From assembly GCF_017068395.1 (NCBI RefSeq), contig NZ_CP070618.1, positions 103,010 to 167,009 of the forward strand: a stretch of DNA of 64,000 nucleotides, read 5' to 3'. Position numbers and translations under genes: made by a program. Shown piece after piece: positions 1 to 64,000 of the stretch. The notes beneath the pieces are model-generated. The model ran no database searches and was not told where the DNA came from. It worked only from the letters and a program-made list of their open reading frames with translations. Within the stretch, counting starts at the first letter, position 1. Every line of letters begins with the position of its first letter. This stretch comes from Rhodococcus pseudokoreensis (GTDB lineage Bacteria > Actinomycetota > Actinomycetes > Mycobacteriales > Mycobacteriaceae).

Positions 1-43
1 CGGATCGGACAAACCCGGCGCGGCGACCCGCTACCGTTTTCCT

Positions 44-991
44 ATGGGGACCGCCTTCCACGGGCCGAGCCCGTGGCCGCACATCACCCGCGCCATCCGC
101 ACGCGCGGACCCCGCCATGCCGCGATCGCCCACCTCGGCCAGGACGCCCCCACCCTGCTCCCTTTACGCGCCGGCGACGTCCTGATCGTCAACGCCTCCC
201 GCGCCGCCGTCCGCGCGCACGCCACCTCCCCGGTCGCGCTCGCCCACTACCTGGACGCCGGAGTCCGGGTGCTGTCGTCACCGAACCTGCACGCCAACGT
301 CATCGCCACCGACCGGCGGGCAGTCATCGGCTCCGCGAACGCCTCCCACAGTTCCACCCTCGCCGACGAGGCCGTGGTCATCACCGACGACCCCGACATC
401 GTTGCCTCCGTCCGGGCGTTCATCGACGGGATCGAGGAGACCACCGAGATCGACCAGGTATTCCTCGACAACGCCACCGCGCAATGGCAGATCGGGCGGG
501 CGGTACCCCTGCCCGGGGTCACCAGCCGCGGGCGCGGCGACCCCGGGTTCCTGCCCGCGAAGATCCCGCGGATGTTTGTGCACCACACCGTCGAGTACGA
601 TCCGGGCCCGACCGAGCAGGAGTTGTGGGCGACTCAGGCGCGCCGGCAGCGCGGCGCGGCCGGGCCGGCGGCGAAGTACCAGCTCGAATGGTTCCGCCAT
701 CACAGATCCGATACTCGCCTCGAGCGGGGTGATGTTCTGCTGTTCGTGACCGCGGACAATAGTTGGGTTCATCCCCCAGCCGTGGTGGATTCCGAGGCGA
801 TCGCGATCCTCCACGCCCCCGGCGCCGCCGGGCATCTGCTGCGCAGCCGAGCCGACCTTGCGCCCATCCCGGTAGCGGATGCGGAACGCATGCTCGCCGA
901 CCTCGGACACCCCAATCCCCGGCTCCGGGTCGATCACCGCATCGCCTCCCCCACCCTGCGGACCGCCCTGCTCGGGCTCTGGAACCTCTGA
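44..991 (+). CDS. PLD-like phosphodiesterase-domain protein, degenerate HKD
   Basis: The 315-aa protein carries one phospholipase-D-type signature: His83-x-Asn85, Asp90 and Gly-Ser-Ala-Asn at 96-99. Active HKD enzymes have Lys where Asn85 stands here, and a chain normally brings two HKD motifs or dimerises, so catalysis is doubtful. The segment after residue 150 matches nothing I recognise. No Shine-Dalgarno precedes the ATG, but a TACCGT box ends about 5 nt upstream, which would suit a leaderless transcript. It converges with the next minus-strand gene. The true function could be a nuclease, a restriction-type helper or an inactive homologue. The coding call is firm and the family assignment moderate. 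Confidence 0.7.
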   Translation: MGTAFHGPSPWPHITRAIRTRGPRHAAIAHLGQDAPTLLPLRAGDVLIVNASRAAVRAHATSPVALAHYLDAGVRVLSSPNLHANVIATDRRAVIGSANASHSSTLADEAVVITDDPDIVASVRAFIDGIEETTEIDQVFLDNATAQWQIGRAVPLPGVTSRGRGDPGFLPAKIPRMFVHHTVEYDPGPTEQELWATQARRQRGAAGPAAKYQLEWFRHHRSDTRLERGDVLLFVTADNSWVHPPAVVDSEAIAILHAPGAAGHLLRSRADLAPIPVADAERMLADLGHPNPRLRVDHRIASPTLRTALLGLWNL

Positions 992-1105
992 ACCACCGCG
1001 AACAATAGGCGCCGTGACCTGTGTGAACGACACGTCCCCACCTGATCAGTGCGCCGACATCGCCGTCCGAGCCTGCCCACACCACTGCCGCTCAGTCGGG
1101 TGAGT

Positions 1106-1588
1106 TCACGCCAGGGCCAGGACGCGGGACCGTGCCTCCAGGTAGCGGGCCAGGAGATCGAGCATCTCGGCATCCGGGTGGGTGAGTTCGGGCAGGTCCT
1201 TCGCGCCGATGATCGTCTGGTCGACCGCGGTGACCTGCCGCCGGCACTCGCCGACCGCTTCCGGGGTGACGGTGTCGGCGTCGAGCCGGTCGGTGAGGTA
1301 CCGAATCGACGCGTCCAGACCCAGACCCGGATTCCGGGTGTTGTTGCCGGCCCTCCGGGTTTCGGCCATCTGCCACCACCCGTCCAGCTCGGCCAGCACC
1401 GCGGGATCGGTGACCGCGATCCGCAACGCTCGGTCGATCGACTGCGGATCGGTGATGTCGAACTCGTCCACACCGGATGTGCGGGTGAGGATCTGGCCGA
1501 GCTGATGGTTGGCGAGTCCGTCCCCGCGGCTCCACCAGTACGACACCATCACGTGCACCTTGTTCGCCGTCGCCAGCTCCCCCATCAC
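1106..1588 (-). CDS. Hypothetical protein, 160 aa
   Basis: I do not recognise this family. The start chosen is GTG at 1588 because AGAGGGG lies 6 nt upstream; a longer frame reaches TTG at 1645 without a ribosome site. The protein is soluble and mostly helical, with no signal peptide or Cys motif. The sequence has an early Tyr-Trp-Trp and a 'GWW' segment near the middle. It is convergent with the PLD-like gene, and one copy of the dispersed ACGACACGTCCCC motif lies between them. Confidence 0.55.
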   Translation of the reverse strand: MMGELATANKVHVMVSYWWSRGDGLANHQLGQILTRTSGVDEFDITDPQSIDRALRIAVTDPAVLAELDGWWQMAETRRAGNNTRNPGLGLDASIRYLTDRLDADTVTPEAVGECRRQVTAVDQTIIGAKDLPELTHPDAEMLDLLARYLEARSRVLALA

Positions 1589-1685
1589 ACCCGTCCCCTC
1601 TATGCAGACCAACAGTTCTTCCGGTACATCCTCACAGCCCGGCAACCGCCCCGCAGCACCGGGTCAGCGCCCGTGGATCAGTGAG

Positions 1686-1886
1686 TCAGCCTGTGCGGCT
1701 GCAGGTGTGGGTGACCGCGCACATCGGGCACCACGTACGCTCGCCGACGATCCACCCGTTCGTCTCGGCGAAGGCCACCGCCTGAGCTCGGCTGGCGCCG
1801 GCCGCGGTGAAGGTGTGCTCACACAGATCGCACCGCACCGTCCACCCACGCCTGCCCGTGGACCGCACCAACGTATGAACAGTCAT
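1686..1886 (-). CDS. Small zinc-ribbon protein, 66 aa
   Basis: The protein has two Cys-x2-Cys knuckles (CDLC at about residues 19-22 and CPMC at 53-56), separated by a 30-residue stretch rich in Ala and ending in 'AETNGW'. This spacing fits a structural zinc ribbon. The start is the ATG at 1886, preceded by GGGGGA about 5 nt away; the longer frame to 2042 has no such site. Small zinc ribbons of this type are common on actinobacterial plasmids and phages, where they probably bind nucleic acid. A DNA- or RNA-binding role is an inference. Confidence 0.6.
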   Translation of the reverse strand: MTVHTLVRSTGRRGWTVRCDLCEHTFTAAGASRAQAVAFAETNGWIVGERTWCPMCAVTHTCSRTG

Positions 1887-2139
1887 ATTGTCCCCCGACT
1901 TCGACACTGTGCCCCCAGCATGGCACACCCCCTCCAGCAGTGGTGACCCACGCAGGCCAGGCCCCCGGCCGTCACATCCGAACCGCAGCACGGGAGTCGG
2001 CCCCTCCGGCGTCGTGGTCATGCGCGAGATCACCGAGAACACACCCGAGTCTCTGCGATGCGGTCACCGCCATGAAGCAGTGAGGGTCACGTCCAAAGGG
2101 GACGTGTCGTCTGTGCAGGTCAGGAGCATCGTGCGGGTG

Positions 2140-2331
2140 TCAGGACTCGACCGGGACCAGGCGGTCGAGCTTGGTGTGGAATGGGTAAGTCCCTGGGGCG
2201 CTGAGAACCGACTCGACCAGAGCGTCGTCGCCGCAATGCTCATGGGTCGTGAACACCGAGGTGCCCTCAGAATGAACCTTGACCTTGTCGCCGATCTCCA
2301 AACCCGCGTGGGTCCCCGGATTCTCGGTCAT
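2140..2331 (-). CDS. Small hypothetical protein, 63 aa
   Basis: The short soluble protein begins with a segment reading 'LEIGDKVKVHSEG', which looks like the first strands of a small beta-barrel (SH3- or KOW-like). No ribosome site is obvious at the ATG. It precedes the zinc-ribbon gene on the same strand, with a copy of the dispersed GGGGACGTGTCGTC motif between them. The fold suggestion is from sequence texture only. Confidence 0.45.
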   Translation of the reverse strand: MTENPGTHAGLEIGDKVKVHSEGTSVFTTHEHCGDDALVESVLSAPGTYPFHTKLDRLVPVES

Positions 2332-2463
2332 AAGACATGACTAACCTGTCCGGCTTCGCTGTGCAAGCCGCCGATATTTGTCAGGTTCGATTCGATCGTG
2401 CTCCCACTGCCGCATCGGCGCCACACTGTGCCGATAGCCGATCGTCGAGCGGAACGCTGAAAC

Positions 2464-3297
2464 CTACGCTCGGGCGCCATATCGGGCGATGCAGTGCCAC
2501 ACCTTCTTCAGGTCCTGCGGATCGAAGGATGCACTCCGTGCGCGACCGAGGATGGCCGGGGTAAGCAGGCCGTCGTCGGCGATGCCTCGGGCCAGGTCGA
2601 CGACGTGCGGCCCCCGGTAGTCAGGATGGTGTGCAATCTCCTCGATGCCAACTGTGTATCCGTCGTGCCACAACACTGGGCACGCGAGCGATCGGGCGAT
2701 CTCGCCGAAGTGCGTGTCGCGGTAGCTGGGGTCGAGAACGAGGGCCTCGACATCTGACGCAATGTCGATGGTTCCGTGAACGTGCGCCTCGATGTAGTCG
2801 TCGAGCGGATCGTCGAATTCCACCGCCGCAGCGGTATCGACCAAGTTCATCGCCTCGGCGGTGCCGAACAAGTCAGGTTCGAAGACGCTGTCAGGGAAGC
2901 AGAAAGTGGTGCGGTCGAGGGTGTGCTCGGCCAGCAGGAAGTAGGAGGAACCGAAACGAGGAGATCCTCCGTATGGGTCGGCGCGGTAGTTCAGCGATCC
3001 ATACTTCGGGCGCTCCGCCGGCTCGAGCTCGTCGTAGGCGCCAACGAACATGCGGCTCTCCCACTTCCACCTGGCGCCGCCGGGGTGGGCAGTCAGACCA
3101 CCGTTGCCTGTCCGGGTCTCGAACTGTGACAGGTATGCGCCTCGGTCCGCGATCGCCTCGAGCGTCGAAGCACCGTTGAAGGGGAGATCTGGGTGAAAGT
3201 GCACGGTCACACGGAGTGCCCGGTCAAGCGGAACGCCCTCGGCGAAGCCGCGAACGTGTGCGATGGCTATGTGCCCCGGAGGGGTATCGATAGGCAC
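2464..3297 (-). CDS. DUF3626 family protein, copy 1
   Basis: The 277-aa protein fits the DUF3626 family by its invariant-looking blocks 'HFHPD', 'SQFET.TGNGGLTA', 'W.WE.R.F.GAYD', 'YGSLNYR', 'GGSPRFGSS' and 'DYIEAHVHG'. No activity is established for the family. A second copy at 9612-10445 has the same length and about 86% identity by my residue count. The GTG start is only about 7 nt downstream of a GATAAT box, so the mRNA is probably leaderless. The same 16-bp upstream stretch occurs before the second copy, so promoter and gene were duplicated together. The two copies bracket a 6-kb block of unrelated cargo genes. Confidence 0.85.
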   Translation of the reverse strand: MPIDTPPGHIAIAHVRGFAEGVPLDRALRVTVHFHPDLPFNGASTLEAIADRGAYLSQFETRTGNGGLTAHPGGARWKWESRMFVGAYDELEPAERPKYGSLNYRADPYGGSPRFGSSYFLLAEHTLDRTTFCFPDSVFEPDLFGTAEAMNLVDTAAAVEFDDPLDDYIEAHVHGTIDIASDVEALVLDPSYRDTHFGEIARSLACPVLWHDGYTVGIEEIAHHPDYRGPHVVDLARGIADDGLLTPAILGRARSASFDPQDLKKVWHCIARYGARA

Positions 3298-3437
3298 GCA
3301 TCCATTATCTGATTGAACCTGTATCTCGCGCGTACCAGAACTTGCACCGACACGGTCGCGTCTCAGCGCACTGAAGATCGGTTCCGGTCATCCCTCGACG
3401 AACGTTCAGTGCTCGGAAGGCCCTCCTCGTGGATCGA

Positions 3438-3830
3438 CTACCGGGAGTCGATATGGACACCTTGAGCGTTCGCGTCTCCGCTCTTCCAGACCAGCCACTT
3501 CTCATTGACCGCTGCGGCGAGGTCGATGTCATGAAAACGCGCTAGCAGCAACGTTTGACAGAGAACATCGGCCACTTCGTTCCGGAGTGCTGCCGCCAAC
3601 TGGTCCGGTGAGCGCTCCTTCGTTCTAGCCTGTCCCGTCACCATCAGGAAACTTTGGGTCAGCTCGCCAACCTCTTCCTGTAGCTTCAGCAGAAACCATG
3701 CTGCATCACGTTCGATCCCGAAGCGTTCGGCGTAGTGTTTCGAGATCTCTTCTACCTCGTCCGAAAGCTGTCCCAGGTCCATCCGTTGATCAGACCAGGC
3801 CTGCTCGATAAGGTCACGTCTTCCAATCAC
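3438..3830 (-). CDS. MazG-like NTP pyrophosphohydrolase
   Basis: The 130-aa protein has the all-alpha NTP-pyrophosphatase pattern: 'KLQEEVGEL' in one helix (metal-binding Glu cluster) followed by 'EVADVLCQTLLLA' in the next (Glu and Asp ligands). Family members hydrolyse (d)NTPs to (d)NMP and pyrophosphate, often as house-cleaning enzymes. It is single-domain, shorter than full MazG, and cytosolic. The ATG at 3830 lies 60 nt downstream of the ComB-like gene's stop, so the two may be co-transcribed. Confidence 0.8.
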   Translation of the reverse strand: MIGRRDLIEQAWSDQRMDLGQLSDEVEEISKHYAERFGIERDAAWFLLKLQEEVGELTQSFLMVTGQARTKERSPDQLAAALRNEVADVLCQTLLLARFHDIDLAAAVNEKWLVWKSGDANAQGVHIDSR

Positions 3831-3890
3831 CTCTGATCGAAACGAATGGTGAGGAGAGTGTCCCGTCCGGTCACCGATCGCGACGCGGTG

Positions 3891-4649
3891 TCAGGTGTTC
3901 TTTGAATCGACGAATCGGTGGTCTCTGAGGACGGGTACCGAACGGCTCTGGTCAACTTCGGTTGCGATCGCCACATCCTCGGCATATCCAGCCGTGACGA
4001 GTTCGCGACCGGATCCACACCCGTGCAGCGCCGACGCTATTCGACCGGACACCGCCTCCCACGCCACCGCGGTAACTTCGGCTTCAGGCGATGCCGTCCA
4101 GCCCCGGGAGATCAGCTCAGCGATCACAGCGCCGGCGCCCCACTGGTCTTCCACTGCCGGCCGCAAGGTGCCGTCCGGCCACTTTTCCCCGGCTGCGATC
4201 ACCGCCACCACCGTTTCCTGCGTGTAGTTGTCGGCGATCCATTCGGCGACCGCGCGGGCGTTGCGTAGCGACGCTCCGAGGCAGGTTCCCGCGGAGGACT
4301 CCAGCTCGTACGCGATCGATGAGCCGTTCGGAGACGGAAGGACGAGGCGATCCACCCCCTGTGCCGAACGAATGGTGCTGGGCGACAGACTGATCGACCC
4401 TGGCGTTGCCGAACTCCGGCCCACGGCAAGCACGGCATCGTGGTCGGCGGCATACCGCACCGCAGAAGTGTCCCGCCATCGGTAGGGAAGGACCTCGATA
4501 CCAGCATCGATCGCGACTGACAGGGTGGTGGTGAACGACAGAACATCGACGATGACCGCGACGTGTGCGTCCGGTGCCACTGCGGTGGCTCCGGTCAGTC
4601 CCCACTCGAAGCGCAGTGAATAGTCCTGTTGCCGATGGTCACGATTCAC
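3891..4649 (-). CDS. 2-phosphosulfolactate phosphatase (ComB)-like protein
   Basis: The protein resembles the ComB family. It has the N-terminal 'VIVDVLSFTTTL' strand-loop, 'LPSPNGSS' in the middle and 'VIAAGEKWPDGTLRPAVEDQWGAGA' carrying the acidic metal-site residues. In methanogens ComB makes sulfolactate for coenzyme M. Actinobacterial homologues lack that pathway and their substrate is unknown, so only 'ComB-like phosphatase' is justified. The frame extends to a GTG at 4688; I prefer GTG 4649 (252 aa), but neither start has a good ribosome site. MazG-like pyrophosphatase follows on the same strand. Confidence 0.75.
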   Translation of the reverse strand: MNRDHRQQDYSLRFEWGLTGATAVAPDAHVAVIVDVLSFTTTLSVAIDAGIEVLPYRWRDTSAVRYAADHDAVLAVGRSSATPGSISLSPSTIRSAQGVDRLVLPSPNGSSIAYELESSAGTCLGASLRNARAVAEWIADNYTQETVVAVIAAGEKWPDGTLRPAVEDQWGAGAVIAELISRGWTASPEAEVTAVAWEAVSGRIASALHGCGSGRELVTAGYAEDVAIATEVDQSRSVPVLRDHRFVDSKNT

Positions 4650-4815
4650 TCCACACACTCTGGCATATCTGGACACCGCTCGACGCACTCATGGAGGGTG
4701 TGGCCGCCTCCCTGAGAGCGAACCTCGCTCACCGGTAGTGAAACCCGCACCGGGACGAGCTCGGCGCCAGCGCGTGCCGTCGGCCGCCGGCGTCTCGTCC
4801 CCCAAGCGGATCCGC

Positions 4816-5562
4816 TTACGGAACAAAGCTCTGCTTCAGGGCGCGGTGCAGGTCGTCTACGCTCGCGCCATACGTATGCGACGCGTATGACAGCGTGCGA
4901 AGTGCCGCAGCCACCGGGTCGCGGTCGAGCGCGCTGAAGAGTGCGGGGATCGCCTGATAGGGGACGTTGAATCCGCCATTGTCGAAAGGATTGCGCCGAG
5001 TGGCGAGGGAATAGTGGGGGTCCCCTTGCGGCTCATCGTCTTCGGTTCGATCGGCGATCCACCGTTGGATCGCGCTCTGCATATCATCGAACGGCGCTGG
5101 TAGGGGTCGTCCGTTTCGCATCGCCACGAGAGCCGGAACGACCCACTCCTTGCTGGCCAATCCTGAGAACTCGTACGCCTGAGTTGCGCACCAGTGGGCG
5201 AGGTGGCGTTGGGTAGGTGCGTCCAGCGTGAGGATCGCTCTGACGAGTCCTGGGTCGTAGTCGATGAGCTGCAGTGCCCCGGGAATAGCCTGCACTTGGC
5301 TGAATTCACTCGGAACACGTTTGTGCTCGGTTTCGGGACGGGCGGAAATCGAACTCGTCTTGAGGTCGTCGAGGGTGGATTCTTCGCGAGGGCGGAAACC
5401 CGAGCCGGCGACAACTTGGAAGGGCTCATGTGGATCTGCCCCGGCCCTCGAGTCGCGAAAGAAGTCTTCGATCGTCTGCGGAATGCCATCGTCGATGACC
5501 GGTTCCTCGAGGTCGAGAAGGTCGTGGTCGTCGTCCGTCGGCTCATCATCGCAAGAGTGCAT
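4816..5562 (-). CDS. Hypothetical protein, 248 aa
   Basis: I do not recognise this protein. The first 30 residues are very acidic (runs of Asp/Glu), followed by a linker and a helical domain from about residue 95 to the end containing 'HLAHWCATQAYEFSGL' and 'AIPALFSALDRDP'. There is no signal peptide or membrane segment. It lies 51 nt downstream of the MATE exporter start region on the same strand but is not overlapped by it. Codon use is like its neighbours. Confidence 0.65.
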   Translation of the reverse strand: MHSCDDEPTDDDHDLLDLEEPVIDDGIPQTIEDFFRDSRAGADPHEPFQVVAGSGFRPREESTLDDLKTSSISARPETEHKRVPSEFSQVQAIPGALQLIDYDPGLVRAILTLDAPTQRHLAHWCATQAYEFSGLASKEWVVPALVAMRNGRPLPAPFDDMQSAIQRWIADRTEDDEPQGDPHYSLATRRNPFDNGGFNVPYQAIPALFSALDRDPVAAALRTLSYASHTYGASVDDLHRALKQSFVP

Positions 5563-5613
5563 GAGCCGACACTCGCACAGAGCCCTTCCGAAGGGGGACC
5601 GATTAGCGATCCG

Positions 5614-6990
5614 CTACCGGGCAGGCTGGACCGTTCGCCGGAAGCGGATCCATACCGCCGACGACCGGATGATCCATCCCAGTAACAGTCCGAGATAGAT
5701 GCCCCACAGTCCGCGATCGAGGACTTCCACGAAGAACCAGGCAGCGGGCACCGTTCCGCAGAATGTGGCCAGCACCGAGACGTACATGATCCCCCGGGTA
5801 TCGCCCAACGCACGGAGCTGAGCCGCATACACCAGCTCAGCCACCATGATCAGTGTCATGACCGGAAGAATGACGACAGTCCCCGACACCACATCGAGAA
5901 CCTCGGGGTCGTCGGTGAACACGCCGAAGAACAGCCCCGGGAATGAAGCGAGCACCACAGACACCACGCTGGACCCGACCAGCATCAACACCGCTCCGGC
6001 ACGAACAAATGCCTCGTGCCCGTCCCGGTCCCTGGCCCCGAGTCGTTGGCCCACCAGTATCGCGATCGCACACGCCAACCCGAAGATGATCACCCAGACC
6101 ACCGACACCGCCGAGCCCATCACTCGAAAAGCTGCCAACCCCGCAGCCCCCAGTCCCGCCGCAAGCCCCACCAACGCGACATCCGCGCCGTAACTGAACA
6201 GGCCGAAGACGGAATCCGGCCACGCGATTCGGAGCCACTCTCGTACAAGATCCCGGCGACCCTCCGGTGAGGCCCGCTTCGCCGCTTCGATGGACTCGCC
6301 GAGCGTTTCCCGCGCACGAAATGTCAGATACGCCGCGCCGAAAGCAGTGGCGAGGGTCGTGGCGATCGCCGAACCGACCTGCCCGAGACCGACCTCGAAA
6401 ATCAACACCCACGCCAGGGGCATGTTCACCAATGCAACGAGGGCAGTGACCTGCGCCGCCGTCCGGGTATCCCCCACACCGCCGAGTAGTCCGCGCAGGT
6501 GCGCCGTGACCGCCGTGAACGGCAGTCCTATCAGCAAGATGCGCAGCATCGACGTGGTGTCGTGCGCCACACCAGGGTCGACACCACCCTCAGGCCGGCC
6601 GGGCACCGTAGCCTCGACGATCACCGATGCACCCGCGATACCCGCAATCGCAAGCACTGTTCCCGCCGCCACGACACCGACGAACCCGACCCCGGCAAGA
6701 CGGACAATCGACGTACTGTCCCCAGCGCCGTGCCATCGAGCGACCAGAACCTGTGTCGCCGAACCACACGGAATGATGATCGCCGTGAACAGGATCCAGA
6801 TCGGAAAAGCCACCGCGGCACTCCCCAGCGCCTGCGTCGAATAGTGTCCGAGCAGCGCGGTATCGGTGGCACTGAGAATCAAACTGATCGCTGACACCAT
6901 GATGATCGGCCACGCAACTGCCCAGACCTGCCAGCATCTGCCGACGAGACTGCCAGCGGGTGCGACCGGAACCGTGACCGCATGCGTCAT
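5614..6990 (-). CDS. MATE family efflux transporter
   Basis: The 458-aa protein has about twelve hydrophobic segments arranged as two six-helix halves, typical of MATE (NorM/DinF) exporters, which swap Na+ or H+ for cationic drugs or metabolites at the inner membrane. It opens with 'AWPIIMVSAISLILSATDTALLGHYS', a helix-1 pattern with the Asp-Thr-Ala turn of the family. The frame is open up to 7308, but the first 106 residues are Arg/Ser-rich and unlike any transporter, so ATG 6990 is chosen. The substrate cannot be told from sequence. Confidence 0.88.
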   Translation of the reverse strand: MTHAVTVPVAPAGSLVGRCWQVWAVAWPIIMVSAISLILSATDTALLGHYSTQALGSAAVAFPIWILFTAIIIPCGSATQVLVARWHGAGDSTSIVRLAGVGFVGVVAAGTVLAIAGIAGASVIVEATVPGRPEGGVDPGVAHDTTSMLRILLIGLPFTAVTAHLRGLLGGVGDTRTAAQVTALVALVNMPLAWVLIFEVGLGQVGSAIATTLATAFGAAYLTFRARETLGESIEAAKRASPEGRRDLVREWLRIAWPDSVFGLFSYGADVALVGLAAGLGAAGLAAFRVMGSAVSVVWVIIFGLACAIAILVGQRLGARDRDGHEAFVRAGAVLMLVGSSVVSVVLASFPGLFFGVFTDDPEVLDVVSGTVVILPVMTLIMVAELVYAAQLRALGDTRGIMYVSVLATFCGTVPAAWFFVEVLDRGLWGIYLGLLLGWIIRSSAVWIRFRRTVQPAR

Positions 6991-7301
6991 GACACGCACG
7001 ATCGTGGGCAGGATCTGTTCACCATGTAGGGATATTTCCAGACGAGCGCCCACCACACCGCACGGCAGTGACCGTATGCGCGACGCCGGAGGTGCGGCCC
7101 GATCGAGTCGACCTGCAACTTTGTGACCGATATCAGCCGCGGTCAGGGTTGAAATCACGGTGCGTGGAACGGACAGACGGATTGAGCCACCCGAACCTGG
7201 CACCGACTCGATCGAACGGAAAAGGTACCGTCTGTGTGGCTCCATCCCAGTCTTCCGCGCCGTCGTCACATGTCCGGCTGCCGCGTCGGTATGGTTTGAC
7301 G

Positions 7302-7784
7302 GTGACACTCAGCCTTCGGCCTGCTGTAGTTTCGGACGCCCATTTTCTTGCGGAAATGCTGGCAGCAGCGGCCTATTGGCACCCCAATAGCCCATCGGGG
7401 AGCGTGGAGGACGTGCTGGCGAAGCCAGAGCTGGCGCGCTACGTCACCGGCTGGCCGCGTGCGGGAGATCTCGGCGTCATCGCGGAGAATGAAGGTCCGG
7501 TCGGAGCAGCGTGGCTGCGATTCCTGCCGAAAAGCACCCCGGGTTACGGGTTCGTCGACACGGTGACACCGGAACTGACCATCGGAGTCCTGCACAGGTG
7601 GCGGGGTCACGGAGTCGGCACACGTCTGCTGGAAATGTTGATCGACGCTGCCCGCGAGAAGCACCTCACGGCGGTGAGCTTGAGCGTAGAGCCGGACAAC
7701 TACGCGCTGCGTCTGTACGAGCGGTTCGGATTCGAACCAGTCGGCACGGTGGGCGGGGCGATCACGATGCTCCTGCAACTCTGA
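7302..7784 (+). CDS. GNAT family N-acetyltransferase
   Basis: The 160-aa GNAT enzyme transfers an acetyl group from acetyl-CoA to an unidentified amine. Motif A is 'IGVLHRWRGHGVGTRLLEML' (R-x-x-G-x-G/A pattern for pyrophosphate binding), followed by 'LSVEPDNYALRLYERFGFEPVG', the usual motif B. The start is taken as GTG 7302 because 'LSLRPAVVSDAHFL' is the normal GNAT N-terminus; TTG 7296 is an alternative. The open frame runs back to 7068 through sequence that does not look like protein. It is divergent from the MATE gene. Confidence 0.85.
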   Translation: MTLSLRPAVVSDAHFLAEMLAAAAYWHPNSPSGSVEDVLAKPELARYVTGWPRAGDLGVIAENEGPVGAAWLRFLPKSTPGYGFVDTVTPELTIGVLHRWRGHGVGTRLLEMLIDAAREKHLTAVSLSVEPDNYALRLYERFGFEPVGTVGGAITMLLQL

Positions 7785-7983
7785 CGTTCCGTCAAAGTCG
7801 ACCAGTGACCGCCGGCGGGGTGATCGAAAATCTTCCGCCAACGGCGTGAAGCCGGTAGAGAAGCATCTGTGAACACGCCGCTCCGATACCGCATCTTTGC
7901 CGAGGTGGCGGACGGCGGAGTAGTCGACAAGCAGCGCAGGGTCGATCCAGCGTAGACCGAGGATCGGACAAGAAGGATGAAAC

Positions 7984-8514
7984 ATGGCAGCTACGCCTTT
8001 CATCGCCAGCAGTAGAATCGTGCGAGAAAAACGGCCCACGCAAGCTAACGAGCGAACAAACGTGTTGGCGTTTCTGCGGTGGCATCGAAACACATTGGAA
8101 CTCAAGTGTGCCGGTCTCACCCCTGAGCAACTCGCGCTTCAGCCGCTGAGCCCTTCCTCGCTGTCGCTGTTGGGGCTTCTTCGGCACGCCGCCGAGTCCG
8201 AACGATTTTGGTTCCGCCGGGTGATGGCAGGTGAAGAAGCCTCCGCACTTTTCTCAACTCCAGGCGACGAATTCGACGTGGCAGGCGCAAACATTGAGAC
8301 GGTCGTCGCAGCATTTCACGCGTGGCGGACAGAGGTCGCATTCGCGGAACACTACGTCAACTCCGTGTCAGATCTCGAGGTCACCGGGAACGAACCCGGC
8401 GAAGGACCGGTATCTCTGCGCTGGGTGCTCTCGCACATGCTGGAGGAGTACGCCCGGCACAATGGCCACGCTGATTTACTGCGGGAACAGATTGACGGCG
8501 CTGTAGGACTCTGA
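7984..8514 (+). CDS. DinB/DUF664 family protein
   Basis: The 176-aa protein matches the DinB-like four-helix bundle (DUF664) seen in mycothiol-using actinobacteria. The features are 'FLRWHRNTLELKCAGLT' with the first putative metal His, 'LLGLLRHAAESERFWFRR' with the second, and 'SLRWVLSHMLEEYARHNGHADLLRE' with the HxxxH pair. Relatives include thiol-dependent S-transferases and metal-binding proteins of unknown substrate. AGAAGGA lies about 8 nt before the ATG. It sits in tandem between the acetyltransferase and the kinase. Confidence 0.85.
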   Translation: MAATPFIASSRIVREKRPTQANERTNVLAFLRWHRNTLELKCAGLTPEQLALQPLSPSSLSLLGLLRHAAESERFWFRRVMAGEEASALFSTPGDEFDVAGANIETVVAAFHAWRTEVAFAEHYVNSVSDLEVTGNEPGEGPVSLRWVLSHMLEEYARHNGHADLLREQIDGAVGL

Positions 8515-8622
8515 AGTCTCCTATTTGATCGACTTCACGAAGACCGCCCGGCAGCGGATCGTTGCCCGGTGAGTCGACGAAACCCGGTTGTCCGTTCAGC
8601 CGGCGGCTCGTACGCTCCTCCG

Positions 8623-9543
8623 ATGGCGCAGGACTCCAATTCTGGGATCAGGATGCACGACGATGAAATCGAGGTCGACGTGGTCCGCGTCAGACGGCTG
8701 CTCCAGGAGCAATTTCCGGAGTGGGCACATCTGTCCATCGAGCCGGTTCGTTCTGCGGGCACCGACAACGCGATGTTCCGCTTGGGTGAGGCCCTGGTGG
8801 TTCGGCTCCCGCGGACCCCAGCGGCCGTCGCACAGGTGGAGAAGGAGCATCGTTGGCTGCCGGCGTTGGCGCCGCTCCTGCCGCTGCCCGTTCCGATACC
8901 TGTTGCCGTGGTAGTGGCCGGTGTGGGCTACCCCTGGCCGTGGTCGGTGTATCGGTGGCTCGACGGAGAGAATGCGACCAATGCCCCGCCTGCCGATTCC
9001 CACCACGCTGCGCTCGAGCTTGCCGGATTCGTCAACGCCCTCCATCGGATCGACACCACGAATGGACCGCTACCCGGATCGCACAACTTCAACCGCGGTG
9101 TGCCACTGGTGCAGCGGGATGCACCCACGCGGTCCGCGATCGAATCCTTGCGCGGAGTCCTCGACACCCGCGCCGTTGAGCGGGCGTGGGACGCGGCCCT
9201 CAATGCGCCCGGGTGGAGTACGGAAGCGGTGTGGATCCACGGAGACTTACAGTCGGGAAACCTGCTGACCCGCCGGGGTCGACTCACCGCGGTGATCGAC
9301 TTCGGCGGCCTCGGGATCGGGGATCCAGCATGCGACTGCATGGTGGGGTGGACTCTTTTCGGTCCGCAGGCGCGGAAAGTCTTCCGTGATGCCCTCGCGG
9401 TCGACGACACGACGTGGGCTCGCGGACGCGGCTGGGCCCTGTCCGTCGGGTTGATCGCTTTGCCGTACTACCAGGGCACCAATCCCGCTCTGGCTACGGT
9501 GGCGAGGCGCGGTATCGAGGCAGTCCTGGCCGACCATTCCTAA
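8623..9543 (+). CDS. Aminoglycoside-phosphotransferase (APH) family kinase
   Basis: The 306-aa protein-kinase-fold enzyme has 'IHGDLQSGNLL' (catalytic Asp207) and 'VIDFGGLGIGDPACD' (metal-binding Asp226), both diagnostic of the APH/choline kinase family. The N-lobe 'VVRLPRTPAAVAQVEKEHRWLPAL' supplies the ATP-site region, although the usual Lys is an Arg. Many such genes phosphorylate antibiotics or small alcohols, and nothing here fixes the substrate. The start is set at ATG 8623; the frame extends to 8569 and another ATG lies at 8653. Confidence 0.82.
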   Translation: MAQDSNSGIRMHDDEIEVDVVRVRRLLQEQFPEWAHLSIEPVRSAGTDNAMFRLGEALVVRLPRTPAAVAQVEKEHRWLPALAPLLPLPVPIPVAVVVAGVGYPWPWSVYRWLDGENATNAPPADSHHAALELAGFVNALHRIDTTNGPLPGSHNFNRGVPLVQRDAPTRSAIESLRGVLDTRAVERAWDAALNAPGWSTEAVWIHGDLQSGNLLTRRGRLTAVIDFGGLGIGDPACDCMVGWTLFGPQARKVFRDALAVDDTTWARGRGWALSVGLIALPYYQGTNPALATVARRGIEAVLADHS

Positions 9544-9611
9544 GGCGGGTGGGACCAGTCGACGAGCGTGAATCGACGTCCGCCATTTCCTTTCTTCAAG
9601 TGCGCCGATCC

Positions 9612-10445
9612 CTATGCTCTGGTGCCGAATCGGGCGATGTAGTGCCACACCTTTTTCAGGTCCTGCGGGTCGAAGGACGCACCCCGTGCGCGACCGAGGA
9701 TGGACGGGGTGAGCACGCCATCGTGGGCAATGCCTCGGGCCAGGTCGACGATGTGGGGTCCCCGGTAGTCAGGATAGTGTGCAATCTTCTCGACGGCCAC
9801 GGTGTACCCGTCATGCCACAACACCGGGCAGGCGAGCGACCGGGCGATCTCGGCGAAGGGTGTGTCGCGGTAGCTGGGGTCGAGAACGAGGGCCTCGACG
9901 TCCGACGCGATGTCGATGGTGCCGTGGACGTGCGCCTCGATGTAGTCGTCGAGCGGATCGTCGAAGTCCACCGCGGCGGCGGCCTCCATCAAGTTCATCG
10001 CCTCGGCGGTGCCGAACAGGTCGGGCTCGAAGACGCTGTCGGGAAAGCAGAAAGTGGTGCGGTCGAGGGTGTGCTCGGCCAGCAGGAAGTAGGAGGAGCC
10101 GAAACGAGGTGATCCGCCATAGGGGTCGGCACGGTAGTTCAGCGATCCATACTTCGGCCGTTCTGCCGACTCGTGCTCGTCGTAGGCGCCACCGAACATG
10201 CGGCTTTCCCACTTCCACCTGACGCCGCCGGGGTAGGCAGTCAGTCCACCGTTTCCGGTCTGGGTCTCGAACTGCGACAAGTACGCGCCGCGGTCTGCGA
10301 TCGCTTCCAGCGTCGAGCTGTCGGTGAAGGGGAGGTCTGGGTGGAAGTGCAGTGTCACACGGAGTGTCCGATCGAGCGGGACACCCTGGGCGAGGCCGCT
10401 GACGTGCGCGATGGCAGTGGAGACAGGTGAGGAATCGACAGCCAC
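9612..10445 (-). CDS. DUF3626 family protein, copy 2
   Basis: The 277-aa paralogue of the gene at 2464-3297 differs at about 39 positions, concentrated at the N-terminus and last third. The core from 'RPKYGSLNYRADPYGGSPRF' to 'EPDLFGTAEAMNL' is unchanged. The start is GTG, again only a few bases after a GATAAT box, so translation is probably leaderless. Its stop faces the APH gene. The unchanged core suggests both copies are under selection. Confidence 0.85.
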   Translation of the reverse strand: MAVDSSPVSTAIAHVSGLAQGVPLDRTLRVTLHFHPDLPFTDSSTLEAIADRGAYLSQFETQTGNGGLTAYPGGVRWKWESRMFGGAYDEHESAERPKYGSLNYRADPYGGSPRFGSSYFLLAEHTLDRTTFCFPDSVFEPDLFGTAEAMNLMEAAAAVDFDDPLDDYIEAHVHGTIDIASDVEALVLDPSYRDTPFAEIARSLACPVLWHDGYTVAVEKIAHYPDYRGPHIVDLARGIAHDGVLTPSILGRARGASFDPQDLKKVWHYIARFGTRA

Positions 10446-11316
10446 GCATCCATTATCTGTTGATCGTCCCGCAGTTGTTCGTAAGCCGAACCTCCAGCGG
10501 CACGGCCCAGAAGGGGGCGTTCACCGGTACCGCTCTAAGCTGGCGAATCGCCATTTGACCCGTCCGGTGAAGATTGCCGGATGGGTGCGTCAAATGGTGC
10601 AGAAACCTGCGGTCCGAGGATGAGCATCGGGATGCGCGCGGACTCGTGGAATCCATCAGTTGCGCGCGGAATCGTGGCGAAGGCGGACGAGCTGAGCACG
10701 ATGTCGTGTCCAGCCATTATCTGGCCGATACTGAAGGCGGCGATCCGAACGACCCTGCGCTCACTCCGGTACCGCTCTTCGTCCTTCCTCCGGGACCTGC
10801 CGTCGTCACAAGTCACCCATTCGCCGAACTCGGCGACCACGCGGGCGTCCGCCCGTCTCCGGTGGCGCATGGTAGGTGTGGAGTCAGTGCCAGGAGTTCC
10901 ACCAAAGAACTATGGGCACCAGCCAGGGTGTCTAGACCATCAGGTGGTTCCCAATCCGCACGGGTCCGGAATATCACCCGACACCCGGTCGTTGAAGAGG
11001 CTGACGGTGGCGGGACATACCCCGGGTACCACACCAGAAAAGTCGCTGCGAGCGACCACTTGCCGAGAGGCGATATGACCGGCACCGTCTCCCTGACCGG
11101 GTAAGACCTGCATTGCGTAGCGTTCCCGGGAAGGAAACGAAGCCGCTGTCACCGGGGAAGGGCGACAGCGGCTTCCCTTCGCTCGCACCACGCACTATCC
11201 GAAGCCCATCCATTCCCGAAAGCCCGGAATGGGGACGTACCACACCGAATCCCCGAGCAACCACCACACGAACTCCTGCAACGACGTCACTCCTCCTCCT
11301 CAGCTGACGGCGTCTT
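10446..11316. other. 870-bp gap without a supported gene
   Basis: Frames are open on both strands (for example 10535-10870 minus and 10581-11078 plus), but none has a family signature, a ribosome site or convincing composition, and they overlap each other. The stretch may be a decayed gene or insertion remnant. The only clear structure is the hairpin at 11139-11175. Confidence 0.5.
11139..11175. terminator. 12-bp-stem hairpin downstream of ligase
   Basis: GAAGCCGCTGTC and its exact reverse complement are separated by 13 nt. The hairpin lies about 140 bp beyond the 3' end of the ligase gene (minus strand). There is no T-run on either side, so it fits a GC-type actinobacterial terminator or a simple structural repeat. 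Confidence 0.45.
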
Positions 11317-12305
11317 CTACGATTCGGGCACGAAGACAGTCACTGGATCGACGTCCGGTCTCTGCCCTTGGTACGACGGGTGCCGCAGCCCTCCGTGACG
11401 GTGACGGGCGACGTCGACCACGATGACGGGTTCGACCCAGCGCACCGCCTCGTACTCCTCCACGGCCGCGGCGTCGACCCCGAGCGGACTGGTGCGGCGC
11501 TCCAGGATGGCCAGCTTCTCCCGAAGTTGCCTGCGCACGGCCATGCTGAATCCTGTTCCGACCGTGCCCACATACTGAAGGACGTGGTCGTCGTCGTAGG
11601 CGCCGAGCACCAGTGCCCCGACCCGGCTGCGCAGCCTCCCTCGCCTGGAATCCAACCCAGAATTATGCAGCTAATTCGATTGCGCAAAAGCACCTTCCGC
11701 CACGACCGGGTTCGCTGTCCAGGCAGGTAGATCGACGACACTTTCTTGAACACCGCACCCTCCATCGCGGAATCGCGGGCCGCGGCCAGAATGACCTCAC
11801 TCTCGACCTGGACCCAGTGCGGCGGGACCTGGATGGGCAGGCCCGCGACGGGCAGCTGATGGGCAAGGTCGGCGAGTGCGGCACGGCGATCGAGATACGG
11901 GGCGTGCGTCAGGTCCTCCCCGTCCAGGGAGAGGACGTCGAAGGGGAGAAATGTCGCCGGCACCTGCCTGCGCAGCGCGGCGCCCGGTCGGACGGTGTGC
12001 ATTCGCTTCTGCAGCCGCGCGAATGAGGGGCCGCCCTGCGTGAGGGCGACGAGTTCGCCGTCGAAGACGATGCGGCCGCGGCCGCCGAACGCGGCGGTCA
12101 GCGCCTCCGTCACCTCGGGGTAGGAGGAGGTGACGACGGTCAGGTTGCGGGTCCACAACACCGGCGGGCGATCGCCGCCGACCGCGGCCAGGATGCGGCA
12201 GCCGTCGTACTTCATTTCCGCCGCCCAGAGACCGTCGGTGTCCTCGGGCGGCGGCCCGGGGGTGGCCAGCATCGGCGCGATCAGCCGATTCCCCGCTCTA
12301 CTCAT
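11317..12305 (-). pseudogene. ATP-dependent DNA ligase, frameshifted
   Basis: Reading from 12305, the nucleotidyltransferase domain is intact: motif I 'EMKYDGCR' with the adenylated Lys, motif III 'PFDVLSLDG', motif IV 'EGAVFKK' and motif V 'RSWRKVLL'. Near 11636-11642 the frame breaks. The OB-fold continues in another frame ('RVGALVLGAYDDDHVLQYVGTVGTGF') to a stop at 11317. One missing base in a run around GGCGAGGGAGG explains the break. The protein resembles the ligase domain of LigD or LigC, which seal breaks in non-homologous end joining. No Ku or polymerase domain is nearby. A sequencing error is as likely as a real mutation. Confidence 0.85.
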
Positions 12306-12338
12306 CGGACGCTCCCGGTCTCGAGGGACCGCGACGGG

Positions 12339-12809
12339 TCAGGGCAGTCGTTCGTTCAGGCTCGCCATCGCGGTGTCGGCGAGGTGCGCTGTCCACGACT
12401 CCAGCTCACGTGTGCCTACTCGCATCACGGTACCGGCGATCACGGCTCCCACCAGGACTCCGGCGAGAAAGCTGGCCGGGCCGAGCGCGGCGGCGGTGTA
12501 GTCCATCAGGATGCAGGCGCCGCCGGCCCCGAGGATCGTCGCCACGACGCCGGCGAGGAACACCGCGGTGGATGTGACCTGGCCCTGGGCCCGCCGGAGC
12601 AAGCGCCGAATCTCGAACCGATCGCGGTCGCGCAGCAGAAATCCGTCGCGTTCGAGCAGCTCCAGGTATCGGCGGAACATCCCCACGACCGGGCTGCTGT
12701 CACCGTCGTGCACCGCGAGTTCCGATCGGAGGGCGCCGATTTCGCGTTCCACCGTGGGCAGCACCTCACCCGGAAACGGGGTTCCCCATGTCGGGGGACG
12801 CCCGATCAT
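12339..12809 (-). CDS. Two-TM membrane protein, 156 aa
   Basis: The N-terminal half is charged and helical, possibly a coiled-coil ('RRYLELLERDGFLLRDRDRFEIRRLLRRAQ'). Two hydrophobic segments follow at about residues 78-101 and 108-127, joined by a tight loop, so both ends are probably cytoplasmic. I know no function for it. It lies 33 bp upstream of the ligase on the same strand, so co-transcription is possible. Confidence 0.6.
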   Translation of the reverse strand: MIGRPPTWGTPFPGEVLPTVEREIGALRSELAVHDGDSSPVVGMFRRYLELLERDGFLLRDRDRFEIRRLLRRAQGQVTSTAVFLAGVVATILGAGGACILMDYTAAALGPASFLAGVLVGAVIAGTVMRVGTRELESWTAHLADTAMASLNERLP

Positions 12810-12973
12810 CGGGCCGCCCCGCTGCCCCGCACCGGTGGTGCACTCAGATCAGTTGGGAGTTCGGTCACGAATTGGTACCTCTCTGTTCGGCGCAGGAAAT
12901 CGAGACCGGGGACATGCCGTCAACGCCGGTCAACGGTTGTTTTGGGTCGAGTGGTGGCGGTTCGATGAAGGAA

Positions 12974-13369
12974 CTATTCGCCTGAGGCCTCGGGTTCATC
13001 GTCCAGCCGGCCGAGACGCACGACCTCGGCATCACCGGCTGGTGTCGCGGTGGTCGGGTCGCACAGGACCGTGCGGCGGCCGGCCAGGGCGTCAAGGGCG
13101 ATTCCCGGCGAGAAACTCAGCTTCTTGCGACGTGCGGTCTCGGTCTCGGTCTCGGGGGTAGGCGTCGCGGCGGTCAGCGGCAGCAGGTCCTCGGCGCGAT
13201 ACAGGCGCAATGCCAGCGGCGGCCGGTGGTCGCCCGAGTTCCTCCCCGTCCGGGAGAGGCGTGCGCGTTCGTCGAGGCAAGAGCGAAGGGTGTCGGCGGC
13301 CGCGGTGCGCCAGGGTTCGGTGTGGACACTGCCGGTGTGGACCGGGACGTGGTGATCGTTCGGGATCAT
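12974..13369 (-). CDS. Hypothetical protein, 131 aa
   Basis: ATG 13369 has GGAG 8 nt upstream, better than the longer frame to 13396. The protein is soluble, Arg/Thr-rich, with a low-complexity middle (repeated Thr-Glu) and the C-terminal segment 'RRTVLCDPTTATPAGDAEVVRLGRLDDE'. No family is recognised. Confidence 0.5.
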   Translation of the reverse strand: MIPNDHHVPVHTGSVHTEPWRTAAADTLRSCLDERARLSRTGRNSGDHRPPLALRLYRAEDLLPLTAATPTPETETETARRKKLSFSPGIALDALAGRRTVLCDPTTATPAGDAEVVRLGRLDDEPEASGE

Positions 13370-13597
13370 CTCGTGACTCCTACCTGGGTGAGGCACCGGT
13401 ATTCATCGTCGAAGAGCTGGACCGCAGTGCAGCGACCCGGAAGACCTCCGGCGTGCGACTGGCACCTGTGTTACAGCGGAACGTCGTACACCCGCACTGC
13501 CGTGGGGACAGCGTACCCAGACACTCGGACAGCATCGATGACGTCCTCGTGCAGGGCTTCGATGGCAGGACCCCGACACATAGGCCCGTGGAGCAGC

Positions 13598-13786
13598 TCA
13601 GGCTGCGACAGCGACCGCCTCCGGAACGGACAGGAAGATGTCGAGGACGTCGACCTCCCCCGCGGTGCCGTCGGCGAATTCCACCGCAGCGAACTGCGAA
13701 CCCGCCTCGTCGCGGCGGTATCCGTGCACGATCGTGATGCGGTCGCGGTGGTCGGGGGTGACGGCTTCGGCAATGAGGTGGGACAC
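13598..13786 (-). CDS. Small hypothetical protein, 62 aa
   Basis: GTG 13786 has AGGAG 6 nt upstream, and from there the frame gives a compact 62-residue acidic protein ('RITIVHGYRRDEAG', 'FADGTAGEVDVLDIF') that looks like a small beta-rich domain. The open frame further upstream to 14011 is low-complexity and probably untranslated. Confidence 0.5.
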   Translation of the reverse strand: MSHLIAEAVTPDHRDRITIVHGYRRDEAGSQFAAVEFADGTAGEVDVLDIFLSVPEAVAVAA

Positions 13787-14761
13787 GAGAACTCCTGTAG
13801 GTGGTTGGTGCGCGTCAGAGTAAGTGGCGCCGGGTTCAACGGGGACGCGATGACGGCGGTCGCTCGCCTGTTCTGACACAGTCCGACATGGCATGTTGAC
13901 CTTGTGACTAATAGCGCCAGTGGCAGTGGCAGTGGCAGTAATTCGACGTAGCGGCGTTGCATCAACAACATGTACATTACATGATGACATTGTGATGTTA
14001 CAAGGCTTCATGTACCTGCGGACGGACAGGTTCTATGTCATGCGCGATCACGTCGGACGGAGATGCGCTCTTCGTGCTGCTTCCAGAGCTCGCGGGAAAA
14101 CGCGGTGGAGGCTGTGCGGGTTCGAGGTTGTGCGGGTTCGAGGTTGTGCGGGTTCGAGGGCTCCGGCGGCGAGAAGACCCTCGCACTCGGGCCGAAAGAT
14201 GCCTCGACCAGCGGGCATGGCATGTCCCCGCCGACCAGTGAACCGCACCTCCCCGATAGGACGACGGCGGGCCATCTCAGGACCCGATCCGGGTGGAGTC
14301 CGCCATCAGAGCCCCAACCCAGGGCGGCGGCGTGCCACCACAGGGACCAGCAGCGGTGGCGAAAGCACCGTCATGGCGAAGGTTTGTGCCGCGGGCAGCG
14401 ACAGCAACCGCGCCACCCGTCGGGCTGAGGGGATCGCGGCACCGACCACGAGGGTGCCGAGCCGCAGAGTCCAGGCGGTCCAGTGATGTCGCGGGCAGCC
14501 CGTCCGGGGCGGCGCCGGAGTCTGTGCGCGGCGGATCTGTCGGTGCGGCGATCTATGGTGGCTTCTGCGACGAGCAACAGGTCGCCACCCACTGCCCCAG
14601 GCCGGTGCTCCATCCCGGTCCTGATCTGCGGAACTTTTCCGTAGATCGGTCGGCGTGCGGTGGCGGCCTGTTTCTCTACCGTCGACCGAGTGCCGGGGTA
14701 TGACGTCACGGCCCGGCAGTGTCGACGGGGGTGGGCGCCGGATCTGTCGGCCTCGGGGCCG
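13787..14761. other. ~970-bp gap with simple repeats, no supported gene
   Basis: The stretch holds a CAGTGG-type microrepeat near 13918-13939, an AT-richer segment around 13965-14035 with two copies of CATGTAC, the triple repeat at 14113-14160 and a variant CATGTCCCC motif near 14221. Several frames are open on both strands but none shows a family pattern. Confidence 0.5.
14113..14160. repeat. Three tandem 16-bp repeats
   Basis: The unit TGTGCGGGTTCGAGGT occurs three times in a row; the last copy ends in G instead of T. It sits in a gene-free stretch about 330 bp downstream of the 62-aa gene's start region. The role is unknown. The multiple of 16 bp would place each GGTTCGAG on different faces of the helix, so it is not an obvious phased operator. 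Confidence 0.8.
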
Positions 14762-15454
14762 CTAAGAGGCCGGAGTGCGTCGCGGCCGGCGGGCGGCGAA
14801 GACGGCCACCGTGCCGATGACGGTGATCTCGACATCTTCGAATGCGGCCGACAGGGCGGTGCGCAGCCCGTCCTCGTCGTCGGCGGTGTTGTCGAAGGCC
14901 TTGATCGGCCCGTTGTACAAGGCACACAACGCGCGGCCGAACAGGTTGTGCTGCACACCGGTCCCGAGGATGGTGGAGCCGAAGAACACCCCGTCGTCGG
15001 CGACGACCCGGGCGATGTGCCCGAACGCTACGCCTTTCTGCGGCCAGGTTCCGGGGACGCAGTGGAACACGAAGTTCGCTGCCACCGAATCGAAGACCCC
15101 CACGGCCGGGTCGATGGGGGCGAGGATGCTGCCGGTGTGCACGGCGGGGGTGATAGCGCGGTCGGCGAGCCGGCCGGTGGTCATCGCCATCGTGTTGGTG
15201 TTGAGGTCCATCAGGGTGATCTCGGGCGCCGCGGTGGGGTAGGTGGCGTTGTGCAGGTACCAGCCGGTGCCGGGGCCGATGTCGAGGTGCCGGGCGCCGA
15301 GGTGGGTGTCGTAGTGGGCCAGGAGTCGCTCGCGGGGGCAGCGCCAGGCGTAGGTGTTGCTCCACTGCAGCACGAACGTGTCGTAGGCGGACAACACGAT
15401 CGGGCTGTACTTCTTGGCGCCGTCCTTCTCCGCCTGCGTGACCTCAGCGCTCAT
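14762..15454 (-). CDS. Class I SAM-dependent methyltransferase
   Basis: The 230-aa Rossmann-fold methyltransferase has motif I 'LDIGPGTG' at residues 57-64, an acidic strand-2 end 'ITLMDLN' at about 79-85 and motif IV 'VFDSVAANFVFHCVPG'. The N-terminal 'YSPIVLSAYDTFVLQWSN' segment resembles small-molecule methyltransferases, but the substrate is unknown. GGGGGA precedes the ATG by about 9 nt. It stands alone between two gene-poor stretches. Confidence 0.82.
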   Translation of the reverse strand: MSAEVTQAEKDGAKKYSPIVLSAYDTFVLQWSNTYAWRCPRERLLAHYDTHLGARHLDIGPGTGWYLHNATYPTAAPEITLMDLNTNTMAMTTGRLADRAITPAVHTGSILAPIDPAVGVFDSVAANFVFHCVPGTWPQKGVAFGHIARVVADDGVFFGSTILGTGVQHNLFGRALCALYNGPIKAFDNTADDEDGLRTALSAAFEDVEITVIGTVAVFAARRPRRTPAS

Positions 15455-15662
15455 GTGTATTCATCCCCCGGTAATCGTCGATATTCGTAGTGGAGCTGGT
15501 CCCCGCAGGGCCAGAGGCGATGGTAACGGTCCCGCCGTGTCCGCGTCGCCCGGGCACCACACGCCCACCCCGTCTCCCCCACCCGAGAACCTTCGCTGTT
15601 CGCCCGGTTCTGTTGCACACCAGCTTATTTCGTTGGCAAGTGACCAACAGGGATGAGAAGGG

Positions 15663-15908
15663 TCAGTCGGTGCGCCGGCGGCGGGACTTGGGGAGGTCGG
15701 TGCGCGCGCCCTGGCCGGGCCTGTTGTTCGCCCACTCGATGATCTCCGACCGTTTCCACAGCGGGGTGCGGCCGATCTTCTCCACCGGCGCCGGAGCCTG
15801 CCCGCGGGTGACGTATCCGCGGAACGTCGTGGCCGACAGCTCGGTACCGGTTTCCGCCTTGATCAGCTCGAGGACCTGATCGGTGGTCAATCGATGCGGG
15901 TTCGCCAT
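15663..15908 (-). CDS. Small MerR/excisionase-type HTH protein, 81 aa
   Basis: Residues 6-60 ('LTTDQVLELIKAETG... TTFRGYVTRGQAPAPVEKIGRTPLWKRSEIIEWANN') have the layout of the winged-helix fold used by excisionases and AlpA-like regulators: an HTH, then 'R.P.W....I..W'. The Arg-rich tail (PKSRRRR) would help DNA contact. ATG 15908 has AAAGGA about 12 nt upstream; the longer frame to 16178 has no ribosome site. No integrase is adjacent, so a regulator role is more likely than excision. Confidence 0.72.
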   Translation of the reverse strand: MANPHRLTTDQVLELIKAETGTELSATTFRGYVTRGQAPAPVEKIGRTPLWKRSEIIEWANNRPGQGARTDLPKSRRRRTD

Positions 15909-16326
15909 CGTGGACGAGTGTCCTTTCTGGTCATTCCCCGGCCATCGGACGGGGTCCTTCGGGTGCTGCCCGGCGATCACGCCTGGCAGGTGCCGCGCGC
16001 GGGTCCGTACAGGCCCAAACAATACAACGATGCATTGCAAGGTACGAAACCCCGAACGAGATGCCGTCCGGCAGCCCTGCCGGCGACCCGGACATCGCGA
16101 GACGGGACACCAGGAACCGAGTCTGATGCGACACTTGCGATCCCTTGAACAGGAAGGACGACACGTCCCCCACCTCATGCGTCGGTGACCGCAGGGATGC
16201 TCGCAGACAAGACCAGACTCGGATCATGCTGCAGGCTCCGGCGTGGCGGGTCAGCCCGATACGAGCTCCCATCGCGTGGGTGGAATTGAACTCGCGAGCC
16301 AGCCGGCGGCTCGAGAGAAGGTCGTG
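15909..16326. other. ~420-bp intergenic region with dispersed motif
   Basis: No gene is supported. The segment around 16018-16045 is AT-richer (palindromic ATGCAT and CAATAC/TGTATTG words) and probably holds the promoter of the HTH gene. A copy of the dispersed ACGACACGTCCCC motif lies at 16157-16171. Confidence 0.4.
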
Positions 16327-17574
16327 TCAGAGTGTGCGGGCAGAAATCTCGAGGCCGGCACCTCTGAGCCGGTCGACGAGGACGTCGCCGAGGGCGGTGG
16401 CGGGGGTGAGGACCCCGGCCGTATCGGGGAGCCGGTCGCGGTCGAGGACCAGGCTCAGTGCGGATTCGCCGAGCATGACCGCGGTGGCCCGGTAGCCGGG
16501 ATCCCCGTCCCCTTTCACTCGGGCGGTGTAGCGGGCGCCGGTCGTGGTGGTGGTGTAGAGGTCCATGGCGAAATACCCGTCGCGTTGCGTCTTTTCGCTG
16601 GGGCCCTGGCCGGGGGCGGGGAGGATGCGGTCGAGGAGATACCGGGTGGGCCGGACACTGAGGCCGAGGACGAGGCCACCGAGAATCGCGGCGACGCTGC
16701 CCGCGTAGAGGCGGGACAGTCGGGAGCCGCCGACGCTCATCACCTCCCGGTACTTGAAGGTGCGCCCGTACAGGTAGCCGCGCAGCGCGTTGCTGCGGCG
16801 CACCACGCGGGTGTTGTAGGAGCCCATCACGAATGGTGCCGTCCACCCCCGCACCGTGGGGGCGATGTCGGCGCCGTTCACGATCGCGATGTCGGATTGG
16901 CGGCCGAGGTCGGGTTCGGCGGTGCGGTCGGGGCTCAGCGAGTACGGGGATGCGGCCAACCGGCGCAGCGCCGGGTGGGGGCGGGAGGCGTCGATCTGGG
17001 TGCGCAGCGAATCGATGGTCCCGCCCGAGACGCCGCCGCGCAGCGACGCCACCAGCGTGGTCTCCCCCAGGTCGCCGGCGCCGTCGGCTCGGACCGCCTG
17101 GTACAGCACGTGCACCCCGAGGTCGGAGGGGATCGAGTCGTACCCGCAGGAGTGCACAATCCGCACCCCACCCGCCCGGGCCTTCTCGTGGTGGGCATCG
17201 ATACTGTCCCGGGCGAATAGCACCTCCCCGGTCAGGTCGACGTAGTCGGTGCCCGCCGCGACGCAGGCGCCCACGAGTTCGGCCCCGTACTTCGCGTACG
17301 GGCCCACCGTGGTCGCCACAACCTGGGTGCGGGCGGCCAGCTCGACGAGCGCGAGGGGATCCTGGGAGTCTGCGATCAGGATCGGCCAGTTCGCGGCCCG
17401 CGGCCCGAGGGTGGTGCGGAGCGCCTCGAGTTTCGGGTGGGAGCGTCCGGCGAGCGCGATCCGTACCCCGTCCGGGGCGGTGCGGGCGAGGTAGTCGGCG
17501 AGCAGCCTGCCGACGAACCCGGTGGCACCGTAGAGGACGAGATCGAGTTCGCGGTCGCGTGCGCTGTCGGTCAT
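16327..17574 (-). CDS. Saccharopine dehydrogenase-like / trans-acting enoyl reductase family protein
   Basis: The 415-aa protein has an N-terminal NAD(P)-binding Rossmann motif 'LVLYGATGFVGRLLADYL', 'ALAGRS' after strand 2, then 'VATTVGPYAKYG' and 'DLTGE', the pattern of mycobacterial saccharopine-dehydrogenase-like proteins such as the trans-acting enoyl reductases of phthiocerol/phenolglycolipid synthesis. A hydrophobic stretch 'YAGSVAAILGGLVLGLSV' near residue 300 suggests membrane association. The start is ATG 17574 because the family N-terminus begins there; the frame reaches 17670. No lipid-synthesis partner is nearby. Confidence 0.8.
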   Translation of the reverse strand: MTDSARDRELDLVLYGATGFVGRLLADYLARTAPDGVRIALAGRSHPKLEALRTTLGPRAANWPILIADSQDPLALVELAARTQVVATTVGPYAKYGAELVGACVAAGTDYVDLTGEVLFARDSIDAHHEKARAGGVRIVHSCGYDSIPSDLGVHVLYQAVRADGAGDLGETTLVASLRGGVSGGTIDSLRTQIDASRPHPALRRLAASPYSLSPDRTAEPDLGRQSDIAIVNGADIAPTVRGWTAPFVMGSYNTRVVRRSNALRGYLYGRTFKYREVMSVGGSRLSRLYAGSVAAILGGLVLGLSVRPTRYLLDRILPAPGQGPSEKTQRDGYFAMDLYTTTTTGARYTARVKGDGDPGYRATAVMLGESALSLVLDRDRLPDTAGVLTPATALGDVLVDRLRGAGLEISARTL

Positions 17575-17682
17575 GGCCGCGAGCCTACAAGCGCGGCCGG
17601 GTGAGCGGAACAGGTACCCGTTACCGGAATACTCATATACCAGGGAGGGTGAGAGTATCCGCGACACCACTTGGGGGACGTG

Positions 17683-18072
17683 TCATCCACCCAGTTCAGG
17701 ATCATTTTCCGGTGCCGGTGGGGTGTCGCGGATGGTCGGTTGTGGTGCAACGTTCGCGGATTCGACCCACAGCCAGAGGTCGAGGTGCCCGCGTCCGTTC
17801 GCGGAGCGGACCGGCACGCAGACCTGCGCGAGCCACCGTCCGTCGGCCGCGACGCGGAGCCAGGAATGCAGGGCCCCGGGCATCTCCGACTCCAGAACTA
17901 CCCCGCCTGCCCTCACCCGTAATGCCAGAGTGTCGGCGCGGATGAACCCCGACGGTCCGGGCAGGACGTGGGCCATGTCGACAACCACGGGCACCGGGGC
18001 AGGAAGGCGGCGTAGGACAGGCGCGCCGGGAAACGGTTCGCTCCAACCCTCCAGGCCGGCAGGCGCGCTCAT
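17683..18072 (-). CDS. Hypothetical protein downstream of imuA'-like gene, 129 aa
   Basis: ATG 18072 lies 22 nt after the stop of the imuA'-like gene, so the two are probably one SOS-controlled transcript. The protein begins with 'FPGAPVLRRLPAPVPVVV', which recalls the linker before the C-terminal domain of ImuB, and continues as a beta-rich domain ('LALRVRAGGVVLESEMPGALHSWLRVAADGRWLAQV'). It is far too short for ImuB and has no polymerase motifs. Whether it is an ImuB remnant or an independent partner is unclear. Its stop codon is embedded in a dispersed-motif copy. Confidence 0.6.
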   Translation of the reverse strand: MSAPAGLEGWSEPFPGAPVLRRLPAPVPVVVDMAHVLPGPSGFIRADTLALRVRAGGVVLESEMPGALHSWLRVAADGRWLAQVCVPVRSANGRGHLDLWLWVESANVAPQPTIRDTPPAPENDPELGG

Positions 18073-18094
18073 CGGGGGGCCACGGCAGGTTCGG

Positions 18095-18862
18095 TCATTG
18101 GGCGACCCGCAACTCCGGCGCCGGCGACGGCGCGACGGGATTTCTTGTGGCGGTGGTCCATTCGACGTGCCCGCCGCAGCCGGCAACGGTGACCCGGGCT
18201 CGGCGCGGCCGGTGGCCCCGCGTGATGGCCTCAACGTCGAGGTCGAGGCCAGTCACCCGCCCCCGGCCGGCCGCGAGTCCGTGATAGCCGGCCACCTCCG
18301 CGCGCAGCCGGACATCGACGTTCGGCCATCGCCCGTCGACAGCCAAGACCGCCCCGGCCCTCCGCACCCTCGCGGTGACCGCCCTCACCCGGCTCGGTGA
18401 GATGTCCCGGTCACCCAGGCTGACCAGGACCAGGTCGAGGCCGTCGACCAGCACCGCGGCGATCGCTATCGGGTCGTCCCCTGGATCCCGGATTATCGCG
18501 CACCGGTTCAGGTCGGCGCCCATCTCGACGGCGGCGAGCAATCCGAGAGTCGGGTCGCCGACCACAGCGGCCCAGTGGCCGGAACCGGTCACCGCGGCAA
18601 GAAGACTCGCATGCAGGGACGCTGGGCCGGTGATCTGCGCGACGGTGCCGCGCACCAGCCCCCGGTGCACGAGCAGCTCCGCCAACGGACCCGCGACCGG
18701 CAGGGTCCGGATGTCCGCCGCTGCGGGTTGCTCCCCCACCGGACGCGGGTCGGAGCGGCCGATCCGGGGCGGCCCGGCCGAGCGCGCCGGGATCGCGTCC
18801 ATCCGCCGTCGCAGCTGCTCGATGCGGTCGGCCCTCGGGTCCACCGCCGCTTCGGCCTCCAC
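18095..18862 (-). CDS. imuA': ImuA'-like SOS protein (RecA-fold)
   Basis: The 255-aa protein resembles mycobacterial ImuA', a RecA-related accessory factor of the ImuA'-ImuB-DnaE2 mutagenic polymerase. Shared blocks are 'RIEQLRRRMDAIPAR', 'LVRGTVAQITG', 'VVGDPTLGLLAAVEMGADLNR', 'DGLDLVLVSL' and 'RGRVTGLDLDV'. The Walker A position is degenerate ('GPASLHASL'). The start chosen is GTG 18862 with GGGAGG 6 nt upstream. The longer frame to 19021 would place the LexA box inside the coding region. No imuB or dnaE2 is in the window, so it would have to act with chromosomal partners or as a decoy. Function is inferred from homology by eye. Confidence 0.7.
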   Translation of the reverse strand: MEAEAAVDPRADRIEQLRRRMDAIPARSAGPPRIGRSDPRPVGEQPAAADIRTLPVAGPLAELLVHRGLVRGTVAQITGPASLHASLLAAVTGSGHWAAVVGDPTLGLLAAVEMGADLNRCAIIRDPGDDPIAIAAVLVDGLDLVLVSLGDRDISPSRVRAVTARVRRAGAVLAVDGRWPNVDVRLRAEVAGYHGLAAGRGRVTGLDLDVEAITRGHRPRRARVTVAGCGGHVEWTTATRNPVAPSPAPELRVAQ

Positions 18863-18889
18863 AGCACCTCCCACGCCCGACACCTTCGT

Positions 18890-18905
18890 TCGAACATATG
18901 TTCCC
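18890..18905 (-). promoter_or_regulatory. LexA (SOS) box
   Basis: TCGAACATATGTTCCC matches the actinobacterial SOS box TCGAAC-N4-GTTCGA at 14 of 16 positions, with one perfect half. It lies 28 bp upstream of the GTG of the imuA'-like gene, where LexA binding would block transcription until DNA damage. Confidence 0.8.
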
Positions 18906-18981
18906 ATACGGCCGCCTGTCGGCGCGAGAGACTCCCAGTTACGGGCCACAGCAGGGACGCGCTGCGGCCGCCAACCGGGCG

Positions 18982-19027
18982 CCCCTATTGCCCCTACTAC
19001 CCATATGGGAGATAGGGGCAATAGGGG
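18982..19027. repeat. 46-bp perfect-armed inverted repeat
   Basis: Two exact 15-bp arms (CCCCTATTGCCCCTA and its complement) flank a 16-bp centre containing the palindrome CCCATATGGG. It lies 71 bp beyond the ADP-ribosylglycohydrolase stop and about 80 bp upstream of the LexA box. It could be a bidirectional terminator, an operator or a cruciform site. The same CCCATATGGG core flanks parAB. Confidence 0.8.
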
Positions 19028-19097
19028 TTCTATGGACAGTGCTGCAGGTACTCCCCCGCGAGCTCCACGGAGCGCCTACGTGGTGGCGTAGGTGACG

Positions 19098-20189
19098 TCA
19101 GTCGGCTGTGCCGCCGGTCGGGAGCCGGCTCGCCGCGGCAGTGATCTCCTCTGAATAGCGGGGCTCGAAGGAGGGCGAAAGACCCGCGGTGGCCCAGTAA
19201 CCGTTTTCGGGGTGGGCGGAGCCGATGAGTCCGCCGGCGATGCAGGCGATGGAGTCGGAGTCGCCGTTGCTGGTGGCCGCCCAGGCGAGCGCCTCCGGCC
19301 CTGTCAGAGGAGCCGGGTGGCCGTTGTCTGTGGTGGCGAGGTCGGCGACCAGCAGGGCCAGGGCGATGGCGCTGGCCGATTCCCAGCCCTCTCCGATCCC
19401 GGCACACGGGTCGCCGAATTCGGCCGGCGACAGCGGGCGGAGCTGTTCGAGGCGGCCCGCGGCGGCGGTGAGGATGTCCGCGGTCCCGTCATTCAGCCCG
19501 TCTACCAGGTACGACGACACGTCCCCGGTGATCGGGGCGAGGACCTCCCGCAGATACCGGTCCTCGGTCCAGGTGCTGGTGCCGTGGTAGATCTGCGCGG
19601 CGGCGGTGAGGGCGTGCTCGAGGAATCGGCCGCGGCGCTGCGGTGCGTGGCGGGTGGCGTCGGCGAGCAGCAACGCCGGCACCACGGCGCGGGGATGTTT
19701 GTGGGTGATCACCGCCTGCAGGGCGGTCAACCCCAACCAATACGGCTGCGGAGCGAAGGCGGTGGGCACCAGGCGCATCACTGCCCCGCAGCCGGCGGAT
19801 TCGACGGCGCCGTCGGTGTCGTACCAGCGGGCCCCGGCGCGGAGGTTGTGCAGCGAGCGCATGCAGGTGCGGCCCGGTGCGCGGGTGTTGTCGGGGTCGA
19901 CCTGCCAGAGCAGGAACTGCCGGACGATAGCGTCGGTGACCGTCTCGATGTCGTCGAAGTCGGTAACTTCGGCCAGGGCGTGGTGCACGGCCAGGGTCAT
20001 CTGGGTGTCGTCCGAGATGACCCACGGTCCGGTGGGTGGGGTGACCGGATACGCGGGCATCTGTGCGTAGCTGGTGAATTCGACCTGGTATCCCCAGGCG
20101 TCGCCGGCGGCCAGTCCGGTCATCGCGTTGGCGTACCGGATCTGGGTGTCGGCCGGCGCGGTGTGGTTGCCGGTCGTCGGTGCGGTCAT
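19098..20189 (-). CDS. ADP-ribosylglycohydrolase (DraG-like)
   Basis: The 363-aa enzyme belongs to the DraG/ARH family, which removes ADP-ribose from proteins, classically from arginine. Signatures are 'GLAAGDAWGYQVEF' at the N-terminus, 'ISDDTQMT' (Asp60-Asp61-Thr62, metal ligands) and 'NGDSDSIACIAGGLIG' (Asp310-x-Asp312, the second metal cluster). It ends an operon: its ATG overlaps the stop of the 56-aa gene (ATGA), and the 669-aa ADP-ribosyltransferase-like gene lies just upstream. This suggests that it reverses or neutralises that enzyme, as Tri1-type immunity proteins do for Tre1-type toxins. Cytosolic; no signal peptide. Confidence 0.9.
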   Translation of the reverse strand: MTAPTTGNHTAPADTQIRYANAMTGLAAGDAWGYQVEFTSYAQMPAYPVTPPTGPWVISDDTQMTLAVHHALAEVTDFDDIETVTDAIVRQFLLWQVDPDNTRAPGRTCMRSLHNLRAGARWYDTDGAVESAGCGAVMRLVPTAFAPQPYWLGLTALQAVITHKHPRAVVPALLLADATRHAPQRRGRFLEHALTAAAQIYHGTSTWTEDRYLREVLAPITGDVSSYLVDGLNDGTADILTAAAGRLEQLRPLSPAEFGDPCAGIGEGWESASAIALALLVADLATTDNGHPAPLTGPEALAWAATSNGDSDSIACIAGGLIGSAHPENGYWATAGLSPSFEPRYSEEITAAASRLPTGGTAD

Positions 20190-20356
20190 GGGGTCTCTCC
20201 TCGCGAGAGGGCGTAGGCGGCGGTGCGGACGGTCTCGATGTCCATCAGGTCCAGGTCGGCGACACGTCCGAGGTAGTCGGCGATCGCGTCCGGGGTCATC
20301 CCCTGATCGAGTTGCCGGCGGATCTCGTCGAGCTGCTCGTCGCTGAGTGCGGCCAT
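20186..20356 (-). CDS. 56-aa protein between ART and DraG genes
   Basis: The frame starts at ATG 20356 with AAGGA about 9 nt upstream and ends in an ATGA overlap with the ADP-ribosylglycohydrolase start, so translation is coupled. The product is acidic and helical ('LSDEQLDEIRRQLDQGMTPDAIADYLGRVADLDLMDIETV'). The first helix pair looks like a short HTH-like or tether segment. It could be an adaptor of the hydrolase or a small regulator of the operon. Confidence 0.7.
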   Translation of the reverse strand: MAALSDEQLDEIRRQLDQGMTPDAIADYLGRVADLDLMDIETVRTAAYALSRGETP

Positions 20357-20390
20357 CGCGGTAGTCCTTCCGTTGTCGCCCCTCCCGGGA

Positions 20391-20408
20391 GGGGACGTGT
20401 CATTTTAG
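20391..20408. promoter_or_regulatory. Dispersed motif copy between ART and 56-aa gene
   Basis: GGGGACGTGTCATTTTAG lies 16 bp beyond the ART stop, preceded by the palindrome CCTCCCGGGAGG. It is one of about ten copies of this motif in the window. Confidence 0.4.
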
Positions 20409-20423
20409 CTGGTAGATAATGTT

Positions 20424-22433
20424 TTACGCGGCCTTGGTCGCGCCGCCGCCGGTGCCGGAATCGGATTCGGCGACGAGGTCTTCGGCGACCATGTAGACCG
20501 TCGGCCGGCCACCGATGCCCTGGTGGTCGACCTTCACGCACCGCAGATCGGTGCCCATCGGGAGGACGACCTCGTCCTCGGAGGAGAAGTTCGAGATGGA
20601 CTTGAGTGGCAGTCCGTCTCGGGTGCGGACGACCATCATGTACGGCGGGTGGCCGGCGAAGGCGTTCGCGGTGCCGTGGTTGGTGGAGAAGCTGGTCACC
20701 TTGCCGATCTGCATGCGGGACCCGACCGTGAAGGCAGCGTCGATGTACTCCTCGGTGCTGCCCTTGAATCCGCTCGGCACTCGGGTGCCGCGCACCAGGG
20801 TCATCGGCGCCGTGTTCGGGTTGTGTTCCCGGAACTTGCCGAACGCCGAGTCCAGCTGCGACACCACGGTCTTGACGTGCCCGGACGGACTCGGGTCGCG
20901 GCCGGTGATCGCCGCATTGATCGCGTGGTAGCCGCCGCCGGTGTAGGTGGTCAGCGCGGTCCGCTCCTGATAGCTGAGCATCTTCTGCACGAACTGCGCA
21001 TTCGAGGTGGTCAACGACCCGATGCTCGACGTCTGCACCTGCCCGCCGGGGCCCACCTGGAACCCCCAGGCCTTCAGGTCGCCGGCCTTCTGTCCGATGA
21101 CGCTGTAGTCGCCGGCGGTTTCCTTGCCGTAGGCGCGGATTCCGCTGCGCCAGAGGCTGGCGTGGGTGTCGGCGCCGAGGCTGTGCGGTGGGATGTCGTG
21201 GTCGAAGTGCGGGATCACCCCGCCCCCGACCGTCGGTGTTCCCAGGGCACGTCGGTGCGCCTTCAGGTACGCGGCGTCGGCCTCGGCCGTGCTCGCACCG
21301 GCCGCGAGGGCTGTCGCCCGCGCCTGCTGCCCTGCCGCGTCCGCCGCCTGCTCCCGCAGCCGGCTCTTGTGCCGTTTGATGCCGTCGTGGATGTCGGCGC
21401 GGGCCGGTCCGCCGCCGAGTGCGTGGGTCAGGGTGTCCCTCGCCTCGGCCATCTCTTCGTCGATCAACGCCTGTTGCGCGGCCGGCGTGGATAGGGCTCC
21501 GGCGACCGCCTTCCGGGCCACGTGCAGCCCGACTTCGCCCTTCATCGCGTGGGCTTGTTTCTGCATCTCGGTCGCACCGGTCGGCAGCGGATCGGGCGCG
21601 GTCAGGACCGGAATTCGATTGGCCTTGGCCAGCGCGTCGTTCTTACTACTCGCCTGCCCCACCGGGTGGTACGCGTCGCCGCTGCGCTGCAGGATGATGA
21701 AGTCCGAGTAGCCGCGCCGGTAGATGGCGGTCCCGCCGTCGAGGAGGCGTCCCTCGACCTCGGTGACACCGGATCCGGTTTCCATCGGAATGGTGCCGGC
21801 GTTGTAGACGCCGGTATCCCGAGGAATCGAGGAGAGGCCGGGCTGTCCGCCCTCGGTGAGAGCCTGCTCCGCGGCCGGCGCGGCGCGGCGGTTCAGCGCT
21901 CGGGTGATCGTGTCGACCTCGTCGTCGGAGAGGGAGGCGAAGTAGGCGTCGCGTTCGGCAGCGGTGGACATGTCCTCGTGCAGGCCGAACTTGGCGGCGG
22001 CGAGGTCGTCGCGGGCTTCGCCCTGACGGCGCTGGGCATCGAGATATGCCTGTTTGGCGTCGTCGACGTCCTGCTGTTTCGCGGCGACCTCGGACTCTGC
22101 TCCGGTCCCTTCCGCGGCGGCCTTCTTCGCCTTCCGCAGCCGGGCCCGCATCCGGTTGACGGCCTTTCGGGCGTCGTCGGTCTCCGCGTCGGCTGCGGCC
22201 AGGTGCTGCTCGGCCTCCTCCAGCGCGACCTGTGCCGGGGTGAGCGTCGGGCTGGCGAGTTTCGCACGCTCGGCTTCGGCGTGCGCGATCAGCAGTTTCG
22301 CTGACGGCGGGTTGGCGTGGACGCTCGGCATCGGGGTCTCCCCCAGCACTGCCGGGTCGATTCCCAACGCCGACATCAGCTCCGGCAGGACGCTCGGGGG
22401 CGCCGCCTGCACTGCGGCCGCCGTCAGGGTCAT
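20424..22433 (-). CDS. ADP-ribosyltransferase-like protein with N-terminal coiled coil
   Basis: The C-terminal ~180 residues of this 669-aa protein carry an R-S-E class ADP-ribosyltransferase pattern: 'LVRGTRVP' (Arg548), 'TSFST' (Ser581-x-Ser583) and 'SSEDEVVLP' (Glu619-x-Glu621, the ExE pair typical of arginine modifiers). Upstream are a long Ala/Glu/Lys-rich coiled coil at about residues 65-150 and a central domain without a recognised fold ('GTAIYRRGYSDFIILQRSGDAYHPVG'). There is no secretion signal. It follows a small Cys-rich gene by 6 nt (AGGG before ATG) and precedes the 56-aa protein and the ADP-ribosylglycohydrolase. Likely a toxin, anti-phage effector or host modifier; the target is unknown. 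Confidence 0.82.
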   Translation of the reverse strand: MTLTAAAVQAAPPSVLPELMSALGIDPAVLGETPMPSVHANPPSAKLLIAHAEAERAKLASPTLTPAQVALEEAEQHLAAADAETDDARKAVNRMRARLRKAKKAAAEGTGAESEVAAKQQDVDDAKQAYLDAQRRQGEARDDLAAAKFGLHEDMSTAAERDAYFASLSDDEVDTITRALNRRAAPAAEQALTEGGQPGLSSIPRDTGVYNAGTIPMETGSGVTEVEGRLLDGGTAIYRRGYSDFIILQRSGDAYHPVGQASSKNDALAKANRIPVLTAPDPLPTGATEMQKQAHAMKGEVGLHVARKAVAGALSTPAAQQALIDEEMAEARDTLTHALGGGPARADIHDGIKRHKSRLREQAADAAGQQARATALAAGASTAEADAAYLKAHRRALGTPTVGGGVIPHFDHDIPPHSLGADTHASLWRSGIRAYGKETAGDYSVIGQKAGDLKAWGFQVGPGGQVQTSSIGSLTTSNAQFVQKMLSYQERTALTTYTGGGYHAINAAITGRDPSPSGHVKTVVSQLDSAFGKFREHNPNTAPMTLVRGTRVPSGFKGSTEEYIDAAFTVGSRMQIGKVTSFSTNHGTANAFAGHPPYMMVVRTRDGLPLKSISNFSSEDEVVLPMGTDLRCVKVDHQGIGGRPTVYMVAEDLVAESDSGTGGGATKAA

Positions 22434-22439
22434 GCCCTG

Positions 22440-22703
22440 CTATTTCAGGTGGTCGACGACCTTCTTCCTAGCTTCACGGCCCAATCGCCTGTTCGCGTTG
22501 GCTTTCGCAGCGGCCTTGTAGCTTCCGCACCCCGGGCAACGTCGACCACTTCCGTGGGCTTTCGAGCGGCACATGTGGGCATCGTACTGGCCCGGCGGCA
22601 TGTCCCCACATCCGAGTCGGTCTCGGATACCGAAGCGGGCTAGTCGATTACGACGCTGCGCCGCTCGGTGGACAGGGGTGATGAGGACGCCGTCGTGGGA
22701 CAT
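22440..22703 (-). CDS. Small Cys-rich protein leading the ART operon, 87 aa
   Basis: The C-terminal half reads 'CRSKAHGSGRRCPGC' followed by a basic helical tail rich in Lys, Asn and Arg, so it may form a small zinc knuckle bound to nucleic acid. It ends 6 nt before the ADP-ribosyltransferase ATG. An internal Met at about residue 44 would give just the Cys-rich part. I believe similar leaders precede other actinobacterial ART genes, but this is from memory and unverified. A variant dispersed-motif copy lies in its first half. Confidence 0.6.
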   Translation of the reverse strand: MSHDGVLITPVHRAAQRRNRLARFGIRDRLGCGDMPPGQYDAHMCRSKAHGSGRRCPGCGSYKAAAKANANRRLGREARKKVVDHLK

Positions 22704-22790
22704 TCCATTCTCCCCCGGTCCGTTCCGCTCGACCCTGTCATGCCTTGAAGATCATCCGAGCTTCCGATCTCCACTACCTTACAACGTCGA

Positions 22791-22807
22791 GCTTGTATGT
22801 TACAAGC
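22791..22807. promoter_or_regulatory. Palindromic operator candidate upstream of ART operon
   Basis: GCTTGTA-TGT-TACAAGC is a perfect 7-bp inverted repeat, 88 bp upstream of the operon's first start codon. A half-site-like CTTACAAC lies 13 bp away. The size and symmetry suit a dimeric repressor, possibly autoregulating the putative toxin operon. Confidence 0.55.
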
Positions 22808-22976
22808 GGAAATCGTTCGCAGGAAGTGTCGTTCAAACAGGTAGGACGCCGACTATCACCTGTTGCCGCGGATTTCTTTTCAGTCACGCTAGTGACCGGT
22901 GAGCATCGCCCGTGTGTGCGTCGTTCTCCAGGGCTGCCTGTTCGGTTGAGTCCACGAAGTTCGTGGAGTGACGCTG

Positions 22977-23405
22977 TCAGGCGGTGACCGGTGCTGTTCG
23001 TTCTGAGATCTCAGAGAGCACGCATTCGGCTCGGCCCCGGGCAGTCTCGAAGCGGCGGGTACGCCAGGCGCGGATCGGCCCGAAGGAATGAAGCACCCAC
23101 CGAAAGAACTGCGCGACGAAGGGGAACGCCGCACCGAACAGGGCGAGCCCCGCAAGTTCATGGAGGATCGGCACCCCGAGTTGATCTCCCAAGGCGCGGA
23201 GAACCCACGCGAACAGCAGAAAGAGAACCAAGTGGATCCCCAGCACACCACCGAGGAAGAACTCCTCACTCCCCTTCTGCCGCACCACACGATAAAGAAC
23301 CTGCCTCTCGGCGCGCGTCAGCCGCAGACCGCGGTTTCTCAACGCATGTACGCACTGTTCGTCGAGGGAGAGCGCACGGTGGACTACATCGGCGTGGAGG
23401 CTCAT
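22977..23405 (-). CDS. Membrane protein, 142 aa (cutinase operon)
   Basis: ATG 23405 has AAGGAA 7 nt upstream. A charged helical N-terminus (residues 1-50, 'LRNRGLRLTRAERQVLYRVVR') precedes two hydrophobic segments at about 57-77 and 85-108, then a basic tail. It is last in the operon that begins with the cutinase-like gene, which shares its promoter type with the conjugation genes; a role in the transfer envelope apparatus is inferred. Confidence 0.6.
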   Translation of the reverse strand: MSLHADVVHRALSLDEQCVHALRNRGLRLTRAERQVLYRVVRQKGSEEFFLGGVLGIHLVLFLLFAWVLRALGDQLGVPILHELAGLALFGAAFPFVAQFFRWVLHSFGPIRAWRTRRFETARGRAECVLSEISERTAPVTA

Positions 23406-23485
23406 CTGCGGTTCCTTCGTATCGTTGTTGATATTCCGGCTGATCATCAGGGGCACTTGCGGCCCCCGCTTCGATGTCGACTGGT

Positions 23486-23851
23486 TCACTTTTCCTCGGA
23501 TGCGATCACGTTCGAGGTGGTGTCGTCAGCGAATACCGCGCGTCGTTCTCCCCAGTCCTGCGCAGCCGTTTCCCTTGCCGCAGTCTCGGTCGTATCCGGC
23601 GACCGTGGAGATGGGCCGACAACGGTCATCCCGGCGATCAACTCGTCAACGCCGGGTACCTCGGCCCCCGCTCGAGCGGCGCCTGCCGCCGGGGCCTGTT
23701 CTGCCGGCGACTGTTGTGCCGCGGTGACCACAGTCCGTGGTAGACCGCGCGGGCGGTCGATTCCGGCTTGGTGGCCGGCGCCCCCGAGGAACCCGACCGC
23801 GACGTACGCCAGGGCGATCGACGATCGAAACTTGTTGCTGCCAAATCTCAT
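23486..23851 (-). CDS. Secreted or membrane-anchored hypothetical protein, 121 aa
   Basis: The N-terminus (MRFGSNKFRSSIALAYVAVGFLGG) has a basic region and a hydrophobic core like a signal peptide or anchor. The rest is Ala/Pro/Glu-rich and probably disordered. ATG 23851 overlaps the stop of the zinc-finger-like gene by ATGA, so the two are translationally coupled. No family is recognised. Confidence 0.55.
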   Translation of the reverse strand: MRFGSNKFRSSIALAYVAVGFLGGAGHQAGIDRPRGLPRTVVTAAQQSPAEQAPAAGAARAGAEVPGVDELIAGMTVVGPSPRSPDTTETAARETAAQDWGERRAVFADDTTSNVIASEEK

Positions 23852-24108
23852 TCTCGTCGACCTTCCGCTGTTCGGACTGCTTGGTGTCGCAGCAGTTGCC
23901 GATCGATCTGACCACTGGTCAGCGCATCTGGGCGGTGACCGACATGGAACAGTCCCCCGGTGTGCGGGCAAACGAACACGGCGAGGCCCTTCTCCCCGGG
24001 ATGTCTTCTGCGCACGGCCCTGGCGTCCGCGCGGCTGTGATAACCGCGGTGATGACACAGGCTGCAGAAGGTCCAGCGAGCGGCCGGATTGTGGGCGCGG
24101 GAGGTCAT
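23848..24108 (-). CDS. Small zinc-finger-like protein, 86 aa
   Basis: The segment 'FCSLCHHRGYHSRADARAVRRRHPGEKGLAVFVCPHTGGLFHVGH' places Cys-x2-Cys and Cys-x-His pairs about 30 residues apart and ends in GLFHVGH. This pattern is common in small actinobacterial plasmid and phage proteins with presumed nucleic-acid binding. ATG 24108 overlaps the stop of the cutinase-like gene by ATGA, and its own stop overlaps the next ATG, so three genes are chained. Confidence 0.7.
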   Translation of the reverse strand: MTSRAHNPAARWTFCSLCHHRGYHSRADARAVRRRHPGEKGLAVFVCPHTGGLFHVGHRPDALTSGQIDRQLLRHQAVRTAEGRRE

Positions 24109-26081
24109 ACCGACCGTCCGATCTGCAGCGTCAGCCAATCCGACAGCCAGGTGATCGCGTCGCGGCCTGCGTTATCGACGACCAGAGCGCTGTAGTTGGT
24201 GTGGGCGCCGGAGGTGAAAAAGCTCGCGGCCTCGAGCCCTTCTCCGACCAGAGCGGCCAGATCCTCGGCACCGCGGGACTGGGCCATGGTCGTCAACGAG
24301 CCGGTCAGCGCCGGCAGATCGAAATTCTGCGCCTGGGCGGCGATGGTGGTGGCCGCCTTCGAGGTTGTGCCGAGCAGCTCCGGAGGGGTCTTGGATGCCT
24401 TGCCCGAGAGCATGGCCACCGCGACCGAGGCCAGGTCGAGGCCAACGGGCAGCAGTCCGGTCATCGCCGCACCCGCTCCGAGCGGGTCGGGTAGCTGCCC
24501 GGGTGGTGGCAGCAGTTTCTCCACCGCGGTCCAGGCAATTTCCTGGATCTGTCCGATCAGGGTGGCGAGCCGGATGACGTCGACATTTGCGAGGATCGAC
24601 GCCACGAGCGCAGCAATCTGCGTGTACCCGGTGGGGTCCGGGATGACCGAGAGCACCTGCGACACCCAGCGAAGATCGACGGCCGCGGCCATCTTCACCA
24701 ACGGTGCGAACTGGTTGTTCAGCTCGCCGGCCACCTGGTGTGCTCCGCGGGCGTCGAGCGCGGCGACCTTCTGCGGCAGCATCGTGAGGTTGCGGAGAAT
24801 GCCAGGCACGTCGAGAGCTGTCACCCCGGTGGCGACGTTGAGGACCTGGCCCACCACCGTGGCCGGTTTCAGCACCGACAGCACATTCGAGGCCGTCGAC
24901 AGCGCATCGGCCGGGGTGGATGTCAGCGGGGCGAGCTGACCGTCGAGGGTGGTGGCCGCGGCCGAGAGCTGCGCCGCGTCCCCCGACGTCCCGGCCACAG
25001 ATGAGCCCGAATCGGCCAGCCTGCCCGCGGTGTCGGCAAGCGTCGTCACGGCGGTCAGCGCGGCCGACAGATCGGATTCCCCGGCGTGGGACAGCACCTC
25101 GGAGGCACTGTGTTCGGGGCTACCCACCGGGGCTCCGGCGAGCTGTCCGGCGGCGGCGTGCGCGGTCCCGGAGTCGATCAGATCCGCCATCGGGGCGAGT
25201 GTCTGTGCGATGGACGACGCCGTTGCGGCAACAGCGCCGACGTTGATGTTCGGCTCGGCGAGCTGCTGTCCGAGCGCGGCAACACCCCGGCCCAGCGCGG
25301 GCAGGTCAGCTCCGGAGAAATCCGAGGTCAGCGCGGTCGCCAGTTCGGCACTTCCGCCGACGTTGCTGGTGTCGCCCGTGCCGGTGGTTTTGCTCAGAAT
25401 CGATCCGAGCGAGCCGAGTAGCGGGTTGTCGCCCTTGCGGATCGAGCAGTACAGGTCGCCGGGATCGCAGATCGAGGCAACTCTGCCGGAGAGTGTGCCC
25501 ATTCCCTGGGGTCGCGGATCCGCGATACCTGCGCCGGAGGTTCGAGGCCCAACGATCGCCGCACCCTTGGTGCCGGCGCCGGGGTCGGCGAGCAGGCCGA
25601 CGGCCAGCACACGATCAGCGGGCACCGGCCCCTTGTCGTTGCCGATCCCCGAGGCGAGATCGCCCGCTGCATCGGCGCCCTGGGAGTAGCCGGTAATCGT
25701 GAACTTCGTGTTCCTGCACTTGCTCGACACCTCGGTGAGTACGGCCTCGGCCTTGGTGAGGGCGTCGACCTTGCTGTCGGCGTAGGTATGTCCGTTGTCG
25801 AACGCACGGGCCATGTACGGCAGGGTGTAGACCTCTGCCCGCCCGCCGTGGGCAGTGGTGATGGCGTCAGCGACCGGTGTGAGGATCCCGACAGGTTGGT
25901 GGGGGTCGGCGTTCTCCGAGGTCTCCCAGGTACCGGGGATCAGCAAATTGAACGTCGCCGCACAGCCGGTGGGGTCGGCGTGCGCGATAGCGGGGGCGGT
26001 CAATGCGACGGCACCGCCGGCGACGGTCGCGCACGCAACGAGAGCCACCACGCTGCGGGCTCTCGAACATCTTGCGGGCAT
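24105..26081 (-). CDS. Secreted cutinase-family protein with long C-terminal domain
   Basis: The signal peptide (residues 1 to ~35, ending 'APAIAHA') is followed by a cutinase/acetylxylan-esterase-type alpha/beta hydrolase: 'ITGYSQGADAAG' with nucleophile Ser133, and 'CDPGDLYC' (Cys205, Asp209, Cys212). The His expected a short way after the Asp is not visible. About 430 Ala-rich helical residues follow, far longer than normal cutinases (200-300 aa). The ATG at 26081 has GAGGTG upstream. Cutinase-like enzymes act on esters, in mycolata possibly envelope lipids. The gene shares a 22-bp promoter element with the conjugation operons, so it may condition the mycolate layer for DNA transfer or act as a surface adhesin. 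Activity is uncertain. Confidence 0.82.
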   Translation of the reverse strand: MPARCSRARSVVALVACATVAGGAVALTAPAIAHADPTGCAATFNLLIPGTWETSENADPHQPVGILTPVADAITTAHGGRAEVYTLPYMARAFDNGHTYADSKVDALTKAEAVLTEVSSKCRNTKFTITGYSQGADAAGDLASGIGNDKGPVPADRVLAVGLLADPGAGTKGAAIVGPRTSGAGIADPRPQGMGTLSGRVASICDPGDLYCSIRKGDNPLLGSLGSILSKTTGTGDTSNVGGSAELATALTSDFSGADLPALGRGVAALGQQLAEPNINVGAVAATASSIAQTLAPMADLIDSGTAHAAAGQLAGAPVGSPEHSASEVLSHAGESDLSAALTAVTTLADTAGRLADSGSSVAGTSGDAAQLSAAATTLDGQLAPLTSTPADALSTASNVLSVLKPATVVGQVLNVATGVTALDVPGILRNLTMLPQKVAALDARGAHQVAGELNNQFAPLVKMAAAVDLRWVSQVLSVIPDPTGYTQIAALVASILANVDVIRLATLIGQIQEIAWTAVEKLLPPPGQLPDPLGAGAAMTGLLPVGLDLASVAVAMLSGKASKTPPELLGTTSKAATTIAAQAQNFDLPALTGSLTTMAQSRGAEDLAALVGEGLEAASFFTSGAHTNYSALVVDNAGRDAITWLSDWLTLQIGRSV

Positions 26082-26187
26082 GGGCACCTCATCTGTCGCC
26101 GGCGAGCTTGGACGCTCACCCCTCGATGCGGCCCCGGGATGCCACGCGCAGCGTCCGAAGAACACACACCGATGGGGTGAGGTGCAT

Positions 26188-26234
26188 ACGGTGACCGAAT
26201 TCGGCAGCCAGATTCAACGGGGTATGTGGATAAC
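26188..26234 (-). promoter_or_regulatory. Conjugation-type promoter upstream of cutinase gene
   Basis: On the minus strand GTTATCCACATACCCCG runs into a -35 TTGAAT; 18 bp later is CACCGT as -10. The 22-bp block 26213-26234 is identical to blocks before the pilin-like gene and the FtsK-like gene, with the same 18-bp spacer. The leader to the ATG is about 100 nt. Confidence 0.75.
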
Positions 26235-26326
26235 CCTCATCCGCACCCCGCCCTGCCTCCCGCCCCCGCGCACGCCGTGTCTCTTCCTCGCGTCATGACC
26301 TGCGGAAACGACATGTCCCCTCCGGG

Positions 26327-27124
26327 TCAGATCCAGTCGATGTGGACCGAATCGATGTGGTCGAAGTGGAACCCGAACTGGTCGCTGTATCTGTCGAAGC
26401 CCTTGTTCTCCGGGTAGTCGAGGGTGGCGTGCCGCTCGAGCAGCGCAACGACTCGGGCGTGATCGTCGTTCGCGAGGGCGGCGGCCAGTTCGCGGGACTC
26501 CTCGCTACTGAACGGGGTGTCGGAGTTCGCGAAATCCAGGGTGCGGACCCGGTAGTCGTATCCCACGTCGGCGCCGTTGCGGACCATGACACCGCCCTTG
26601 ACCCGGATGACTGCTCTTTTCGGGGTGCCGTCCGGCCGCAGCACCCCGGCGCGTTTCATGATGTCCTGCGCCTTTACGGTTTTGAGTTTCTTGCTGGCGT
26701 CGGCCCGCAGCTCGTTGGTGTCCCCGGAGCGGTATCGGGAGACGGCGGAGCGGGAACGCCCGATCTTCTGTGCGACGGCATCAATGCCGCCGAGGCGTTC
26801 GATCGCCGCACGGCGTTGCGCGCGTTCGAGGATGTCCGGGTGCGGGATGCGGCCCTGCTGCGCCCACCGCCGCAACGTCCGGTCGGACGGTGGGGTGCGG
26901 CCGGCGTCGATCGCGGCCTGCCGCAGACCGTCGTTGCCGAGCTCGGTGCGCAGCTGTTTGATCGAGACTTTGCTGGTCAGTGCGGCCAGTCCGCCGCTCT
27001 TGACCTGCTTCGATTTTTCGACACCGCTGGTCGCGGCGTCGGCGACGTTCACTTTGAGGCCGTCGAGGCCGACCGCCTGCTGCGGCGGCTTGGTGGTGCG
27101 GGGTGTGGGAAGGTGCAGGGCCAT
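26327..27124 (-). CDS. HTH DNA-binding protein, 265 aa (possibly Tpg-like)
   Basis: Two helix-turn-helix-like regions are visible: 'RTLRRWAQQGRIPHPDILERAQ' (residues ~85-110) and 'GGIDAVAQKIGRSRSAVSRYRSGD' (~118-142). Then comes 'KGGVMVRNGADVGYDYRVRTLDF'. The order HTH then a beta segment with a GY motif recalls actinomycete Tpg-like terminal proteins, but it is longer and the link is weak. The N-terminal 60 residues look disordered. Its ATG overlaps the stop of the preceding (frameshifted) gene by one base, in an operon with the DUF2637 gene. A DNA-binding plasmid-maintenance role is likely. Confidence 0.7.
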   Translation of the reverse strand: MALHLPTPRTTKPPQQAVGLDGLKVNVADAATSGVEKSKQVKSGGLAALTSKVSIKQLRTELGNDGLRQAAIDAGRTPPSDRTLRRWAQQGRIPHPDILERAQRRAAIERLGGIDAVAQKIGRSRSAVSRYRSGDTNELRADASKKLKTVKAQDIMKRAGVLRPDGTPKRAVIRVKGGVMVRNGADVGYDYRVRTLDFANSDTPFSSEESRELAAALANDDHARVVALLERHATLDYPENKGFDRYSDQFGFHFDHIDSVHIDWI

Positions 27125-27749
27125 CAGAGCACCCCCTCCCCGTCGTTCTCGTCGGCGAAGACCGCATTGATTGCCAGGTTCACCTCGTGCACGTCCTGCG
27201 CCGACGCCACGGCGGACAGGAGTGTGTCGGTGAGGACGGTGTCCTTCTCCACCGCCATCTTCCCCAGTGCCGCGCTCGGGTCGGCGAGATCCTCGCCACC
27301 GGCGAGGAGGTACACCCAGGAGTCGGTGACGGTGCGGACCGGCCAACGACCTGCCTCGCGGGCGATCCGCATCGCCACGCGGCGGCCCCACCGGTCAACT
27401 CCCGCCCGGACGGCGTATACGTCCCCGCCGCGGTGACGATCACCGCATGACCGTCGGCCTCGTCACCGACCGGCAACGCCTCCCATAGCGGCGGCGACGC
27501 TGCGGGCGCTTCGTCTGCAACACCGACCTCCGTTGCATCCTCGTCCGACGTTGCTTGAGCGCAGACGTCCTGGTGCGCAACGTCGACTTCTGTTGCGTCC
27601 GCAACGGGCGAGTATTGCACCGTAACGTCGGATTCGATGGCCCTCGTTGCCGCACCGGCGTCCACCGGGGTATCGCCCTCGGCCGCCTCGTCGGCGGTGA
27701 GGTCGAAGAGCACGAACTGATCGTCGCCGCCCTCCCCCCGGTGGGGCAT
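27124..27749 (-). pseudogene. Plasmid gene split by a frameshift
   Basis: From ATG 27749 an acidic Asp/Ala/Glu-rich frame runs to about 27390 ('AVIVTAAGTYTPSGRELTGG'). A different frame then carries the evident continuation ('MRIAREAGRWPVRTVTDSWVYLLAGGEDLADP') to the stop at 27124. One missing base near GGTGGGGCCGCCGCG restores a single ~207-aa protein. The first ATG overlaps the DUF2637 stop and the last stop overlaps the HTH gene's ATG, so the intact gene fits the operon exactly. This may be a sequencing error or a true mutation. Alternatively the distal part starts by itself at 27378. Confidence 0.6.
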
Positions 27750-28930
27750 CAGCGCGCCCCCACCAGCGCGTACTGCTGATCAGGTGTTGCCGCATTGCGA
27801 ATGTCCGTTGCATCGTCGACCTCGGGCAGCGGCGGTGTCCGGAATCCAGCATCCACTGCGCGGTGCGCGACCTTGTCGAAACGGCGCATTGCGGTGGAGG
27901 ACGCCTTGGCCCGCGTTATCGTCGCAATTTCGGCGTAGCTGAGGTTCTCGGTGATCCGGAGACGGGCGGTTTCCTTGACGACGGGTTCGAAGTCATCGCA
28001 GGAGTCGATGAAGGCGAGGAGGTTCTCGATGGTCTGCTCCTCGTCCGGCAACACGTAGAGCTCTTGGGAGTCCTCGCTCGGCGCATTGCGGACTACCCCC
28101 TGCTGCCCCAGGTCTGCAATGTCCGCAACGCTGTCCGCGTCCGCAACGTCGGCAACGGCCGACTCCGTGGGGAGAGCAACGGGGCTCAGGTCCTCAACCT
28201 GGGCCGAATCTGCGGTCTCGCCTACGGGGGTCGAGGCCGCAGCGGCGACGGGAACATCGATCGGGACAACACCAACCGGGATGTCACCGGGCACCGGCGC
28301 AACGTCTGTCGCATTGCGCTGGTAGTGCTGCGAGGTCTGCCGGATCCGCTCGTCGCGGTGTTCGGATTCCACAGCGCTTTCCCGCTGTTCCTGGTCGCGA
28401 GATTCTTGGACGCGCGCGGTGGAGGCTTGGGCGATCCCGATCGCCCTGATGAGGATCCCGCAGCCGTGGGTAAAGGCGAGGACCAGGAGCGGCGCAATGA
28501 CCGCAATGAGCGCAGCTCCTATCGGGGAGAGCGGTGTGTACCCCAGATCGGCGCCGGCTGCCACCTTCTGTCCGGCTCGGGTTGCCCATTGATCTGCGTG
28601 GTACGCGTTCCCGACGACGCTGATGAAAACGACGATGACAGCGAGCGCCTTGAAGAATCGCTTACCCGGCACGCCGTCGATCTTGCTCAGCGTAACGACC
28701 GCGATCGTTGCGCCCATGATTGCGCCGTCGACGATCAGCGGGAAGATCCACGTGAGTGAGTGCGGAATCCCGGCTTGCTGTGCGAGGTCACGCAGGACCG
28801 CGAAGGACAGCACAAAGGCACCTACGGTGATTCCGATCGAAATGAGGATTCCAAGGACCAACGAAACAATCAGGCTGGCGAGCTGGATTTGTCCTCGTCG
28901 AGGCTTAAGTCGGAGCTTAAAGTTGGCCAT
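27749..28930 (-). CDS. DUF2637 (Spd-like) membrane protein, 393 aa
   Basis: Residues 15-150 form the four-helix DUF2637 domain: 'LVLGILISIGITVGAFVLSFAVLRDLAQQAGIP', 'WIFPLIVDGAIMGATIAVVTLS', 'FFKALAVIVVFISVVGNAYHA' and 'IAVIAPLLVLAFTHGCGILI'. This domain occurs in Streptomyces plasmid spread proteins. A disordered acidic linker (~175-290) leads to a C-terminal wHTH-like part ('ITENLSYAEIATITRAKASSTAMRRF'). A role in plasmid spreading or positioning is inferred. ATG 28930 follows GGAAGGAAAA. The coding sequence is packed with GCAAYG words. Confidence 0.8.
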   Translation of the reverse strand: MANFKLRLKPRRGQIQLASLIVSLVLGILISIGITVGAFVLSFAVLRDLAQQAGIPHSLTWIFPLIVDGAIMGATIAVVTLSKIDGVPGKRFFKALAVIVVFISVVGNAYHADQWATRAGQKVAAGADLGYTPLSPIGAALIAVIAPLLVLAFTHGCGILIRAIGIAQASTARVQESRDQEQRESAVESEHRDERIRQTSQHYQRNATDVAPVPGDIPVGVVPIDVPVAAAASTPVGETADSAQVEDLSPVALPTESAVADVADADSVADIADLGQQGVVRNAPSEDSQELYVLPDEEQTIENLLAFIDSCDDFEPVVKETARLRITENLSYAEIATITRAKASSTAMRRFDKVAHRAVDAGFRTPPLPEVDDATDIRNAATPDQQYALVGAR

Positions 28931-28998
28931 GATCGGGTTTTCCTTCCACGGGGTCCCGGTCGATGAGGCTCCGCCGGCTAGGCCCCGGCGGGGTCTCT
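28928..28998. repeat. 71-bp duplicated leader, copy 1
   Basis: This stretch, from the ATG of the 393-aa DUF2637 gene upstream, is repeated almost exactly at 29307-29377 before the shorter paralogue. It contains the ribosome site (GGAAGGAAAA) and a GC-rich hairpin, CCGCCGG...CCGGCGG, weakened by one change in this copy. Confidence 0.85.
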
Positions 28999-29012
28999 CT
29001 GTTTGTCGGTCG

Positions 29013-29309
29013 TCAGCGAATCGTGCCTGGCGAGAGCTGTGCACTTCCCACCGGACGCGTTGCGGTTGCAATGCCGTTGCGGTTGATCGTCCGGAGCGCA
29101 ACGACGGCAATCGTTGCGCTCAGCATTGCGCTGTCGACGATCGGTGGGAAGATCCACGCGAGTGAGTGCGGAATCCCGTCTTGCAATGCGAATTCACGCA
29201 ACACCGCGAAAGACAGCATGAACGCAACTACGGCGATTGCCACCGCAATGCCGACTGCGAAGATGCTGCGGCGCTGGACTCGTAATGCTCGGAGATTAAG
29301 GTCGGTCAT
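29013..29309 (-). CDS. Truncated DUF2637 paralogue, 98 aa
   Basis: The protein keeps only the first two helices of DUF2637 ('AVGIAVAIAVVAFMLSFAVLREFALQDGIPHSLAWIFPPIVDSAMLSATIAVV') and then ends in an unrelated 20-residue tail. It shares a 71-bp leader with the full-length gene, so a tandem duplication followed by truncation is likely. It could still insert in the membrane and modulate its partner. Confidence 0.65.
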   Translation of the reverse strand: MTDLNLRALRVQRRSIFAVGIAVAIAVVAFMLSFAVLREFALQDGIPHSLAWIFPPIVDSAMLSATIAVVALRTINRNGIATATRPVGSAQLSPGTIR

Positions 29310-29377
29310 GATCGGGTTTTCCTTCCACGGGGTCCCGGTCAATGAGGCCCCGCCGGCTAGGCCCCGGCGGGGTCTCT
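29307..29377. repeat. 71-bp duplicated leader, copy 2, with hairpin
   Basis: This is the second copy of the leader. Here the hairpin is a perfect 9-bp stem (CCCCGCCGG at 29348-29356 and its complement at 29364-29372) followed on the plus strand by TCTCTTTT. For the minus-strand genes it lies in the 5' leader, about 40 nt before the start codon, where it may limit read-through from parAB or stabilise the mRNA. Confidence 0.75.
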
Positions 29378-29488
29378 TTTCGTTGCGGCCGTTGCACGGC
29401 CATACCTTTGCAATGCTGTTTGTGCTGGCAGGTTTCATATCCGGCTTCGGCGCAACGTTGCGCATATAACCCATATGGCGACTGCTTG

Positions 29489-29498
29489 CCCATATGGG
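29489..29498. promoter_or_regulatory. CCCATATGGG palindrome beside parB end
   Basis: The 10-bp palindrome directly abuts the parB stop codon, with a near copy (CCCATATGG) 11 bp further on. The same palindrome lies upstream of parA, so the pair brackets the operon. It may be an operator of the RHH ParB-like protein. Confidence 0.5.
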
Positions 29499-29957
29499 CT
29501 ATATGGCGATTTCGTTGGCAGGCGCGGGGAAAGGTTCGCCGTTGTTGTACTGGGTTTCGAGTTTGGTGCACAGCTGGTCGATCGCGGTGCGGATGAACAT
29601 CTGCTGGCTCTTGATCCCGGTCCGGGGGCGGGTGTGTTCGAGCGCTGCGACCATGCGGTCCTTCAGTTCTTCATCCAGAGACAGCAGGATGTCGGTGGTC
29701 TGAGCCTTGCGCTTCTTCTCTGCGGCCGGTTTCGTCGACTCCGGTGCAGCCTTGCGTTGCCGCGGCGTTGCAGACGATGCTGCAGAGCGAGTAACTGTTG
29801 CGGGCGCGTCAGACGACGTTGCGGGCGCGTCAGACGACGTTGCGGGCGACTCCGATGCAACGGCCTCTGGCATTGCGGTTGTCGTTGCCGCTGCCTGAGC
29901 GAACGTGTTGCGCGCACTGCGAGGCACGGGTCGGGCGGGCTGGGGAATTTTGCTCAT
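29499..29957 (-). CDS. ParB-like partition protein (RHH type)
   Basis: The 152-aa protein has a disordered N-terminal half with a tandem 'SSDAPAT' repeat, then a C-terminal ribbon-helix-helix-like domain: 'TTDILLSLDEELKDRMVAALEHTRPRTGIKSQQMFIRTAIDQL'. It follows parA with an overlapping start, as in type Ib partition systems where a small RHH protein binds the centromere and recruits ParA. The N-terminal tail probably stimulates the ParA ATPase. Confidence 0.82.
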   Translation of the reverse strand: MSKIPQPARPVPRSARNTFAQAAATTTAMPEAVASESPATSSDAPATSSDAPATVTRSAASSATPRQRKAAPESTKPAAEKKRKAQTTDILLSLDEELKDRMVAALEHTRPRTGIKSQQMFIRTAIDQLCTKLETQYNNGEPFPAPANEIAI

Positions 29958-30745
29958 CAGAGTGCCACCTTCTCCAGGATCTCGATGAAGTTGTTGTGAA
30001 GGTTGCGGGACCAGACCGGATTGGAGGGGTGTTCATCGAACCCCATACCGACGTTGGTCAGCTTGGAGATGTCTGCTTTCTGAATGATCGGGTCGCCAAG
30101 CAAAGCGATACCGTCTGCAGCCGCGTACTCCTTGAGGTAGGAGACAACGTCCGCGTGGTCGTTGCGACGGCCGTCAAGCTTGTTGATGACAATCCCCGCG
30201 ATGGGAAGGACCTTGTCCATGTACTCAGCCAGGTCTTCCAGTGCGTTCTGGATCGAATTGAGGCCGTCCACTGCGTCCGGCTCCGGGTTAACGACGATCA
30301 GAAGATTGTCGGCGGCGTACAGGGCGCTTCGGGACACTAGGTCAATCGCAGGGCGGCAGTCGATCAGGACGTGCTCGTAGTCGCCAGCGACCGGCTTGAG
30401 CGCGCGAGCGAAGGACATCTCTCCCCCGGGCTTGGTTCCCAGCTGGTCCGAAACCGCCTGAAGTTCAGCGAAGCCCGACGGCACTACGTGTATTTCTTCA
30501 CGCCGTGCGGCGAAGATCGCGTCATGAATCGGCAAATCCGTCGATCGGTCGAGTACATCTGCGAGCGAATTCGGCGCTGGCTCAGATGTCGTGTACCCGG
30601 TGAGGTGCTTAGTGGAGTTGCCTTGCATATCCGCGTCGACCAGCAGGACCGGCCTGCGGATTGCGGCAGCGGCATGCGAGAGCCCATTGGCGACCACCGT
30701 CTTTCCGACGCCGCCCTTGAGGTTCGCGATCGCCGTGATCGTCAT
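29957..30745 (-). CDS. parA: ParA family partition ATPase
   Basis: The 262-aa deviant-Walker ATPase has 'KGGVGKT' at residues 10-16, 'LLVDADMQGNST' (Walker A' with Asp) and 'HVLIDCRPAID' (Walker B). It lacks an N-terminal HTH, so it is a type Ib ParA that relies on its partner for DNA binding and autoregulation. It moves plasmid copies over the nucleoid through ATP-dependent DNA binding. GGGAGG lies just before the ATG. The upstream region holds a CCCATATGGG palindrome, AT-rich sequence and modular repeats. Confidence 0.93.
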   Translation of the reverse strand: MTITAIANLKGGVGKTVVANGLSHAAAAIRRPVLLVDADMQGNSTKHLTGYTTSEPAPNSLADVLDRSTDLPIHDAIFAARREEIHVVPSGFAELQAVSDQLGTKPGGEMSFARALKPVAGDYEHVLIDCRPAIDLVSRSALYAADNLLIVVNPEPDAVDGLNSIQNALEDLAEYMDKVLPIAGIVINKLDGRRNDHADVVSYLKEYAAADGIALLGDPIIQKADISKLTNVGMGFDEHPSNPVWSRNLHNNFIEILEKVAL

Positions 30746-30763
30746 ATTCCTCCCTTTCCTATT

Positions 30764-30773
30764 CCCATATGGG
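30764..30773. promoter_or_regulatory. CCCATATGGG palindrome upstream of parA
   Basis: The palindrome lies 18 bp before the parA start and is followed by the AT-rich palindrome TATAAGCTTATA at about 30779-30791, which may overlap the promoter. It is probably an operator for autoregulation. Confidence 0.5.
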
Positions 30774-30955
30774 CACTTATATAAGCTTATATTACCTTAC
30801 AATTCCTACGCATACATCTGATCTACTTCCCTTAGCTAGCTAGATCGTATGTAGCCCAAGGACACATAGCCTGCAATGACATGCAGTTATCTAAGGAAAC
30901 TTCAGAACATCTCTGCTATCGGAATCACCACTAACAACAGCTGGTCTGGGCTGCA

Positions 30956-31160
30956 CTCTGCTGAGCTGCGCTCTAATGCGCCCTACTGGGCTGTGCTCTG
31001 CTGAGCTGCGCTCTAATGCGCCCTACTGGGCTGTGCCCTACTGGGCTGTGCTCTGCTGAGCTGCGCTCTAATGCGCCCTACTGGGCTGTGCCCTACTGGG
31101 CTGTGCTCTGCTGAGCTGTGCTCTGCTGAGCTGCGCTCTAATGCGCCCTACTGGGCTGTG
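30956..31160. repeat. Modular tandem repeats, candidate parS/centromere or origin iterons
   Basis: Four exact 40-bp units (30956-30995, 30996-31035, 31051-31090, 31121-31160) are each built from 15 + 10 + 15 bp modules. Extra 15-bp modules (CCCTACTGGGCTGTG at 31036 and 31091; CTCTGCTGAGCTGTG at 31106) sit between them. All spacing is in multiples of 5 bp, and the core word is CTGRGCTGYG. The array lies 210 bp upstream of parA in an AT-richer stretch, the expected place for the centromere of a parA-RHH system. A Rep-binding iteron role is the alternative. Confidence 0.85.
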
Positions 31161-31165
31161 CTCCG

Positions 31166-31947
31166 GTGGGCTCTGCTGGGCTCATCGGAGATCCGCTGAC
31201 GTTCCAGAACATCAGTCAGAAACCAATGCGGAAGCTCACGGCATATGAAGCAATAGGGTGGAAGAATCCTCTCGCGACTTCGCACATCACCAGAAACCAA
31301 GACCGCGCCCACGGGTGGTGGCTTTCGAGCGTGACTTACCCGTCAAACGAGGATGGCGGGGGATGGCCCCCGGAGATGGGACCGTGAGCAATGAAGAGAC
31401 TCGGAGCCAGACCCCACGAGAAGCAACGGCCGCAGAGAGGACCTCACTGCCGCCTGCGGAGCCCAAGCAGGATCTTGGCGTTGACCTCCGGCCCAATTCC
31501 GGGCCGCTTGAGGTGAACCAGCACACTGCTGCAGTCGTCGCTGGCCCGCCAGTGGAGGTAGAGGATTCGGAACCCTGCGCCCCCTGAGATGTCAATCGCT
31601 CACATTGACATGGGAAAACGGCACGTCCCCACTAAACGACCAGCGATGCATCGTCCGCGGAAATCGAGCAACACCAACGGAACCCGCCGGCTCGGTGATT
31701 TGAGGAAGCGACTTGGGTGTTGCGGTGTTCGAGTTCGCCCGCACGGGCATCCAGCTCCCGGCGGCGTGGAGTTCCCGGGAGGGCTCTTCCCCCGGCCAAT
31801 CCCCAACGGTGAAATGCTGCGGACAGCGTTCGGCCAGCTCCAGCCGCGTACAGCGTGTCTCGATCAAGCGCTCGTGCGATTTCCGTCCAGCGCGTGGTGT
31901 CAATTCAATTTCTGCCACCTCCAGTGAAACTTGGTCGGCAACGGATC
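31166..31947. other. ~780-bp region without a convincing gene
   Basis: Frames such as 31258-31587 (plus) and 31592-31918 (minus) are open but have no family pattern. The minus frame would start at a GTG with GGAG directly abutting it, which is too close. One dispersed-motif copy (ACGGCACGTCCCC) is at 31617-31629. Confidence 0.45.
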
Positions 31948-32637
31948 TCAGCGTCGGACGGAGACATTCTTGCGGGAGGGCCCATGGACGGTGACACCGC
32001 GTTGGGTGGTTGCTCTGGCGTTTTCGCTGAGAACGAGGTGCGTGTTGCCGCCGGCGTGGACCACCGCATCACCTTCGGCGTAGACAACGGCGTTGTCATA
32101 GGCGTTGACGAAGGTGCTGTCCGTCGCATTGACCTGGGCGTTGTCGCAGGCGTTGATGGTGGCGTGGTTGCGTGCGATCACGCCACAATGATCGAACGCG
32201 TCGACGATGGTGTTGGTGTAGGCGTAGAGGCGCACATGCCCTGTGATTTGTAGTCGGGCAGCGTCGGTGGCCACGATCTGCGCGGTCTCCGGGAGCGGGG
32301 TATCGAGGTGAATGCGCACCAGAGACGTACCGATGATGCGGATGGTCCACTCGTCCGTCCTGGCTTTGGCGAACGTGCGGTCGTCGAGGTCTATCTCACT
32401 TCCAGCAGTGTCGACGACGACAGAGGTAGTCCCGGTACGTAGCCGTTCGCGGACAGAGTCGGAGTTTTTGCTGACCTGCGCTGTTCGTTGCTGGCGAGTG
32501 GGGGAGCGGCGCGGTCTGGCTTTCGCCTTCGTCTGGCTCGTCGACACGTGAGATTCCGTCCTCGGGGTAGGGGCGGGGGTGAACGCGGCGGTTTGCGGCA
32601 TCCTATGCCCAAATCCTTCGTGGCTGCGGGAACCCAT
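31948..32637 (-). CDS. Beta-solenoid-like repeat protein, 229 aa
   Basis: The N-terminal ~60 residues are basic and disordered. From about residue 80 a beta domain leads into short repeats of 6-8 residues: 'VRLYAYTNTIVDAFDHCGVIARNHATINACDNAQVNATDSTFVNAYDNAVVYAEGDAVVHAGG'. The alternating hydrophobic/Asp-Asn pattern (A-x-D/N-x-A-x-V) is that of a right-handed beta helix, as in repeats found in many actinobacterial and gut-bacterial proteins of unknown role. There is no signal peptide. The basic tail plus rod-like domain could bind or mimic DNA, but this is inference. The start could be ATG 32637 or ATG 32601. Confidence 0.65.
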   Translation of the reverse strand: MGSRSHEGFGHRMPQTAAFTPAPTPRTESHVSTSQTKAKARPRRSPTRQQRTAQVSKNSDSVRERLRTGTTSVVVDTAGSEIDLDDRTFAKARTDEWTIRIIGTSLVRIHLDTPLPETAQIVATDAARLQITGHVRLYAYTNTIVDAFDHCGVIARNHATINACDNAQVNATDSTFVNAYDNAVVYAEGDAVVHAGGNTHLVLSENARATTQRGVTVHGPSRKNVSVRR

Positions 32638-32778
32638 GGAGTAACGCCCTTCGTTTCGTGCTGCTTCCAGAAGTCACGGTCGAGGCTATGTCGGCCAGGC
32701 TGCGTTCGAGTCCGGCCTTCATCACAGCCCGGTTGGTGTCAGTGCACCGAACAAACGGCGGCTTGGTGTAGGCGGTGA

Positions 32779-34110
32779 TCATTCGTGGACCCCTTGGTGT
32801 GAGGCGTGCGTGGCGGCGAGTGTGCGCCAATTCGCGCGCATCGCCGCGCGGTGTTCGGAACTTGCTGCCCGGGATCGGGCCGTCGCGGCCTCATTAGCGC
32901 GTGCTGCCTGCTCAACGCGTCTCTGGACGTCGATTCTGGCTCGTTGCTGGCTCGGTGAGGGGCCGGTGAAATCGATGCGCGAGAGTCGCATGTGGGCGTA
33001 CCGGACTGGGTTTTGGACCGTGTAGCCGCCGGTGTTCCAGCTCTTCGCGTCGGGCCAGGTCCAACCACGGTCTTGAGTGTCGCGTGTGAGGGCGTCGGCG
33101 ATGTCGCGGCCGGTCCAGCGGGTGGTGTCGATGCCGGTGCTTACGAGTACATCTACGAGCTGGCCGATATGCTTATCCGGAGTTAGTGCAGGGGCGAGAT
33201 GGGCGAGTTCTGCGGCCGCGCGTTGGGTGTGCAGAGGCTGGTTGGTATTGGCGGTAATTGCTCCTGCGTGCGTTCGCGCGCGCTTGGTGAGTTCTCTCTT
33301 ACGAGAGAACTTCTCAAGAACAGAAGAGCCAGAAGATAGGGTGTCACGCCCGGTGACCTGTGGATTGCTCGCCTGGGCTTTGGCTGCTGCTGCCTGCTGC
33401 CGTTGACGGCGTTGCCGATACGTCTGCGCGCGGTGCGCAGACCGCGAGGGGGTGCGCCCGGGAATCTCTGCTTGGGGAGTGGCCTCGACGACCCATCTCG
33501 GGCTCGACAAGGCCCACACACTCGCGGCCCGATGCTGGTGGCCACCGTGATGCAGCTCAGCTGCCATGAACTCGTGTCCCCGGAGGTGGCGACCGCGAAC
33601 GATCTCGTGGCCCATTCCCAGATCACGCAGGACTCGGCGGGCGCGGTGGACCACCGACTCGGACACCCCTGCCACACGTTCGATTTTCTCCACCGCAGCG
33701 GTCATATCCCGACCCGTCTCGGTGTCAGCGAATCGGGCGTGGGCGGTCCCGACCGCGACCAGACTTTCAACGCCGATGCGGTGCCGTTTGACCGCGGTCC
33801 TGCCGGTCTCGGTATGGGTCACCACATATCGAAGCTGCCGCAGCCACTCGCCCGGACTGGACCAGACCGGGATACCCAGGTAGGCGCCATCGGGGATGGG
33901 CAGCATCCATGAGCTGCCACGTTGACCGCTGGTGTGGTTGAGCTGTTCAAGTTCCCCGACCCACCGTTTCGCGTCGACGACGAGGGCCGCCAACTCCGAA
34001 TCGGGGGCGGTATCGGGTGTGTACGCGGAAGTGTCCGACGACACGCCGAGCGTGGAATATTGGGTTCTTGATGCTGTTTCAGGCAATGCGTTATCCTGAG
34101 ACGTATTCAC
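32779..34110 (-). CDS. Probable plasmid replication initiator
   Basis: The 443-aa basic protein has a winged-helix-like region at about residues 135-205: 'AAVEKIERVAGVSESVVHRARRVLRDLGMGHEIVRGRHL' followed by 'WALSSPRWVVEA'. This resembles initiator-type proteins of actinobacterial plasmids. The second half is Gln/Arg-rich and helical with 'DTTRWTGRDIADALTRDT' and 'NPVRYAHMRLSRIDF'. It starts at GTG 34110. Position between the partition locus and a regulatory operon, and the lack of any other initiator, support the Rep call. A transcription factor is the alternative. Confidence 0.65.
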   Translation of the reverse strand: MNTSQDNALPETASRTQYSTLGVSSDTSAYTPDTAPDSELAALVVDAKRWVGELEQLNHTSGQRGSSWMLPIPDGAYLGIPVWSSPGEWLRQLRYVVTHTETGRTAVKRHRIGVESLVAVGTAHARFADTETGRDMTAAVEKIERVAGVSESVVHRARRVLRDLGMGHEIVRGRHLRGHEFMAAELHHGGHQHRAASVWALSSPRWVVEATPQAEIPGRTPSRSAHRAQTYRQRRQRQQAAAAKAQASNPQVTGRDTLSSGSSVLEKFSRKRELTKRARTHAGAITANTNQPLHTQRAAAELAHLAPALTPDKHIGQLVDVLVSTGIDTTRWTGRDIADALTRDTQDRGWTWPDAKSWNTGGYTVQNPVRYAHMRLSRIDFTGPSPSQQRARIDVQRRVEQAARANEAATARSRAASSEHRAAMRANWRTLAATHASHQGVHE

Positions 34111-34408
34111 GGTGTGTGAATGTCCCTTCGGGGATGTGCAGTACGAGTTTCAGAAGCGCTAACTTCTGACTCTCACCCTCAGAGAAAATGTGACGGCCCG
34201 GCCAGGCCATCACCCTCTGGTAGGAGGACCGACCAAGTCCTCCTCGACGAATACCGCGGTAGCGGTTCCTGATCCGAAACCACCCCCACCAGGGGGTTTT
34301 CTTGTTTCTGAGGGTCTGCTCTTTTGAGTTCTATTGATCGAGGACGTTCGTTGGTTACTCAGTCACATGCAGCACTTCTTTCTCTTTGGACACAGGTCGG
34401 TAACCATC
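34111..34408. promoter_or_regulatory. Leader/promoter region of rep candidate
   Basis: The ~300-bp region contains a CAGAAG-rich inverted element around 34150-34170 (TTCAGAAGCGCTAACTTCTG, arms CAGAAG/CTTCTG) and a CCCCC-ACCA-GGGGG hairpin followed by TTTTCTTGTTT at 34283-34306. The hairpin could end transcription from either side. The inverted element suits control of replication. Confidence 0.5.
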
Positions 34409-34804
34409 TCACCACGGGCCCCCCTCCAGACTGCGGAGGCTCGCGCGTGCTGAATGGGGGAGCGGACGCGGCATCGGCACCGCCTCTATGTGCTGCTGAT
34501 GCGGCGTCGTTGCGAGCATGAGTTGGGCCACAGAGGCGACCTTCCGGATCTGCTCGATGGTGGCTGTCTCTGGATCTGTGGCGACCAGGTCGACGACGTC
34601 GACGAGCGAATCCCACGTACCCACGCTGAACATCGGCCGATCGGTGGAGAGCAGCAGGGGGCCGTGGTTGGTGAGGAGTTGATCTGCGTTGAGCACGGTC
34701 GGCGTAGCAGCCTTTTCGACGATCTTGCGAGCGCAGATCGTTTCTCGCATCGGGATGAGTTCCCATTCGTGTCCGTGGCGGTCGGTGGCGGTGAGGTTGG
34801 TCAT
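34409..34804 (-). CDS. Hypothetical protein, 131 aa (WhiB operon)
   Basis: ATG 34804 overlaps the upstream gene's stop by ATGA. The first part reads 'TATDRHGHEWELIPMRETICARKIVEKAATPTVLNADQLLTNHGPLLL', which looks like a compact beta-rich domain with His and Cys residues. The rest is helical. No family is recognised. The longer frame to 35002 is a shadow of the neighbour. Confidence 0.6.
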   Translation of the reverse strand: MTNLTATDRHGHEWELIPMRETICARKIVEKAATPTVLNADQLLTNHGPLLLSTDRPMFSVGTWDSLVDVVDLVATDPETATIEQIRKVASVAQLMLATTPHQQHIEAVPMPRPLPHSARASLRSLEGGPW

Positions 34805-35286
34805 GCGGCTGCCCCTCTTGCTGAGCTGTGAAAACGGGTGTTCCACGCTTCGATTGCCGCGGAGATCTGACTCTCGGCGACTGCTGCGGGTTGAGTCGAG
34901 AAATGAGCCCAGAAGGCGCTGGTGACCGTTTCTGCGCCACTGAAGTTGCCGCCGGCCAAGTAATCGCGGGCATCGATCGCGGAGTTGGCTACCGCTGCCC
35001 ACGCGAAATCAGACGGCGCGCGATCGAGCTTGATCGCCGCGAGCTGCTCGAATACATCCCAGCGTGCTGAGATCGAGTCCACCGAGGCGATCGGTGTGGC
35101 GCGGCAGAGGGAGGCGACAGTCTGTGCCTCAGCCTGCGAGAATCCGGGGACCGTGACGAGGCCCCAGTGCGGATGAGCGTAGAGGTCGGCGAACCATCCC
35201 CACCGAACAGCGGAGGGCCCCTCGGTGGCTGGGGTCTCGACTTGGCCGTTGGCCATGAAGTAGACCTGGTCGACGAGTGAGGTCAT
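34801..35286 (-). CDS. Hypothetical protein, 161 aa (WhiB operon)
   Basis: The middle gene of a three-gene chain has four-base overlaps with both neighbours. The sequence is mostly helical and Ala-rich with aromatic anchors ('WGWFADLYAHPHWGLVTVPGF', 'RWDVFEQLAAIKLDRAPSDFAWAAV', 'AFWAHFSTQP'). There is no Cys cluster, signal peptide or membrane helix. Co-translation with a WhiB-like protein suggests a partner or effector role, which is unproven. Confidence 0.65.
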   Translation of the reverse strand: MTSLVDQVYFMANGQVETPATEGPSAVRWGWFADLYAHPHWGLVTVPGFSQAEAQTVASLCRATPIASVDSISARWDVFEQLAAIKLDRAPSDFAWAAVANSAIDARDYLAGGNFSGAETVTSAFWAHFSTQPAAVAESQISAAIEAWNTRFHSSARGAAA

Positions 35287-35987
35287 GCCGCCACCTCAAG
35301 GAGTTTGACGGCCGGCACCACGGTTGCCGGCCGTGTGCGGGTGCTGCGGCCACGGCTGATGGCGTACCGGTCGAGGCTTGCCCGGTCGATGACTTGTCCA
35401 GTGGTGGTGAACAGCAAAGAAGCGACGATCTGTTCGCGTGGTCGCTCCCCGCGATCGAGGAGAGCGTTCAGCTGTTCCTGGCAACGAGCCAGCAGTGGGC
35501 ACTGTGCGCACGTGTCCATAGCCTTACGCCAGGAAGCGATGTCGATGCCATCGACTGCCCAGCCGGTTCCTTTGCTGGCGCACAGGCCGCGGTCGGGGGA
35601 GACGGCGGGAGTGAGTTGCATCAGGCCGCGGGCTTCGAGGGCGTCGCGGATGCGGCGATACGCCGGGCAGGAACGCACGGTCTTCGAGTAGGCGAAGCCG
35701 CACCGCCGGCACCGATGGTCACCGCTGTGCTGGTCGGCGAGCCGTAGTAGTTCCTGGTCGGAGTGGTCAGTGAGGGCACGCACGTGTGGCGGTCGCATAC
35801 CTCGGTCGGCGAGTACGCGTAGCGCTTTGGCGGCTAGGTCGCACAGCGGCTGGCTCTGGGGGCCGATATATCCGCACCCGGAGCATTTCCCGTTCACGCG
35901 CTTGTGTGCAGCGAGTACGAGTCGCGGATCGGTTTCAATCTCAGGAGGCACTGGGCGCGTAGTTGACGCGCCAACTAACGTATTCAT
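35283..35987 (-). CDS. WhiB-like Fe-S protein with extra Cys knuckles
   Basis: The 234-aa protein contains a WhiB-type cluster motif near residue 140-175: 'GLCASKG' then 'DTCAQCPLLARC' (Cys-x23-Cys-x2-Cys-x5-Cys, ligands for a [4Fe-4S] cluster). The usual G-I/V-W-G-G turn is replaced by 'PREQIVASLLF'. Two further Cys-x2-Cys knuckles lie before it ('KCSGCG' near 35, 'RCRRCG' near 92), which is unusual for WhiB proteins of 80-130 aa. WhiB proteins sense redox or nitric oxide and bind sigma factor or DNA. It heads a three-gene operon and has a structured leader. Confidence 0.75.
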   Translation of the reverse strand: MNTLVGASTTRPVPPEIETDPRLVLAAHKRVNGKCSGCGYIGPQSQPLCDLAAKALRVLADRGMRPPHVRALTDHSDQELLRLADQHSGDHRCRRCGFAYSKTVRSCPAYRRIRDALEARGLMQLTPAVSPDRGLCASKGTGWAVDGIDIASWRKAMDTCAQCPLLARCQEQLNALLDRGERPREQIVASLLFTTTGQVIDRASLDRYAISRGRSTRTRPATVVPAVKLLEVAA

Positions 35988-36083
35988 GGCAGAGGGTCCA
36001 TTTCTGCATTCGAAGCGAGGGCGGCTAACCCTCGACTTCTCGGCTTTTCCGGCTGCGGCTAACAGTCGGTTTGGCTACGGGGT

Positions 36084-36110
36084 CCCCTGGTCGGTGCTAA
36101 CGACCAGGGG
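36084..36110. promoter_or_regulatory. 10-bp-stem hairpin in WhiB-operon leader
   Basis: CCCCTGGTCG and its exact complement flank a 7-nt loop (GTGCTAA), 97-123 bp upstream of the WhiB-like start. It lies between divergent genes, so it is not at a gene end. An attenuator, as known for whiB7 leaders, or an operator is possible. GCTAAC recurs at about 36025, 36057 and 36096. Confidence 0.5.
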
Positions 36111-36218
36111 ATTTCTCATTGTTCTGGCGACTCATCCTCCCCGATGTGAGCGATGTAATGTACCGACAAAACATACCGTTATTGAAGGACGGTGTGTCGA
36201 GCTTATATCTGGAGGCGC

Positions 36219-36713
36219 ATGGTGTCTAGCAATGAAGGCCACCCTGTCGCACGAAGAGCCCGGCTCGTGTCTCGAAAAGTAATCCGCGGCTTTGTCCCGA
36301 AGCGCCTCACGGCGGCGCGGGAGAAAGCCGGCATGTCGCGCGGAGATCTCGCGCGCGTTTCCGATGTCACCGAGACCGCGATCGGCCGTTGGGAGACGGG
36401 GGCCCGATCGCCGCAGATCGACCACCTGGCGAAGGTGGTGCGTGCGCTCGGCCTCCAGATGTCGGACCTCGTCATCGTTCCGTCCGAGGGTAGGTACCCC
36501 GGTGACTGGCGCGTTCTTCTCGGTCTCACCCAGCCGGAACTCGGCAAGAAGGCTGGCATCAGCACAACGATGGTCGGGGCGATCGAGCGCGGCGAGGCTC
36601 GCCTCACCGAGGACGTTGCCGCAAAGCTGTCCGCTGCTCTCGGAATCCCGGGCGGCGAGCTGCGTGAGTCGTACGAACGCGCGCGGAGCCGCCCACCGGG
36701 CACGCCCGCCTGA
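36219..36713 (+). CDS. XRE-family regulator with two HTH domains
   Basis: The 164-aa protein has two helix-turn-helix units: 'LTAAREKAGMSRGDLARVSDVTETAIGRWETGARSPQIDHLAKVVRALGL' (~32-82) and 'LLGLTQPELGKKAGISTTMVGAIERGEARLTEDVAAKLSAAL' (~100-142). Both have the XRE/Cro layout, so one chain may bind a two-part operator. ATG 36219 is only 3 nt after GGAGG; GTG 36222 would be better spaced. It is divergent from the WhiB-like operon and could regulate it and itself. Confidence 0.85.
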   Translation: MVSSNEGHPVARRARLVSRKVIRGFVPKRLTAAREKAGMSRGDLARVSDVTETAIGRWETGARSPQIDHLAKVVRALGLQMSDLVIVPSEGRYPGDWRVLLGLTQPELGKKAGISTTMVGAIERGEARLTEDVAAKLSAALGIPGGELRESYERARSRPPGTPA

Positions 36714-37020
36714 AAGATGAAGCGGCGACGGCTCCGGTCCGTCCTTCTGCGACGAACCGGATAGTGGAATTGGGCGCGCAGCGACAGCGGATGACGAGTT
36801 ACCGCCGAGAAGTGAAGTGAGAGTGGGCATTACCGGTTCCCCGATTCTGGGTAGCTGAAAGCGGACCCAACGCGCTTGCCGCGCAGGCCATCTGCTTCCA
36901 ACCAGGAATCGCTCACCGGTCGGTGCTTGCGGTCCGAGAGTGCCCTGCACCATCGGTCGCAGCGGAAACATACCAACCGGTGTAACGCATGTGCAAGACG
37001 AAACGATGGAAGGCGGCTCC
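36714..37020. other. ~300-bp gap, nothing clear
   Basis: No supported gene, repeat or hairpin was seen between the XRE gene and the DUF5593-like gene. The promoter of the latter probably lies here. Confidence 0.4.
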
Positions 37021-38094
37021 GTGTCGCACGATCCGGAGATCGGGCTAATTCGGAGCAACCGAGAACGTGTTCTCGAACCGCCTAGGGTTGGTCGGGCACC
37101 GCGAAAGGTCAACGGGTACCTCCCATATGCTGAGGCAATGGCTATCCAGGGGATGTGGCTGGCTGTCGATATCATCGGCACCCGGCATACAGGGGAAGTG
37201 TTCATCCACTCGGCGGCGGGAGAGCGGGTCGCCCGTCGGCTGAAGCGATGCGCGAGCGAACTCGGTCTCGACAGAGCCGGTGAGGCAGTCGTGCGCGCGG
37301 TAGTGGAAGCGACGCTCGACGGGCGCTCCATTCCGGCGGTGGACGGACTGAATGTCGAGACGCACCAGATCGACGCAGCCGACGGCACCCCCGTGGGACT
37401 GATCCTCTGGGTGGGAACTCGCAAGCCAGATCCGCGCCCAACCTACAACGCCTGGGTCCTGGATATGACGGCAAAGACCACACGCACCAGCGGCGACGAT
37501 CCCGGCATGATCGGGGACGGCCGGCAGGCCGGCGAGGAACGCCATGTCCAACACCTCTTCACTTGGCTCAACCCTGAGGACGCCTTTTCGATGGTCGGCG
37601 GCTACTACGACGCCTTGACCGGTGACGACGGCGATCTCATCCAGAGCTATTGGAGCCTACGTCCCGGCGGGGAAGAATACGTCCACATGTGGTCGAGCTG
37701 CCGCCTACGCGTCACCGACGAGGGTGAACAGCGGCATCTCTACGGCCTCACACTCAAGATCGAACACCGTGAGCTGGAAGCCAATATCTCGTCCCTCATC
37801 CGGTTCAGCAACGCCACGCTGCTTCTCGTCGAAGCCCGAGACAAGATCCCGCTGACCACGATCGGCCGTCTCGCGCCGCTCGGGGAGAATCGGATCACGC
37901 AGGTCATGGAGCAAGTCAACCTCGACGAGTTGACCCGAACCGACGGCCAGACGCCATCTGACCAGAAGCTTGAAATCAACGGCGAGCGCTTCATAGCGTC
38001 GACCTTCGCCCTGCACTCGGCGCGTGAGAAGCACGGCGACCCGGTCGCCATCATCCTGCTGGTCGAGGAAGACGCCGTTCCGGCACCGGTCTGA
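37021..38094 (+). CDS. DUF5593/PAS-like domain protein, 357 aa
   Basis: GTG 37021 has GGAAGG 8 nt upstream; the longer frame to 36940 lacks a site. The protein resembles mycolata-specific DUF5593-type proteins: an N-terminal small-molecule-binding-like region ('YAEAMAIQGMWLAVDIIG', 'GLILWVG'), then a PAS-like segment ('DAFSMVGGYYDALTGDDGDLIQSYWSLRPGGEEYVHMWSSCRLRV'). It sits 53 bp upstream of fabG on the same strand, so the two probably form an operon, perhaps sensing and modifying a lipid-type ligand. Family assignment is from memory. Confidence 0.65.
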   Translation: MSHDPEIGLIRSNRERVLEPPRVGRAPRKVNGYLPYAEAMAIQGMWLAVDIIGTRHTGEVFIHSAAGERVARRLKRCASELGLDRAGEAVVRAVVEATLDGRSIPAVDGLNVETHQIDAADGTPVGLILWVGTRKPDPRPTYNAWVLDMTAKTTRTSGDDPGMIGDGRQAGEERHVQHLFTWLNPEDAFSMVGGYYDALTGDDGDLIQSYWSLRPGGEEYVHMWSSCRLRVTDEGEQRHLYGLTLKIEHRELEANISSLIRFSNATLLLVEARDKIPLTTIGRLAPLGENRITQVMEQVNLDELTRTDGQTPSDQKLEINGERFIASTFALHSAREKHGDPVAIILLVEEDAVPAPV

Positions 38095-38147
38095 TATTTC
38101 CCACCACATCTTTTTGAACGATGAAATCACTACCTGGAGGTAAACCC

Positions 38148-38846
38148 TTGCGCGTCCTCGTCACCGGAGCCAACCGAGGAATCGGCGCCGCGATCGCCAG
38201 CCATCTCGTCAAAGAGGGGCACACCGTGTGGGGCACGCACCGTGGCTCCGCCGTACCGGACGGCGTCCACGGCGTCGAATGCGATGTGACCGACGACGAC
38301 TCGGTCGACCGCGCGTTCACCCATGTCGAGACCGCAGACGGTCCCATTGAAGGCGTCGTCGCCAACGCCGGCATCACCGACGACACCCTCGTCATGCGCA
38401 TGAGCAGCGAACAGTTCATCCGCGTGGTCGACACCAACCTGACCGGCGTCTTCCGGGTCACCAAGCGAGCGACTCGCAACATGCTCAAGCACCGTGCCGG
38501 CCGCTTCGTGGTCATCGGCTCGGCCAGCGGCCTTTCGGGCATGCCCGGACAGGTGAACTACACCGCAGCCAAGGCCGGGGTCGTCGGTATCACCCGCTCG
38601 CTGGCCCGCGAACTCGGCTCCCGTGGCATCACGGCCAACGTCATCGCTCCCGGCTTCACCGAGACCGACATGGCCGCGGCGGTCAGCGACAAGGTCGTCG
38701 AGACGGCACTGTCACACATTCCCCTGGGCAGGTTCGGCAAGCCTGAAGAGGTCGCTGCCACCGCGGCATTCCTGCTGAGCCCGGGAGCCGCCTACATCAC
38801 CGGCACCGTCATCAATGTCGACGGCGGCATCGGCATGGGGCACTGA
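38148..38846 (+). CDS. fabG: 3-oxoacyl-ACP reductase FabG-like SDR
   Basis: The 232-aa short-chain dehydrogenase has 'TGANRGIG' (cofactor loop, residues 6-13), 'NAG' at 73-75, and the catalytic residues Asn97, Ser125, Tyr138 and Lys142 ('NYTAAK'). It is close to mycobacterial MabA/FabG1 in the 'IGSASG' and 'GFTETDM' segments. Such enzymes reduce 3-oxoacyl-ACP in fatty or mycolic acid elongation. The start is TTG 38148, because GGAGG lies 7 nt upstream and the Rossmann fold begins there; ATG 38121 in the same frame has no ribosome site. A strong terminator follows. Confidence 0.9.
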   Translation: MRVLVTGANRGIGAAIASHLVKEGHTVWGTHRGSAVPDGVHGVECDVTDDDSVDRAFTHVETADGPIEGVVANAGITDDTLVMRMSSEQFIRVVDTNLTGVFRVTKRATRNMLKHRAGRFVVIGSASGLSGMPGQVNYTAAKAGVVGITRSLARELGSRGITANVIAPGFTETDMAAAVSDKVVETALSHIPLGRFGKPEEVAATAAFLLSPGAAYITGTVINVDGGIGMGH

Positions 38847-38865
38847 ATTCAGCCTCCTAGCTGCA

Positions 38866-38882
38866 TAGACGACACGTCCCTG
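38866..38882. promoter_or_regulatory. Dispersed motif copy after fabG
   Basis: GCATAGACGACACGTCCC at 38863-38880 is the closest match to the target into which the Tn7-like element inserted (GCATAGA then CGACACGTCCC). It lies 20 bp after the fabG stop and just before the terminator. Confidence 0.55.
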
Positions 38883-38916
38883 AAGCTGGGGCACTTCCGA
38901 GGAAGTGCCCCAGCTT
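38883..38916 (+). terminator. fabG terminator
   Basis: A perfect 16-bp stem (AAGCTGGGGCACTTCC and its complement) with a 2-nt loop is followed by TTCTG. It lies 36 bp after the fabG stop and can act in both directions. Confidence 0.85.
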
Positions 38917-38939
38917 TCTGCGTCCGCGCGGAAATGCAA

Positions 38940-39107
38940 TCAGCTTCGGTGAGATGACCGATCCGGGCGGAAGTCGCTGAAGATCCGGGAGTGGATCAAC
39001 TCGGTCGTCGACGGACCATCCTGCCGCTGCGCGGCGATGTGGGGACGTGGTTGTCCGGTGACCGGCGGCGCAGGACGTGAGGATCCGTACGGAGTGTGGA
39101 ATGCCAT
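38940..39107 (-). CDS. Possible small protein, 55 aa
   Basis: ATG 39107 is preceded by GAGGAG at 7 nt. The product is Pro/Arg/Ser-rich without a recognised fold ('AFHTPYGSSRPAPPVTGQPRPH'). It lies downstream of the lipoprotein gene on the same strand. The ribosome site is the main evidence. Confidence 0.4.
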   Translation of the reverse strand: MAFHTPYGSSRPAPPVTGQPRPHIAAQRQDGPSTTELIHSRIFSDFRPDRSSHRS

Positions 39108-39211
39108 CGAGGTCTCCTCGGGTACTTGTAGTTGGAGAAATGAAGTGCGCAAAAACCGGTGTTGATCAGCGCAGATGGCACATCCCTGACGGGATGGATG
39201 TCGGGAACGTG

Positions 39212-39769
39212 TCAGCTTGCGCAGGTGATGTGGGCGTACATCGCGAATTCCTTGTACGGCGAGTCGACCACCCAGTGTGGGGGTGTCTCGTCCTCAAGCT
39301 GGACCTCGACCTCGCCAGGCCCGGGCTTGTCCCAGGTGACGCCCATCGAAAAGCGGTTGGGCTCATCCTTCTGAGGCTGAGTCGCCTCGATGATCCCTTC
39401 TGGGGTCTCGAAATCGTGTTCGGGGTAGCCGAGATCGTCGTTCTTCACCTTCACGATCTGCGAGCCGTGCGTGAGCTGGGCGTGCCAACCGTCCGGAGCC
39501 GTGAACTCGATCTTGAGGGTGTCGCCCTCATCGATGCAGCGCGCGGTGACCTGGTCAGCTGCAGACTGGGTGACGAGGCCGGTGCCCTGCTTGTTGCCGA
39601 CCCCGATGGAGATCGCGTCCTCCCATTGGTCTTTGACCGACGTGTCCACAGGTGGGGCCACCGTTCCGGCGTTGCCAGTCTCGGACTCCGAGCTGGAGCA
39701 GGCTGCCAGGGATAGGGTGACAGCCGTGACGGTTGCCGCACCGGCAGCAACGAATGTGGATTTCCTCAT
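39212..39769 (-). CDS. Conjugation-cluster lipoprotein, 185 aa
   Basis: The signal peptide ends in lipobox 'LAAC' with lipidated Cys24. The mature part is a beta-rich domain with 'ARCIDEGDTLKIEFTAPDGWHAQLTHGSQIVKVKNDDLG'. A clearly related block, 'ARCYGSGDALAVDITAPHGW', occurs in the lipoprotein at the window's right edge, so the two are paralogues at the ends of the two divergent conjugation operons. It is probably anchored on the outer face of the cytoplasmic membrane as part of, or a guard against, the transfer channel. Confidence 0.8.
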   Translation of the reverse strand: MRKSTFVAAGAATVTAVTLSLAACSSSESETGNAGTVAPPVDTSVKDQWEDAISIGVGNKQGTGLVTQSAADQVTARCIDEGDTLKIEFTAPDGWHAQLTHGSQIVKVKNDDLGYPEHDFETPEGIIEATQPQKDEPNRFSMGVTWDKPGPGEVEVQLEDETPPHWVVDSPYKEFAMYAHITCAS

Positions 39770-39934
39770 CTCAGCCCTTCTCGATCAACGATGGGGAGTG
39801 AAATCCCCTGATGCAGACCATAAGTCAAGCCACCGACCTGGGAAGGTAGCACGTCTCAGGTGTCAGAGCCCAACGCCTGCCGTCTGTCTGGTGTTTCCGG
39901 AGGACAACCACAAGCACGCCGGGGACCGTCGGTG

Positions 39935-40522
39935 TCAATAGCGGATGTCGTCGATAAGCCACCGTTCGATGGTTCGGATCAAAGTGATCCACACGGTGGT
40001 GTCGGGAGTGACCTCTTCGGTCTGCTCGCCGACGATCGCGGTTTGAGAAATGGTGGCGACACGATGGACGACGGTCTCGGAATCTGGTGGGCATCCCGAG
40101 CAGCCAAGGTCGACGTCGGCAACAACTTTGGCGCCCTGGCTCGCCCACTGGTCCCACTGAATGCCGGGCCCGCGCTCGGGGCCGCCGTCGATGATCGTGC
40201 GGGCGGCGAATACCTCGGTGAACCATGGGCGGGCCCGGGCATACGCATCGGAAGGAGAGCCGTCGGTTGCCGGGTTCCAGGTAAATGCCACCGTCAAGCC
40301 TTGACGGGCGGCATCCTCGGCCGCGTGGGCGCCGGCCGATTGCTGCGGGATCGTGTCCTCGAGTGCGGCGGTGGCGCTGGTTGTCGTTGGGTGGTTGGTT
40401 GTGGTGTCCCGCTGGGCGCCCGCGTCCGGGCCGTCTCGGTCGTCGCCAGTGAAGTGCAGGTACACGAAAAGACCGGCCATCACAGTCAGGACGAGAACGA
40501 CCAGGACCTTACGAACCGTCAT
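39935..40522 (-). CDS. Membrane-anchored protein of the conjugation cluster, 195 aa
   Basis: One N-terminal transmembrane helix (residues 5-24) is followed by a Thr-rich linker and an extracytoplasmic alpha/beta domain ('GLTVAFTWNPATDGSPSDAYARARPWFTEVFA', 'TTVWITLIRTIERWLIDDIRY') that looks NTF2-like, as in VirB8/TcpC-type proteins. It was probably contiguous with the peptidoglycan-hydrolase gene before the transposon inserted between them. Confidence 0.7.
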   Translation of the reverse strand: MTVRKVLVVLVLTVMAGLFVYLHFTGDDRDGPDAGAQRDTTTNHPTTTSATAALEDTIPQQSAGAHAAEDAARQGLTVAFTWNPATDGSPSDAYARARPWFTEVFAARTIIDGGPERGPGIQWDQWASQGAKVVADVDLGCSGCPPDSETVVHRVATISQTAIVGEQTEEVTPDTTVWITLIRTIERWLIDDIRY

Positions 40523-40563
40523 CTCCAGTTCCTTTCTGTCCGTGAAAATGTGGCTTGACCCGC

Positions 40564-40568
40564 ATAGA
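40564..40568. repeat. Target site duplication ATAGA, left
   Basis: The five bases immediately outside the left transposon end are identical to those outside the right end (47605-47609). Five-bp duplications are the rule for Tn7-type transposition. Confidence 0.92.
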
Positions 40569-40593
40569 TGTAGGTTCTCGTCCTTCTTGTCGT
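40569..40593. repeat. Left transposon end (TIR and outer TnsB site)
   Basis: The end begins TGTAGGTTCTC, exactly matching the right end's complement for 11 bp. The outer binding site TTCTCG-N7-TGTCGT overlaps it. Confidence 0.88.
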
Positions 40594-40630
40594 CCTGGTC
40601 GTGGCTGTCCTGGGCTGATGGTGTGGTTTC

Positions 40631-43603
40631 TCATGGGTTTGTCGCTCCTGGGTTCTCACTGTTCTGTCGCTTTCTTGGCGTGTTGAGTTCGCGGAGGGCA
40701 GCGCGCCGCCCGTCTGGGGTGAGTCGGTAGTAGGTGCGGCGTCGTCCTGGTCCGCATCCGGGTGGGGCGCCCGCGAGCCAGTCGGCCTCGTCTTCGTCGC
40801 GGCTGGTGAGCCATCCGGCTTGTTCGAGACTTCTCAGGAGTGGGTAGAGGGTGCCGTGTTGGATGCTGGTGCATTGATGCAGGCCGTGGCCATAGAACTC
40901 CTCGGCATCGGTTGTGGTGAGGTGGCGTAGCAGGGTGAGCGTGGTGCGGGTCATCCGCAGCCGACCGACGGGGATATCTCTGAAAGGTTTGAGGAGGCCA
41001 GGGTTTCGTGGCGGTGTCATTGCTTCGCGCACCGCGTGTGCGAGGGTCTTCGCGTCGGGCATTGCGAGGGCACTGCAGGCATGCAGGGCGGCGGTCATCA
41101 GTGGCTGAACGTGCTCGTTGTCGAGTTCGCGCAGCAGCGTCTGTCCGTGTGGGGTGGGCTTGTGCGCGGTGCCGCGACGGGATCGGTGGAACAGGGGTGC
41201 TCCGACGTGATGTTCGAGGAGTCGGAGTTGGTGGAGCAGGCTGTTCGACTTGATTCCGAGGTAGCCGGCGGCGGTGCCCAGGGAAGGGAACGCCATCGTG
41301 ATCCGGAAGCGGTGCAGCCGAATCCAACCGTGCAGGGTGCCCTCGACAGATGCGCGGATGATCGGTGGGAGGTGGTCGAAGGTCATGATCATCTCGGTGC
41401 GGCTCGCGACGCCTTGCGGCCGAACCGGGATGCCGTGCTGATGCAGGGCATTGTTGACGCGCATCTGCTCGGTGCCGAGTTCGACGGCGATGTCGGCGGT
41501 CGAACGAAGCTGCGCGCAGTACTGCTCGCGCAGCCAGACCGGGTCGATGCGGAAGGGTGCACGGGCCCTGCGCAGGGAGATCCCGGCTTGTTTGGCGAAT
41601 CGGGTGATGATGTGGCGGCCGATGCCGGTGTCGGCGGCGATGTCGTTCAGGCTGCGTCCGGCCTGGATGTATTCGCGATCGAAGAACTCGCGGGTGAACA
41701 GCCTGGCGGCGTGTTGTTCACGCAACCATGCGGCGGGTGCCGCATGGGGCGCCCACTGTCGTCGTGGTTGGTCGAGACGTTCCATCGCGATGCGGACGTG
41801 CTCGAGGTGGACGCCGAGAACCTCGGCGGCCTCCCTCGAGGAGCGGTGTTCGTCGACGACCAGGCGACTGACCTTGTCGGGGTCGAGGTCGCCGGTATCG
41901 ATGCCCGGCAGGGCGAGCCCGTCGGCGAGGTCGGTTGGTGGCGACCAGGTCAGTGGTTCGTCGATGGCGAGGTTAACCAGTATGGATTCGGCGTGTTCGT
42001 TCAGGGCTCGGCGCAGCGGCGCTGCCATGGCGGTGGTGAACTCGACGAAGGTGCCGCGGTCATTGGGGCTGCGGAACGCCAGTGGGTGGCGGTGGTCGGC
42101 GAGGTCGGCACCGGACAGCAGTTGATGCAGGTGACGTTGGGCGTGCCGCAGCCGTCCTTGACGGTGCTTGCCGGGGTGCGCTCCGACCGAACAGGCGAGG
42201 TCACGCCACTGGTCCCAGGTGATGGTTTCGGCGGGGATCTGCTCACGTCTCCGCTGGTAGTCGATCGGTGTGCCGTGTTGGTCGAGGTGTTCGGTGATGC
42301 GGCAGAGAAGCACGAGGACATCGGTCAGCGCCGATCCGCTGGGAAGCTTGTCGAATCCTTGCAGGGTGATGCTCAGGTTGGCGGCGGTGACGCGTGGGTT
42401 CAACAACCCGGCGTGGGTGTCCATCCGCTGCGAGGGATCACCGGGGACGGTCAGCAGGACACTGAGAGCAGCTCGGAACAGGTCGGTGTGGAAGCCGCCC
42501 GCGACGGGCAGCAGACGGCCGGCCCAGTCGGGCCAGAACAGTTGCGGCAGCATCCGGATCCGCGCAGCCCCATCGGCGCGCGGTATTGCGGCCGAGGCAG
42601 TGATTGTCCGCATGCGCAGCCGGACGGCTCCGGGTAGATCGGCGTCGACGGCGCGCAGATAGCGGTTGGGAAATTGGCTCGGCATGACCACAAAGTGTCG
42701 CTTGGTGAACTCTGGTGGCGAGACCCGTTGTGGATTAGGATGGTTCGTCACCAGTGTGCGCAGCTCGTCGATCGCGCTAGCCTCGTCGTCCCCGAGAACA
42801 GTCCTGGCGCGAATCAGAAGCGCCGCGGTCAGTGCCGCATCGAGGTCGGGCGGGCTGCCGTTGCGCGGTTGCGGCGGAGTCGCGTGCCGACGCGGGTTGA
42901 TCGCGCGGGCCGCAGCGATCGCGGCCGCGCGGTCCAGGCGCAGCAACCAGGCCACCACCAGATGCAGATCGGTCAGTGTCGCATGGGCCGGATCGGGGCC
43001 AGGTGCGCGGGCCGCGGCCATCAGTTGATCGATCCAGGACTGGGCATCGAGGACTTCGTCGGGGGCGGGTAGGTCCGCCGCGGCGAATAGCTCGCCGCCG
43101 CAACGCAGCCACGACCGACTAATGGGGCGGCTGCAGGTCGACGCCGGTGGTGCGGTGGCGCCGCCGACGATCTGCACTCGGGGCGTTGCTCGGCAGTCCG
43201 GTCCCGGGCAGGTGTCGTGCAGCAGCAGCCGGTGCCGACCGCAGACCATCGCCCAACTCGACCGCCACGACAGTTGCCAACGCCCGTCGGCCTCGGCCAA
43301 ACAGCGCGGGCAGAACCGTGAACAATGCATCGATAGCCGTTCGATCCCGGGGACGGCGGGACCGGTCGCGGCGTCGAGACGACGGGCCGGCAGCCCGGTA
43401 GCGGCTTCGATGCGGCGCAGCTCCGTGGAATCAAGTTCATCGACCAGCTGGCGGATCGATAGACCGAGGTGATCGGTGCCCAAGGCGCGCAGCACTTCCC
43501 GCGGGGAGGTGTCGTTGCGGCGGGCCAGCGCGTCGATCCAGGAATCCAGGCTCTCGCCGGCGGTGATCGGTGTTCGCAACGGCAGAGTGGTGATCGTGGT
43601 CAT
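40631..43603 (-). CDS. tniQ: TniQ family protein fused to LysR- and PadR-like winged helices
   Basis: Of 990 aa, residues 1-200 are a TniQ domain ('ESLDSWIDALARRND', zinc-finger Cys/His: 'CPRCLAEADGRWQLSWR', 'MVCGRHRLLLHDTCPGPDC'). A middle region has several HTH-like repeats with 'GLALPGIDTGDLDPDKVSRLVVDEHRSSREAAEVLGVHLEHVRIAMERL'. About residues 750-825 resemble a LysR-type wHTH ('GTAAGYLGIKSNSLLHQLRLLEHHVGAPLFHRSRRG'). About 885-975 resemble a PadR-type wHTH ('QHGTLYPLLRSLEQAGWL'). TniQ selects the insertion target in Tn7-like systems, so these domains probably read DNA. Ordinary TniQ proteins are 300-700 aa. The last codons lie inside the left-end TnsB sites. Confidence 0.87.
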   Translation of the reverse strand: MTTITTLPLRTPITAGESLDSWIDALARRNDTSPREVLRALGTDHLGLSIRQLVDELDSTELRRIEAATGLPARRLDAATGPAVPGIERLSMHCSRFCPRCLAEADGRWQLSWRSSWAMVCGRHRLLLHDTCPGPDCRATPRVQIVGGATAPPASTCSRPISRSWLRCGGELFAAADLPAPDEVLDAQSWIDQLMAAARAPGPDPAHATLTDLHLVVAWLLRLDRAAAIAAARAINPRRHATPPQPRNGSPPDLDAALTAALLIRARTVLGDDEASAIDELRTLVTNHPNPQRVSPPEFTKRHFVVMPSQFPNRYLRAVDADLPGAVRLRMRTITASAAIPRADGAARIRMLPQLFWPDWAGRLLPVAGGFHTDLFRAALSVLLTVPGDPSQRMDTHAGLLNPRVTAANLSITLQGFDKLPSGSALTDVLVLLCRITEHLDQHGTPIDYQRRREQIPAETITWDQWRDLACSVGAHPGKHRQGRLRHAQRHLHQLLSGADLADHRHPLAFRSPNDRGTFVEFTTAMAAPLRRALNEHAESILVNLAIDEPLTWSPPTDLADGLALPGIDTGDLDPDKVSRLVVDEHRSSREAAEVLGVHLEHVRIAMERLDQPRRQWAPHAAPAAWLREQHAARLFTREFFDREYIQAGRSLNDIAADTGIGRHIITRFAKQAGISLRRARAPFRIDPVWLREQYCAQLRSTADIAVELGTEQMRVNNALHQHGIPVRPQGVASRTEMIMTFDHLPPIIRASVEGTLHGWIRLHRFRITMAFPSLGTAAGYLGIKSNSLLHQLRLLEHHVGAPLFHRSRRGTAHKPTPHGQTLLRELDNEHVQPLMTAALHACSALAMPDAKTLAHAVREAMTPPRNPGLLKPFRDIPVGRLRMTRTTLTLLRHLTTTDAEEFYGHGLHQCTSIQHGTLYPLLRSLEQAGWLTSRDEDEADWLAGAPPGCGPGRRRTYYRLTPDGRRAALRELNTPRKRQNSENPGATNP

Positions 43604-44661
43604 CGCCTCACCTGCTTGCGCTCGACTCTCGTGCGGGTCGCGGCTTCGAGCCGGTGGCGTGCCTTTTCGGAGGCTTCGTCGATGCGGACGGTGTCGAGCA
43701 GCTCCTGTGACATCGCCTCGGCTCCGGTGCGGATCGCTTTGAAGCAGCCGCGGTTGATCAGCGTCATCAGCGACCCGATGTGCCCGCCGGTGCGGGCGAA
43801 CAGGTAGTCGGCCAGGCCGGTGAGCTGTCCGGGCTGCCAGCAGGTGAGCACCAACTGTTTGTCGACCGCCTTGACCAGGGATTTCCAGTGACGGTCGTGG
43901 GCGAAGGTGCCGACTTCGAGGCGGGTCCAGCGCCGGGCGCTTTGCGCCAACGCGGCCGAGGACCCGGACAGGCCCTCCTCGAAGAACCGGCGTTCTCCGA
44001 GACCGACTCCGGCGTAGATGAACGTCACCGGCAGCTCATTGGCCAGCCATTTCAGGTGATTGCTGACGGCGAGCCCGTCTCGGCTGTTCTGGTCGATGAA
44101 GTGAATATCATCGATGATCCCGACCCGCGAATCACACGAGAGGACGCAGTCCAGGGCGTAGGTGGCCAACTGGGCGGCGCTGCCGCGATCGGCGCCGGGA
44201 TGCCCGTAGAACTGGCAGATCATCTTGTTCAACGTCCGCAGCGTGGTGTTCGAGGTCAGACCGACCCGGAACACCGGAATGTGCTCATCACCGGACTCGG
44301 TGACCGGGCCGCGGCGACGCAGGGCCTGGCGGTGATAGTCGCGGCCGAACAGGTTGACGATGGTCGTCTTGCCCAGACCGGGGAACCCGTCGATGACCGC
44401 CGCGCCCCGAACACGATCGGGATCTTGACGATTCGAGGCGACGATCAACTCCAATTCGTCGCGCACCGCCTTCAGCTGCGGGGTGGCGATGGTGCCGAAG
44501 TTGGCGTGCCAGTCGTGGCGGGCGTCGTCATAGTCCTCGCGGGCGTCACTCCCCAAGGCGGACAACGCCGTAGCGGTAAGGGTGTCGGGCCGGGTGCGGG
44601 GCGCGGTGTCGACGAACCGGCGCCACCCGTCCTTGCGGGAGAGGCTGTAGGCGCTGCTCAC
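43600..44661 (-). CDS. tnsC: TnsC/TniB AAA+ transposition ATPase
   Basis: The 353-aa AAA+ protein has Walker A 'GFPGLGKT' at residues 92-99, Walker B 'VGIIDDIHFI' (Asp184, Asp185), and 'RTLNKMICQFYG' between them, the usual TniB/TnsC layout. It forms ATP-dependent filaments on target DNA and bridges target selector and transposase. ATG overlaps the tnsB stop by four bases, and its stop overlaps the tniQ start likewise. Confidence 0.9.
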   Translation of the reverse strand: MSSAYSLSRKDGWRRFVDTAPRTRPDTLTATALSALGSDAREDYDDARHDWHANFGTIATPQLKAVRDELELIVASNRQDPDRVRGAAVIDGFPGLGKTTIVNLFGRDYHRQALRRRGPVTESGDEHIPVFRVGLTSNTTLRTLNKMICQFYGHPGADRGSAAQLATYALDCVLSCDSRVGIIDDIHFIDQNSRDGLAVSNHLKWLANELPVTFIYAGVGLGERRFFEEGLSGSSAALAQSARRWTRLEVGTFAHDRHWKSLVKAVDKQLVLTCWQPGQLTGLADYLFARTGGHIGSLMTLINRGCFKAIRTGAEAMSQELLDTVRIDEASEKARHRLEAATRTRVERKQVRR

Positions 44662-46703
44662 TCGAGCACCTCCAGCGCGTCGGCGTAGAAGTCGTCGACG
44701 TCGTCGAGGATCTCGCTGTCGTCATCGTCGTCGCCAACCACCGGCGGGCCCGAGCTGGTGGTGGCGGCGCTCAGCGCCGGAACAGGGTCGGCGGCCAGTT
44801 CGAGCTCGGCTGCCGCGGCCAGGCCGCTGCGCTCGGCCGCCAGCCGGGCGGCCATGCGCCGTTCGCGCCGGTCGAGAACCTCACCCGCATCCCACCGGCT
44901 CAGCAATGTGGCCAGCGTCTCGGCGGGGTCGGTGAAACGGTCGGTGCGGCGGGCGAGGATGCGGGCGTAGCGGGCGGCCTCGTCGGAGAAGGGAGTGCCC
45001 AGCATCGGCGCGTGTTCCCAGTCGAGCTGATGCCACTGCCCATCGCCCGGGTCTTGAAAGTAGATGTGGCGGACATCGTCGTCGTTGACGCGAAACGGCC
45101 ATTTCCCGGCGTCGAGGCCGCCGTAGGGGCTGGTCGCGTTGCGGTAGCCGTCCAGTGCAGGACCGTTGTAGCGGCGGCCGTCGATCTCGACGCCGTAATG
45201 CTGGATGGTGCGTTTGACCACCCGCAGGAACTCCAAGGCGAGCTCCGGGGCGGCCGGGATCCGCAACACTCCCGCCTTGGCGATGCCCAGGGCGAACATG
45301 TCATTCGGCGACATCGCCAGATTCGGCCACTCGGCGACCGCGATCCCGTCATGGTCACTCGGGTGGTAGACCGTCACGATCCAGTCGCGGATCACATCCT
45401 CGAGCTCGTGCAGGAACAAAAACGCCTGCTCCTCGAGACCTTCTCCGCGGCTGTGCAGGTCCGGGCCCTTGTAGGCCGGAAGATGTTGTATCAGACCCTC
45501 TCTCAACGAACGAAAGAACCTCTCGACCGTGGGCTTGTCGGTGGGCTTGCGCGGTTGGGCCGGCTGGATCGAGATCCCCAATCGGGCGCAGACCCCGATC
45601 ACATGCGCCGACAGGAACGCCTTGCCGTGATCGATCACCAGGGTCTCGGGCGGGCACCAGATCTCGGCGTCGGCGCCGGTGTTCTCCTCGGTGAACACCA
45701 GATGCTTCGGCAACCCGTGCACCGGCCCCAACGCTGGGCGCCCCGCGCTGCGGCCTGTGACCGACTCGAACAACACACTGGCGACATCAACCGATTTCGT
45801 GGACACCGGGGTCACCTTCAACCCCAGGATCTGCCGGTCGAAGAGATCCTGCGCGACCGTCAGCTGCGCCCGCACCCACCGACAGGTCACCGGCTCCATC
45901 GCGAACACATCCAGATCCTGGGTATCCAGAATCAGATACTCACCCGGACGCGTGGCGCGCAGCCGGCCGTAAACCCCCTTCGGGCGTTGGGCGATCGAAC
46001 GCCGCGCCTTCGCCGACCCACTCACCGCGTTCGTGCCCTTAACCAGCTCTGCCAGCCGCCGATAGGCGGTCGCCTGCGACGGCAGCGCCACCACTCCCAC
46101 CCCGTGGTCGCGCTCGAGCCGCTCGGCGGCTCGCATCAGCACCGCCGAGCGGGTCGGTGTCGACGCCGACACCCCCGCCGCCAGCTCCGCGGCCACCGCC
46201 GCCTCCCAGCGCGGATCCACCGTCGAGCCGCGGCCACGGCCGCGCCGGTCATCGACCAGCCCCGCCTCACCGGCATCCCGGTAGGCGGCCACCCACCGCT
46301 CGACAGTGCGCGACGCCACCCCCAACTCCGCGGCCTTGGCCTCGCAGCGTGCCTTCAGCCCCACCGCCGGCGCATAGCCGGGGCGGGGCTCATCTGTGCG
46401 CGCGGCCTCGGCGTAACCGGACCTGTAGCCGGTCAACACCTCCCGGACATGCTCGCCTCGCGCTGCGGCCTGCTCCCGCTCGGCCGGTGACAGCCCCGCC
46501 AGCACCAGCCCCGGATCCAGACCTTCCTCGACCGGCTCCAAACCACGTGCCCGCGAGACGAACTCCGCCAAAGCGAAGCTTCCGTAGCGGCCGTCCGCGT
46601 ACTCAACGACCACCTTACGGCCGTCGAACTCCACGACCCGCGCCGCGTCGCCGTCGACCATCAGCCCCGCCCCGACCGCGACCGTCACCGTGCGCGCGTT
46701 CAC
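44658..46703 (-). CDS. tnsB: TnsB-like DDE transposase
   Basis: The 681-aa Mu/TnsB-type integrase has an N-terminal HTH ('ELGVASRTVERWVAAYRDAGEAGLVDDRRGRGRG'), the DDE catalytic core with Asp in 'YLILDTQDLD' (~259), Asp in 'LVIDHGKAF' (~355) and Glu in 'PTVERFFRSLREGL' (~394), and a C-terminal beta-barrel plus an acidic tail. It joins the 3' ends of the element to target DNA. The start is GTG 46703, four bases inside the tnsA stop; the frame to 46976 is open but not protein-like. The acidic tail ('EILDDVDDFYADALEVLE') probably contacts TnsC. Confidence 0.93.
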   Translation of the reverse strand: MNARTVTVAVGAGLMVDGDAARVVEFDGRKVVVEYADGRYGSFALAEFVSRARGLEPVEEGLDPGLVLAGLSPAEREQAAARGEHVREVLTGYRSGYAEAARTDEPRPGYAPAVGLKARCEAKAAELGVASRTVERWVAAYRDAGEAGLVDDRRGRGRGSTVDPRWEAAVAAELAAGVSASTPTRSAVLMRAAERLERDHGVGVVALPSQATAYRRLAELVKGTNAVSGSAKARRSIAQRPKGVYGRLRATRPGEYLILDTQDLDVFAMEPVTCRWVRAQLTVAQDLFDRQILGLKVTPVSTKSVDVASVLFESVTGRSAGRPALGPVHGLPKHLVFTEENTGADAEIWCPPETLVIDHGKAFLSAHVIGVCARLGISIQPAQPRKPTDKPTVERFFRSLREGLIQHLPAYKGPDLHSRGEGLEEQAFLFLHELEDVIRDWIVTVYHPSDHDGIAVAEWPNLAMSPNDMFALGIAKAGVLRIPAAPELALEFLRVVKRTIQHYGVEIDGRRYNGPALDGYRNATSPYGGLDAGKWPFRVNDDDVRHIYFQDPGDGQWHQLDWEHAPMLGTPFSDEAARYARILARRTDRFTDPAETLATLLSRWDAGEVLDRRERRMAARLAAERSGLAAAAELELAADPVPALSAATTSSGPPVVGDDDDDSEILDDVDDFYADALEVLE

Positions 46704-47473
46704 GCCACCACCTCCGCCGACACCAGCGTGTCGCCGCCGAGAACCCGCGACAGATCCGCCACCAGCCACGATCGCCACAACAGGTGCAGGATCACCGGTC
46801 GCACCAGCCACTGCGGCACCGACAGGCCCAGCCGCCGTTCCAAAGCGGAGATCGCCACCGGCACGACCGCCGCATCGATCACCGCCGGCACCAGTTCGGT
46901 CGCGATCGTGGCAGGCCGCCGATACCCGGCCAGAAAGCGCAAGTTCTCCACCAGCACCGCATCGGCACCCGTCCATACCTCGAACCCGAAACCGTGTCGC
47001 TCACACACCGCCCTCGTCCACGCGAACTGAGCCGCAACCTTCGGATCGGCAACGCGGGCAGCTGCCTTCACGTCCACCACCGTCAGCGTTCCATCCTTGT
47101 GCGCCAGCAGCAGATCCGGCACATGCCGTCGTTTCCGATCGCCATCGACACCTTCGAGCAGGAACGGTTGCGCCGCGATCGCCACCACGGTCGGGTCCTG
47201 GTCCGCTAGAAGGATTCTCGCCAGTTCCAGACGGCTCTCGTAGACCACATGACCACCCGTGGTAGCCGACCAGTACCAACCCGAATAGTGCCGCCGCCCC
47301 TGCCACGACCGGAACTCCCGCACCGGACGGCCCGCCAGCACCTCCTCCACCGGTAACCGCCGCAACGTCGTATCGACGAACGCTCCGTCGTCTCCCCGGA
47401 ACCGCACGGCCACTTCCGACCCCGGCACAACTCCCGCCAAACCAGCCCACATCAGGCTGCCCTCATTAGTCAT
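46700..47473 (-). CDS. tnsA: TnsA-like transposase endonuclease subunit
   Basis: The 257-aa PD-(D/E)xK nuclease has Glu near 77 in 'VYESRLELARILL', Asp near 118 in 'HVPDLLLAH' and Lys near 133 in 'LTVVDVKAA', spaced like Tn7 TnsA. TnsA nicks the 5' ends so that transposition is cut-and-paste, not replicative. The C-terminal region ends in helices that would bind TnsB. ATG 47473 is chosen; the longer frame to 47593 would translate through the right-end TnsB sites. Confidence 0.88.
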   Translation of the reverse strand: MTNEGSLMWAGLAGVVPGSEVAVRFRGDDGAFVDTTLRRLPVEEVLAGRPVREFRSWQGRRHYSGWYWSATTGGHVVYESRLELARILLADQDPTVVAIAAQPFLLEGVDGDRKRRHVPDLLLAHKDGTLTVVDVKAAARVADPKVAAQFAWTRAVCERHGFGFEVWTGADAVLVENLRFLAGYRRPATIATELVPAVIDAAVVPVAISALERRLGLSVPQWLVRPVILHLLWRSWLVADLSRVLGGDTLVSAEVVA

Positions 47474-47528
47474 GGCGGACACCCAACCGCCCAAGCCCAG
47501 GATCAGGCCGCAGACACGCCGAGATCGA

Positions 47529-47604
47529 TTCTCACTAAAATGTCGGAAGCGACATCTGGGCGACAGATCGATGAGAAAAGCGACATCAATCATGAGAACC
47601 TACA
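47529..47604. repeat. Right transposon end with TnsB sites
   Basis: The outer site GCGACA-N7-TGAGAA (47580-47598) and inner site with N6 (47560-47577) are direct repeats. A third, inverted site (TTCTCA-N6-TGTCGG, 47529-47546) lies at the presumed tnsA promoter and may let TnsB autoregulate. The end is CCTACA at 47604. Confidence 0.85.
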
Positions 47605-47609
47605 ATAGA
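47605..47609. repeat. Target site duplication ATAGA, right
   Basis: ATAGA is followed directly by CGACACGTCCCC, a copy of the dispersed motif. Removing the element restores GCATAGACGACACGTCCC. Confidence 0.92.
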
Positions 47610-47624
47610 CGACACGTCCCCTGG

Positions 47625-49211
47625 TTAGGTCATCCGTCGGGCCTTCATCCCCGACTGCAACAACGGTGCCTCTCTGACGACATCGCCGGTGGTCGGGGCG
47701 TGAACCATCTGGCCGTTGCCAGCAAAGATGCCGACATGGCCGGGACCATCCGGGCCCCACGAGCCGAAGACGAGATCGCCGGGTTGAGCGTCGTTGATCG
47801 GGATCTCGACACCGACCGTCCACTGCTGCTCCGAGGTGCGGGGGAGCGTGGTCTTGCCTCCGCTGGCGGCGAACACGGCGTAGCTGGTCAAACCTGAGCA
47901 ATCGAACCCGCCACCGGACGGGCCGCCGGTACCGCCGCCACCCCACACGTACGGGGTGCCGAGGTATTCGCGGGCCGCGTTGACGACCTGTCCGCCATTG
48001 GCCGACTGGCCGGGAATGAACCGTCCGGTCGAGTTCGGGTTCGTGAACCTTGCCCGGGCCGTCATGATCTTGGGAACGTAGTGCTGGGTTTCGGGGTACG
48101 GAGGGATGCCGCCGTACTGCTGCACTGCGCCGGGGCCGGCGTTGTACGCGGCGAGCGTCAGCTCGACCGGGTCCCCGGTGGCCTTGCCTGCGCCGATCAT
48201 GCCGGAGACGTTTTGGTGAAGCGCGCACATGAAGTGGGCTTGGGAGAGCACCGCGTCACCGATCGAGTTCGGATCGGCCTTGCCGTCCCCGTCGTAGTCC
48301 TTACCCCACGTCGCCCAAGTTCCGGGCATGAACTGGGCCGGGCCCATCGCTCCAGTGGATGAGACCGGTGCGCCCGCGCCCCAACGGAATCCGTTCTCCT
48401 GCTCGAGCTGCGCGGCGATCAGCGGGGAGTCGATCTCCGGGCACACGCCGCCGGCCCTGCGGATCGGTTCCTCGAACTCAGACGGAACGATGCCGGAGGC
48501 CAGCTCGCCGGCACCGGCGATGCCGAAACCGGCGCAGTCCGCTGTCGATCGGGATGCGGCGGCGAGCTGCACGTTGTCGCCGTTGTGCGGGGCTGCGGGA
48601 GCGCCGCCGGTCTGTGCGTTCAGATCACCGAGCTTGGTTTGCGGATCGACTGCGGTGCCGCCCTGCAGTCGGCCGCCTTCCCAGTACTCGAAGTGCAGAT
48701 GCGGACCGGTGCTCCCGCCGTCGTTTCCGATGTCGGCGATGTGATCACCGGCGCGCACCAGCTGGCCTTCCCACACATGTAGTCCGCCCGCGAACATGTG
48801 GCCATAGACCGTGGAGACGGGCTTTCCCTCGACGTTGCTGTCGACGACGATCCAGTGGCCGAATCCGCTGGCAGTTCCCGACTTGACGACTATGCCGTCG
48901 AGCGCGGCGAGGATCTTCGTGCCGACGGGGCCGGCCAGGTCGACACCCTGGTGCTGGGCGCCCCATCGTTCACCGAATCCGGAGGTGAACTCGGTGGTGC
49001 CGGACTCGACCGGCATGCGGATCGGTCCGGACGGTGCGAGGGGGCCGACCTGACCGGCACGAATGTCGGACCCGGAGGAGTCGTCCGGAGCGGTCGTGCA
49101 GCGGTCCTTCGGGATCACCGGGATTCCGGCGAACGAGCACGCCGATGTTCCGAGCACCACTGCGATCGACCCGGTCATCAGCAGCGCCCGCGCGGCGCGG
49201 CTGACGGTCAC
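47625..49211 (-). CDS. Three-domain peptidoglycan hydrolase of the conjugation machinery
   Basis: The 528-aa lipoprotein-like protein (putative lipidated Cys25 in 'GTSAC') has three cell-wall domains. The first is an M23 metalloendopeptidase-like domain (~60-190) with 'HQGVD' and 'HLHFEY'. The second is a lytic transglycosylase (~250-370) with 'AQLEQENGFRW' (catalytic Glu) and 'GAMGPAQFMPGTW'. The third is NlpC/P60 (~400-525) with 'FDCSGLTSY' (catalytic Cys) and 'GHVGIFAG' (His). It is a VirB1-type enzyme that opens peptidoglycan for the T4SS, with an unusual full set of activities. Its ATG overlaps the VirB8-like stop. The transposon lies just downstream. Confidence 0.9.
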   Translation of the reverse strand: MTVSRAARALLMTGSIAVVLGTSACSFAGIPVIPKDRCTTAPDDSSGSDIRAGQVGPLAPSGPIRMPVESGTTEFTSGFGERWGAQHQGVDLAGPVGTKILAALDGIVVKSGTASGFGHWIVVDSNVEGKPVSTVYGHMFAGGLHVWEGQLVRAGDHIADIGNDGGSTGPHLHFEYWEGGRLQGGTAVDPQTKLGDLNAQTGGAPAAPHNGDNVQLAAASRSTADCAGFGIAGAGELASGIVPSEFEEPIRRAGGVCPEIDSPLIAAQLEQENGFRWGAGAPVSSTGAMGPAQFMPGTWATWGKDYDGDGKADPNSIGDAVLSQAHFMCALHQNVSGMIGAGKATGDPVELTLAAYNAGPGAVQQYGGIPPYPETQHYVPKIMTARARFTNPNSTGRFIPGQSANGGQVVNAAREYLGTPYVWGGGGTGGPSGGGFDCSGLTSYAVFAASGGKTTLPRTSEQQWTVGVEIPINDAQPGDLVFGSWGPDGPGHVGIFAGNGQMVHAPTTGDVVREAPLLQSGMKARRMT

Positions 49212-50047
49212 AACGCCCCAGGGAGTGGGGTGTCGAGTTCAGGGAGAGGGATCGGTCCGGGGACCGGGACCGAGGCGGGCGAGAGAAGCGGCTTCTGGCT
49301 CGGGAGCTCGTCGGTGTCCTCGCTGGCCTGCGGAGTCGTCGTAGGGAGCGCGGTCGTCGGGGCCGGTTCCGGAGTGCTCGGGTTCGGAATTGGTGCCGAG
49401 AAGTTCGGGTCAGGCCGCACAGCGGTGTCCGGCGCGAGCATCGCCACCTCGGACATGTCGAGGGTGGGCAGGGGAGTGTCGACCACCCATCGCTGCCCGC
49501 CGCTGATGGTGTCCTCGACGACGAGCGTCACTCGAAGGTGCCCGGCCTGAGTCGGGATCGTCACCTCAGCCTTGCGCGTGCCACCTTCTGCGTTGATCAG
49601 TTCGCTGGCCGTCGGACCGGTGATGGCCACCATCGTTTGCGGCCGTGCGGCCAGCAGGGTGTCGCCCGGTTGGACGGAGGTGTATCGGGCGATCACCTCG
49701 GTCCACTTGGTATCCGAAGGCGTGGCGTCGACGTATGCGTGTGCGTACGCCATCGCGGTGGCCGGGGCGGTGGCGGCCACCTTGTTTGCCGGTTTGCCGG
49801 CCACCGCGGACTCGCGGACCGGGGTCAGCTCGTAGCTGATGGGCTCCACCTTTGCCGGTGTGGTGCTCGATGCGGCGGCCGTGGTGGTCTTCGCGGTGTT
49901 CGTGGCCAGCTTCTGCTCGCCGAAAATCATGCCGATGAGGAACAGTCCCAGGATCGCCGACACGACGGTGATTGCCAGGTTGGTGCGTGAGTAGAGCACC
50001 CATCGGCGGATCGGCGCGAGGACGGGGTTGGGACCGGAGGATGTCAT
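49208..50047 (-). CDS. VirB8/TcpC-like membrane protein, 279 aa
   Basis: One transmembrane helix (residues ~25-45) is followed by a periplasm-facing domain with 'PATAMAYAHAYVDATPSDTKWTEVIARYTSV' and 'RKAEVTIPTQAGHLRVTLVVEDTISGGQRWVVDTP', consistent with an NTF2-like VirB8/TcpC fold. A Pro/Thr-rich tail follows. It overlaps both neighbours by 1-4 bases. VirB8-type proteins nucleate the inner-membrane complex. Confidence 0.72.
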   Translation of the reverse strand: MTSSGPNPVLAPIRRWVLYSRTNLAITVVSAILGLFLIGMIFGEQKLATNTAKTTTAAASSTTPAKVEPISYELTPVRESAVAGKPANKVAATAPATAMAYAHAYVDATPSDTKWTEVIARYTSVQPGDTLLAARPQTMVAITGPTASELINAEGGTRKAEVTIPTQAGHLRVTLVVEDTISGGQRWVVDTPLPTLDMSEVAMLAPDTAVRPDPNFSAPIPNPSTPEPAPTTALPTTTPQASEDTDELPSQKPLLSPASVPVPGPIPLPELDTPLPGAL

Positions 50048-52236
50048 CAGTTGTACCTGTCCGTGTTCCGGGGGGAGGTGGACTGATTACCGAGAGCGGC
50101 GTCCCACAGGCGCGCATGGGACTGCTGGCTCCGCATGCGCTGGCGCGGCGCCGAGTTCGACACCGCGCTGCCAGACGCGGCGGTGCCACGGTGGGAGGTG
50201 TAGACCCGCATCGGCGCGATGGCCGAGCCGTTTCCACCGTCCCAGCGTTGTCCGACCGAGGCGGTGACCAGTTCCCGACGTGCGCGCCGTTCCTTCTTCT
50301 GGGCCTCGGCTTCGTCCTTGTCGAGACGGCGCCACGCGGACGTACCGGCCAGCAGGGCGCGGTCGGTGTCGCGGTCACTGAGCTTGTTTCGGCTCTTGGC
50401 TATATCGCTGCTGGCCATGGCCGCGATCCCTGCGATACGGGCGTCGCGGTCCTCGGTGTTCCTGCCCGAGCCCAAGCGGGCACCGCGGCCGAGTTGCTGG
50501 CGGAGCAGGTTTTTGCGGGCTCCGGCACGGGATTCGGCAAGCTCTTGGCGGCGCCGGTTGTTCAGCCCCCGGCCTTCCGGTCGTACCGGGGTGATCGAGG
50601 TGTCGTTGTCGTCGAGGTCGCGGCCACCACGTCGGGCGAACCGCTCCGCGGCCTTCTCGGCGATCGCCGAGGCCGGACCGCCAGCGACGAAACTGCCGGC
50701 CTCGAACAGCTTGCGTTTCATCGACTTCTGGGCGCCGCGGGCCTTGCGGTTGACCATGCTCGCGTTGTTCTGAGTGAAGGTCTGCGTCATCCGCTTGAAC
50801 GGGCGCATCGCTGACCAGCACACGACGGACAGCAAGACCATGAACCACAGGCGCCAGCTGCCGTCGACCGCTCCGCTGCTGGTGACGTAGAGCTGCACCA
50901 CCATCATCAGGTACAGCGCCACGATGACAGCGCCGGCCACCCCCCACAGGAAGGCCGAGGCGAGCATCCGGAATGCCCGCGCGAGCAGCCCACCGTGGGC
51001 AATGGCGATCGGCACCCACACCGGTGCGAACAGGATCGCCAACCGGATGGCCAGCAGGGCGGTGAGCTTGAGGAGCGATGCGCCGATCCACAGGATTGAG
51101 GGCAGGCCCAGTTTGACCATTGCCATGAATCCGGTCGAGGACCGGCCGGACTCTTTGCCCTGGAACTGGTGATAGGAGAGCTTGTGGTCCTTTTCCAGGG
51201 ACGCGACGATCTCGCGGAACTTGTCAGCCTTCTGATCGGCCAGCTCGCTCTGTGCGTTCGGGTCGTCGGCGACCGCTCGCTGTTCGACGTAGCTGAACGC
51301 CAGTGCATCTCGCAGCTTCGGACCCAAGCCGGCGGCGTCCTGAGGGTCGTAGTTCGTGCCGAACCATCCCTTGCGCCAGTCCTCGAGAAAGATTTTGTCG
51401 AGCAGCACGTTCCGCGGGTCGGTCTCGCCGCCCGCAAGAGTTCCGGCACCGTCGCCGTCGCCGAACGAGACCGAGAAGATCTCGTCCTGGGTTTCGGTGA
51501 TCACCGCCCCGAAGGTGTCGTCGGCGATGTCGATCGCCTTCTGCGGCGCCCCGACCATCAATGCGCCCAATGTCAGCGCGGCAGCGGCGACGCCTGCGGT
51601 CTTGGTGACCCCCGCGGCGTCCGCCTTGAACGCCTTCCACAGCATGATCGTCGACGCCGCGGTGAGGCCGAGTCCGAGCCAGATTCCGTATACGCCGGAC
51701 ATTCCGGTGACGATGGAGTCGAGGATGCGGTCGAAGTTCTCGAGTGCCGAGCCGACACCGGCTGCCGCGGCATGCTGGCCTGTCTTGGTCTGGTCGTCGA
51801 GCCAGAATGCGGCCGCCGCGAGCGACTTGCCGATGGTCATGAACATGTTGCCGAGTCCGGTGTCACCGACGGCGTCGGGGGCGCGGACCAGATCGTTGCC
51901 GCAGCCGAGGTCGTAGGTGGACCAGTTCAGCCCCGCCCAACCGTAGGACTGGTAGCCGGTCGAGCCTTGGCCGCCGCCTTCGGGCATCGGTGTCCGGTCG
52001 GCGCTGGTGGCGTCGAAGTACGTCTCGAACACGTCGTTGGGGAACTCTGGGCGAGGTACGTCCTTGCAGTCGAACCCGTCGGCGGCAGCGATCGGGCCGC
52101 CGGGAGTGATGACCGGTGCCAGTGCCAGCGCCAGCACGACCGCAAACCGCGCCCAGATGCTCACATAGCGCCGGAGTCGACCTCCCTGAGCAGCGGTGGC
52201 CACGCGGGGGAGAGGGGGACGCAGCGGGCCGATCAT
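50047..52236 (-). CDS. VirB6/TrbL-like polytopic membrane protein, 729 aa
   Basis: The signal-like N-terminus (~25-50) leads to a Cys-containing external domain, then about seven hydrophobic helices between residues ~170 and 480 ('LGLTAASTIMLWKAF', 'AILFAPVWVPIAIAHGGLLARAFRMLASAFLWGVAGAVIVALYLMMVVQLYV'). A long basic cytoplasmic tail rich in Arg/Ala (~500-729) may touch DNA. Size and topology fit VirB6/TrbL channel proteins of Gram-positive T4SS. Its start overlaps the VirB4 stop by four bases. Confidence 0.8.
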   Translation of the reverse strand: MIGPLRPPLPRVATAAQGGRLRRYVSIWARFAVVLALALAPVITPGGPIAAADGFDCKDVPRPEFPNDVFETYFDATSADRTPMPEGGGQGSTGYQSYGWAGLNWSTYDLGCGNDLVRAPDAVGDTGLGNMFMTIGKSLAAAAFWLDDQTKTGQHAAAAGVGSALENFDRILDSIVTGMSGVYGIWLGLGLTAASTIMLWKAFKADAAGVTKTAGVAAAALTLGALMVGAPQKAIDIADDTFGAVITETQDEIFSVSFGDGDGAGTLAGGETDPRNVLLDKIFLEDWRKGWFGTNYDPQDAAGLGPKLRDALAFSYVEQRAVADDPNAQSELADQKADKFREIVASLEKDHKLSYHQFQGKESGRSSTGFMAMVKLGLPSILWIGASLLKLTALLAIRLAILFAPVWVPIAIAHGGLLARAFRMLASAFLWGVAGAVIVALYLMMVVQLYVTSSGAVDGSWRLWFMVLLSVVCWSAMRPFKRMTQTFTQNNASMVNRKARGAQKSMKRKLFEAGSFVAGGPASAIAEKAAERFARRGGRDLDDNDTSITPVRPEGRGLNNRRRQELAESRAGARKNLLRQQLGRGARLGSGRNTEDRDARIAGIAAMASSDIAKSRNKLSDRDTDRALLAGTSAWRRLDKDEAEAQKKERRARRELVTASVGQRWDGGNGSAIAPMRVYTSHRGTAASGSAVSNSAPRQRMRSQQSHARLWDAALGNQSTSPRNTDRYN

Positions 52237-55200
52237 GCGGCACCCCCGAAGGCGCTTCGGGTGGCCCGCGAGTTCAATGCGTCGAACACGTGCGCCAGGT
52301 GCGTGAAGTGCGTCCAGTCCGACCGGACGAGTTCGATGTCGTCGGCCATCTTGATCACGAACCGGCGGGCCTGGTCGAAGTCGCTTGTGTCGGTGTCCTC
52401 GTCGAGGGTGTCCTCGCCGCCGCTGCCGAGATTGGCCAGCAGGTCTTCATAGCCCTCACCGAGGGGCAGGTTCAGCAATTTCAGCCCGCCCTCGATCGCG
52501 TGGGCGTTGCCGCCGAGGTCGCCGATGATCACCTCGTAGGACAAGGCGGACTTGTCGTCGGACCCGTCGACACCGAGGAAGTCATCGGGCAGCTGGCTGC
52601 ACACCAGCGCCCGGACGTACCACTTGCGGGAGTCGCGAGAGATCCGCTGGTTCAGGGTGCGACCGGCGCCGGTCTGCTCGAGGTACTTGTTCTCGTCGAG
52701 GAACAGAACCTTGCGCACGTGCCGGGGCAGCTCGTAGACAAGTCGGTTGGCCAGCCACGCGGCCATGTGCATCAAGGGCCCGGCCATCCGCTGTTGCGGC
52801 GTCCACTGCGACGGATCGGTGTGCTCGGGAGGAAGCTGCAGTCCGGGCATCGTCAGGACTGTCAGCCGGATGCTGCTGTCGACGTCGTCGACCTCGCCGC
52901 GCGTGCCCTCCTCGGGAAACAGCACGCGAGCCTCGGCGAGGTCCGCCATCATCACCAGGTCCTGGTGCACGCTCCTCGCGCAGGTGCGCAGATCTACGTT
53001 CTCGTCCTCGCCGCCGATCACGGCGATGGCGTCGAGGACCTCGCGCAAGTTGTGATGCCGTTCGCCGCCGACCTTGTTCGCCGCGGTCTGCAGAACGGTC
53101 TCGGTCCACTCGTGCTCGAGCCGGGCCGGGGTGAGCATCATCTTCAGCACCGACACCGCGACCGAGATTCGTTCGGCGGCGGCCGCGCGCATGTCCGCTT
53201 CGTACTGAGCGGCCGCGGCCGCGGCCGGGTCGAGGTCGTCGAGGTAGTCGGGGCCGGCCGGGTCGTACTCGGGATCGGTGCGGCGTGGGTCGACGATCAC
53301 TCGATACGGGTTGAGCGACCCGGGCCGTGAGCTGCGGCCGGTGAGCGCGTGAACTTCTGCGATGCCGCGGAATTCGGGCAGTTGCGCGAGCTTCTTGAGT
53401 GGACCCGACGGGTCGAGCACCACACCGTAGGCGCCGGCACGCACCGCCTGATAGACGGTCACCCCGGCGAGGAACGTCTTGCCGGAGCCGGGGACGGCGA
53501 CGACCGGAGTCAGCCCGGACTTGTCCTTCTTCGAGTGCGCGGCAAACAAATCCCAAATCACCGGTCGTGGGGCGATGCTCGCGGTCTGGCCGAGCACCAC
53601 CCCGGTCCGGTCACCGAGGCGATCTCCCACGGCCGCCATGCCGGCGGAGAGGGATTCGACGTTCATCCGGCGGCAGTGCGCGTAATTCGCCAGCCGCTCG
53701 CCCGGCATGAACTCGCGCAGCATCTGGTACTGGCCGTGCTCTTGTTCGAGAGAGATGTGTGGGGCGTACATCTCGCGCATCATCGCGACCTTGTTCTTCG
53801 CCTCCTCGGGGGACGCACCTACCACCAGGAGCCGGTAGTAACCCTCTGTGCGCACCGACAGCCCCGAGTGGTCCTCTTCGATGTCGGAGATGACGTGTTG
53901 TGCCCGCGTGTGCTGTTCGGCCAACTCCTGCGGAGGTGACTCGTCGTGCTCGACGGTGTAGTGATCGAACTGCGCCTCGATCTTCGAGGTCAGCCGGCGC
54001 ATCTTGCGCAGCGTTTCGCCCTTGCTGTGCACGCGGATGCGTTCGGACCATTCGATCGGCTCGCCTGATGAGTCGCCGATGACCTGCCAGGGCAACATCC
54101 GCTCGGGGATCGGCAGCGGCGCCATGCGCCCGACTGTCAGCACGATCGCGTAACCGGTGTAGTCATGACCGTCCACCAGACCCGAGACTGTGGTGTACCC
54201 GTCACCGGGGGTGAGCGCGACCTGAGCGAGGTCCTCGAGTGCCGGGATGTCGGAGGCTTCCCAGTCGCCGCCGCCGGCGAGCACGCCGTCCGCATCGAGG
54301 GGTAATCCGAGTGTGGCCGAGCGCCGCAGCAGATAGTCCATCTGCCCAGGTGTCGCCGGCCGCGCCCGCACGCCCTGCCCGGCGAGGTGGCGTTCGATGG
54401 TGGCTAGATGCTCGGCCATCGTGTCCCGCTCAGTGACGAACGCGTTGGCAGCCCATCGGCGCACCAACCGAGCCAGACGTCCGAGCAGCGGCCAGTCGAG
54501 GGCGTATCCCAGAATCTGCGCGATGGCGTCGAGTGCCTGTCCGAGTCTTGACCGCGGCGGCAGGTCGATGCCCCAGTACCGACCCTTGAGGGTGGGGTTG
54601 TCCCACAGCATCGCGTGCTGGTGACCGTGCAGGTAGTCCGCCCACGACAGGGCACCGGGAACATCATCGATCGGCTCGGCCCACGCGTCGTGTTGCTGCG
54701 CCCATTGCCGCACCGGCCACGGCGTACGAACTACTCGCCGATGCAAGGTCGTCACACCGGATTCGGCGAGGTTGGCCAACACTAAAGCCTCGCTACGAAT
54801 GTACTGACGCTGCCGGCCGACCGGTCTCATATTCCAGGGCCCTGGAGGCTGGACGAACCATGCTGTCGAGGTGCTGCGGGTACGGGTGATGTTGCCCTCG
54901 ACGCCGGTCAGGGCGAGCCGGATGGCCTTGCGGTCACGTTTGGCCTGCTTCTTCGCCGCGGTGCGCTGCCGATCGAACTCGGCTTCGGAGGTCGTGCCGC
55001 GCTTACGACGTCGCCGCGGCCCAGTGGGTTCTTCGCCGGCGGGCGGCTCGGCCGGCGCGGGCCTTGCCGCAGGTGCCCTGAGTGATTCGCCCGGCGGCAT
55101 GCCGGCGTCGGAGACCTGAGACCAGGCCAGGTGCGGCGTTGCCGGTTCTGCCGGCGAGATGGCGGAGGCGGCGCCGCGCATCGCAGCGGCCCAGGAGGGA

Positions 55201-55286
55201 GGCAGGGCACCCGGCGGCACGACGGGCGGTTCCGGCTCGTCGAAGTTCGGGTCGAACAGGGCGGCAATGTCCTTGTTCAGACTCAT
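52233..55286 (-). CDS. virB4: VirB4-like T4SS ATPase, 1017 aa
   Basis: The protein has a Pro-rich disordered N-terminus, an SCO6880-like front domain, and a C-terminal RecA-like motor with Walker A 'GSGKT' at 600-604 and Walker B 'LFLDE' at 861-865. VirB4 powers assembly of the channel and pilus and is the hallmark gene of conjugative T4SS. The large N-terminal extension is usual for actinobacterial homologues. It overlaps the PrgI-like gene before it and the TrbL-like gene after it. Confidence 0.92.
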   Translation of the reverse strand: MSLNKDIAALFDPNFDEPEPPVVPPGALPPSWAAAMRGAASAISPAEPATPHLAWSQVSDAGMPPGESLRAPAARPAPAEPPAGEEPTGPRRRRKRGTTSEAEFDRQRTAAKKQAKRDRKAIRLALTGVEGNITRTRSTSTAWFVQPPGPWNMRPVGRQRQYIRSEALVLANLAESGVTTLHRRVVRTPWPVRQWAQQHDAWAEPIDDVPGALSWADYLHGHQHAMLWDNPTLKGRYWGIDLPPRSRLGQALDAIAQILGYALDWPLLGRLARLVRRWAANAFVTERDTMAEHLATIERHLAGQGVRARPATPGQMDYLLRRSATLGLPLDADGVLAGGGDWEASDIPALEDLAQVALTPGDGYTTVSGLVDGHDYTGYAIVLTVGRMAPLPIPERMLPWQVIGDSSGEPIEWSERIRVHSKGETLRKMRRLTSKIEAQFDHYTVEHDESPPQELAEQHTRAQHVISDIEEDHSGLSVRTEGYYRLLVVGASPEEAKNKVAMMREMYAPHISLEQEHGQYQMLREFMPGERLANYAHCRRMNVESLSAGMAAVGDRLGDRTGVVLGQTASIAPRPVIWDLFAAHSKKDKSGLTPVVAVPGSGKTFLAGVTVYQAVRAGAYGVVLDPSGPLKKLAQLPEFRGIAEVHALTGRSSRPGSLNPYRVIVDPRRTDPEYDPAGPDYLDDLDPAAAAAAQYEADMRAAAAERISVAVSVLKMMLTPARLEHEWTETVLQTAANKVGGERHHNLREVLDAIAVIGGEDENVDLRTCARSVHQDLVMMADLAEARVLFPEEGTRGEVDDVDSSIRLTVLTMPGLQLPPEHTDPSQWTPQQRMAGPLMHMAAWLANRLVYELPRHVRKVLFLDENKYLEQTGAGRTLNQRISRDSRKWYVRALVCSQLPDDFLGVDGSDDKSALSYEVIIGDLGGNAHAIEGGLKLLNLPLGEGYEDLLANLGSGGEDTLDEDTDTSDFDQARRFVIKMADDIELVRSDWTHFTHLAHVFDALNSRATRSAFGGAA

Positions 55287-55678
55287 CGGCTCTCACCTTC
55301 GATAGGGGTAGCGGACAGGTCGAGGACGCCAGGCCGTGATGCAGCTGGCACCGGGGCCAGGACGGTCTGTCCGGGCTTCGGCGACCGTGGCGCCACCAAG
55401 TCGTTCCACGCCGCGATGAACACGGAATGTAGGGGACGGTCAGCGTTGATGTATCGGGTGATCTTGGTGGTGAGAAAGACGGTGAGCGTGACCATCACCG
55501 CCAGCGGGGTGAAGCCCAGCGGGACGTGCACGATCATGCGGGCGGCAACGAAGACCGTGACCAAGATCGCGGCACCCACCCCGACGGCGGAGTACCGGAT
55601 GCGAATCGGGAGCGTTCTGCCGGAGGGGCCGAGGTAGTGCGAGTCCACGCGATAGAGCAGATCGTCGTTGTCGATCAC
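55283..55678 (-). CDS. PrgI/VirB3-like membrane protein, 131 aa
   Basis: Two adjacent hydrophobic segments (~32-50 and 54-72) are preceded by a cytoplasmic N-terminus ('YRVDSHYLGPSGRTLPIRIRYS') and followed by a Pro-rich tail. This is the typical size and shape of the PrgI/VirB3-like protein always encoded just before VirB4. Its stop overlaps the virB4 ATG (ATGA). Confidence 0.8.
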   Translation of the reverse strand: MIDNDDLLYRVDSHYLGPSGRTLPIRIRYSAVGVGAAILVTVFVAARMIVHVPLGFTPLAVMVTLTVFLTTKITRYINADRPLHSVFIAAWNDLVAPRSPKPGQTVLAPVPAASRPGVLDLSATPIEGESR

Positions 55679-55722
55679 GCGCTCACTCCCTTCGAGGATT
55701 TGTGCACAAGGACGAGCACGCG

Positions 55723-56043
55723 TCAGACGTCGACGTTGAAGAGGCTGAGTACGAAGGCCCCGAGCCCATTCATTGCGCTCTGGCTCCCGGCGAGCACGAA
55801 GAAGGTGATCGCGACGAGAGACAGTCCGCCGATGGTCAGCACCTTGGCGAAGTTGCTCTTGAGGGCGCCGAGCGCGATCGCGCAGCCAACGAGCAGGAAG
55901 ATCACGACGAATACGTTGTTGCCGATCCAGTCCTTGAGATTGCTGGTGTTCACCTCGGTTTCCTGAGCAAGAACGTCACCCCCGATCGAGGTGTGTTCGG
56001 GGGAAGCGAGTGCGGCGTCGACGGCGGTGGACGCAAGAGACAT
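55723..56043 (-). CDS. VirB2-like small membrane protein, 106 aa
   Basis: ATG 56043 has GAGGAG 6 nt upstream. The N-terminal 40 residues are Ala/Thr-rich. Two hydrophobic segments follow ('NVFVVIFLLVGCAIALGAL' and 'VLTIGGLSLVAITFFVLAG') with a short basic loop, as in VirB2-type pilins and Gram-positive T4SS small membrane subunits. It is the first gene of the leftward conjugation operon. Confidence 0.75.
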   Translation of the reverse strand: MSLASTAVDAALASPEHTSIGGDVLAQETEVNTSNLKDWIGNNVFVVIFLLVGCAIALGALKSNFAKVLTIGGLSLVAITFFVLAGSQSAMNGLGAFVLSLFNVDV

Positions 56044-56093
56044 GGGTTCTCCTCGGGTCGAATCTGGCGAGCACCTGAAACTTGGTGCGGGCG

Positions 56094-56140
56094 ACCGTAA
56101 GAAAAATCGCGCGCAGACTTCAACGGGGTATGTGGATAAC
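56094..56140 (-). promoter_or_regulatory. Promoter of the leftward conjugation operon
   Basis: On the minus strand GTTATCCACATACCCCG runs into -35 TTGAAG, then an 18-bp spacer, then -10 TACGGT (matches TANNNT). The same 22-bp block (56119-56140) precedes the rightward operon and the cutinase operon. The leader is about 50 nt. Confidence 0.78.
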
Positions 56141-56555
56141 TTCCGATTCGAAGGCGCAGCGGTGGTCGTCGGCGTATCGGTTGGTGCTTGCTCTCGGCCA
56201 TCTGGTGAAACCCGCACGAGCTGCGCGCGGGCATCGGGTGTATGGGCCGGGAGGGTGTCACGTGTAGACCCGTGACGGGTCGTGTGTCGTTCGGTGCGCG
56301 TTTGATCCGCTCAGCCTGAGATCCGGGGCTCGCAGCGCAGCACAACAGGACCCGGAGGGGGCGGTGCGTGGGAGTCCCACGGAGGAACGGCTGCGGCAGG
56401 GCCGTGACAACACGAAATTCAGCGCTGAAGTGTGGTGTCTGACCACCCGTGTTCAGGCGCAGACAAGCACGCACCTTCCCGCCGTCGAGATGAGGATCGA
56501 ATGGGAGTGCTGCGGCACCGATTCAGAGCGTGCTCTGTAAGGCAGGAGATCGGGC

Positions 56556-56620
56556 GTCCGAATCGGGGGTCCGAATCGAGCGGTCGAATCCAGCAGTCGA
56601 ATTGAGCGTCCGAAAAAGGG
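56556..56620. repeat. Five tandem degenerate 13-bp repeats
   Basis: The units CGTCCGAATCGGG, GGTCCGAATCGAG, CGGTCGAATCCAG, CAGTCGAATTGAG and CGTCCGAAAAAGG follow without gaps; the shared core is GTCCGAAT or GTCGAAT. The 13-bp period does not match a helical turn exactly. It directly abuts the hairpin cluster. Confidence 0.8.
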
Positions 56621-56646
56621 GGGAAACCCCACCCCCTCCGGGGGTC

Positions 56647-56678
56647 ACTCCCCCCGGCCCTCCGGGCCTAGGGGGAGT
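56647..56678. repeat. Nested GC-rich hairpin
   Basis: Outer arms ACTCCCCC/GGGGGAGT enclose an inner stem GGCCC-TCC-GGGCC. Immediately to the left are two smaller hairpins (GGGGAAACCCC and CCCCCTCCGGGGG) at about 56621-56644. Such clusters occur at oriT sites and at terminators; the context between divergent operons favours the former or an insulator. Confidence 0.75.
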
Positions 56679-57226
56679 GTACTACTAGAAATTGCGCCGC
56701 GCCAACATATTTCGTGACGGCCATGTCACAGGCCTGCAGTGATGCTGTTTCGACCGCGCAGCGGGACGCGGTACAGCGCGCACTGCGAGGACCCGCCGCG
56801 CCTGACATCGGGACCGCTACGACCGCCAAACCGAGCCCGTCCGTACCGCTCGCAGATCGAGGTTTTTCGCGCGTGCTCGGTCGGGTGTCGGACATGTTCG
56901 CCGCAGCGGTCGGATTACCGTCGAAACGTCCGGAACTCGACCGCTCATTCGAGCGCTCTGCGATGCGGTACGCGACTGCTGTTCGGAGTGCGGTGGCGGG
57001 TGGGTTCACCGCGCACTCACACTATTCCGCCACGTGCAGCGAATACCGCGTCGAACCTCGCCGACACAGCGACCGCGTTCCTGCCGATGCCTACCTCGCC
57101 ACGGCTTGGGGGCGCGGCACAAATCGGTCTCGATGAGCGGTGCAGGGACTGCAGGGTTCGGGGCGGTGAGGTGCCCGAGTGGAGCACCAATGGGCCAGGA
57201 GTTGCTCGTCGAATGCGCCGCTCGAA

Positions 57227-57273
57227 AGTTATCCACATACCCCGTTGAACCCGAAGCGCACTTTTTGCCACAG
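57227..57273 (+). promoter_or_regulatory. Promoter of the rightward conjugation operon
   Basis: The 22-bp block at 57227-57248 is identical to those at 26 kb and 56 kb. -35 TTGAAC, an 18-bp spacer and CACAGT follow. The leader to the GTG is about 50 nt. Confidence 0.78.
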
Positions 57274-57325
57274 TGCTCCCGCATCACTCCCGCAGTGGTG
57301 TCAGACCGTGCGAAAGGAGCCCGCG

Positions 57326-59449
57326 GTGAATGCAAGTCGTGACCCGGTCAAGGACTGGGTGGTTCAGCAGTATCGCGAGATTTTTGGTGACTCTGCCACC
57401 GCGCGCGGAGGTAAGCAGGTCGATTCGGACGGCAACCCGACGCGCATCGGCCGCTTCACCCCCACCTCACCGGTCGCCGTCGCTGGCGCTGCCGCGGCGG
57501 TGTACGCGCCACGGTTGCTGCCGACCATCGACGGGAACGAGACCGTGACGGCCGTGCTCACCCAGCTGCACGGCTATCAGTGGCCCCTGGCCGCTGTAGC
57601 TGTCCCACTGTGCGTTGTCGACGTGTCCCGCTACCGCGCGCACAAGTCGACTCGGATGCTCGAATCCGTGGTGCGTCAGACCACCGGTCACCTGCCCCGG
57701 AAGGTCACCGTTTCACTGGCTCCCGGACGACGGGCACTCCGCCGGGCGACGATCACACTGCACCCCGGCACCGTTATCCGGCCCAAGGCGTTCGACGAGC
57801 TGACCCGGGCGATCGAGGAGACATTCCCCGAACACGGAAAATGGGAGGTGCGCGTCAAGCATGAGGCGTACAAGAATCGAATCCTCGTCACCCGCGCCGA
57901 AATCATCCCCGACACTCGCTCCTCTCGGCACAAGGCGCTGCAGGCGGCGCTCGATGCCGGCGCGATCCTCAAGGACGCGAAGGTCACCGTCGACTCGGTC
58001 GATGAGAACGGCGTCGAGACCGGCTTCAAGATCACGTTCGAGCCGTCGATGAACTCCGGTGCCCGCGGCTTCCAAGCGAAGGTCGACGAGGCCCTGGCGT
58101 CTCTTGCCGGCGTGCACGAGTCTGGCCGCACCTGGACGACGGAGTGGACCCCCTCGCAGGGGCACCTGGTGATGCGGCTCGTGGCTGCGATGCCGACCCG
58201 GGTGGACCACCCGCTCGCCCTGGTCGACGAGGACCTGCGGCACCTGCCGTATGCGACGGGCGCGGCGGACCTGACGATGTTCTGGGATGTGTCGACGAGC
58301 TCGAACAAACCGCATTGCTTGATCGTGGGCCCGACCGGCGGTGGCAAGACCTCCGTCATCCGCACGTTGCTCACCGAGGCGACGCGCCGTGGCATCCCAT
58401 TCGTTGGGGTCGATCCGAAGATGATCGAACTCGATGGCCTCGAGGGTTACCCCGGCTGCGGCGCGATCGTGTACGACGCGCTCCGCGCAGCAATGTTCGT
58501 GCGCGCGCTGCACACCGAGATGATGGCCCGCAACGCCTACATTCACCACAAGAAGATCGAGGGCTCGCAGCTCCCACTGATGATCGCGGTCCTCGACGAA
58601 TTCTTCATCCTCTCTGGCAAGTGGCAGCGGTTGGCCAAGACCGGCGACGACGAGACCCGAGAGCTCCTCAAAGAACTCGACCCGCTCGGGGCGTGGGCTG
58701 ACCTCGCCGTCCTGGCGCGCTCGGCCGGCATCCGCTTGTTGCTCGGTGTCCAACGTCCGGACGCCTCGCTGTTCGGCGGCGCCAGCGGTAACGCCCGTGA
58801 CAACTTCGGCACGCGCCTGAGCCTCGGAAATCTCTCCCAGGACGGTGCGCTGATGATGTGGGGCGACTCCACTGTCGGTCGCGAGGTCGACACGTCGGTG
58901 AAGGGACGCGGCATCGCGCTCGGCACCGACGGCAGCCCGGTCGACGCACAGATGTGGTGGACCCCGAACGTCGACCGGCATCCCAACAAGTGGAGCCAGC
59001 TGTCCGAATCGGAGAAGGCGATCATCGACGGGCTCCAACCATTCGAAGCACCAGAGTTCACCTGCTACTCGCGTGAACTGGCCGAGTTCATCGAATCCGA
59101 ACGCGCACTGGCCAAGCAGGCCCGCGAGCACGGCGACGTCCTGGAACCGATCGTGCTCGGTGACCGCCCGATCGGTCAGAGCGCAGCCACCGACGATGAC
59201 GATGTTGCCGACGCAATCCCGGCCTCCGCTGTCACCGAAGGCATGGCAGTGCTCATCGACGATGGCCAGGGCAGCGAAGTTCCCGTCACCGTCGAGGCGG
59301 TCACTGTCATCCGCGACAAGGGAACCGGCGACGTCCTCGAAACAACGTTGTCCATCAACACCGGCGGACGAGTCAAGACCAACGTCCACTACGGCCCCAC
59401 CGACGTCGTATTCCTCCCGGCACCCGACCGGCTCCCCGCGACTGTCTGA
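57326..59449 (+). CDS. FtsK/TraB-like DNA-pumping ATPase (coupling protein candidate)
   Basis: The 707-aa protein has two hydrophobic segments near the N-terminus (~40-62 and ~72-90) and a RecA-like FtsK/SpoIIIE domain: Walker A 'GPTGGGKT' at 335-342, 'VGVDPKMIELDGLEGYPG', Walker B with Asp424-Glu425 ('IAVLDEFFIL') and 'GIRLLLGVQRPDASLFGG', a typical FtsK 'T/VQRP' segment. It could be the T4SS coupling protein feeding DNA to the channel or a TraB-type dsDNA translocase. GTG 57326 has AAAGGAG at 6 nt. A C-terminal beta domain (~620-700) may bind DNA or partners. Confidence 0.85.
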   Translation: MNASRDPVKDWVVQQYREIFGDSATARGGKQVDSDGNPTRIGRFTPTSPVAVAGAAAAVYAPRLLPTIDGNETVTAVLTQLHGYQWPLAAVAVPLCVVDVSRYRAHKSTRMLESVVRQTTGHLPRKVTVSLAPGRRALRRATITLHPGTVIRPKAFDELTRAIEETFPEHGKWEVRVKHEAYKNRILVTRAEIIPDTRSSRHKALQAALDAGAILKDAKVTVDSVDENGVETGFKITFEPSMNSGARGFQAKVDEALASLAGVHESGRTWTTEWTPSQGHLVMRLVAAMPTRVDHPLALVDEDLRHLPYATGAADLTMFWDVSTSSNKPHCLIVGPTGGGKTSVIRTLLTEATRRGIPFVGVDPKMIELDGLEGYPGCGAIVYDALRAAMFVRALHTEMMARNAYIHHKKIEGSQLPLMIAVLDEFFILSGKWQRLAKTGDDETRELLKELDPLGAWADLAVLARSAGIRLLLGVQRPDASLFGGASGNARDNFGTRLSLGNLSQDGALMMWGDSTVGREVDTSVKGRGIALGTDGSPVDAQMWWTPNVDRHPNKWSQLSESEKAIIDGLQPFEAPEFTCYSRELAEFIESERALAKQAREHGDVLEPIVLGDRPIGQSAATDDDDVADAIPASAVTEGMAVLIDDGQGSEVPVTVEAVTVIRDKGTGDVLETTLSINTGGRVKTNVHYGPTDVVFLPAPDRLPATV

Positions 59450-59482
59450 AACACCTCTCCCCACCCCAGGAAAGGAATCTCG

Positions 59483-59668
59483 ATGACCGACTACACCGAC
59501 ACCGATTCCACCGCCCCGGAGCAGCAGCCCAAACCACGCATGCCCCGACCGGCCATCGGGTCGATCGCTGCGGCTGCAGGACTACTCGGATCGACAATCG
59601 GCGGTTCTTTCGGACCGCTCTCAATCGTCAGCCAGGCATCCATCCACAACGCCCATTGCGGCGACTGA
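59483..59668 (+). CDS. Small protein, 61 aa
   Basis: AAAGGA lies 7 nt before the ATG. A Pro/Gln-rich start is followed by a Gly/Ala/Ser-rich weakly hydrophobic stretch ('IGSIAAAAGLLGSTIGGSFGPLS') that may insert in the membrane. It sits between two genes of the rightward conjugation operon with short gaps. No family is recognised. Confidence 0.6.
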   Translation: MTDYTDTDSTAPEQQPKPRMPRPAIGSIAAAAGLLGSTIGGSFGPLSIVSQASIHNAHCGD

Positions 59669-59714
59669 TTTCCACTGCTCCACCGGATACACAACCAACC
59701 CGAGAGGACACACC

Positions 59715-60065
59715 ATGAGCCGCCGCATCTCCCAGTCGATCACTCCGACCGCCGAGGACATCAGCGCGTTGCGCAGCCCGTTCGTCACCAAAGGTGCCAG
59801 CGATCCGGTGATCACCGAGCTTCGCGGGTATCTCAAGGATTCCGTGCCCGGATGGCTGGCCAAGCTCAGCGAGACGCAGGAGCTGACCCGCGACCGCTTG
59901 ATTGAGATCAAAGACGCGGTCGACAAACGCCGCGCGGTGTACGAGGCACTGCCCGAAGGCGAGGCCCGCGACAAGGCGCTCGCGGCTCTCGACCGCACAC
60001 AATCGATCGTTGACGAGATGGACACCGAGTTGTCCGGCGCCAACGCCTTCAGCGGGATCAACTAA
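59715..60065 (+). CDS. Helical hypothetical protein, 116 aa
   Basis: The protein is soluble and almost entirely helical, with heptad-like patterns from ~30 to 105 ('WLAKLSETQELTRDRLIEIKDAVDKRRAVYEALP'), suggesting a coiled-coil hairpin as in WXG100-like or adaptor proteins, though no WxG motif is present. Its stop is 2 nt from the next ATG. Confidence 0.65.
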   Translation: MSRRISQSITPTAEDISALRSPFVTKGASDPVITELRGYLKDSVPGWLAKLSETQELTRDRLIEIKDAVDKRRAVYEALPEGEARDKALAALDRTQSIVDEMDTELSGANAFSGIN

Positions 60066-60067
60066 AG

Positions 60068-61480
60068 ATGTCGCCGACCATCGATGTCGAGATCACCTCC
60101 GAAACGACCGCCCGCGCGATCCTTGCCTCCGCTGCTGTGGACCCGGTGGACCTGCAAGCGACCGAAACCGAGACGCTCGAAGCCGTGGTGCACAGGTTCC
60201 TGCACTCAGTCGCCAAGGACCAGAACGTCGGTCTGGAGGTCGTGTATCGAAAGGGCGAGAACAGCCGCCACCTGACCGTCCTCCCGAACGGGAAGGTGGA
60301 GCCACGCGCGCCCAGCACACCAATCCCCACCGGTGCGCCCACGGCACCCCCACCGGCACGGGCGGCGAACTCCTCCGTACCACCGACGGGGCCCGTGGTC
60401 GTGGCAGCCGAATCCATCATTTATCAATCCCAGCCGGCGGTCCCCCCGCAGCTGCAGACGCCGGCCCCCAATCGGCGGCAGGGGGGCGCCACGCAGAGCC
60501 GTTCTCGCACGCCGCAGCACCAGGGAGCGGAAGAGGCCGTCACCGGCCCACTGGAGGCACTGGTGGATCTGGTGGCGGCGCCGGCCTCGCCCGTGGCAAG
60601 CGATCCGGCACGGCTCGGCCTGCGAGGCCGGCTGAACGCAGCGCTCGGGCTGAAACTGGTACCGAAGGAAGCCTCATTGGAGATGCGGCTGCGCGATGCC
60701 CAGACCATCATCGCGGGCCCGCTGCCGGACCGTGCGCTGATCGGTGTCATGCAGGTCAAAGGTGGTGTCGGGAAGACGCCTCTGTCGATTGCGCTGACCG
60801 ATACCATTGCCACCTATCGCGGCTCCCGCCGCGTTGTATGCGCCGACCTCGGAGAGGTCGGCGGCAGCTTCTCCGATCGGGTGACGGTGCCGCCCGCTCA
60901 TGGCTCGGATGTGCTCGACTTGCTGGCGGAGATCACCCCCGCGGCAACCGATGTCCGGCCGACGATGCTGAGGCAGTACCTGACCCAGCAACCGAGCGGG
61001 GCAGATGTCGTGATCGGCGGTGCGGCCACACCCCTCGGGTACGACCAGGCGCAGGCGCTCGGAATGGTCCTCAGTCAGCACCGGGACCTGATCGTCGCCG
61101 ACACCGGGAACTCGATCCTCGCAGACAGTTGGCAGTGGGTGGCCGGCGCCGCGCATGTGGCGCTCATCCCGGTGCCGATCCGCACTGACGCCGCCATCGG
61201 TGCACAACGCACACTCAAGGCCCTCGCCGCCGTCCGGCCCGACCTGTTGAGCCGAACAGTCATCGTGATCACCGACGGCCCCGGAGACATCCCGGCAGAC
61301 GAACACGACATCGTTGAGCGGTTCAGCAACCTGGCGGTACCGGTATGTCGGATGCCGTACGAGCCACGTTTCGCCGGCGGCAAGCGCATCGCGTTGCCTC
61401 AGTTGCGCCGTCCGACCCAAGACGCGCTGACCGTACTCGCCGCGACCGCCATCGGCCTGATGGGCCATGCCGCTGGCTGA
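60068..61480 (+). CDS. MinD/ParA-like ATPase with long N-terminal extension
   Basis: The 470-aa protein has an N-terminal alpha/beta domain (~1-75), a Pro-rich linker (~76-165), then a deviant-Walker ATPase with 'KGGVGKT' at 231-237, 'VVCADLGEVGGS' and 'LIVADTGNSI' as Walker B. The layout resembles EspI/MinD-like ATPases encoded with type VII and some conjugation systems. It may place the transfer machinery or regulate the adjacent FtsK-like motor at the membrane. The usual Asp in the Walker A' loop is kept. Confidence 0.8.
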   Translation: MSPTIDVEITSETTARAILASAAVDPVDLQATETETLEAVVHRFLHSVAKDQNVGLEVVYRKGENSRHLTVLPNGKVEPRAPSTPIPTGAPTAPPPARAANSSVPPTGPVVVAAESIIYQSQPAVPPQLQTPAPNRRQGGATQSRSRTPQHQGAEEAVTGPLEALVDLVAAPASPVASDPARLGLRGRLNAALGLKLVPKEASLEMRLRDAQTIIAGPLPDRALIGVMQVKGGVGKTPLSIALTDTIATYRGSRRVVCADLGEVGGSFSDRVTVPPAHGSDVLDLLAEITPAATDVRPTMLRQYLTQQPSGADVVIGGAATPLGYDQAQALGMVLSQHRDLIVADTGNSILADSWQWVAGAAHVALIPVPIRTDAAIGAQRTLKALAAVRPDLLSRTVIVITDGPGDIPADEHDIVERFSNLAVPVCRMPYEPRFAGGKRIALPQLRRPTQDALTVLAATAIGLMGHAAG

Positions 61481-61589
61481 TGCGTTGGTCCGGCCAGTCC
61501 CGAGCCGGACGTCACTCCGAGGACTCTCCGACCCACATCGCGTTCACCGGTCTCATGCGGGCCGATCCCAGCTGAAAGGCACATTCGAG

Positions 61590-62825
61590 ATGAGCAACCA
61601 GATCCCCGCCGGTAATCGGGCCGCGCGCCGCGCAGGTGGCCGGCACCGTCGAGCCAATGCCACGCACGCGGCCACTGCACTGGCGGTAGCCACGGCGGCG
61701 CTGGCCTCCGGTATCGCCCTGTCGCCGTCCGCGATCGCCGAGCCGATCCAGGGAGGTGTCACCGGTGGAAGCAACCAGGAAGGTGTGACCGGAGCCGACA
61801 CTCAGGGCGGAACCACCACCTCCACACCGACACCCCAGATCGAGCCCGCGTACGTCCCGGAGGCCCCGGCGGAGCCGGAGTACTGGGTCGCCCCGCCCGC
61901 CGCCTACGAGAACATCGAATGGCGAGCGTTGCCGAATTACGACTACGAAAACGACTCGTACATCACGCCGGACGACTACTACGTCGCACCGGTCCGGGTG
62001 CAGGAGTTGCACCTGCCGACCGCCGTCGCGCCGACCGCTCCGATCATCGCTCCACGCGACACCCTCCGGATCGGTGAAATGCACATCAAGCAGCCGAACT
62101 GGATCACCGACGAGGACAAGGACCGCACCAACAACACCTTCGCGGTAGTCGAATCAGGGGTGTCGACGGCCTGGCGATCGATGGGTGTCGAGACCGACCG
62201 AGCTGACCGGATCGCCGCCGCCCAAGTCGGTGCCGGGGCAGCAGGGGCGACAGTCGGTGCCCTCACCGCAGGCGCAACAGCCGCCACAGCAGGTGCTCTG
62301 GTCGGCGGCACCATCGGCGGCATCGCCGGAATGACCGCGGGCACCGTCTTCCTCCCCGGAATCGGATGGGTGCCAGTCGGCGTCATCGGCACCGCCGCGG
62401 GCGCGGGTATCGGTGCCGCAGCAGCGGGTATCCCGGCCGCGGCCGCGGGCGCCCTGGTCGGCGGCGGGATCGCAGTGGCCGCGGTGACCCCGCTCGCGGC
62501 GGGTGACAAGGGCGAACCGCACGAGGTCGAAGTCCCGGACATCGACCAGGAGGCAGTGACCGCGCAGACCGAGACGGTGCTCACCGACTGGGAGAACTCC
62601 GGCCCGATCGGACAGGCTGCGGCGTCGGCCGTGCAGGACACAGTCGAGTCCGCGCCGGCGATCGACCAACAGGCGCGCGACTTCGCCTCGGCCCAGCCCG
62701 GAGGGCAACAGGTGATCGAGCAGGTCGAGGGCACCCTCAATTCGTTCTTCAACGACGCCACGCCGGGTCTGGCGGGGAACCTGCTGGCGAACGCCGTCGG
62801 CGGCGGCGTCGTGCGCGGCAACTGA
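61590..62825 (+). CDS. Exported glycine-zipper protein, 411 aa
   Basis: ATG 61590 has GAAAGG about 10 nt upstream. The signal peptide is long and basic (~1-50, 'AVATAALASGIALSPSAIAEP'). A Pro/Tyr/Asp-rich external region (~75-170) is followed by a Gly/Ala-zipper membrane segment (~205-310, 'GAGAAGATVGALTAGATAATAGALVGGTIGGIAGM') and a helical tail. Glycine-zipper modules form membrane-spanning bundles, so it may line or seal the transfer channel in the cell envelope. Confidence 0.72.
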   Translation: MSNQIPAGNRAARRAGGRHRRANATHAATALAVATAALASGIALSPSAIAEPIQGGVTGGSNQEGVTGADTQGGTTTSTPTPQIEPAYVPEAPAEPEYWVAPPAAYENIEWRALPNYDYENDSYITPDDYYVAPVRVQELHLPTAVAPTAPIIAPRDTLRIGEMHIKQPNWITDEDKDRTNNTFAVVESGVSTAWRSMGVETDRADRIAAAQVGAGAAGATVGALTAGATAATAGALVGGTIGGIAGMTAGTVFLPGIGWVPVGVIGTAAGAGIGAAAAGIPAAAAGALVGGGIAVAAVTPLAAGDKGEPHEVEVPDIDQEAVTAQTETVLTDWENSGPIGQAAASAVQDTVESAPAIDQQARDFASAQPGGQQVIEQVEGTLNSFFNDATPGLAGNLLANAVGGGVVRGN

Positions 62826-62849
62826 TCCCGAGAAAGTGGGTGCAACACC

Positions 62850-63566
62850 ATGAAGAGGCCGACCCTCGGACGTAAGTCCTCACAGCATCCCGCCGTAATC
62901 GACCTTCTCGGTGGTACACCCACCGGCGACGTCCCCTCAGGCACCCGCACCACTGGTGCGGTGTCCGAGGGGCTGGTCAAGCCACTATCAACGGCAGCCC
63001 GGAGAACGCATGGCCCTTCCGATGGTCGCCGCCTATACGTGAAGACCGCAGCCGCAATTGGCATGGCCGCCGCCATCGTTGTGGCCGTGGTGGTCGCGAA
63101 CGACCAGATGCGCGAGGATAACCCCGATCCAACTCAGGCTGCGATGACGGCCGCCGCCCCGACCGACGAGAACGGACTGCCCACGCTCAACCTGCCCGAA
63201 CCTGAAAGGGCCGAGGAACCGGAGACCACGGGGGACGGCGAATGCCGCGCCGATCGCGGTGACCAGAAGAGCGGTGCGGGCGTCATCGCAGCGTTCAACC
63301 ACGCGTACTACATCCAGCGCAATGGGGAAGCCGCGCGAGCGCTTGCGACGCCTACTTCTTCGGTGCAGCCCGCGCCCGAGTTGCAAAAGTTCATCGACGC
63401 TGTGCCGGTCGGTACCAACTACTGCATCCGCACGATGAAGCTGTCCGACGGGGTCTACCTGGTCGACCTCTCCCTGATGAAGCCCGGACAGCCGGTGGAC
63501 CGCGGTACCCAGACCGTCACTACCCAGCAGACCGATGGCCGCTGGTTCGTCGACGTCTTCAAGTAA
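62850..63566 (+). CDS. Membrane-anchored NTF2-like protein, 238 aa
   Basis: A cytoplasmic N-terminus of ~63 residues is followed by one transmembrane helix (~65-85, 'TAAAIGMAAAIVVAVVVA') and an external domain with 'AGVIAAFNHAYYIQRNGEAARALATP' and 'YLVDLSLMKPGQPVDRGTQTVTTQQTDGRWFVDVF'. The ending 'DGRWFVDVF' is like the 'RWVVDTP' of the VirB8-like protein, so an NTF2-like VirB8-class role is plausible. It lies between two exported proteins of the rightward operon. Confidence 0.7.
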   Translation: MKRPTLGRKSSQHPAVIDLLGGTPTGDVPSGTRTTGAVSEGLVKPLSTAARRTHGPSDGRRLYVKTAAAIGMAAAIVVAVVVANDQMREDNPDPTQAAMTAAAPTDENGLPTLNLPEPERAEEPETTGDGECRADRGDQKSGAGVIAAFNHAYYIQRNGEAARALATPTSSVQPAPELQKFIDAVPVGTNYCIRTMKLSDGVYLVDLSLMKPGQPVDRGTQTVTTQQTDGRWFVDVFK

Positions 63567-63610
63567 CCCGCCCACCGGGCGACATGGCCACCGAAAGGAA
63601 CCACAAACCG

Positions 63611-64000
63611 ATGACTCTGTCCCACAGACGGCGCCGCCGGGCAGCTGCCGCTGCCGCTCTTGCCGGCGGCGCCGTCGCCGCACTGACCGCCTGCGGAGGC
63701 GACGAGGGCCGCCTGGCCGCGGCGGTCTCAGCCTCGACCAGCGGAGTGATCGTCACCGATGCCAGCACCGATCTGGGCAGCATCATCATCGGCTGGGGAG
63801 ATGACCACTCGGACACCGAGATCACCACGCCACGCCCCGACCAGCTCGAGGCTCGGTGCTACGGAAGCGGAGACGCACTCGCAGTCGACATCACCGCCCC
63901 GCATGGATGGAAGATTCACGCCAGCAGCGGCTCTCAGATACTCGCCATCGAGAACGTCGACCAGGGCCTCGCCCGAACCGACGTCGACGCCACCACCAGG
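63611..64000 (+). CDS. Lipoprotein, 3' end outside window
   Basis: The first 130 residues are visible. The basic start and hydrophobic core end in lipobox 'LTAC' (Cys28). The mature part contains 'ARCYGSGDALAVDITAPHGWKIHASSGSQILAIENVDQG', a clear match in pattern to the lipoprotein at 39212-39769. It belongs to the rightward conjugation operon. Truncated only by the window edge. Confidence 0.8.
   Translation, partial: MTLSHRRRRRAAAAAALAGGAVAALTACGGDEGRLAAAVSASTSGVIVTDASTDLGSIIIGWGDDHSDTEITTPRPDQLEARCYGSGDALAVDITAPHGWKIHASSGSQILAIENVDQGLARTDVDATTR

Follow-up and report, generated by a model that had tools for sequence, protein, structure and literature searches.

Three co-directional genes on a replicon (a 167-kb contig) of a soil-dwelling Rhodococcus encode an R-S-ExE ADP-ribosyltransferase (ART), a 56-aa protein and a DraG/ARH-type hydrolase. 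We lean toward reading the locus as an ART effector module, made up of three genes and carried by actinobacterial plasmids, that serves the plasmid and is equipped with an enzymatic antidote (the hydrolase), a putative binding inhibitor and a docking header. In such a module, ART would transfer ADP-ribose from NAD+ to proteins, with arginine as the most likely acceptor, the hydrolase would strip ADP-ribose marks inside the producing cell, and an N-terminal header would serve for docking or targeting. By analogy with Bsi of the Bxa-Bsi-BAH system, the likeliest role of the 56-aa acidic protein is to bind ART and block it. The module may benefit the plasmid as an addiction-like system or by acting on a recipient or a rival. 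Our best reading is an ART effector with two antidotes, of which the enzymatic one is well supported by sequence and the binding one is a candidate.

Results

Layout of the locus

The window is the whole stretch of DNA that we analyzed (64,000 nucleotides). In its coordinates, the features are as follows.

19098..20189, minus strand: hydrolase, ADP-ribosylglycohydrolase (DraG/ARH fold), 363 aa; Pfam PF03747, PDB matches, both metal-site motifs
20186..20356, minus strand: 56-aa protein, acidic (pI 4.1), with three helices; candidate non-enzymatic ART inhibitor
20424..22433, minus strand: 669-aa frame of ART that stays open past the in-frame stop; compared with the intact homologue P0005, it lacks 47 N-terminal residues
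20475..21029, minus strand: catalytic ART domain, R-S-ExE, corresponding to about residues 516-700 of P0005
20571..20579, minus strand: ExE motif, Glu619 and Glu621
20685..20693, minus strand: Ser581-x-Ser583
20790..20792, minus strand: Arg548
21972..22238, minus strand: coiled-coil hairpin of two long helices, which separates the header from the middle domain (AlphaFold model of P0005)
22299..22574, minus strand: header region, Cys-rich, basic, helical, interrupted here; intact homologues have it as their conserved N-terminus, and it is also on WhiB-like proteins
22440..22442, minus strand: in-frame stop codon splitting the header from the remainder of ART
22440..22703, minus strand: 87-aa upstream ORF, whose last 44 codons are the ART gene start

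The frames of the hydrolase, the 56-aa protein and ART lie where a sequence-only reading had placed them, and the hydrolase start overlaps the stop of the 56-aa ORF by 4 nt, as it had described. The interpretation given in that reading is partly supported. The 87-aa ORF is not a gene of its own.

Catalytic features of the two enzymes

The catalytic residues previously assigned to ART (R548, S581, S583, E619 and E621) each fall at exactly the named position, and the protein exceeds the Pfam cut-offs for PF03496 (36.2 bits; cut-off 23.4) and PF01129 (28.3 bits; cut-off 22.3). Among 58 aligned homologues, neither the R nor the first S nor the first E ever varies, and 57 have the second E; the sequence of the other, P0087, stops there. 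ART has the ART fold, R, S-x-S/T and ExE that define ExE-type R-S-E transferases, and the ExE signature points to arginine as the residue that it would most likely modify. The coiled coil that had been assigned to the N-terminal half is real but short, comprising helices 113-154 and 160-201 in the AlphaFold model of an intact homologue rather than the entire half. Inspection by eye agrees with the earlier statement that ART lacks a secretion signal, as we saw neither a signal peptide nor a conserved YxxxD/E motif.

The proposed DraG-type identity of the hydrolase is borne out by its match to PF03747 (136.5 bits; cut-off 26.2) and by two metal-site motifs, ISDDT (residue 58) and GDSDS (residue 309), which place it in the DraG/ARH family and occur together in all 35 sequences picked for the count. 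Its matches in the PDB are DraG (2woe), ARH1 and Lmo0067 (8za7_A). From fold, motifs and co-occurrence with ART, we infer that it removes ADP-ribose marks in the producing cell.

Interruption of ART in the window and decay elsewhere

Intact ART relatives begin 47 residues earlier than the open frame of the window, with a Cys-rich, basic header. Here, an in-frame stop occupies header residue 45; the 44 header residues that precede it are identical to the P0005 header, a start codon lies just past it, and 669 codons stay open. The 87-aa ORF (22440-22703) is accordingly not a separate gene, its end being the header, the conserved start of ART, cut by this stop. Because the stop splits the gene after header residue 44, the ART copy of the window is probably inactive or altered. 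Other Rhodococcus plasmids, pRHL1 of the soil strain R. jostii RHA1 among them, carry intact copies, and among 38 loci ART is intact in 28 and broken in 10.

We considered, and rejected, a programmed split at the header. ART is broken within its first 56 residues in the window, in genome G231 and in the second copy of G272; the other broken copies are truncated or interrupted at about residues 90-184, 346, 409, 445 or 490-500, and because these breaks are scattered throughout the gene, ordinary decay suffices. We also rejected the idea that the toxin decays first: ART is broken with small gene and hydrolase intact in 8 loci and the hydrolase is broken with ART intact in 3, and the ART:hydrolase length ratio of about 2:1 can account for these counts.

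Recurrence on related plasmids

The trio of ART, 56-aa gene and hydrolase recurs on related plasmids. The closest companion of ART is the 56-aa gene, directly downstream in 33 of 36 ART loci; for the hydrolase, remnants included, the figure is 28 of 36. Joint occurrence of ART and hydrolase homologues, on which the sequence-only reading had staked its proposal, was observed in 13 of 13 ART-bearing genomes among the 401 searched, with the hydrolase present in 24 of the 401 (P = 3e-18). Two separately fetched Nocardia genomes with ART have remote hydrolases only.

On the Rhodococcus and Prescottella plasmids examined, the loci come after replication and partition genes, and no secretion gene adjoins ART. 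A MobF relaxase follows the module on pVAPN1571, and transfer-type genes are present on the replicon of the window. On M. avium p1, ART, the small gene and a WhiB-like gene stand just ahead of an ESX locus, with a VapBC pair about 5 kb before ART and an AbiEii-family gene near a distant hydrolase. No title or abstract among those that our searches of open-licence papers brought up describes this module on plasmids, and the string "ADP-ribos" is absent from the text of PMC5434932. The module links ADP-ribosylation to the plasmid backbones of rhodococci and mycobacteria.

The header domain

The header also stands in front of WhiB-like proteins on mycobacterial plasmids and, weakly, of one kinase-like protein; one homologue has three tandem header-like repeats. 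Of 401 family genomes, 16 match it at E <= 0.001, 12 of them ART genomes and the other 4 weak (E 5e-5 to 8e-4). A search of 376 phylum genomes returned only the genome of the window and 3 weak matches, and one of phages returned no match. Being common to other plasmid proteins, the header may be a docking or targeting module, and the fact that ART and WhiB-like proteins share it within single plasmids offers a concrete lead to how such plasmids reach their target in the cell. A bolder version strikes us as improbable: that the header (conserved Cys, basic helix, helical unit) represents a new kind of domain for the docking or delivery of several plasmid effectors (ART, WhiB-like regulator, kinase-like enzyme), which would act jointly on the host or recipient during transfer, with ART under two-layer immunity from a binding inhibitor and an ADP-ribosyl hydrolase.

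Discussion

Alternative readings

Among the alternatives, decay deserves the most weight. The locus may be degenerate, with an ART that no longer works here and two other genes that persist as immunity leftovers, which is compatible with the other readings and has a substantial, if less than even, chance of being right; the stop at header residue 45 and the 10 broken loci favor it, against which stand the 669 open codons with their start codon, the 28 intact loci and the unchanged header ahead of the stop. It is rather unlikely that the pair is instead a reversible host take-over switch, a regulatory cycle akin to that of DraT-DraG and not a toxin with its antidote, in which ART modifies a host protein such as RNA polymerase in favor of the plasmid and the hydrolase resets it. 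T4 Alt modifies RNA polymerase, and the PHROG family that ART matches best (36 bits) is that of Alt-like RNA polymerase ARTs, but this match covers only 74 residues (480-553) and toxins are just as close to the ART domain. WhiB proteins bind RNA polymerase sigma, so that the shared header, like the lack of secretion genes next to ART on the Rhodococcus and Prescottella plasmids examined, would suit such a switch; against it, no target of ART is known, and a dedicated small partner is foreign to DraT-DraG as far as we know.

We are similarly doubtful that ART is delivered into recipient or rival cells by plasmid transfer or a type VII apparatus, with the header as loading signal and the small protein and hydrolase protecting the donor. 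The transfer-type genes, the ESX locus of M. avium p1, the relaxase of pVAPN1571 and the use of one N-terminal domain in front of differing C-terminal domains agree with delivery, whereas inspection of ART by eye showed neither a signal peptide nor a conserved YxxxD/E motif, three tandem repeats would be expected of a binding domain more than of a secretion signal, and WhiB-like proteins are intracellular regulators. Least probable, in our view, is phage defence, with ART set free upon infection and phage-borne DraG relatives as counter-defence. Hydrolase relatives do occur in 27 of 50,697 phage records (28-50% identity), none of the three phage loci examined has a small gene nearby, and the VapBC and AbiEii-family genes of M. 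avium p1 would fit. Phage carriage of ART itself was rejected: the same records contain no match, and no case was confirmed when viral contigs were scanned with the header (22 stretches) or the ART alignment (20 stretches). Of the anti-phage PADLOC models, however, none matches the 56-aa protein or the hydrolase and the coiled coil of ART P0005 gives a single weak match, to DndD (E = 0.044), and the Rhodococcus and Prescottella loci follow replication and partition genes.

Comparison with known systems

The nearest precedents of the proposed effector with two antidotes are Bxa-Bsi-BAH, the Listeria ART-ARH pair and Tre1-Tri1. The type VI effector Tre1 and its partner Tri1 are presumably the pair deposited as PDB 6dre, and we know of no counterpart of the small third gene in the Listeria pair. 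By their entry titles, 6dre is an ADP-ribosyltransferase toxin/immunity pair and 8za7 a Listeria ART-ARH effector-immunity pair. The hydrolase is related to DraG, yet it lies below the NCBIfam equivalog cut-offs for both DraG (TIGR02662, 39.1 of 337 bits) and Tri1 (NF041672, 22.9 of 490). The likeness of ART to T4 Alt is partial, through the PHROG match. In polymorphic toxin systems, the Imm-ARG domain is strictly associated with R-S-E ART toxins, according to excerpts of PMC3482391; our locus likewise pairs an ARG-type hydrolase with an R-S-E ART, but none of the secretion or trafficking domains given there is recognized on this ART.

Bxa, as portrayed in excerpts of PMC11699363, is a Bacteroides prophage ART with two immunity proteins, and the resemblance is one of gene layout alone: an ART, an adjacent small ORF without a predicted enzymatic domain and an adjacent ADP-ribosyl hydrolase. 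In both, the N-terminal domain of the ART is common to other effector domains. Bxa, by the same excerpts, has a MuF N-terminal domain and belongs to Bacteroidales prophages, whereas our module belongs to Mycobacteriales plasmids and shows no MuF among the Pfam matches of 6 full-N-terminus homologues (E <= 5) and 14 header sequences (E <= 0.05), a sequence-level result that a very divergent MuF could escape. Unlike Bsi, the 56-aa protein is credited with ART inhibition by analogy. If our reading is true, Actinobacteria gain a plasmid-borne counterpart of the Bacteroides prophage design of an ART plus two immunity proteins.

Linkage of the three genes

The sequence-only reading had placed an R-S-ExE ADP-ribosyltransferase (ART) and a DraG-type hydrolase in one operon, and homologues of the two do co-occur. 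Among 401 family genomes searched (thresholds E <= 1e-10 for the ART and E <= 1e-20 for the hydrolase), the ART is found in 13 and the hydrolase in 24, and all 13 ART genomes carry the hydrolase (P = 2.7e-18; 12/12 when the window's own genome is left out). The two enzyme genes of the window's module are:

20424..22433, (-) strand, ART, matching PF03496 and PF01129
19098..20189, (-) strand, hydrolase, matching PF03747 at 136.5 bits

We tabulated 38 ART loci, 36 of which (all except L014 and L094) have a readable ART 3' side. A small ORF lies directly 3' of the ART in 33/36, counting L007 through an HMM match (E = 1e-6). This does not hold for L006, L029 and L090, whose divergent ARTs are followed instead by a different short CxxC protein (L006 17059..17226; L090 6057..6224), perhaps an alternative partner; L006 and L090 have a small-ORF homologue ~2.5 kb off. 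The hydrolase or a remnant follows the ART module in line in 28 of the 36 loci, is divergent and upstream in L010, and is non-adjacent in seven (L005, L006, L011, L012, L013, L029, L090), two of which are plasmid records where no hydrolase was found. On M. avium p1 it lies ~63 kb from the ART on the same plasmid. M. rhodesiae and G130, the genome to which L029 belongs, encode one at another genomic position, and in two Nocardia genomes with near-identical ARTs the only relatives are remote ones (34-35% over part). One genome, G209, has the small gene and hydrolase together without any ART.

Hydrolase and small protein

The hydrolase assignment held up: the closest PDB sequences are R. rubrum DraG, ARH1 and Lmo0067, and both metal motifs are present, as they are in 35/35 sequences picked for the count, which left out broken or partial copies (L002, L025, L039, L048, L087) and remote ones (L050-L054). 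In R. opacus PD630 (L002 17521..21904; L039), the gene is split by a recombinase triplet made up of a DUF6262 protein and two tyrosine recombinases; the ART and small gene are intact there. Hydrolase matches likewise begin only at residue 59 in NC_012520 (R. opacus B4) and CP095404, which suggests one preferred insertion site. Hydrolase relatives without an ART occur in 27 actinophage records, and no small-gene relative was found in the three such loci examined (L103, L104, L105).

The 56-aa protein is predicted to form three helices (pLDDT 91) and is acidic (pI 4.06, charge -7.5), with 15 positions invariant across 11 sequences.

ART fold and the interrupted reading frame

The catalytic residues proposed earlier (R548, S581, S583, E619 and E621) are all in place, and the R-S-ExE set is kept in 57 of 58 homologues, the remaining one ending at that point. 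The intact homologue P0005 was modeled with AlphaFold (58 sequences, mean pLDDT 89). From a helical N-terminus, where confidence is poor for the first 20 residues, the model runs through a coiled-coil hairpin (113-201), a domain of five strands (258-308) and a helical middle part to the ART domain. A fold search with the ART part only gave effectively tied scores for ExoS (14.4), Listeria ART-ARH (14.4), Plx2a (14.3), C3bot2 (14.1), VIP2 (14.0) and 6dre (13.6), the last of which we take to be Tre1-Tri1; the target class is therefore not readable from the fold.

Many of the 90 ART homologues are 716-784 aa long, and full-length ones start with a Cys-rich, basic header, e.g. MCRSKAHGSGRRCPGCG. 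In the window, the final 44 codons of an 87-aa ORF (22440..22703) encode the header, in frame with the ART and terminated by a stop; the genome search likewise reports one stop. The 669 codons after it are open and start with ATG, and so could yield a shortened product. Shorter N-termini are listed for some homologues; in the one examined at the DNA level, the USK13 ART, the full frame is open. The ART is broken or truncated in 10/38 loci (the window, L014, L027, L028, L081, L084, L085, L088, L089, L094), several of the 38 being near-identical plasmids or genomes rather than independent events, and is intact in others, e.g. L008, L019 and L092. Some of the breaks may be sequencing or assembly errors. 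Pairwise dN/dS for the window's genes is low (0.00-0.23 in 14 comparisons, which do not isolate the window's own lineage).

A header shared with WhiB-like proteins

The header is modular, and the same stretch is found on WhiB-like proteins. A WhiB-type C-terminal CxxC motif is present in 32 of 38 header proteins, 29 of which also pass the pattern for the header Cys cluster; the other six are five ART pieces and one different fragment (P0128). UniRef names several header proteins 4Fe-4S Wbl-type, and the Pfam WhiB match is below cut-off in all five that show one. Eight of the 32 share their longest contig with an ART cluster (contigs equated by identical size) and plasmid p1-JPH1 carries both proteins, so at least nine lie with an ART. 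P0091, a metagenomic WhiB-like protein, has three tandem header-like units. A Microbacterium plasmid protein combines a header match (E = 1e-4), which also touches DUF2795, with a sub-cut-off PI3/PI4-kinase-like match (E = 7e-4). Three Cys are invariant across 14 aligned headers and a few members have sub-cut-off matches to zinc-ribbon models, which makes metal binding plausible from sequence.

Replicon and gene neighborhood

The window comprises bases 103010-167009 of contig C5 (167,009 bases) in a 9.87-Mb, six-contig genome, and the nearest relatives are on Rhodococcus plasmids. The contig encodes ParA and a peptidoglycan hydrolase, along with one FtsK-type and one VirB4-like AAA_10 ATPase, and is therefore most likely a replicon outside the chromosome that carries transfer-type genes. 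The window has a gene order in common with R. opacus PD630, pNSL1 and pVAPN1571: a ParA-type ATPase comes first, then a small gene, DUF2637 (assigned in the window by position only) and other genes, and finally a cutinase family protein ahead of the ART, the small ORF and the hydrolase. Other features of the window are:

11340..12305, (-) strand, DNA-ligase-like ORF, its C-terminal translation seemingly out of frame by eye
18095..19021, (-) strand, ImuA'-like DnaE2 mutagenesis accessory protein (NF058630, 163.8 bits, cut-off 65), directly 3' of the hydrolase gene
24105..26165, (-) strand, 686-aa cutinase-family protein (Culp6 model 107 bits, under its cut-off of 570), of a family found repeatedly upstream of the ART on plasmids
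40631..46976, (-) strand, TniQ, TniB and HTH transposase-like proteins, which probably make up a Tn5053/Tn7-like transposon carried by the replicon
47625..55286, (-) strand, and 57179..59449, (+) strand, M23+SLT+NlpC/P60 hydrolase, VirB4-like AAA_10 ATPase and FtsK/SpoIIIE ATPase, a probable transfer apparatus

On M. avium p1, a VapBC pair lies ~5 kb before the ART (L005 9289..9902) and an AbiEii-family gene lies near the distant hydrolase (L057 1..255).

Proposed mechanism and comparison with known systems

In our proposed mechanism, the ART would ADP-ribosylate proteins on arginine, the hydrolase would reverse the modification, the 56-aa protein would block the ART, and the header would act as a docking part.

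An ART and ARH as an effector/antidote pair is already known. A comparative-genomics survey had tied ARG immunity proteins strictly to R-S-E ARTs (PMC3482391), and in another, ARG-centered host systems without a coupled ART are predicted to counter viral ARTs (PMC9503650), a logic that phage-borne hydrolases may mirror in reverse. A sequence test for MuF family membership of the ART was negative. Less ordinary in the module are its near-constant small partner, its plasmid-backbone location, the header common to ART and WhiB-like proteins, and the lack of a recognized delivery domain. The module may serve addiction, host control, transfer or defense. The closest experimentally studied case we found is Bxa, a Bacteroides prophage ART. 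The hydrolase BAH neutralizes it, as does, to a moderate degree, Bsi, a small binding protein, and the N-terminal domain of Bxa recurs in fusions with other toxins (PMC11699363); the Rhodococcus module has the same anatomy of ART, small protein and hydrolase.
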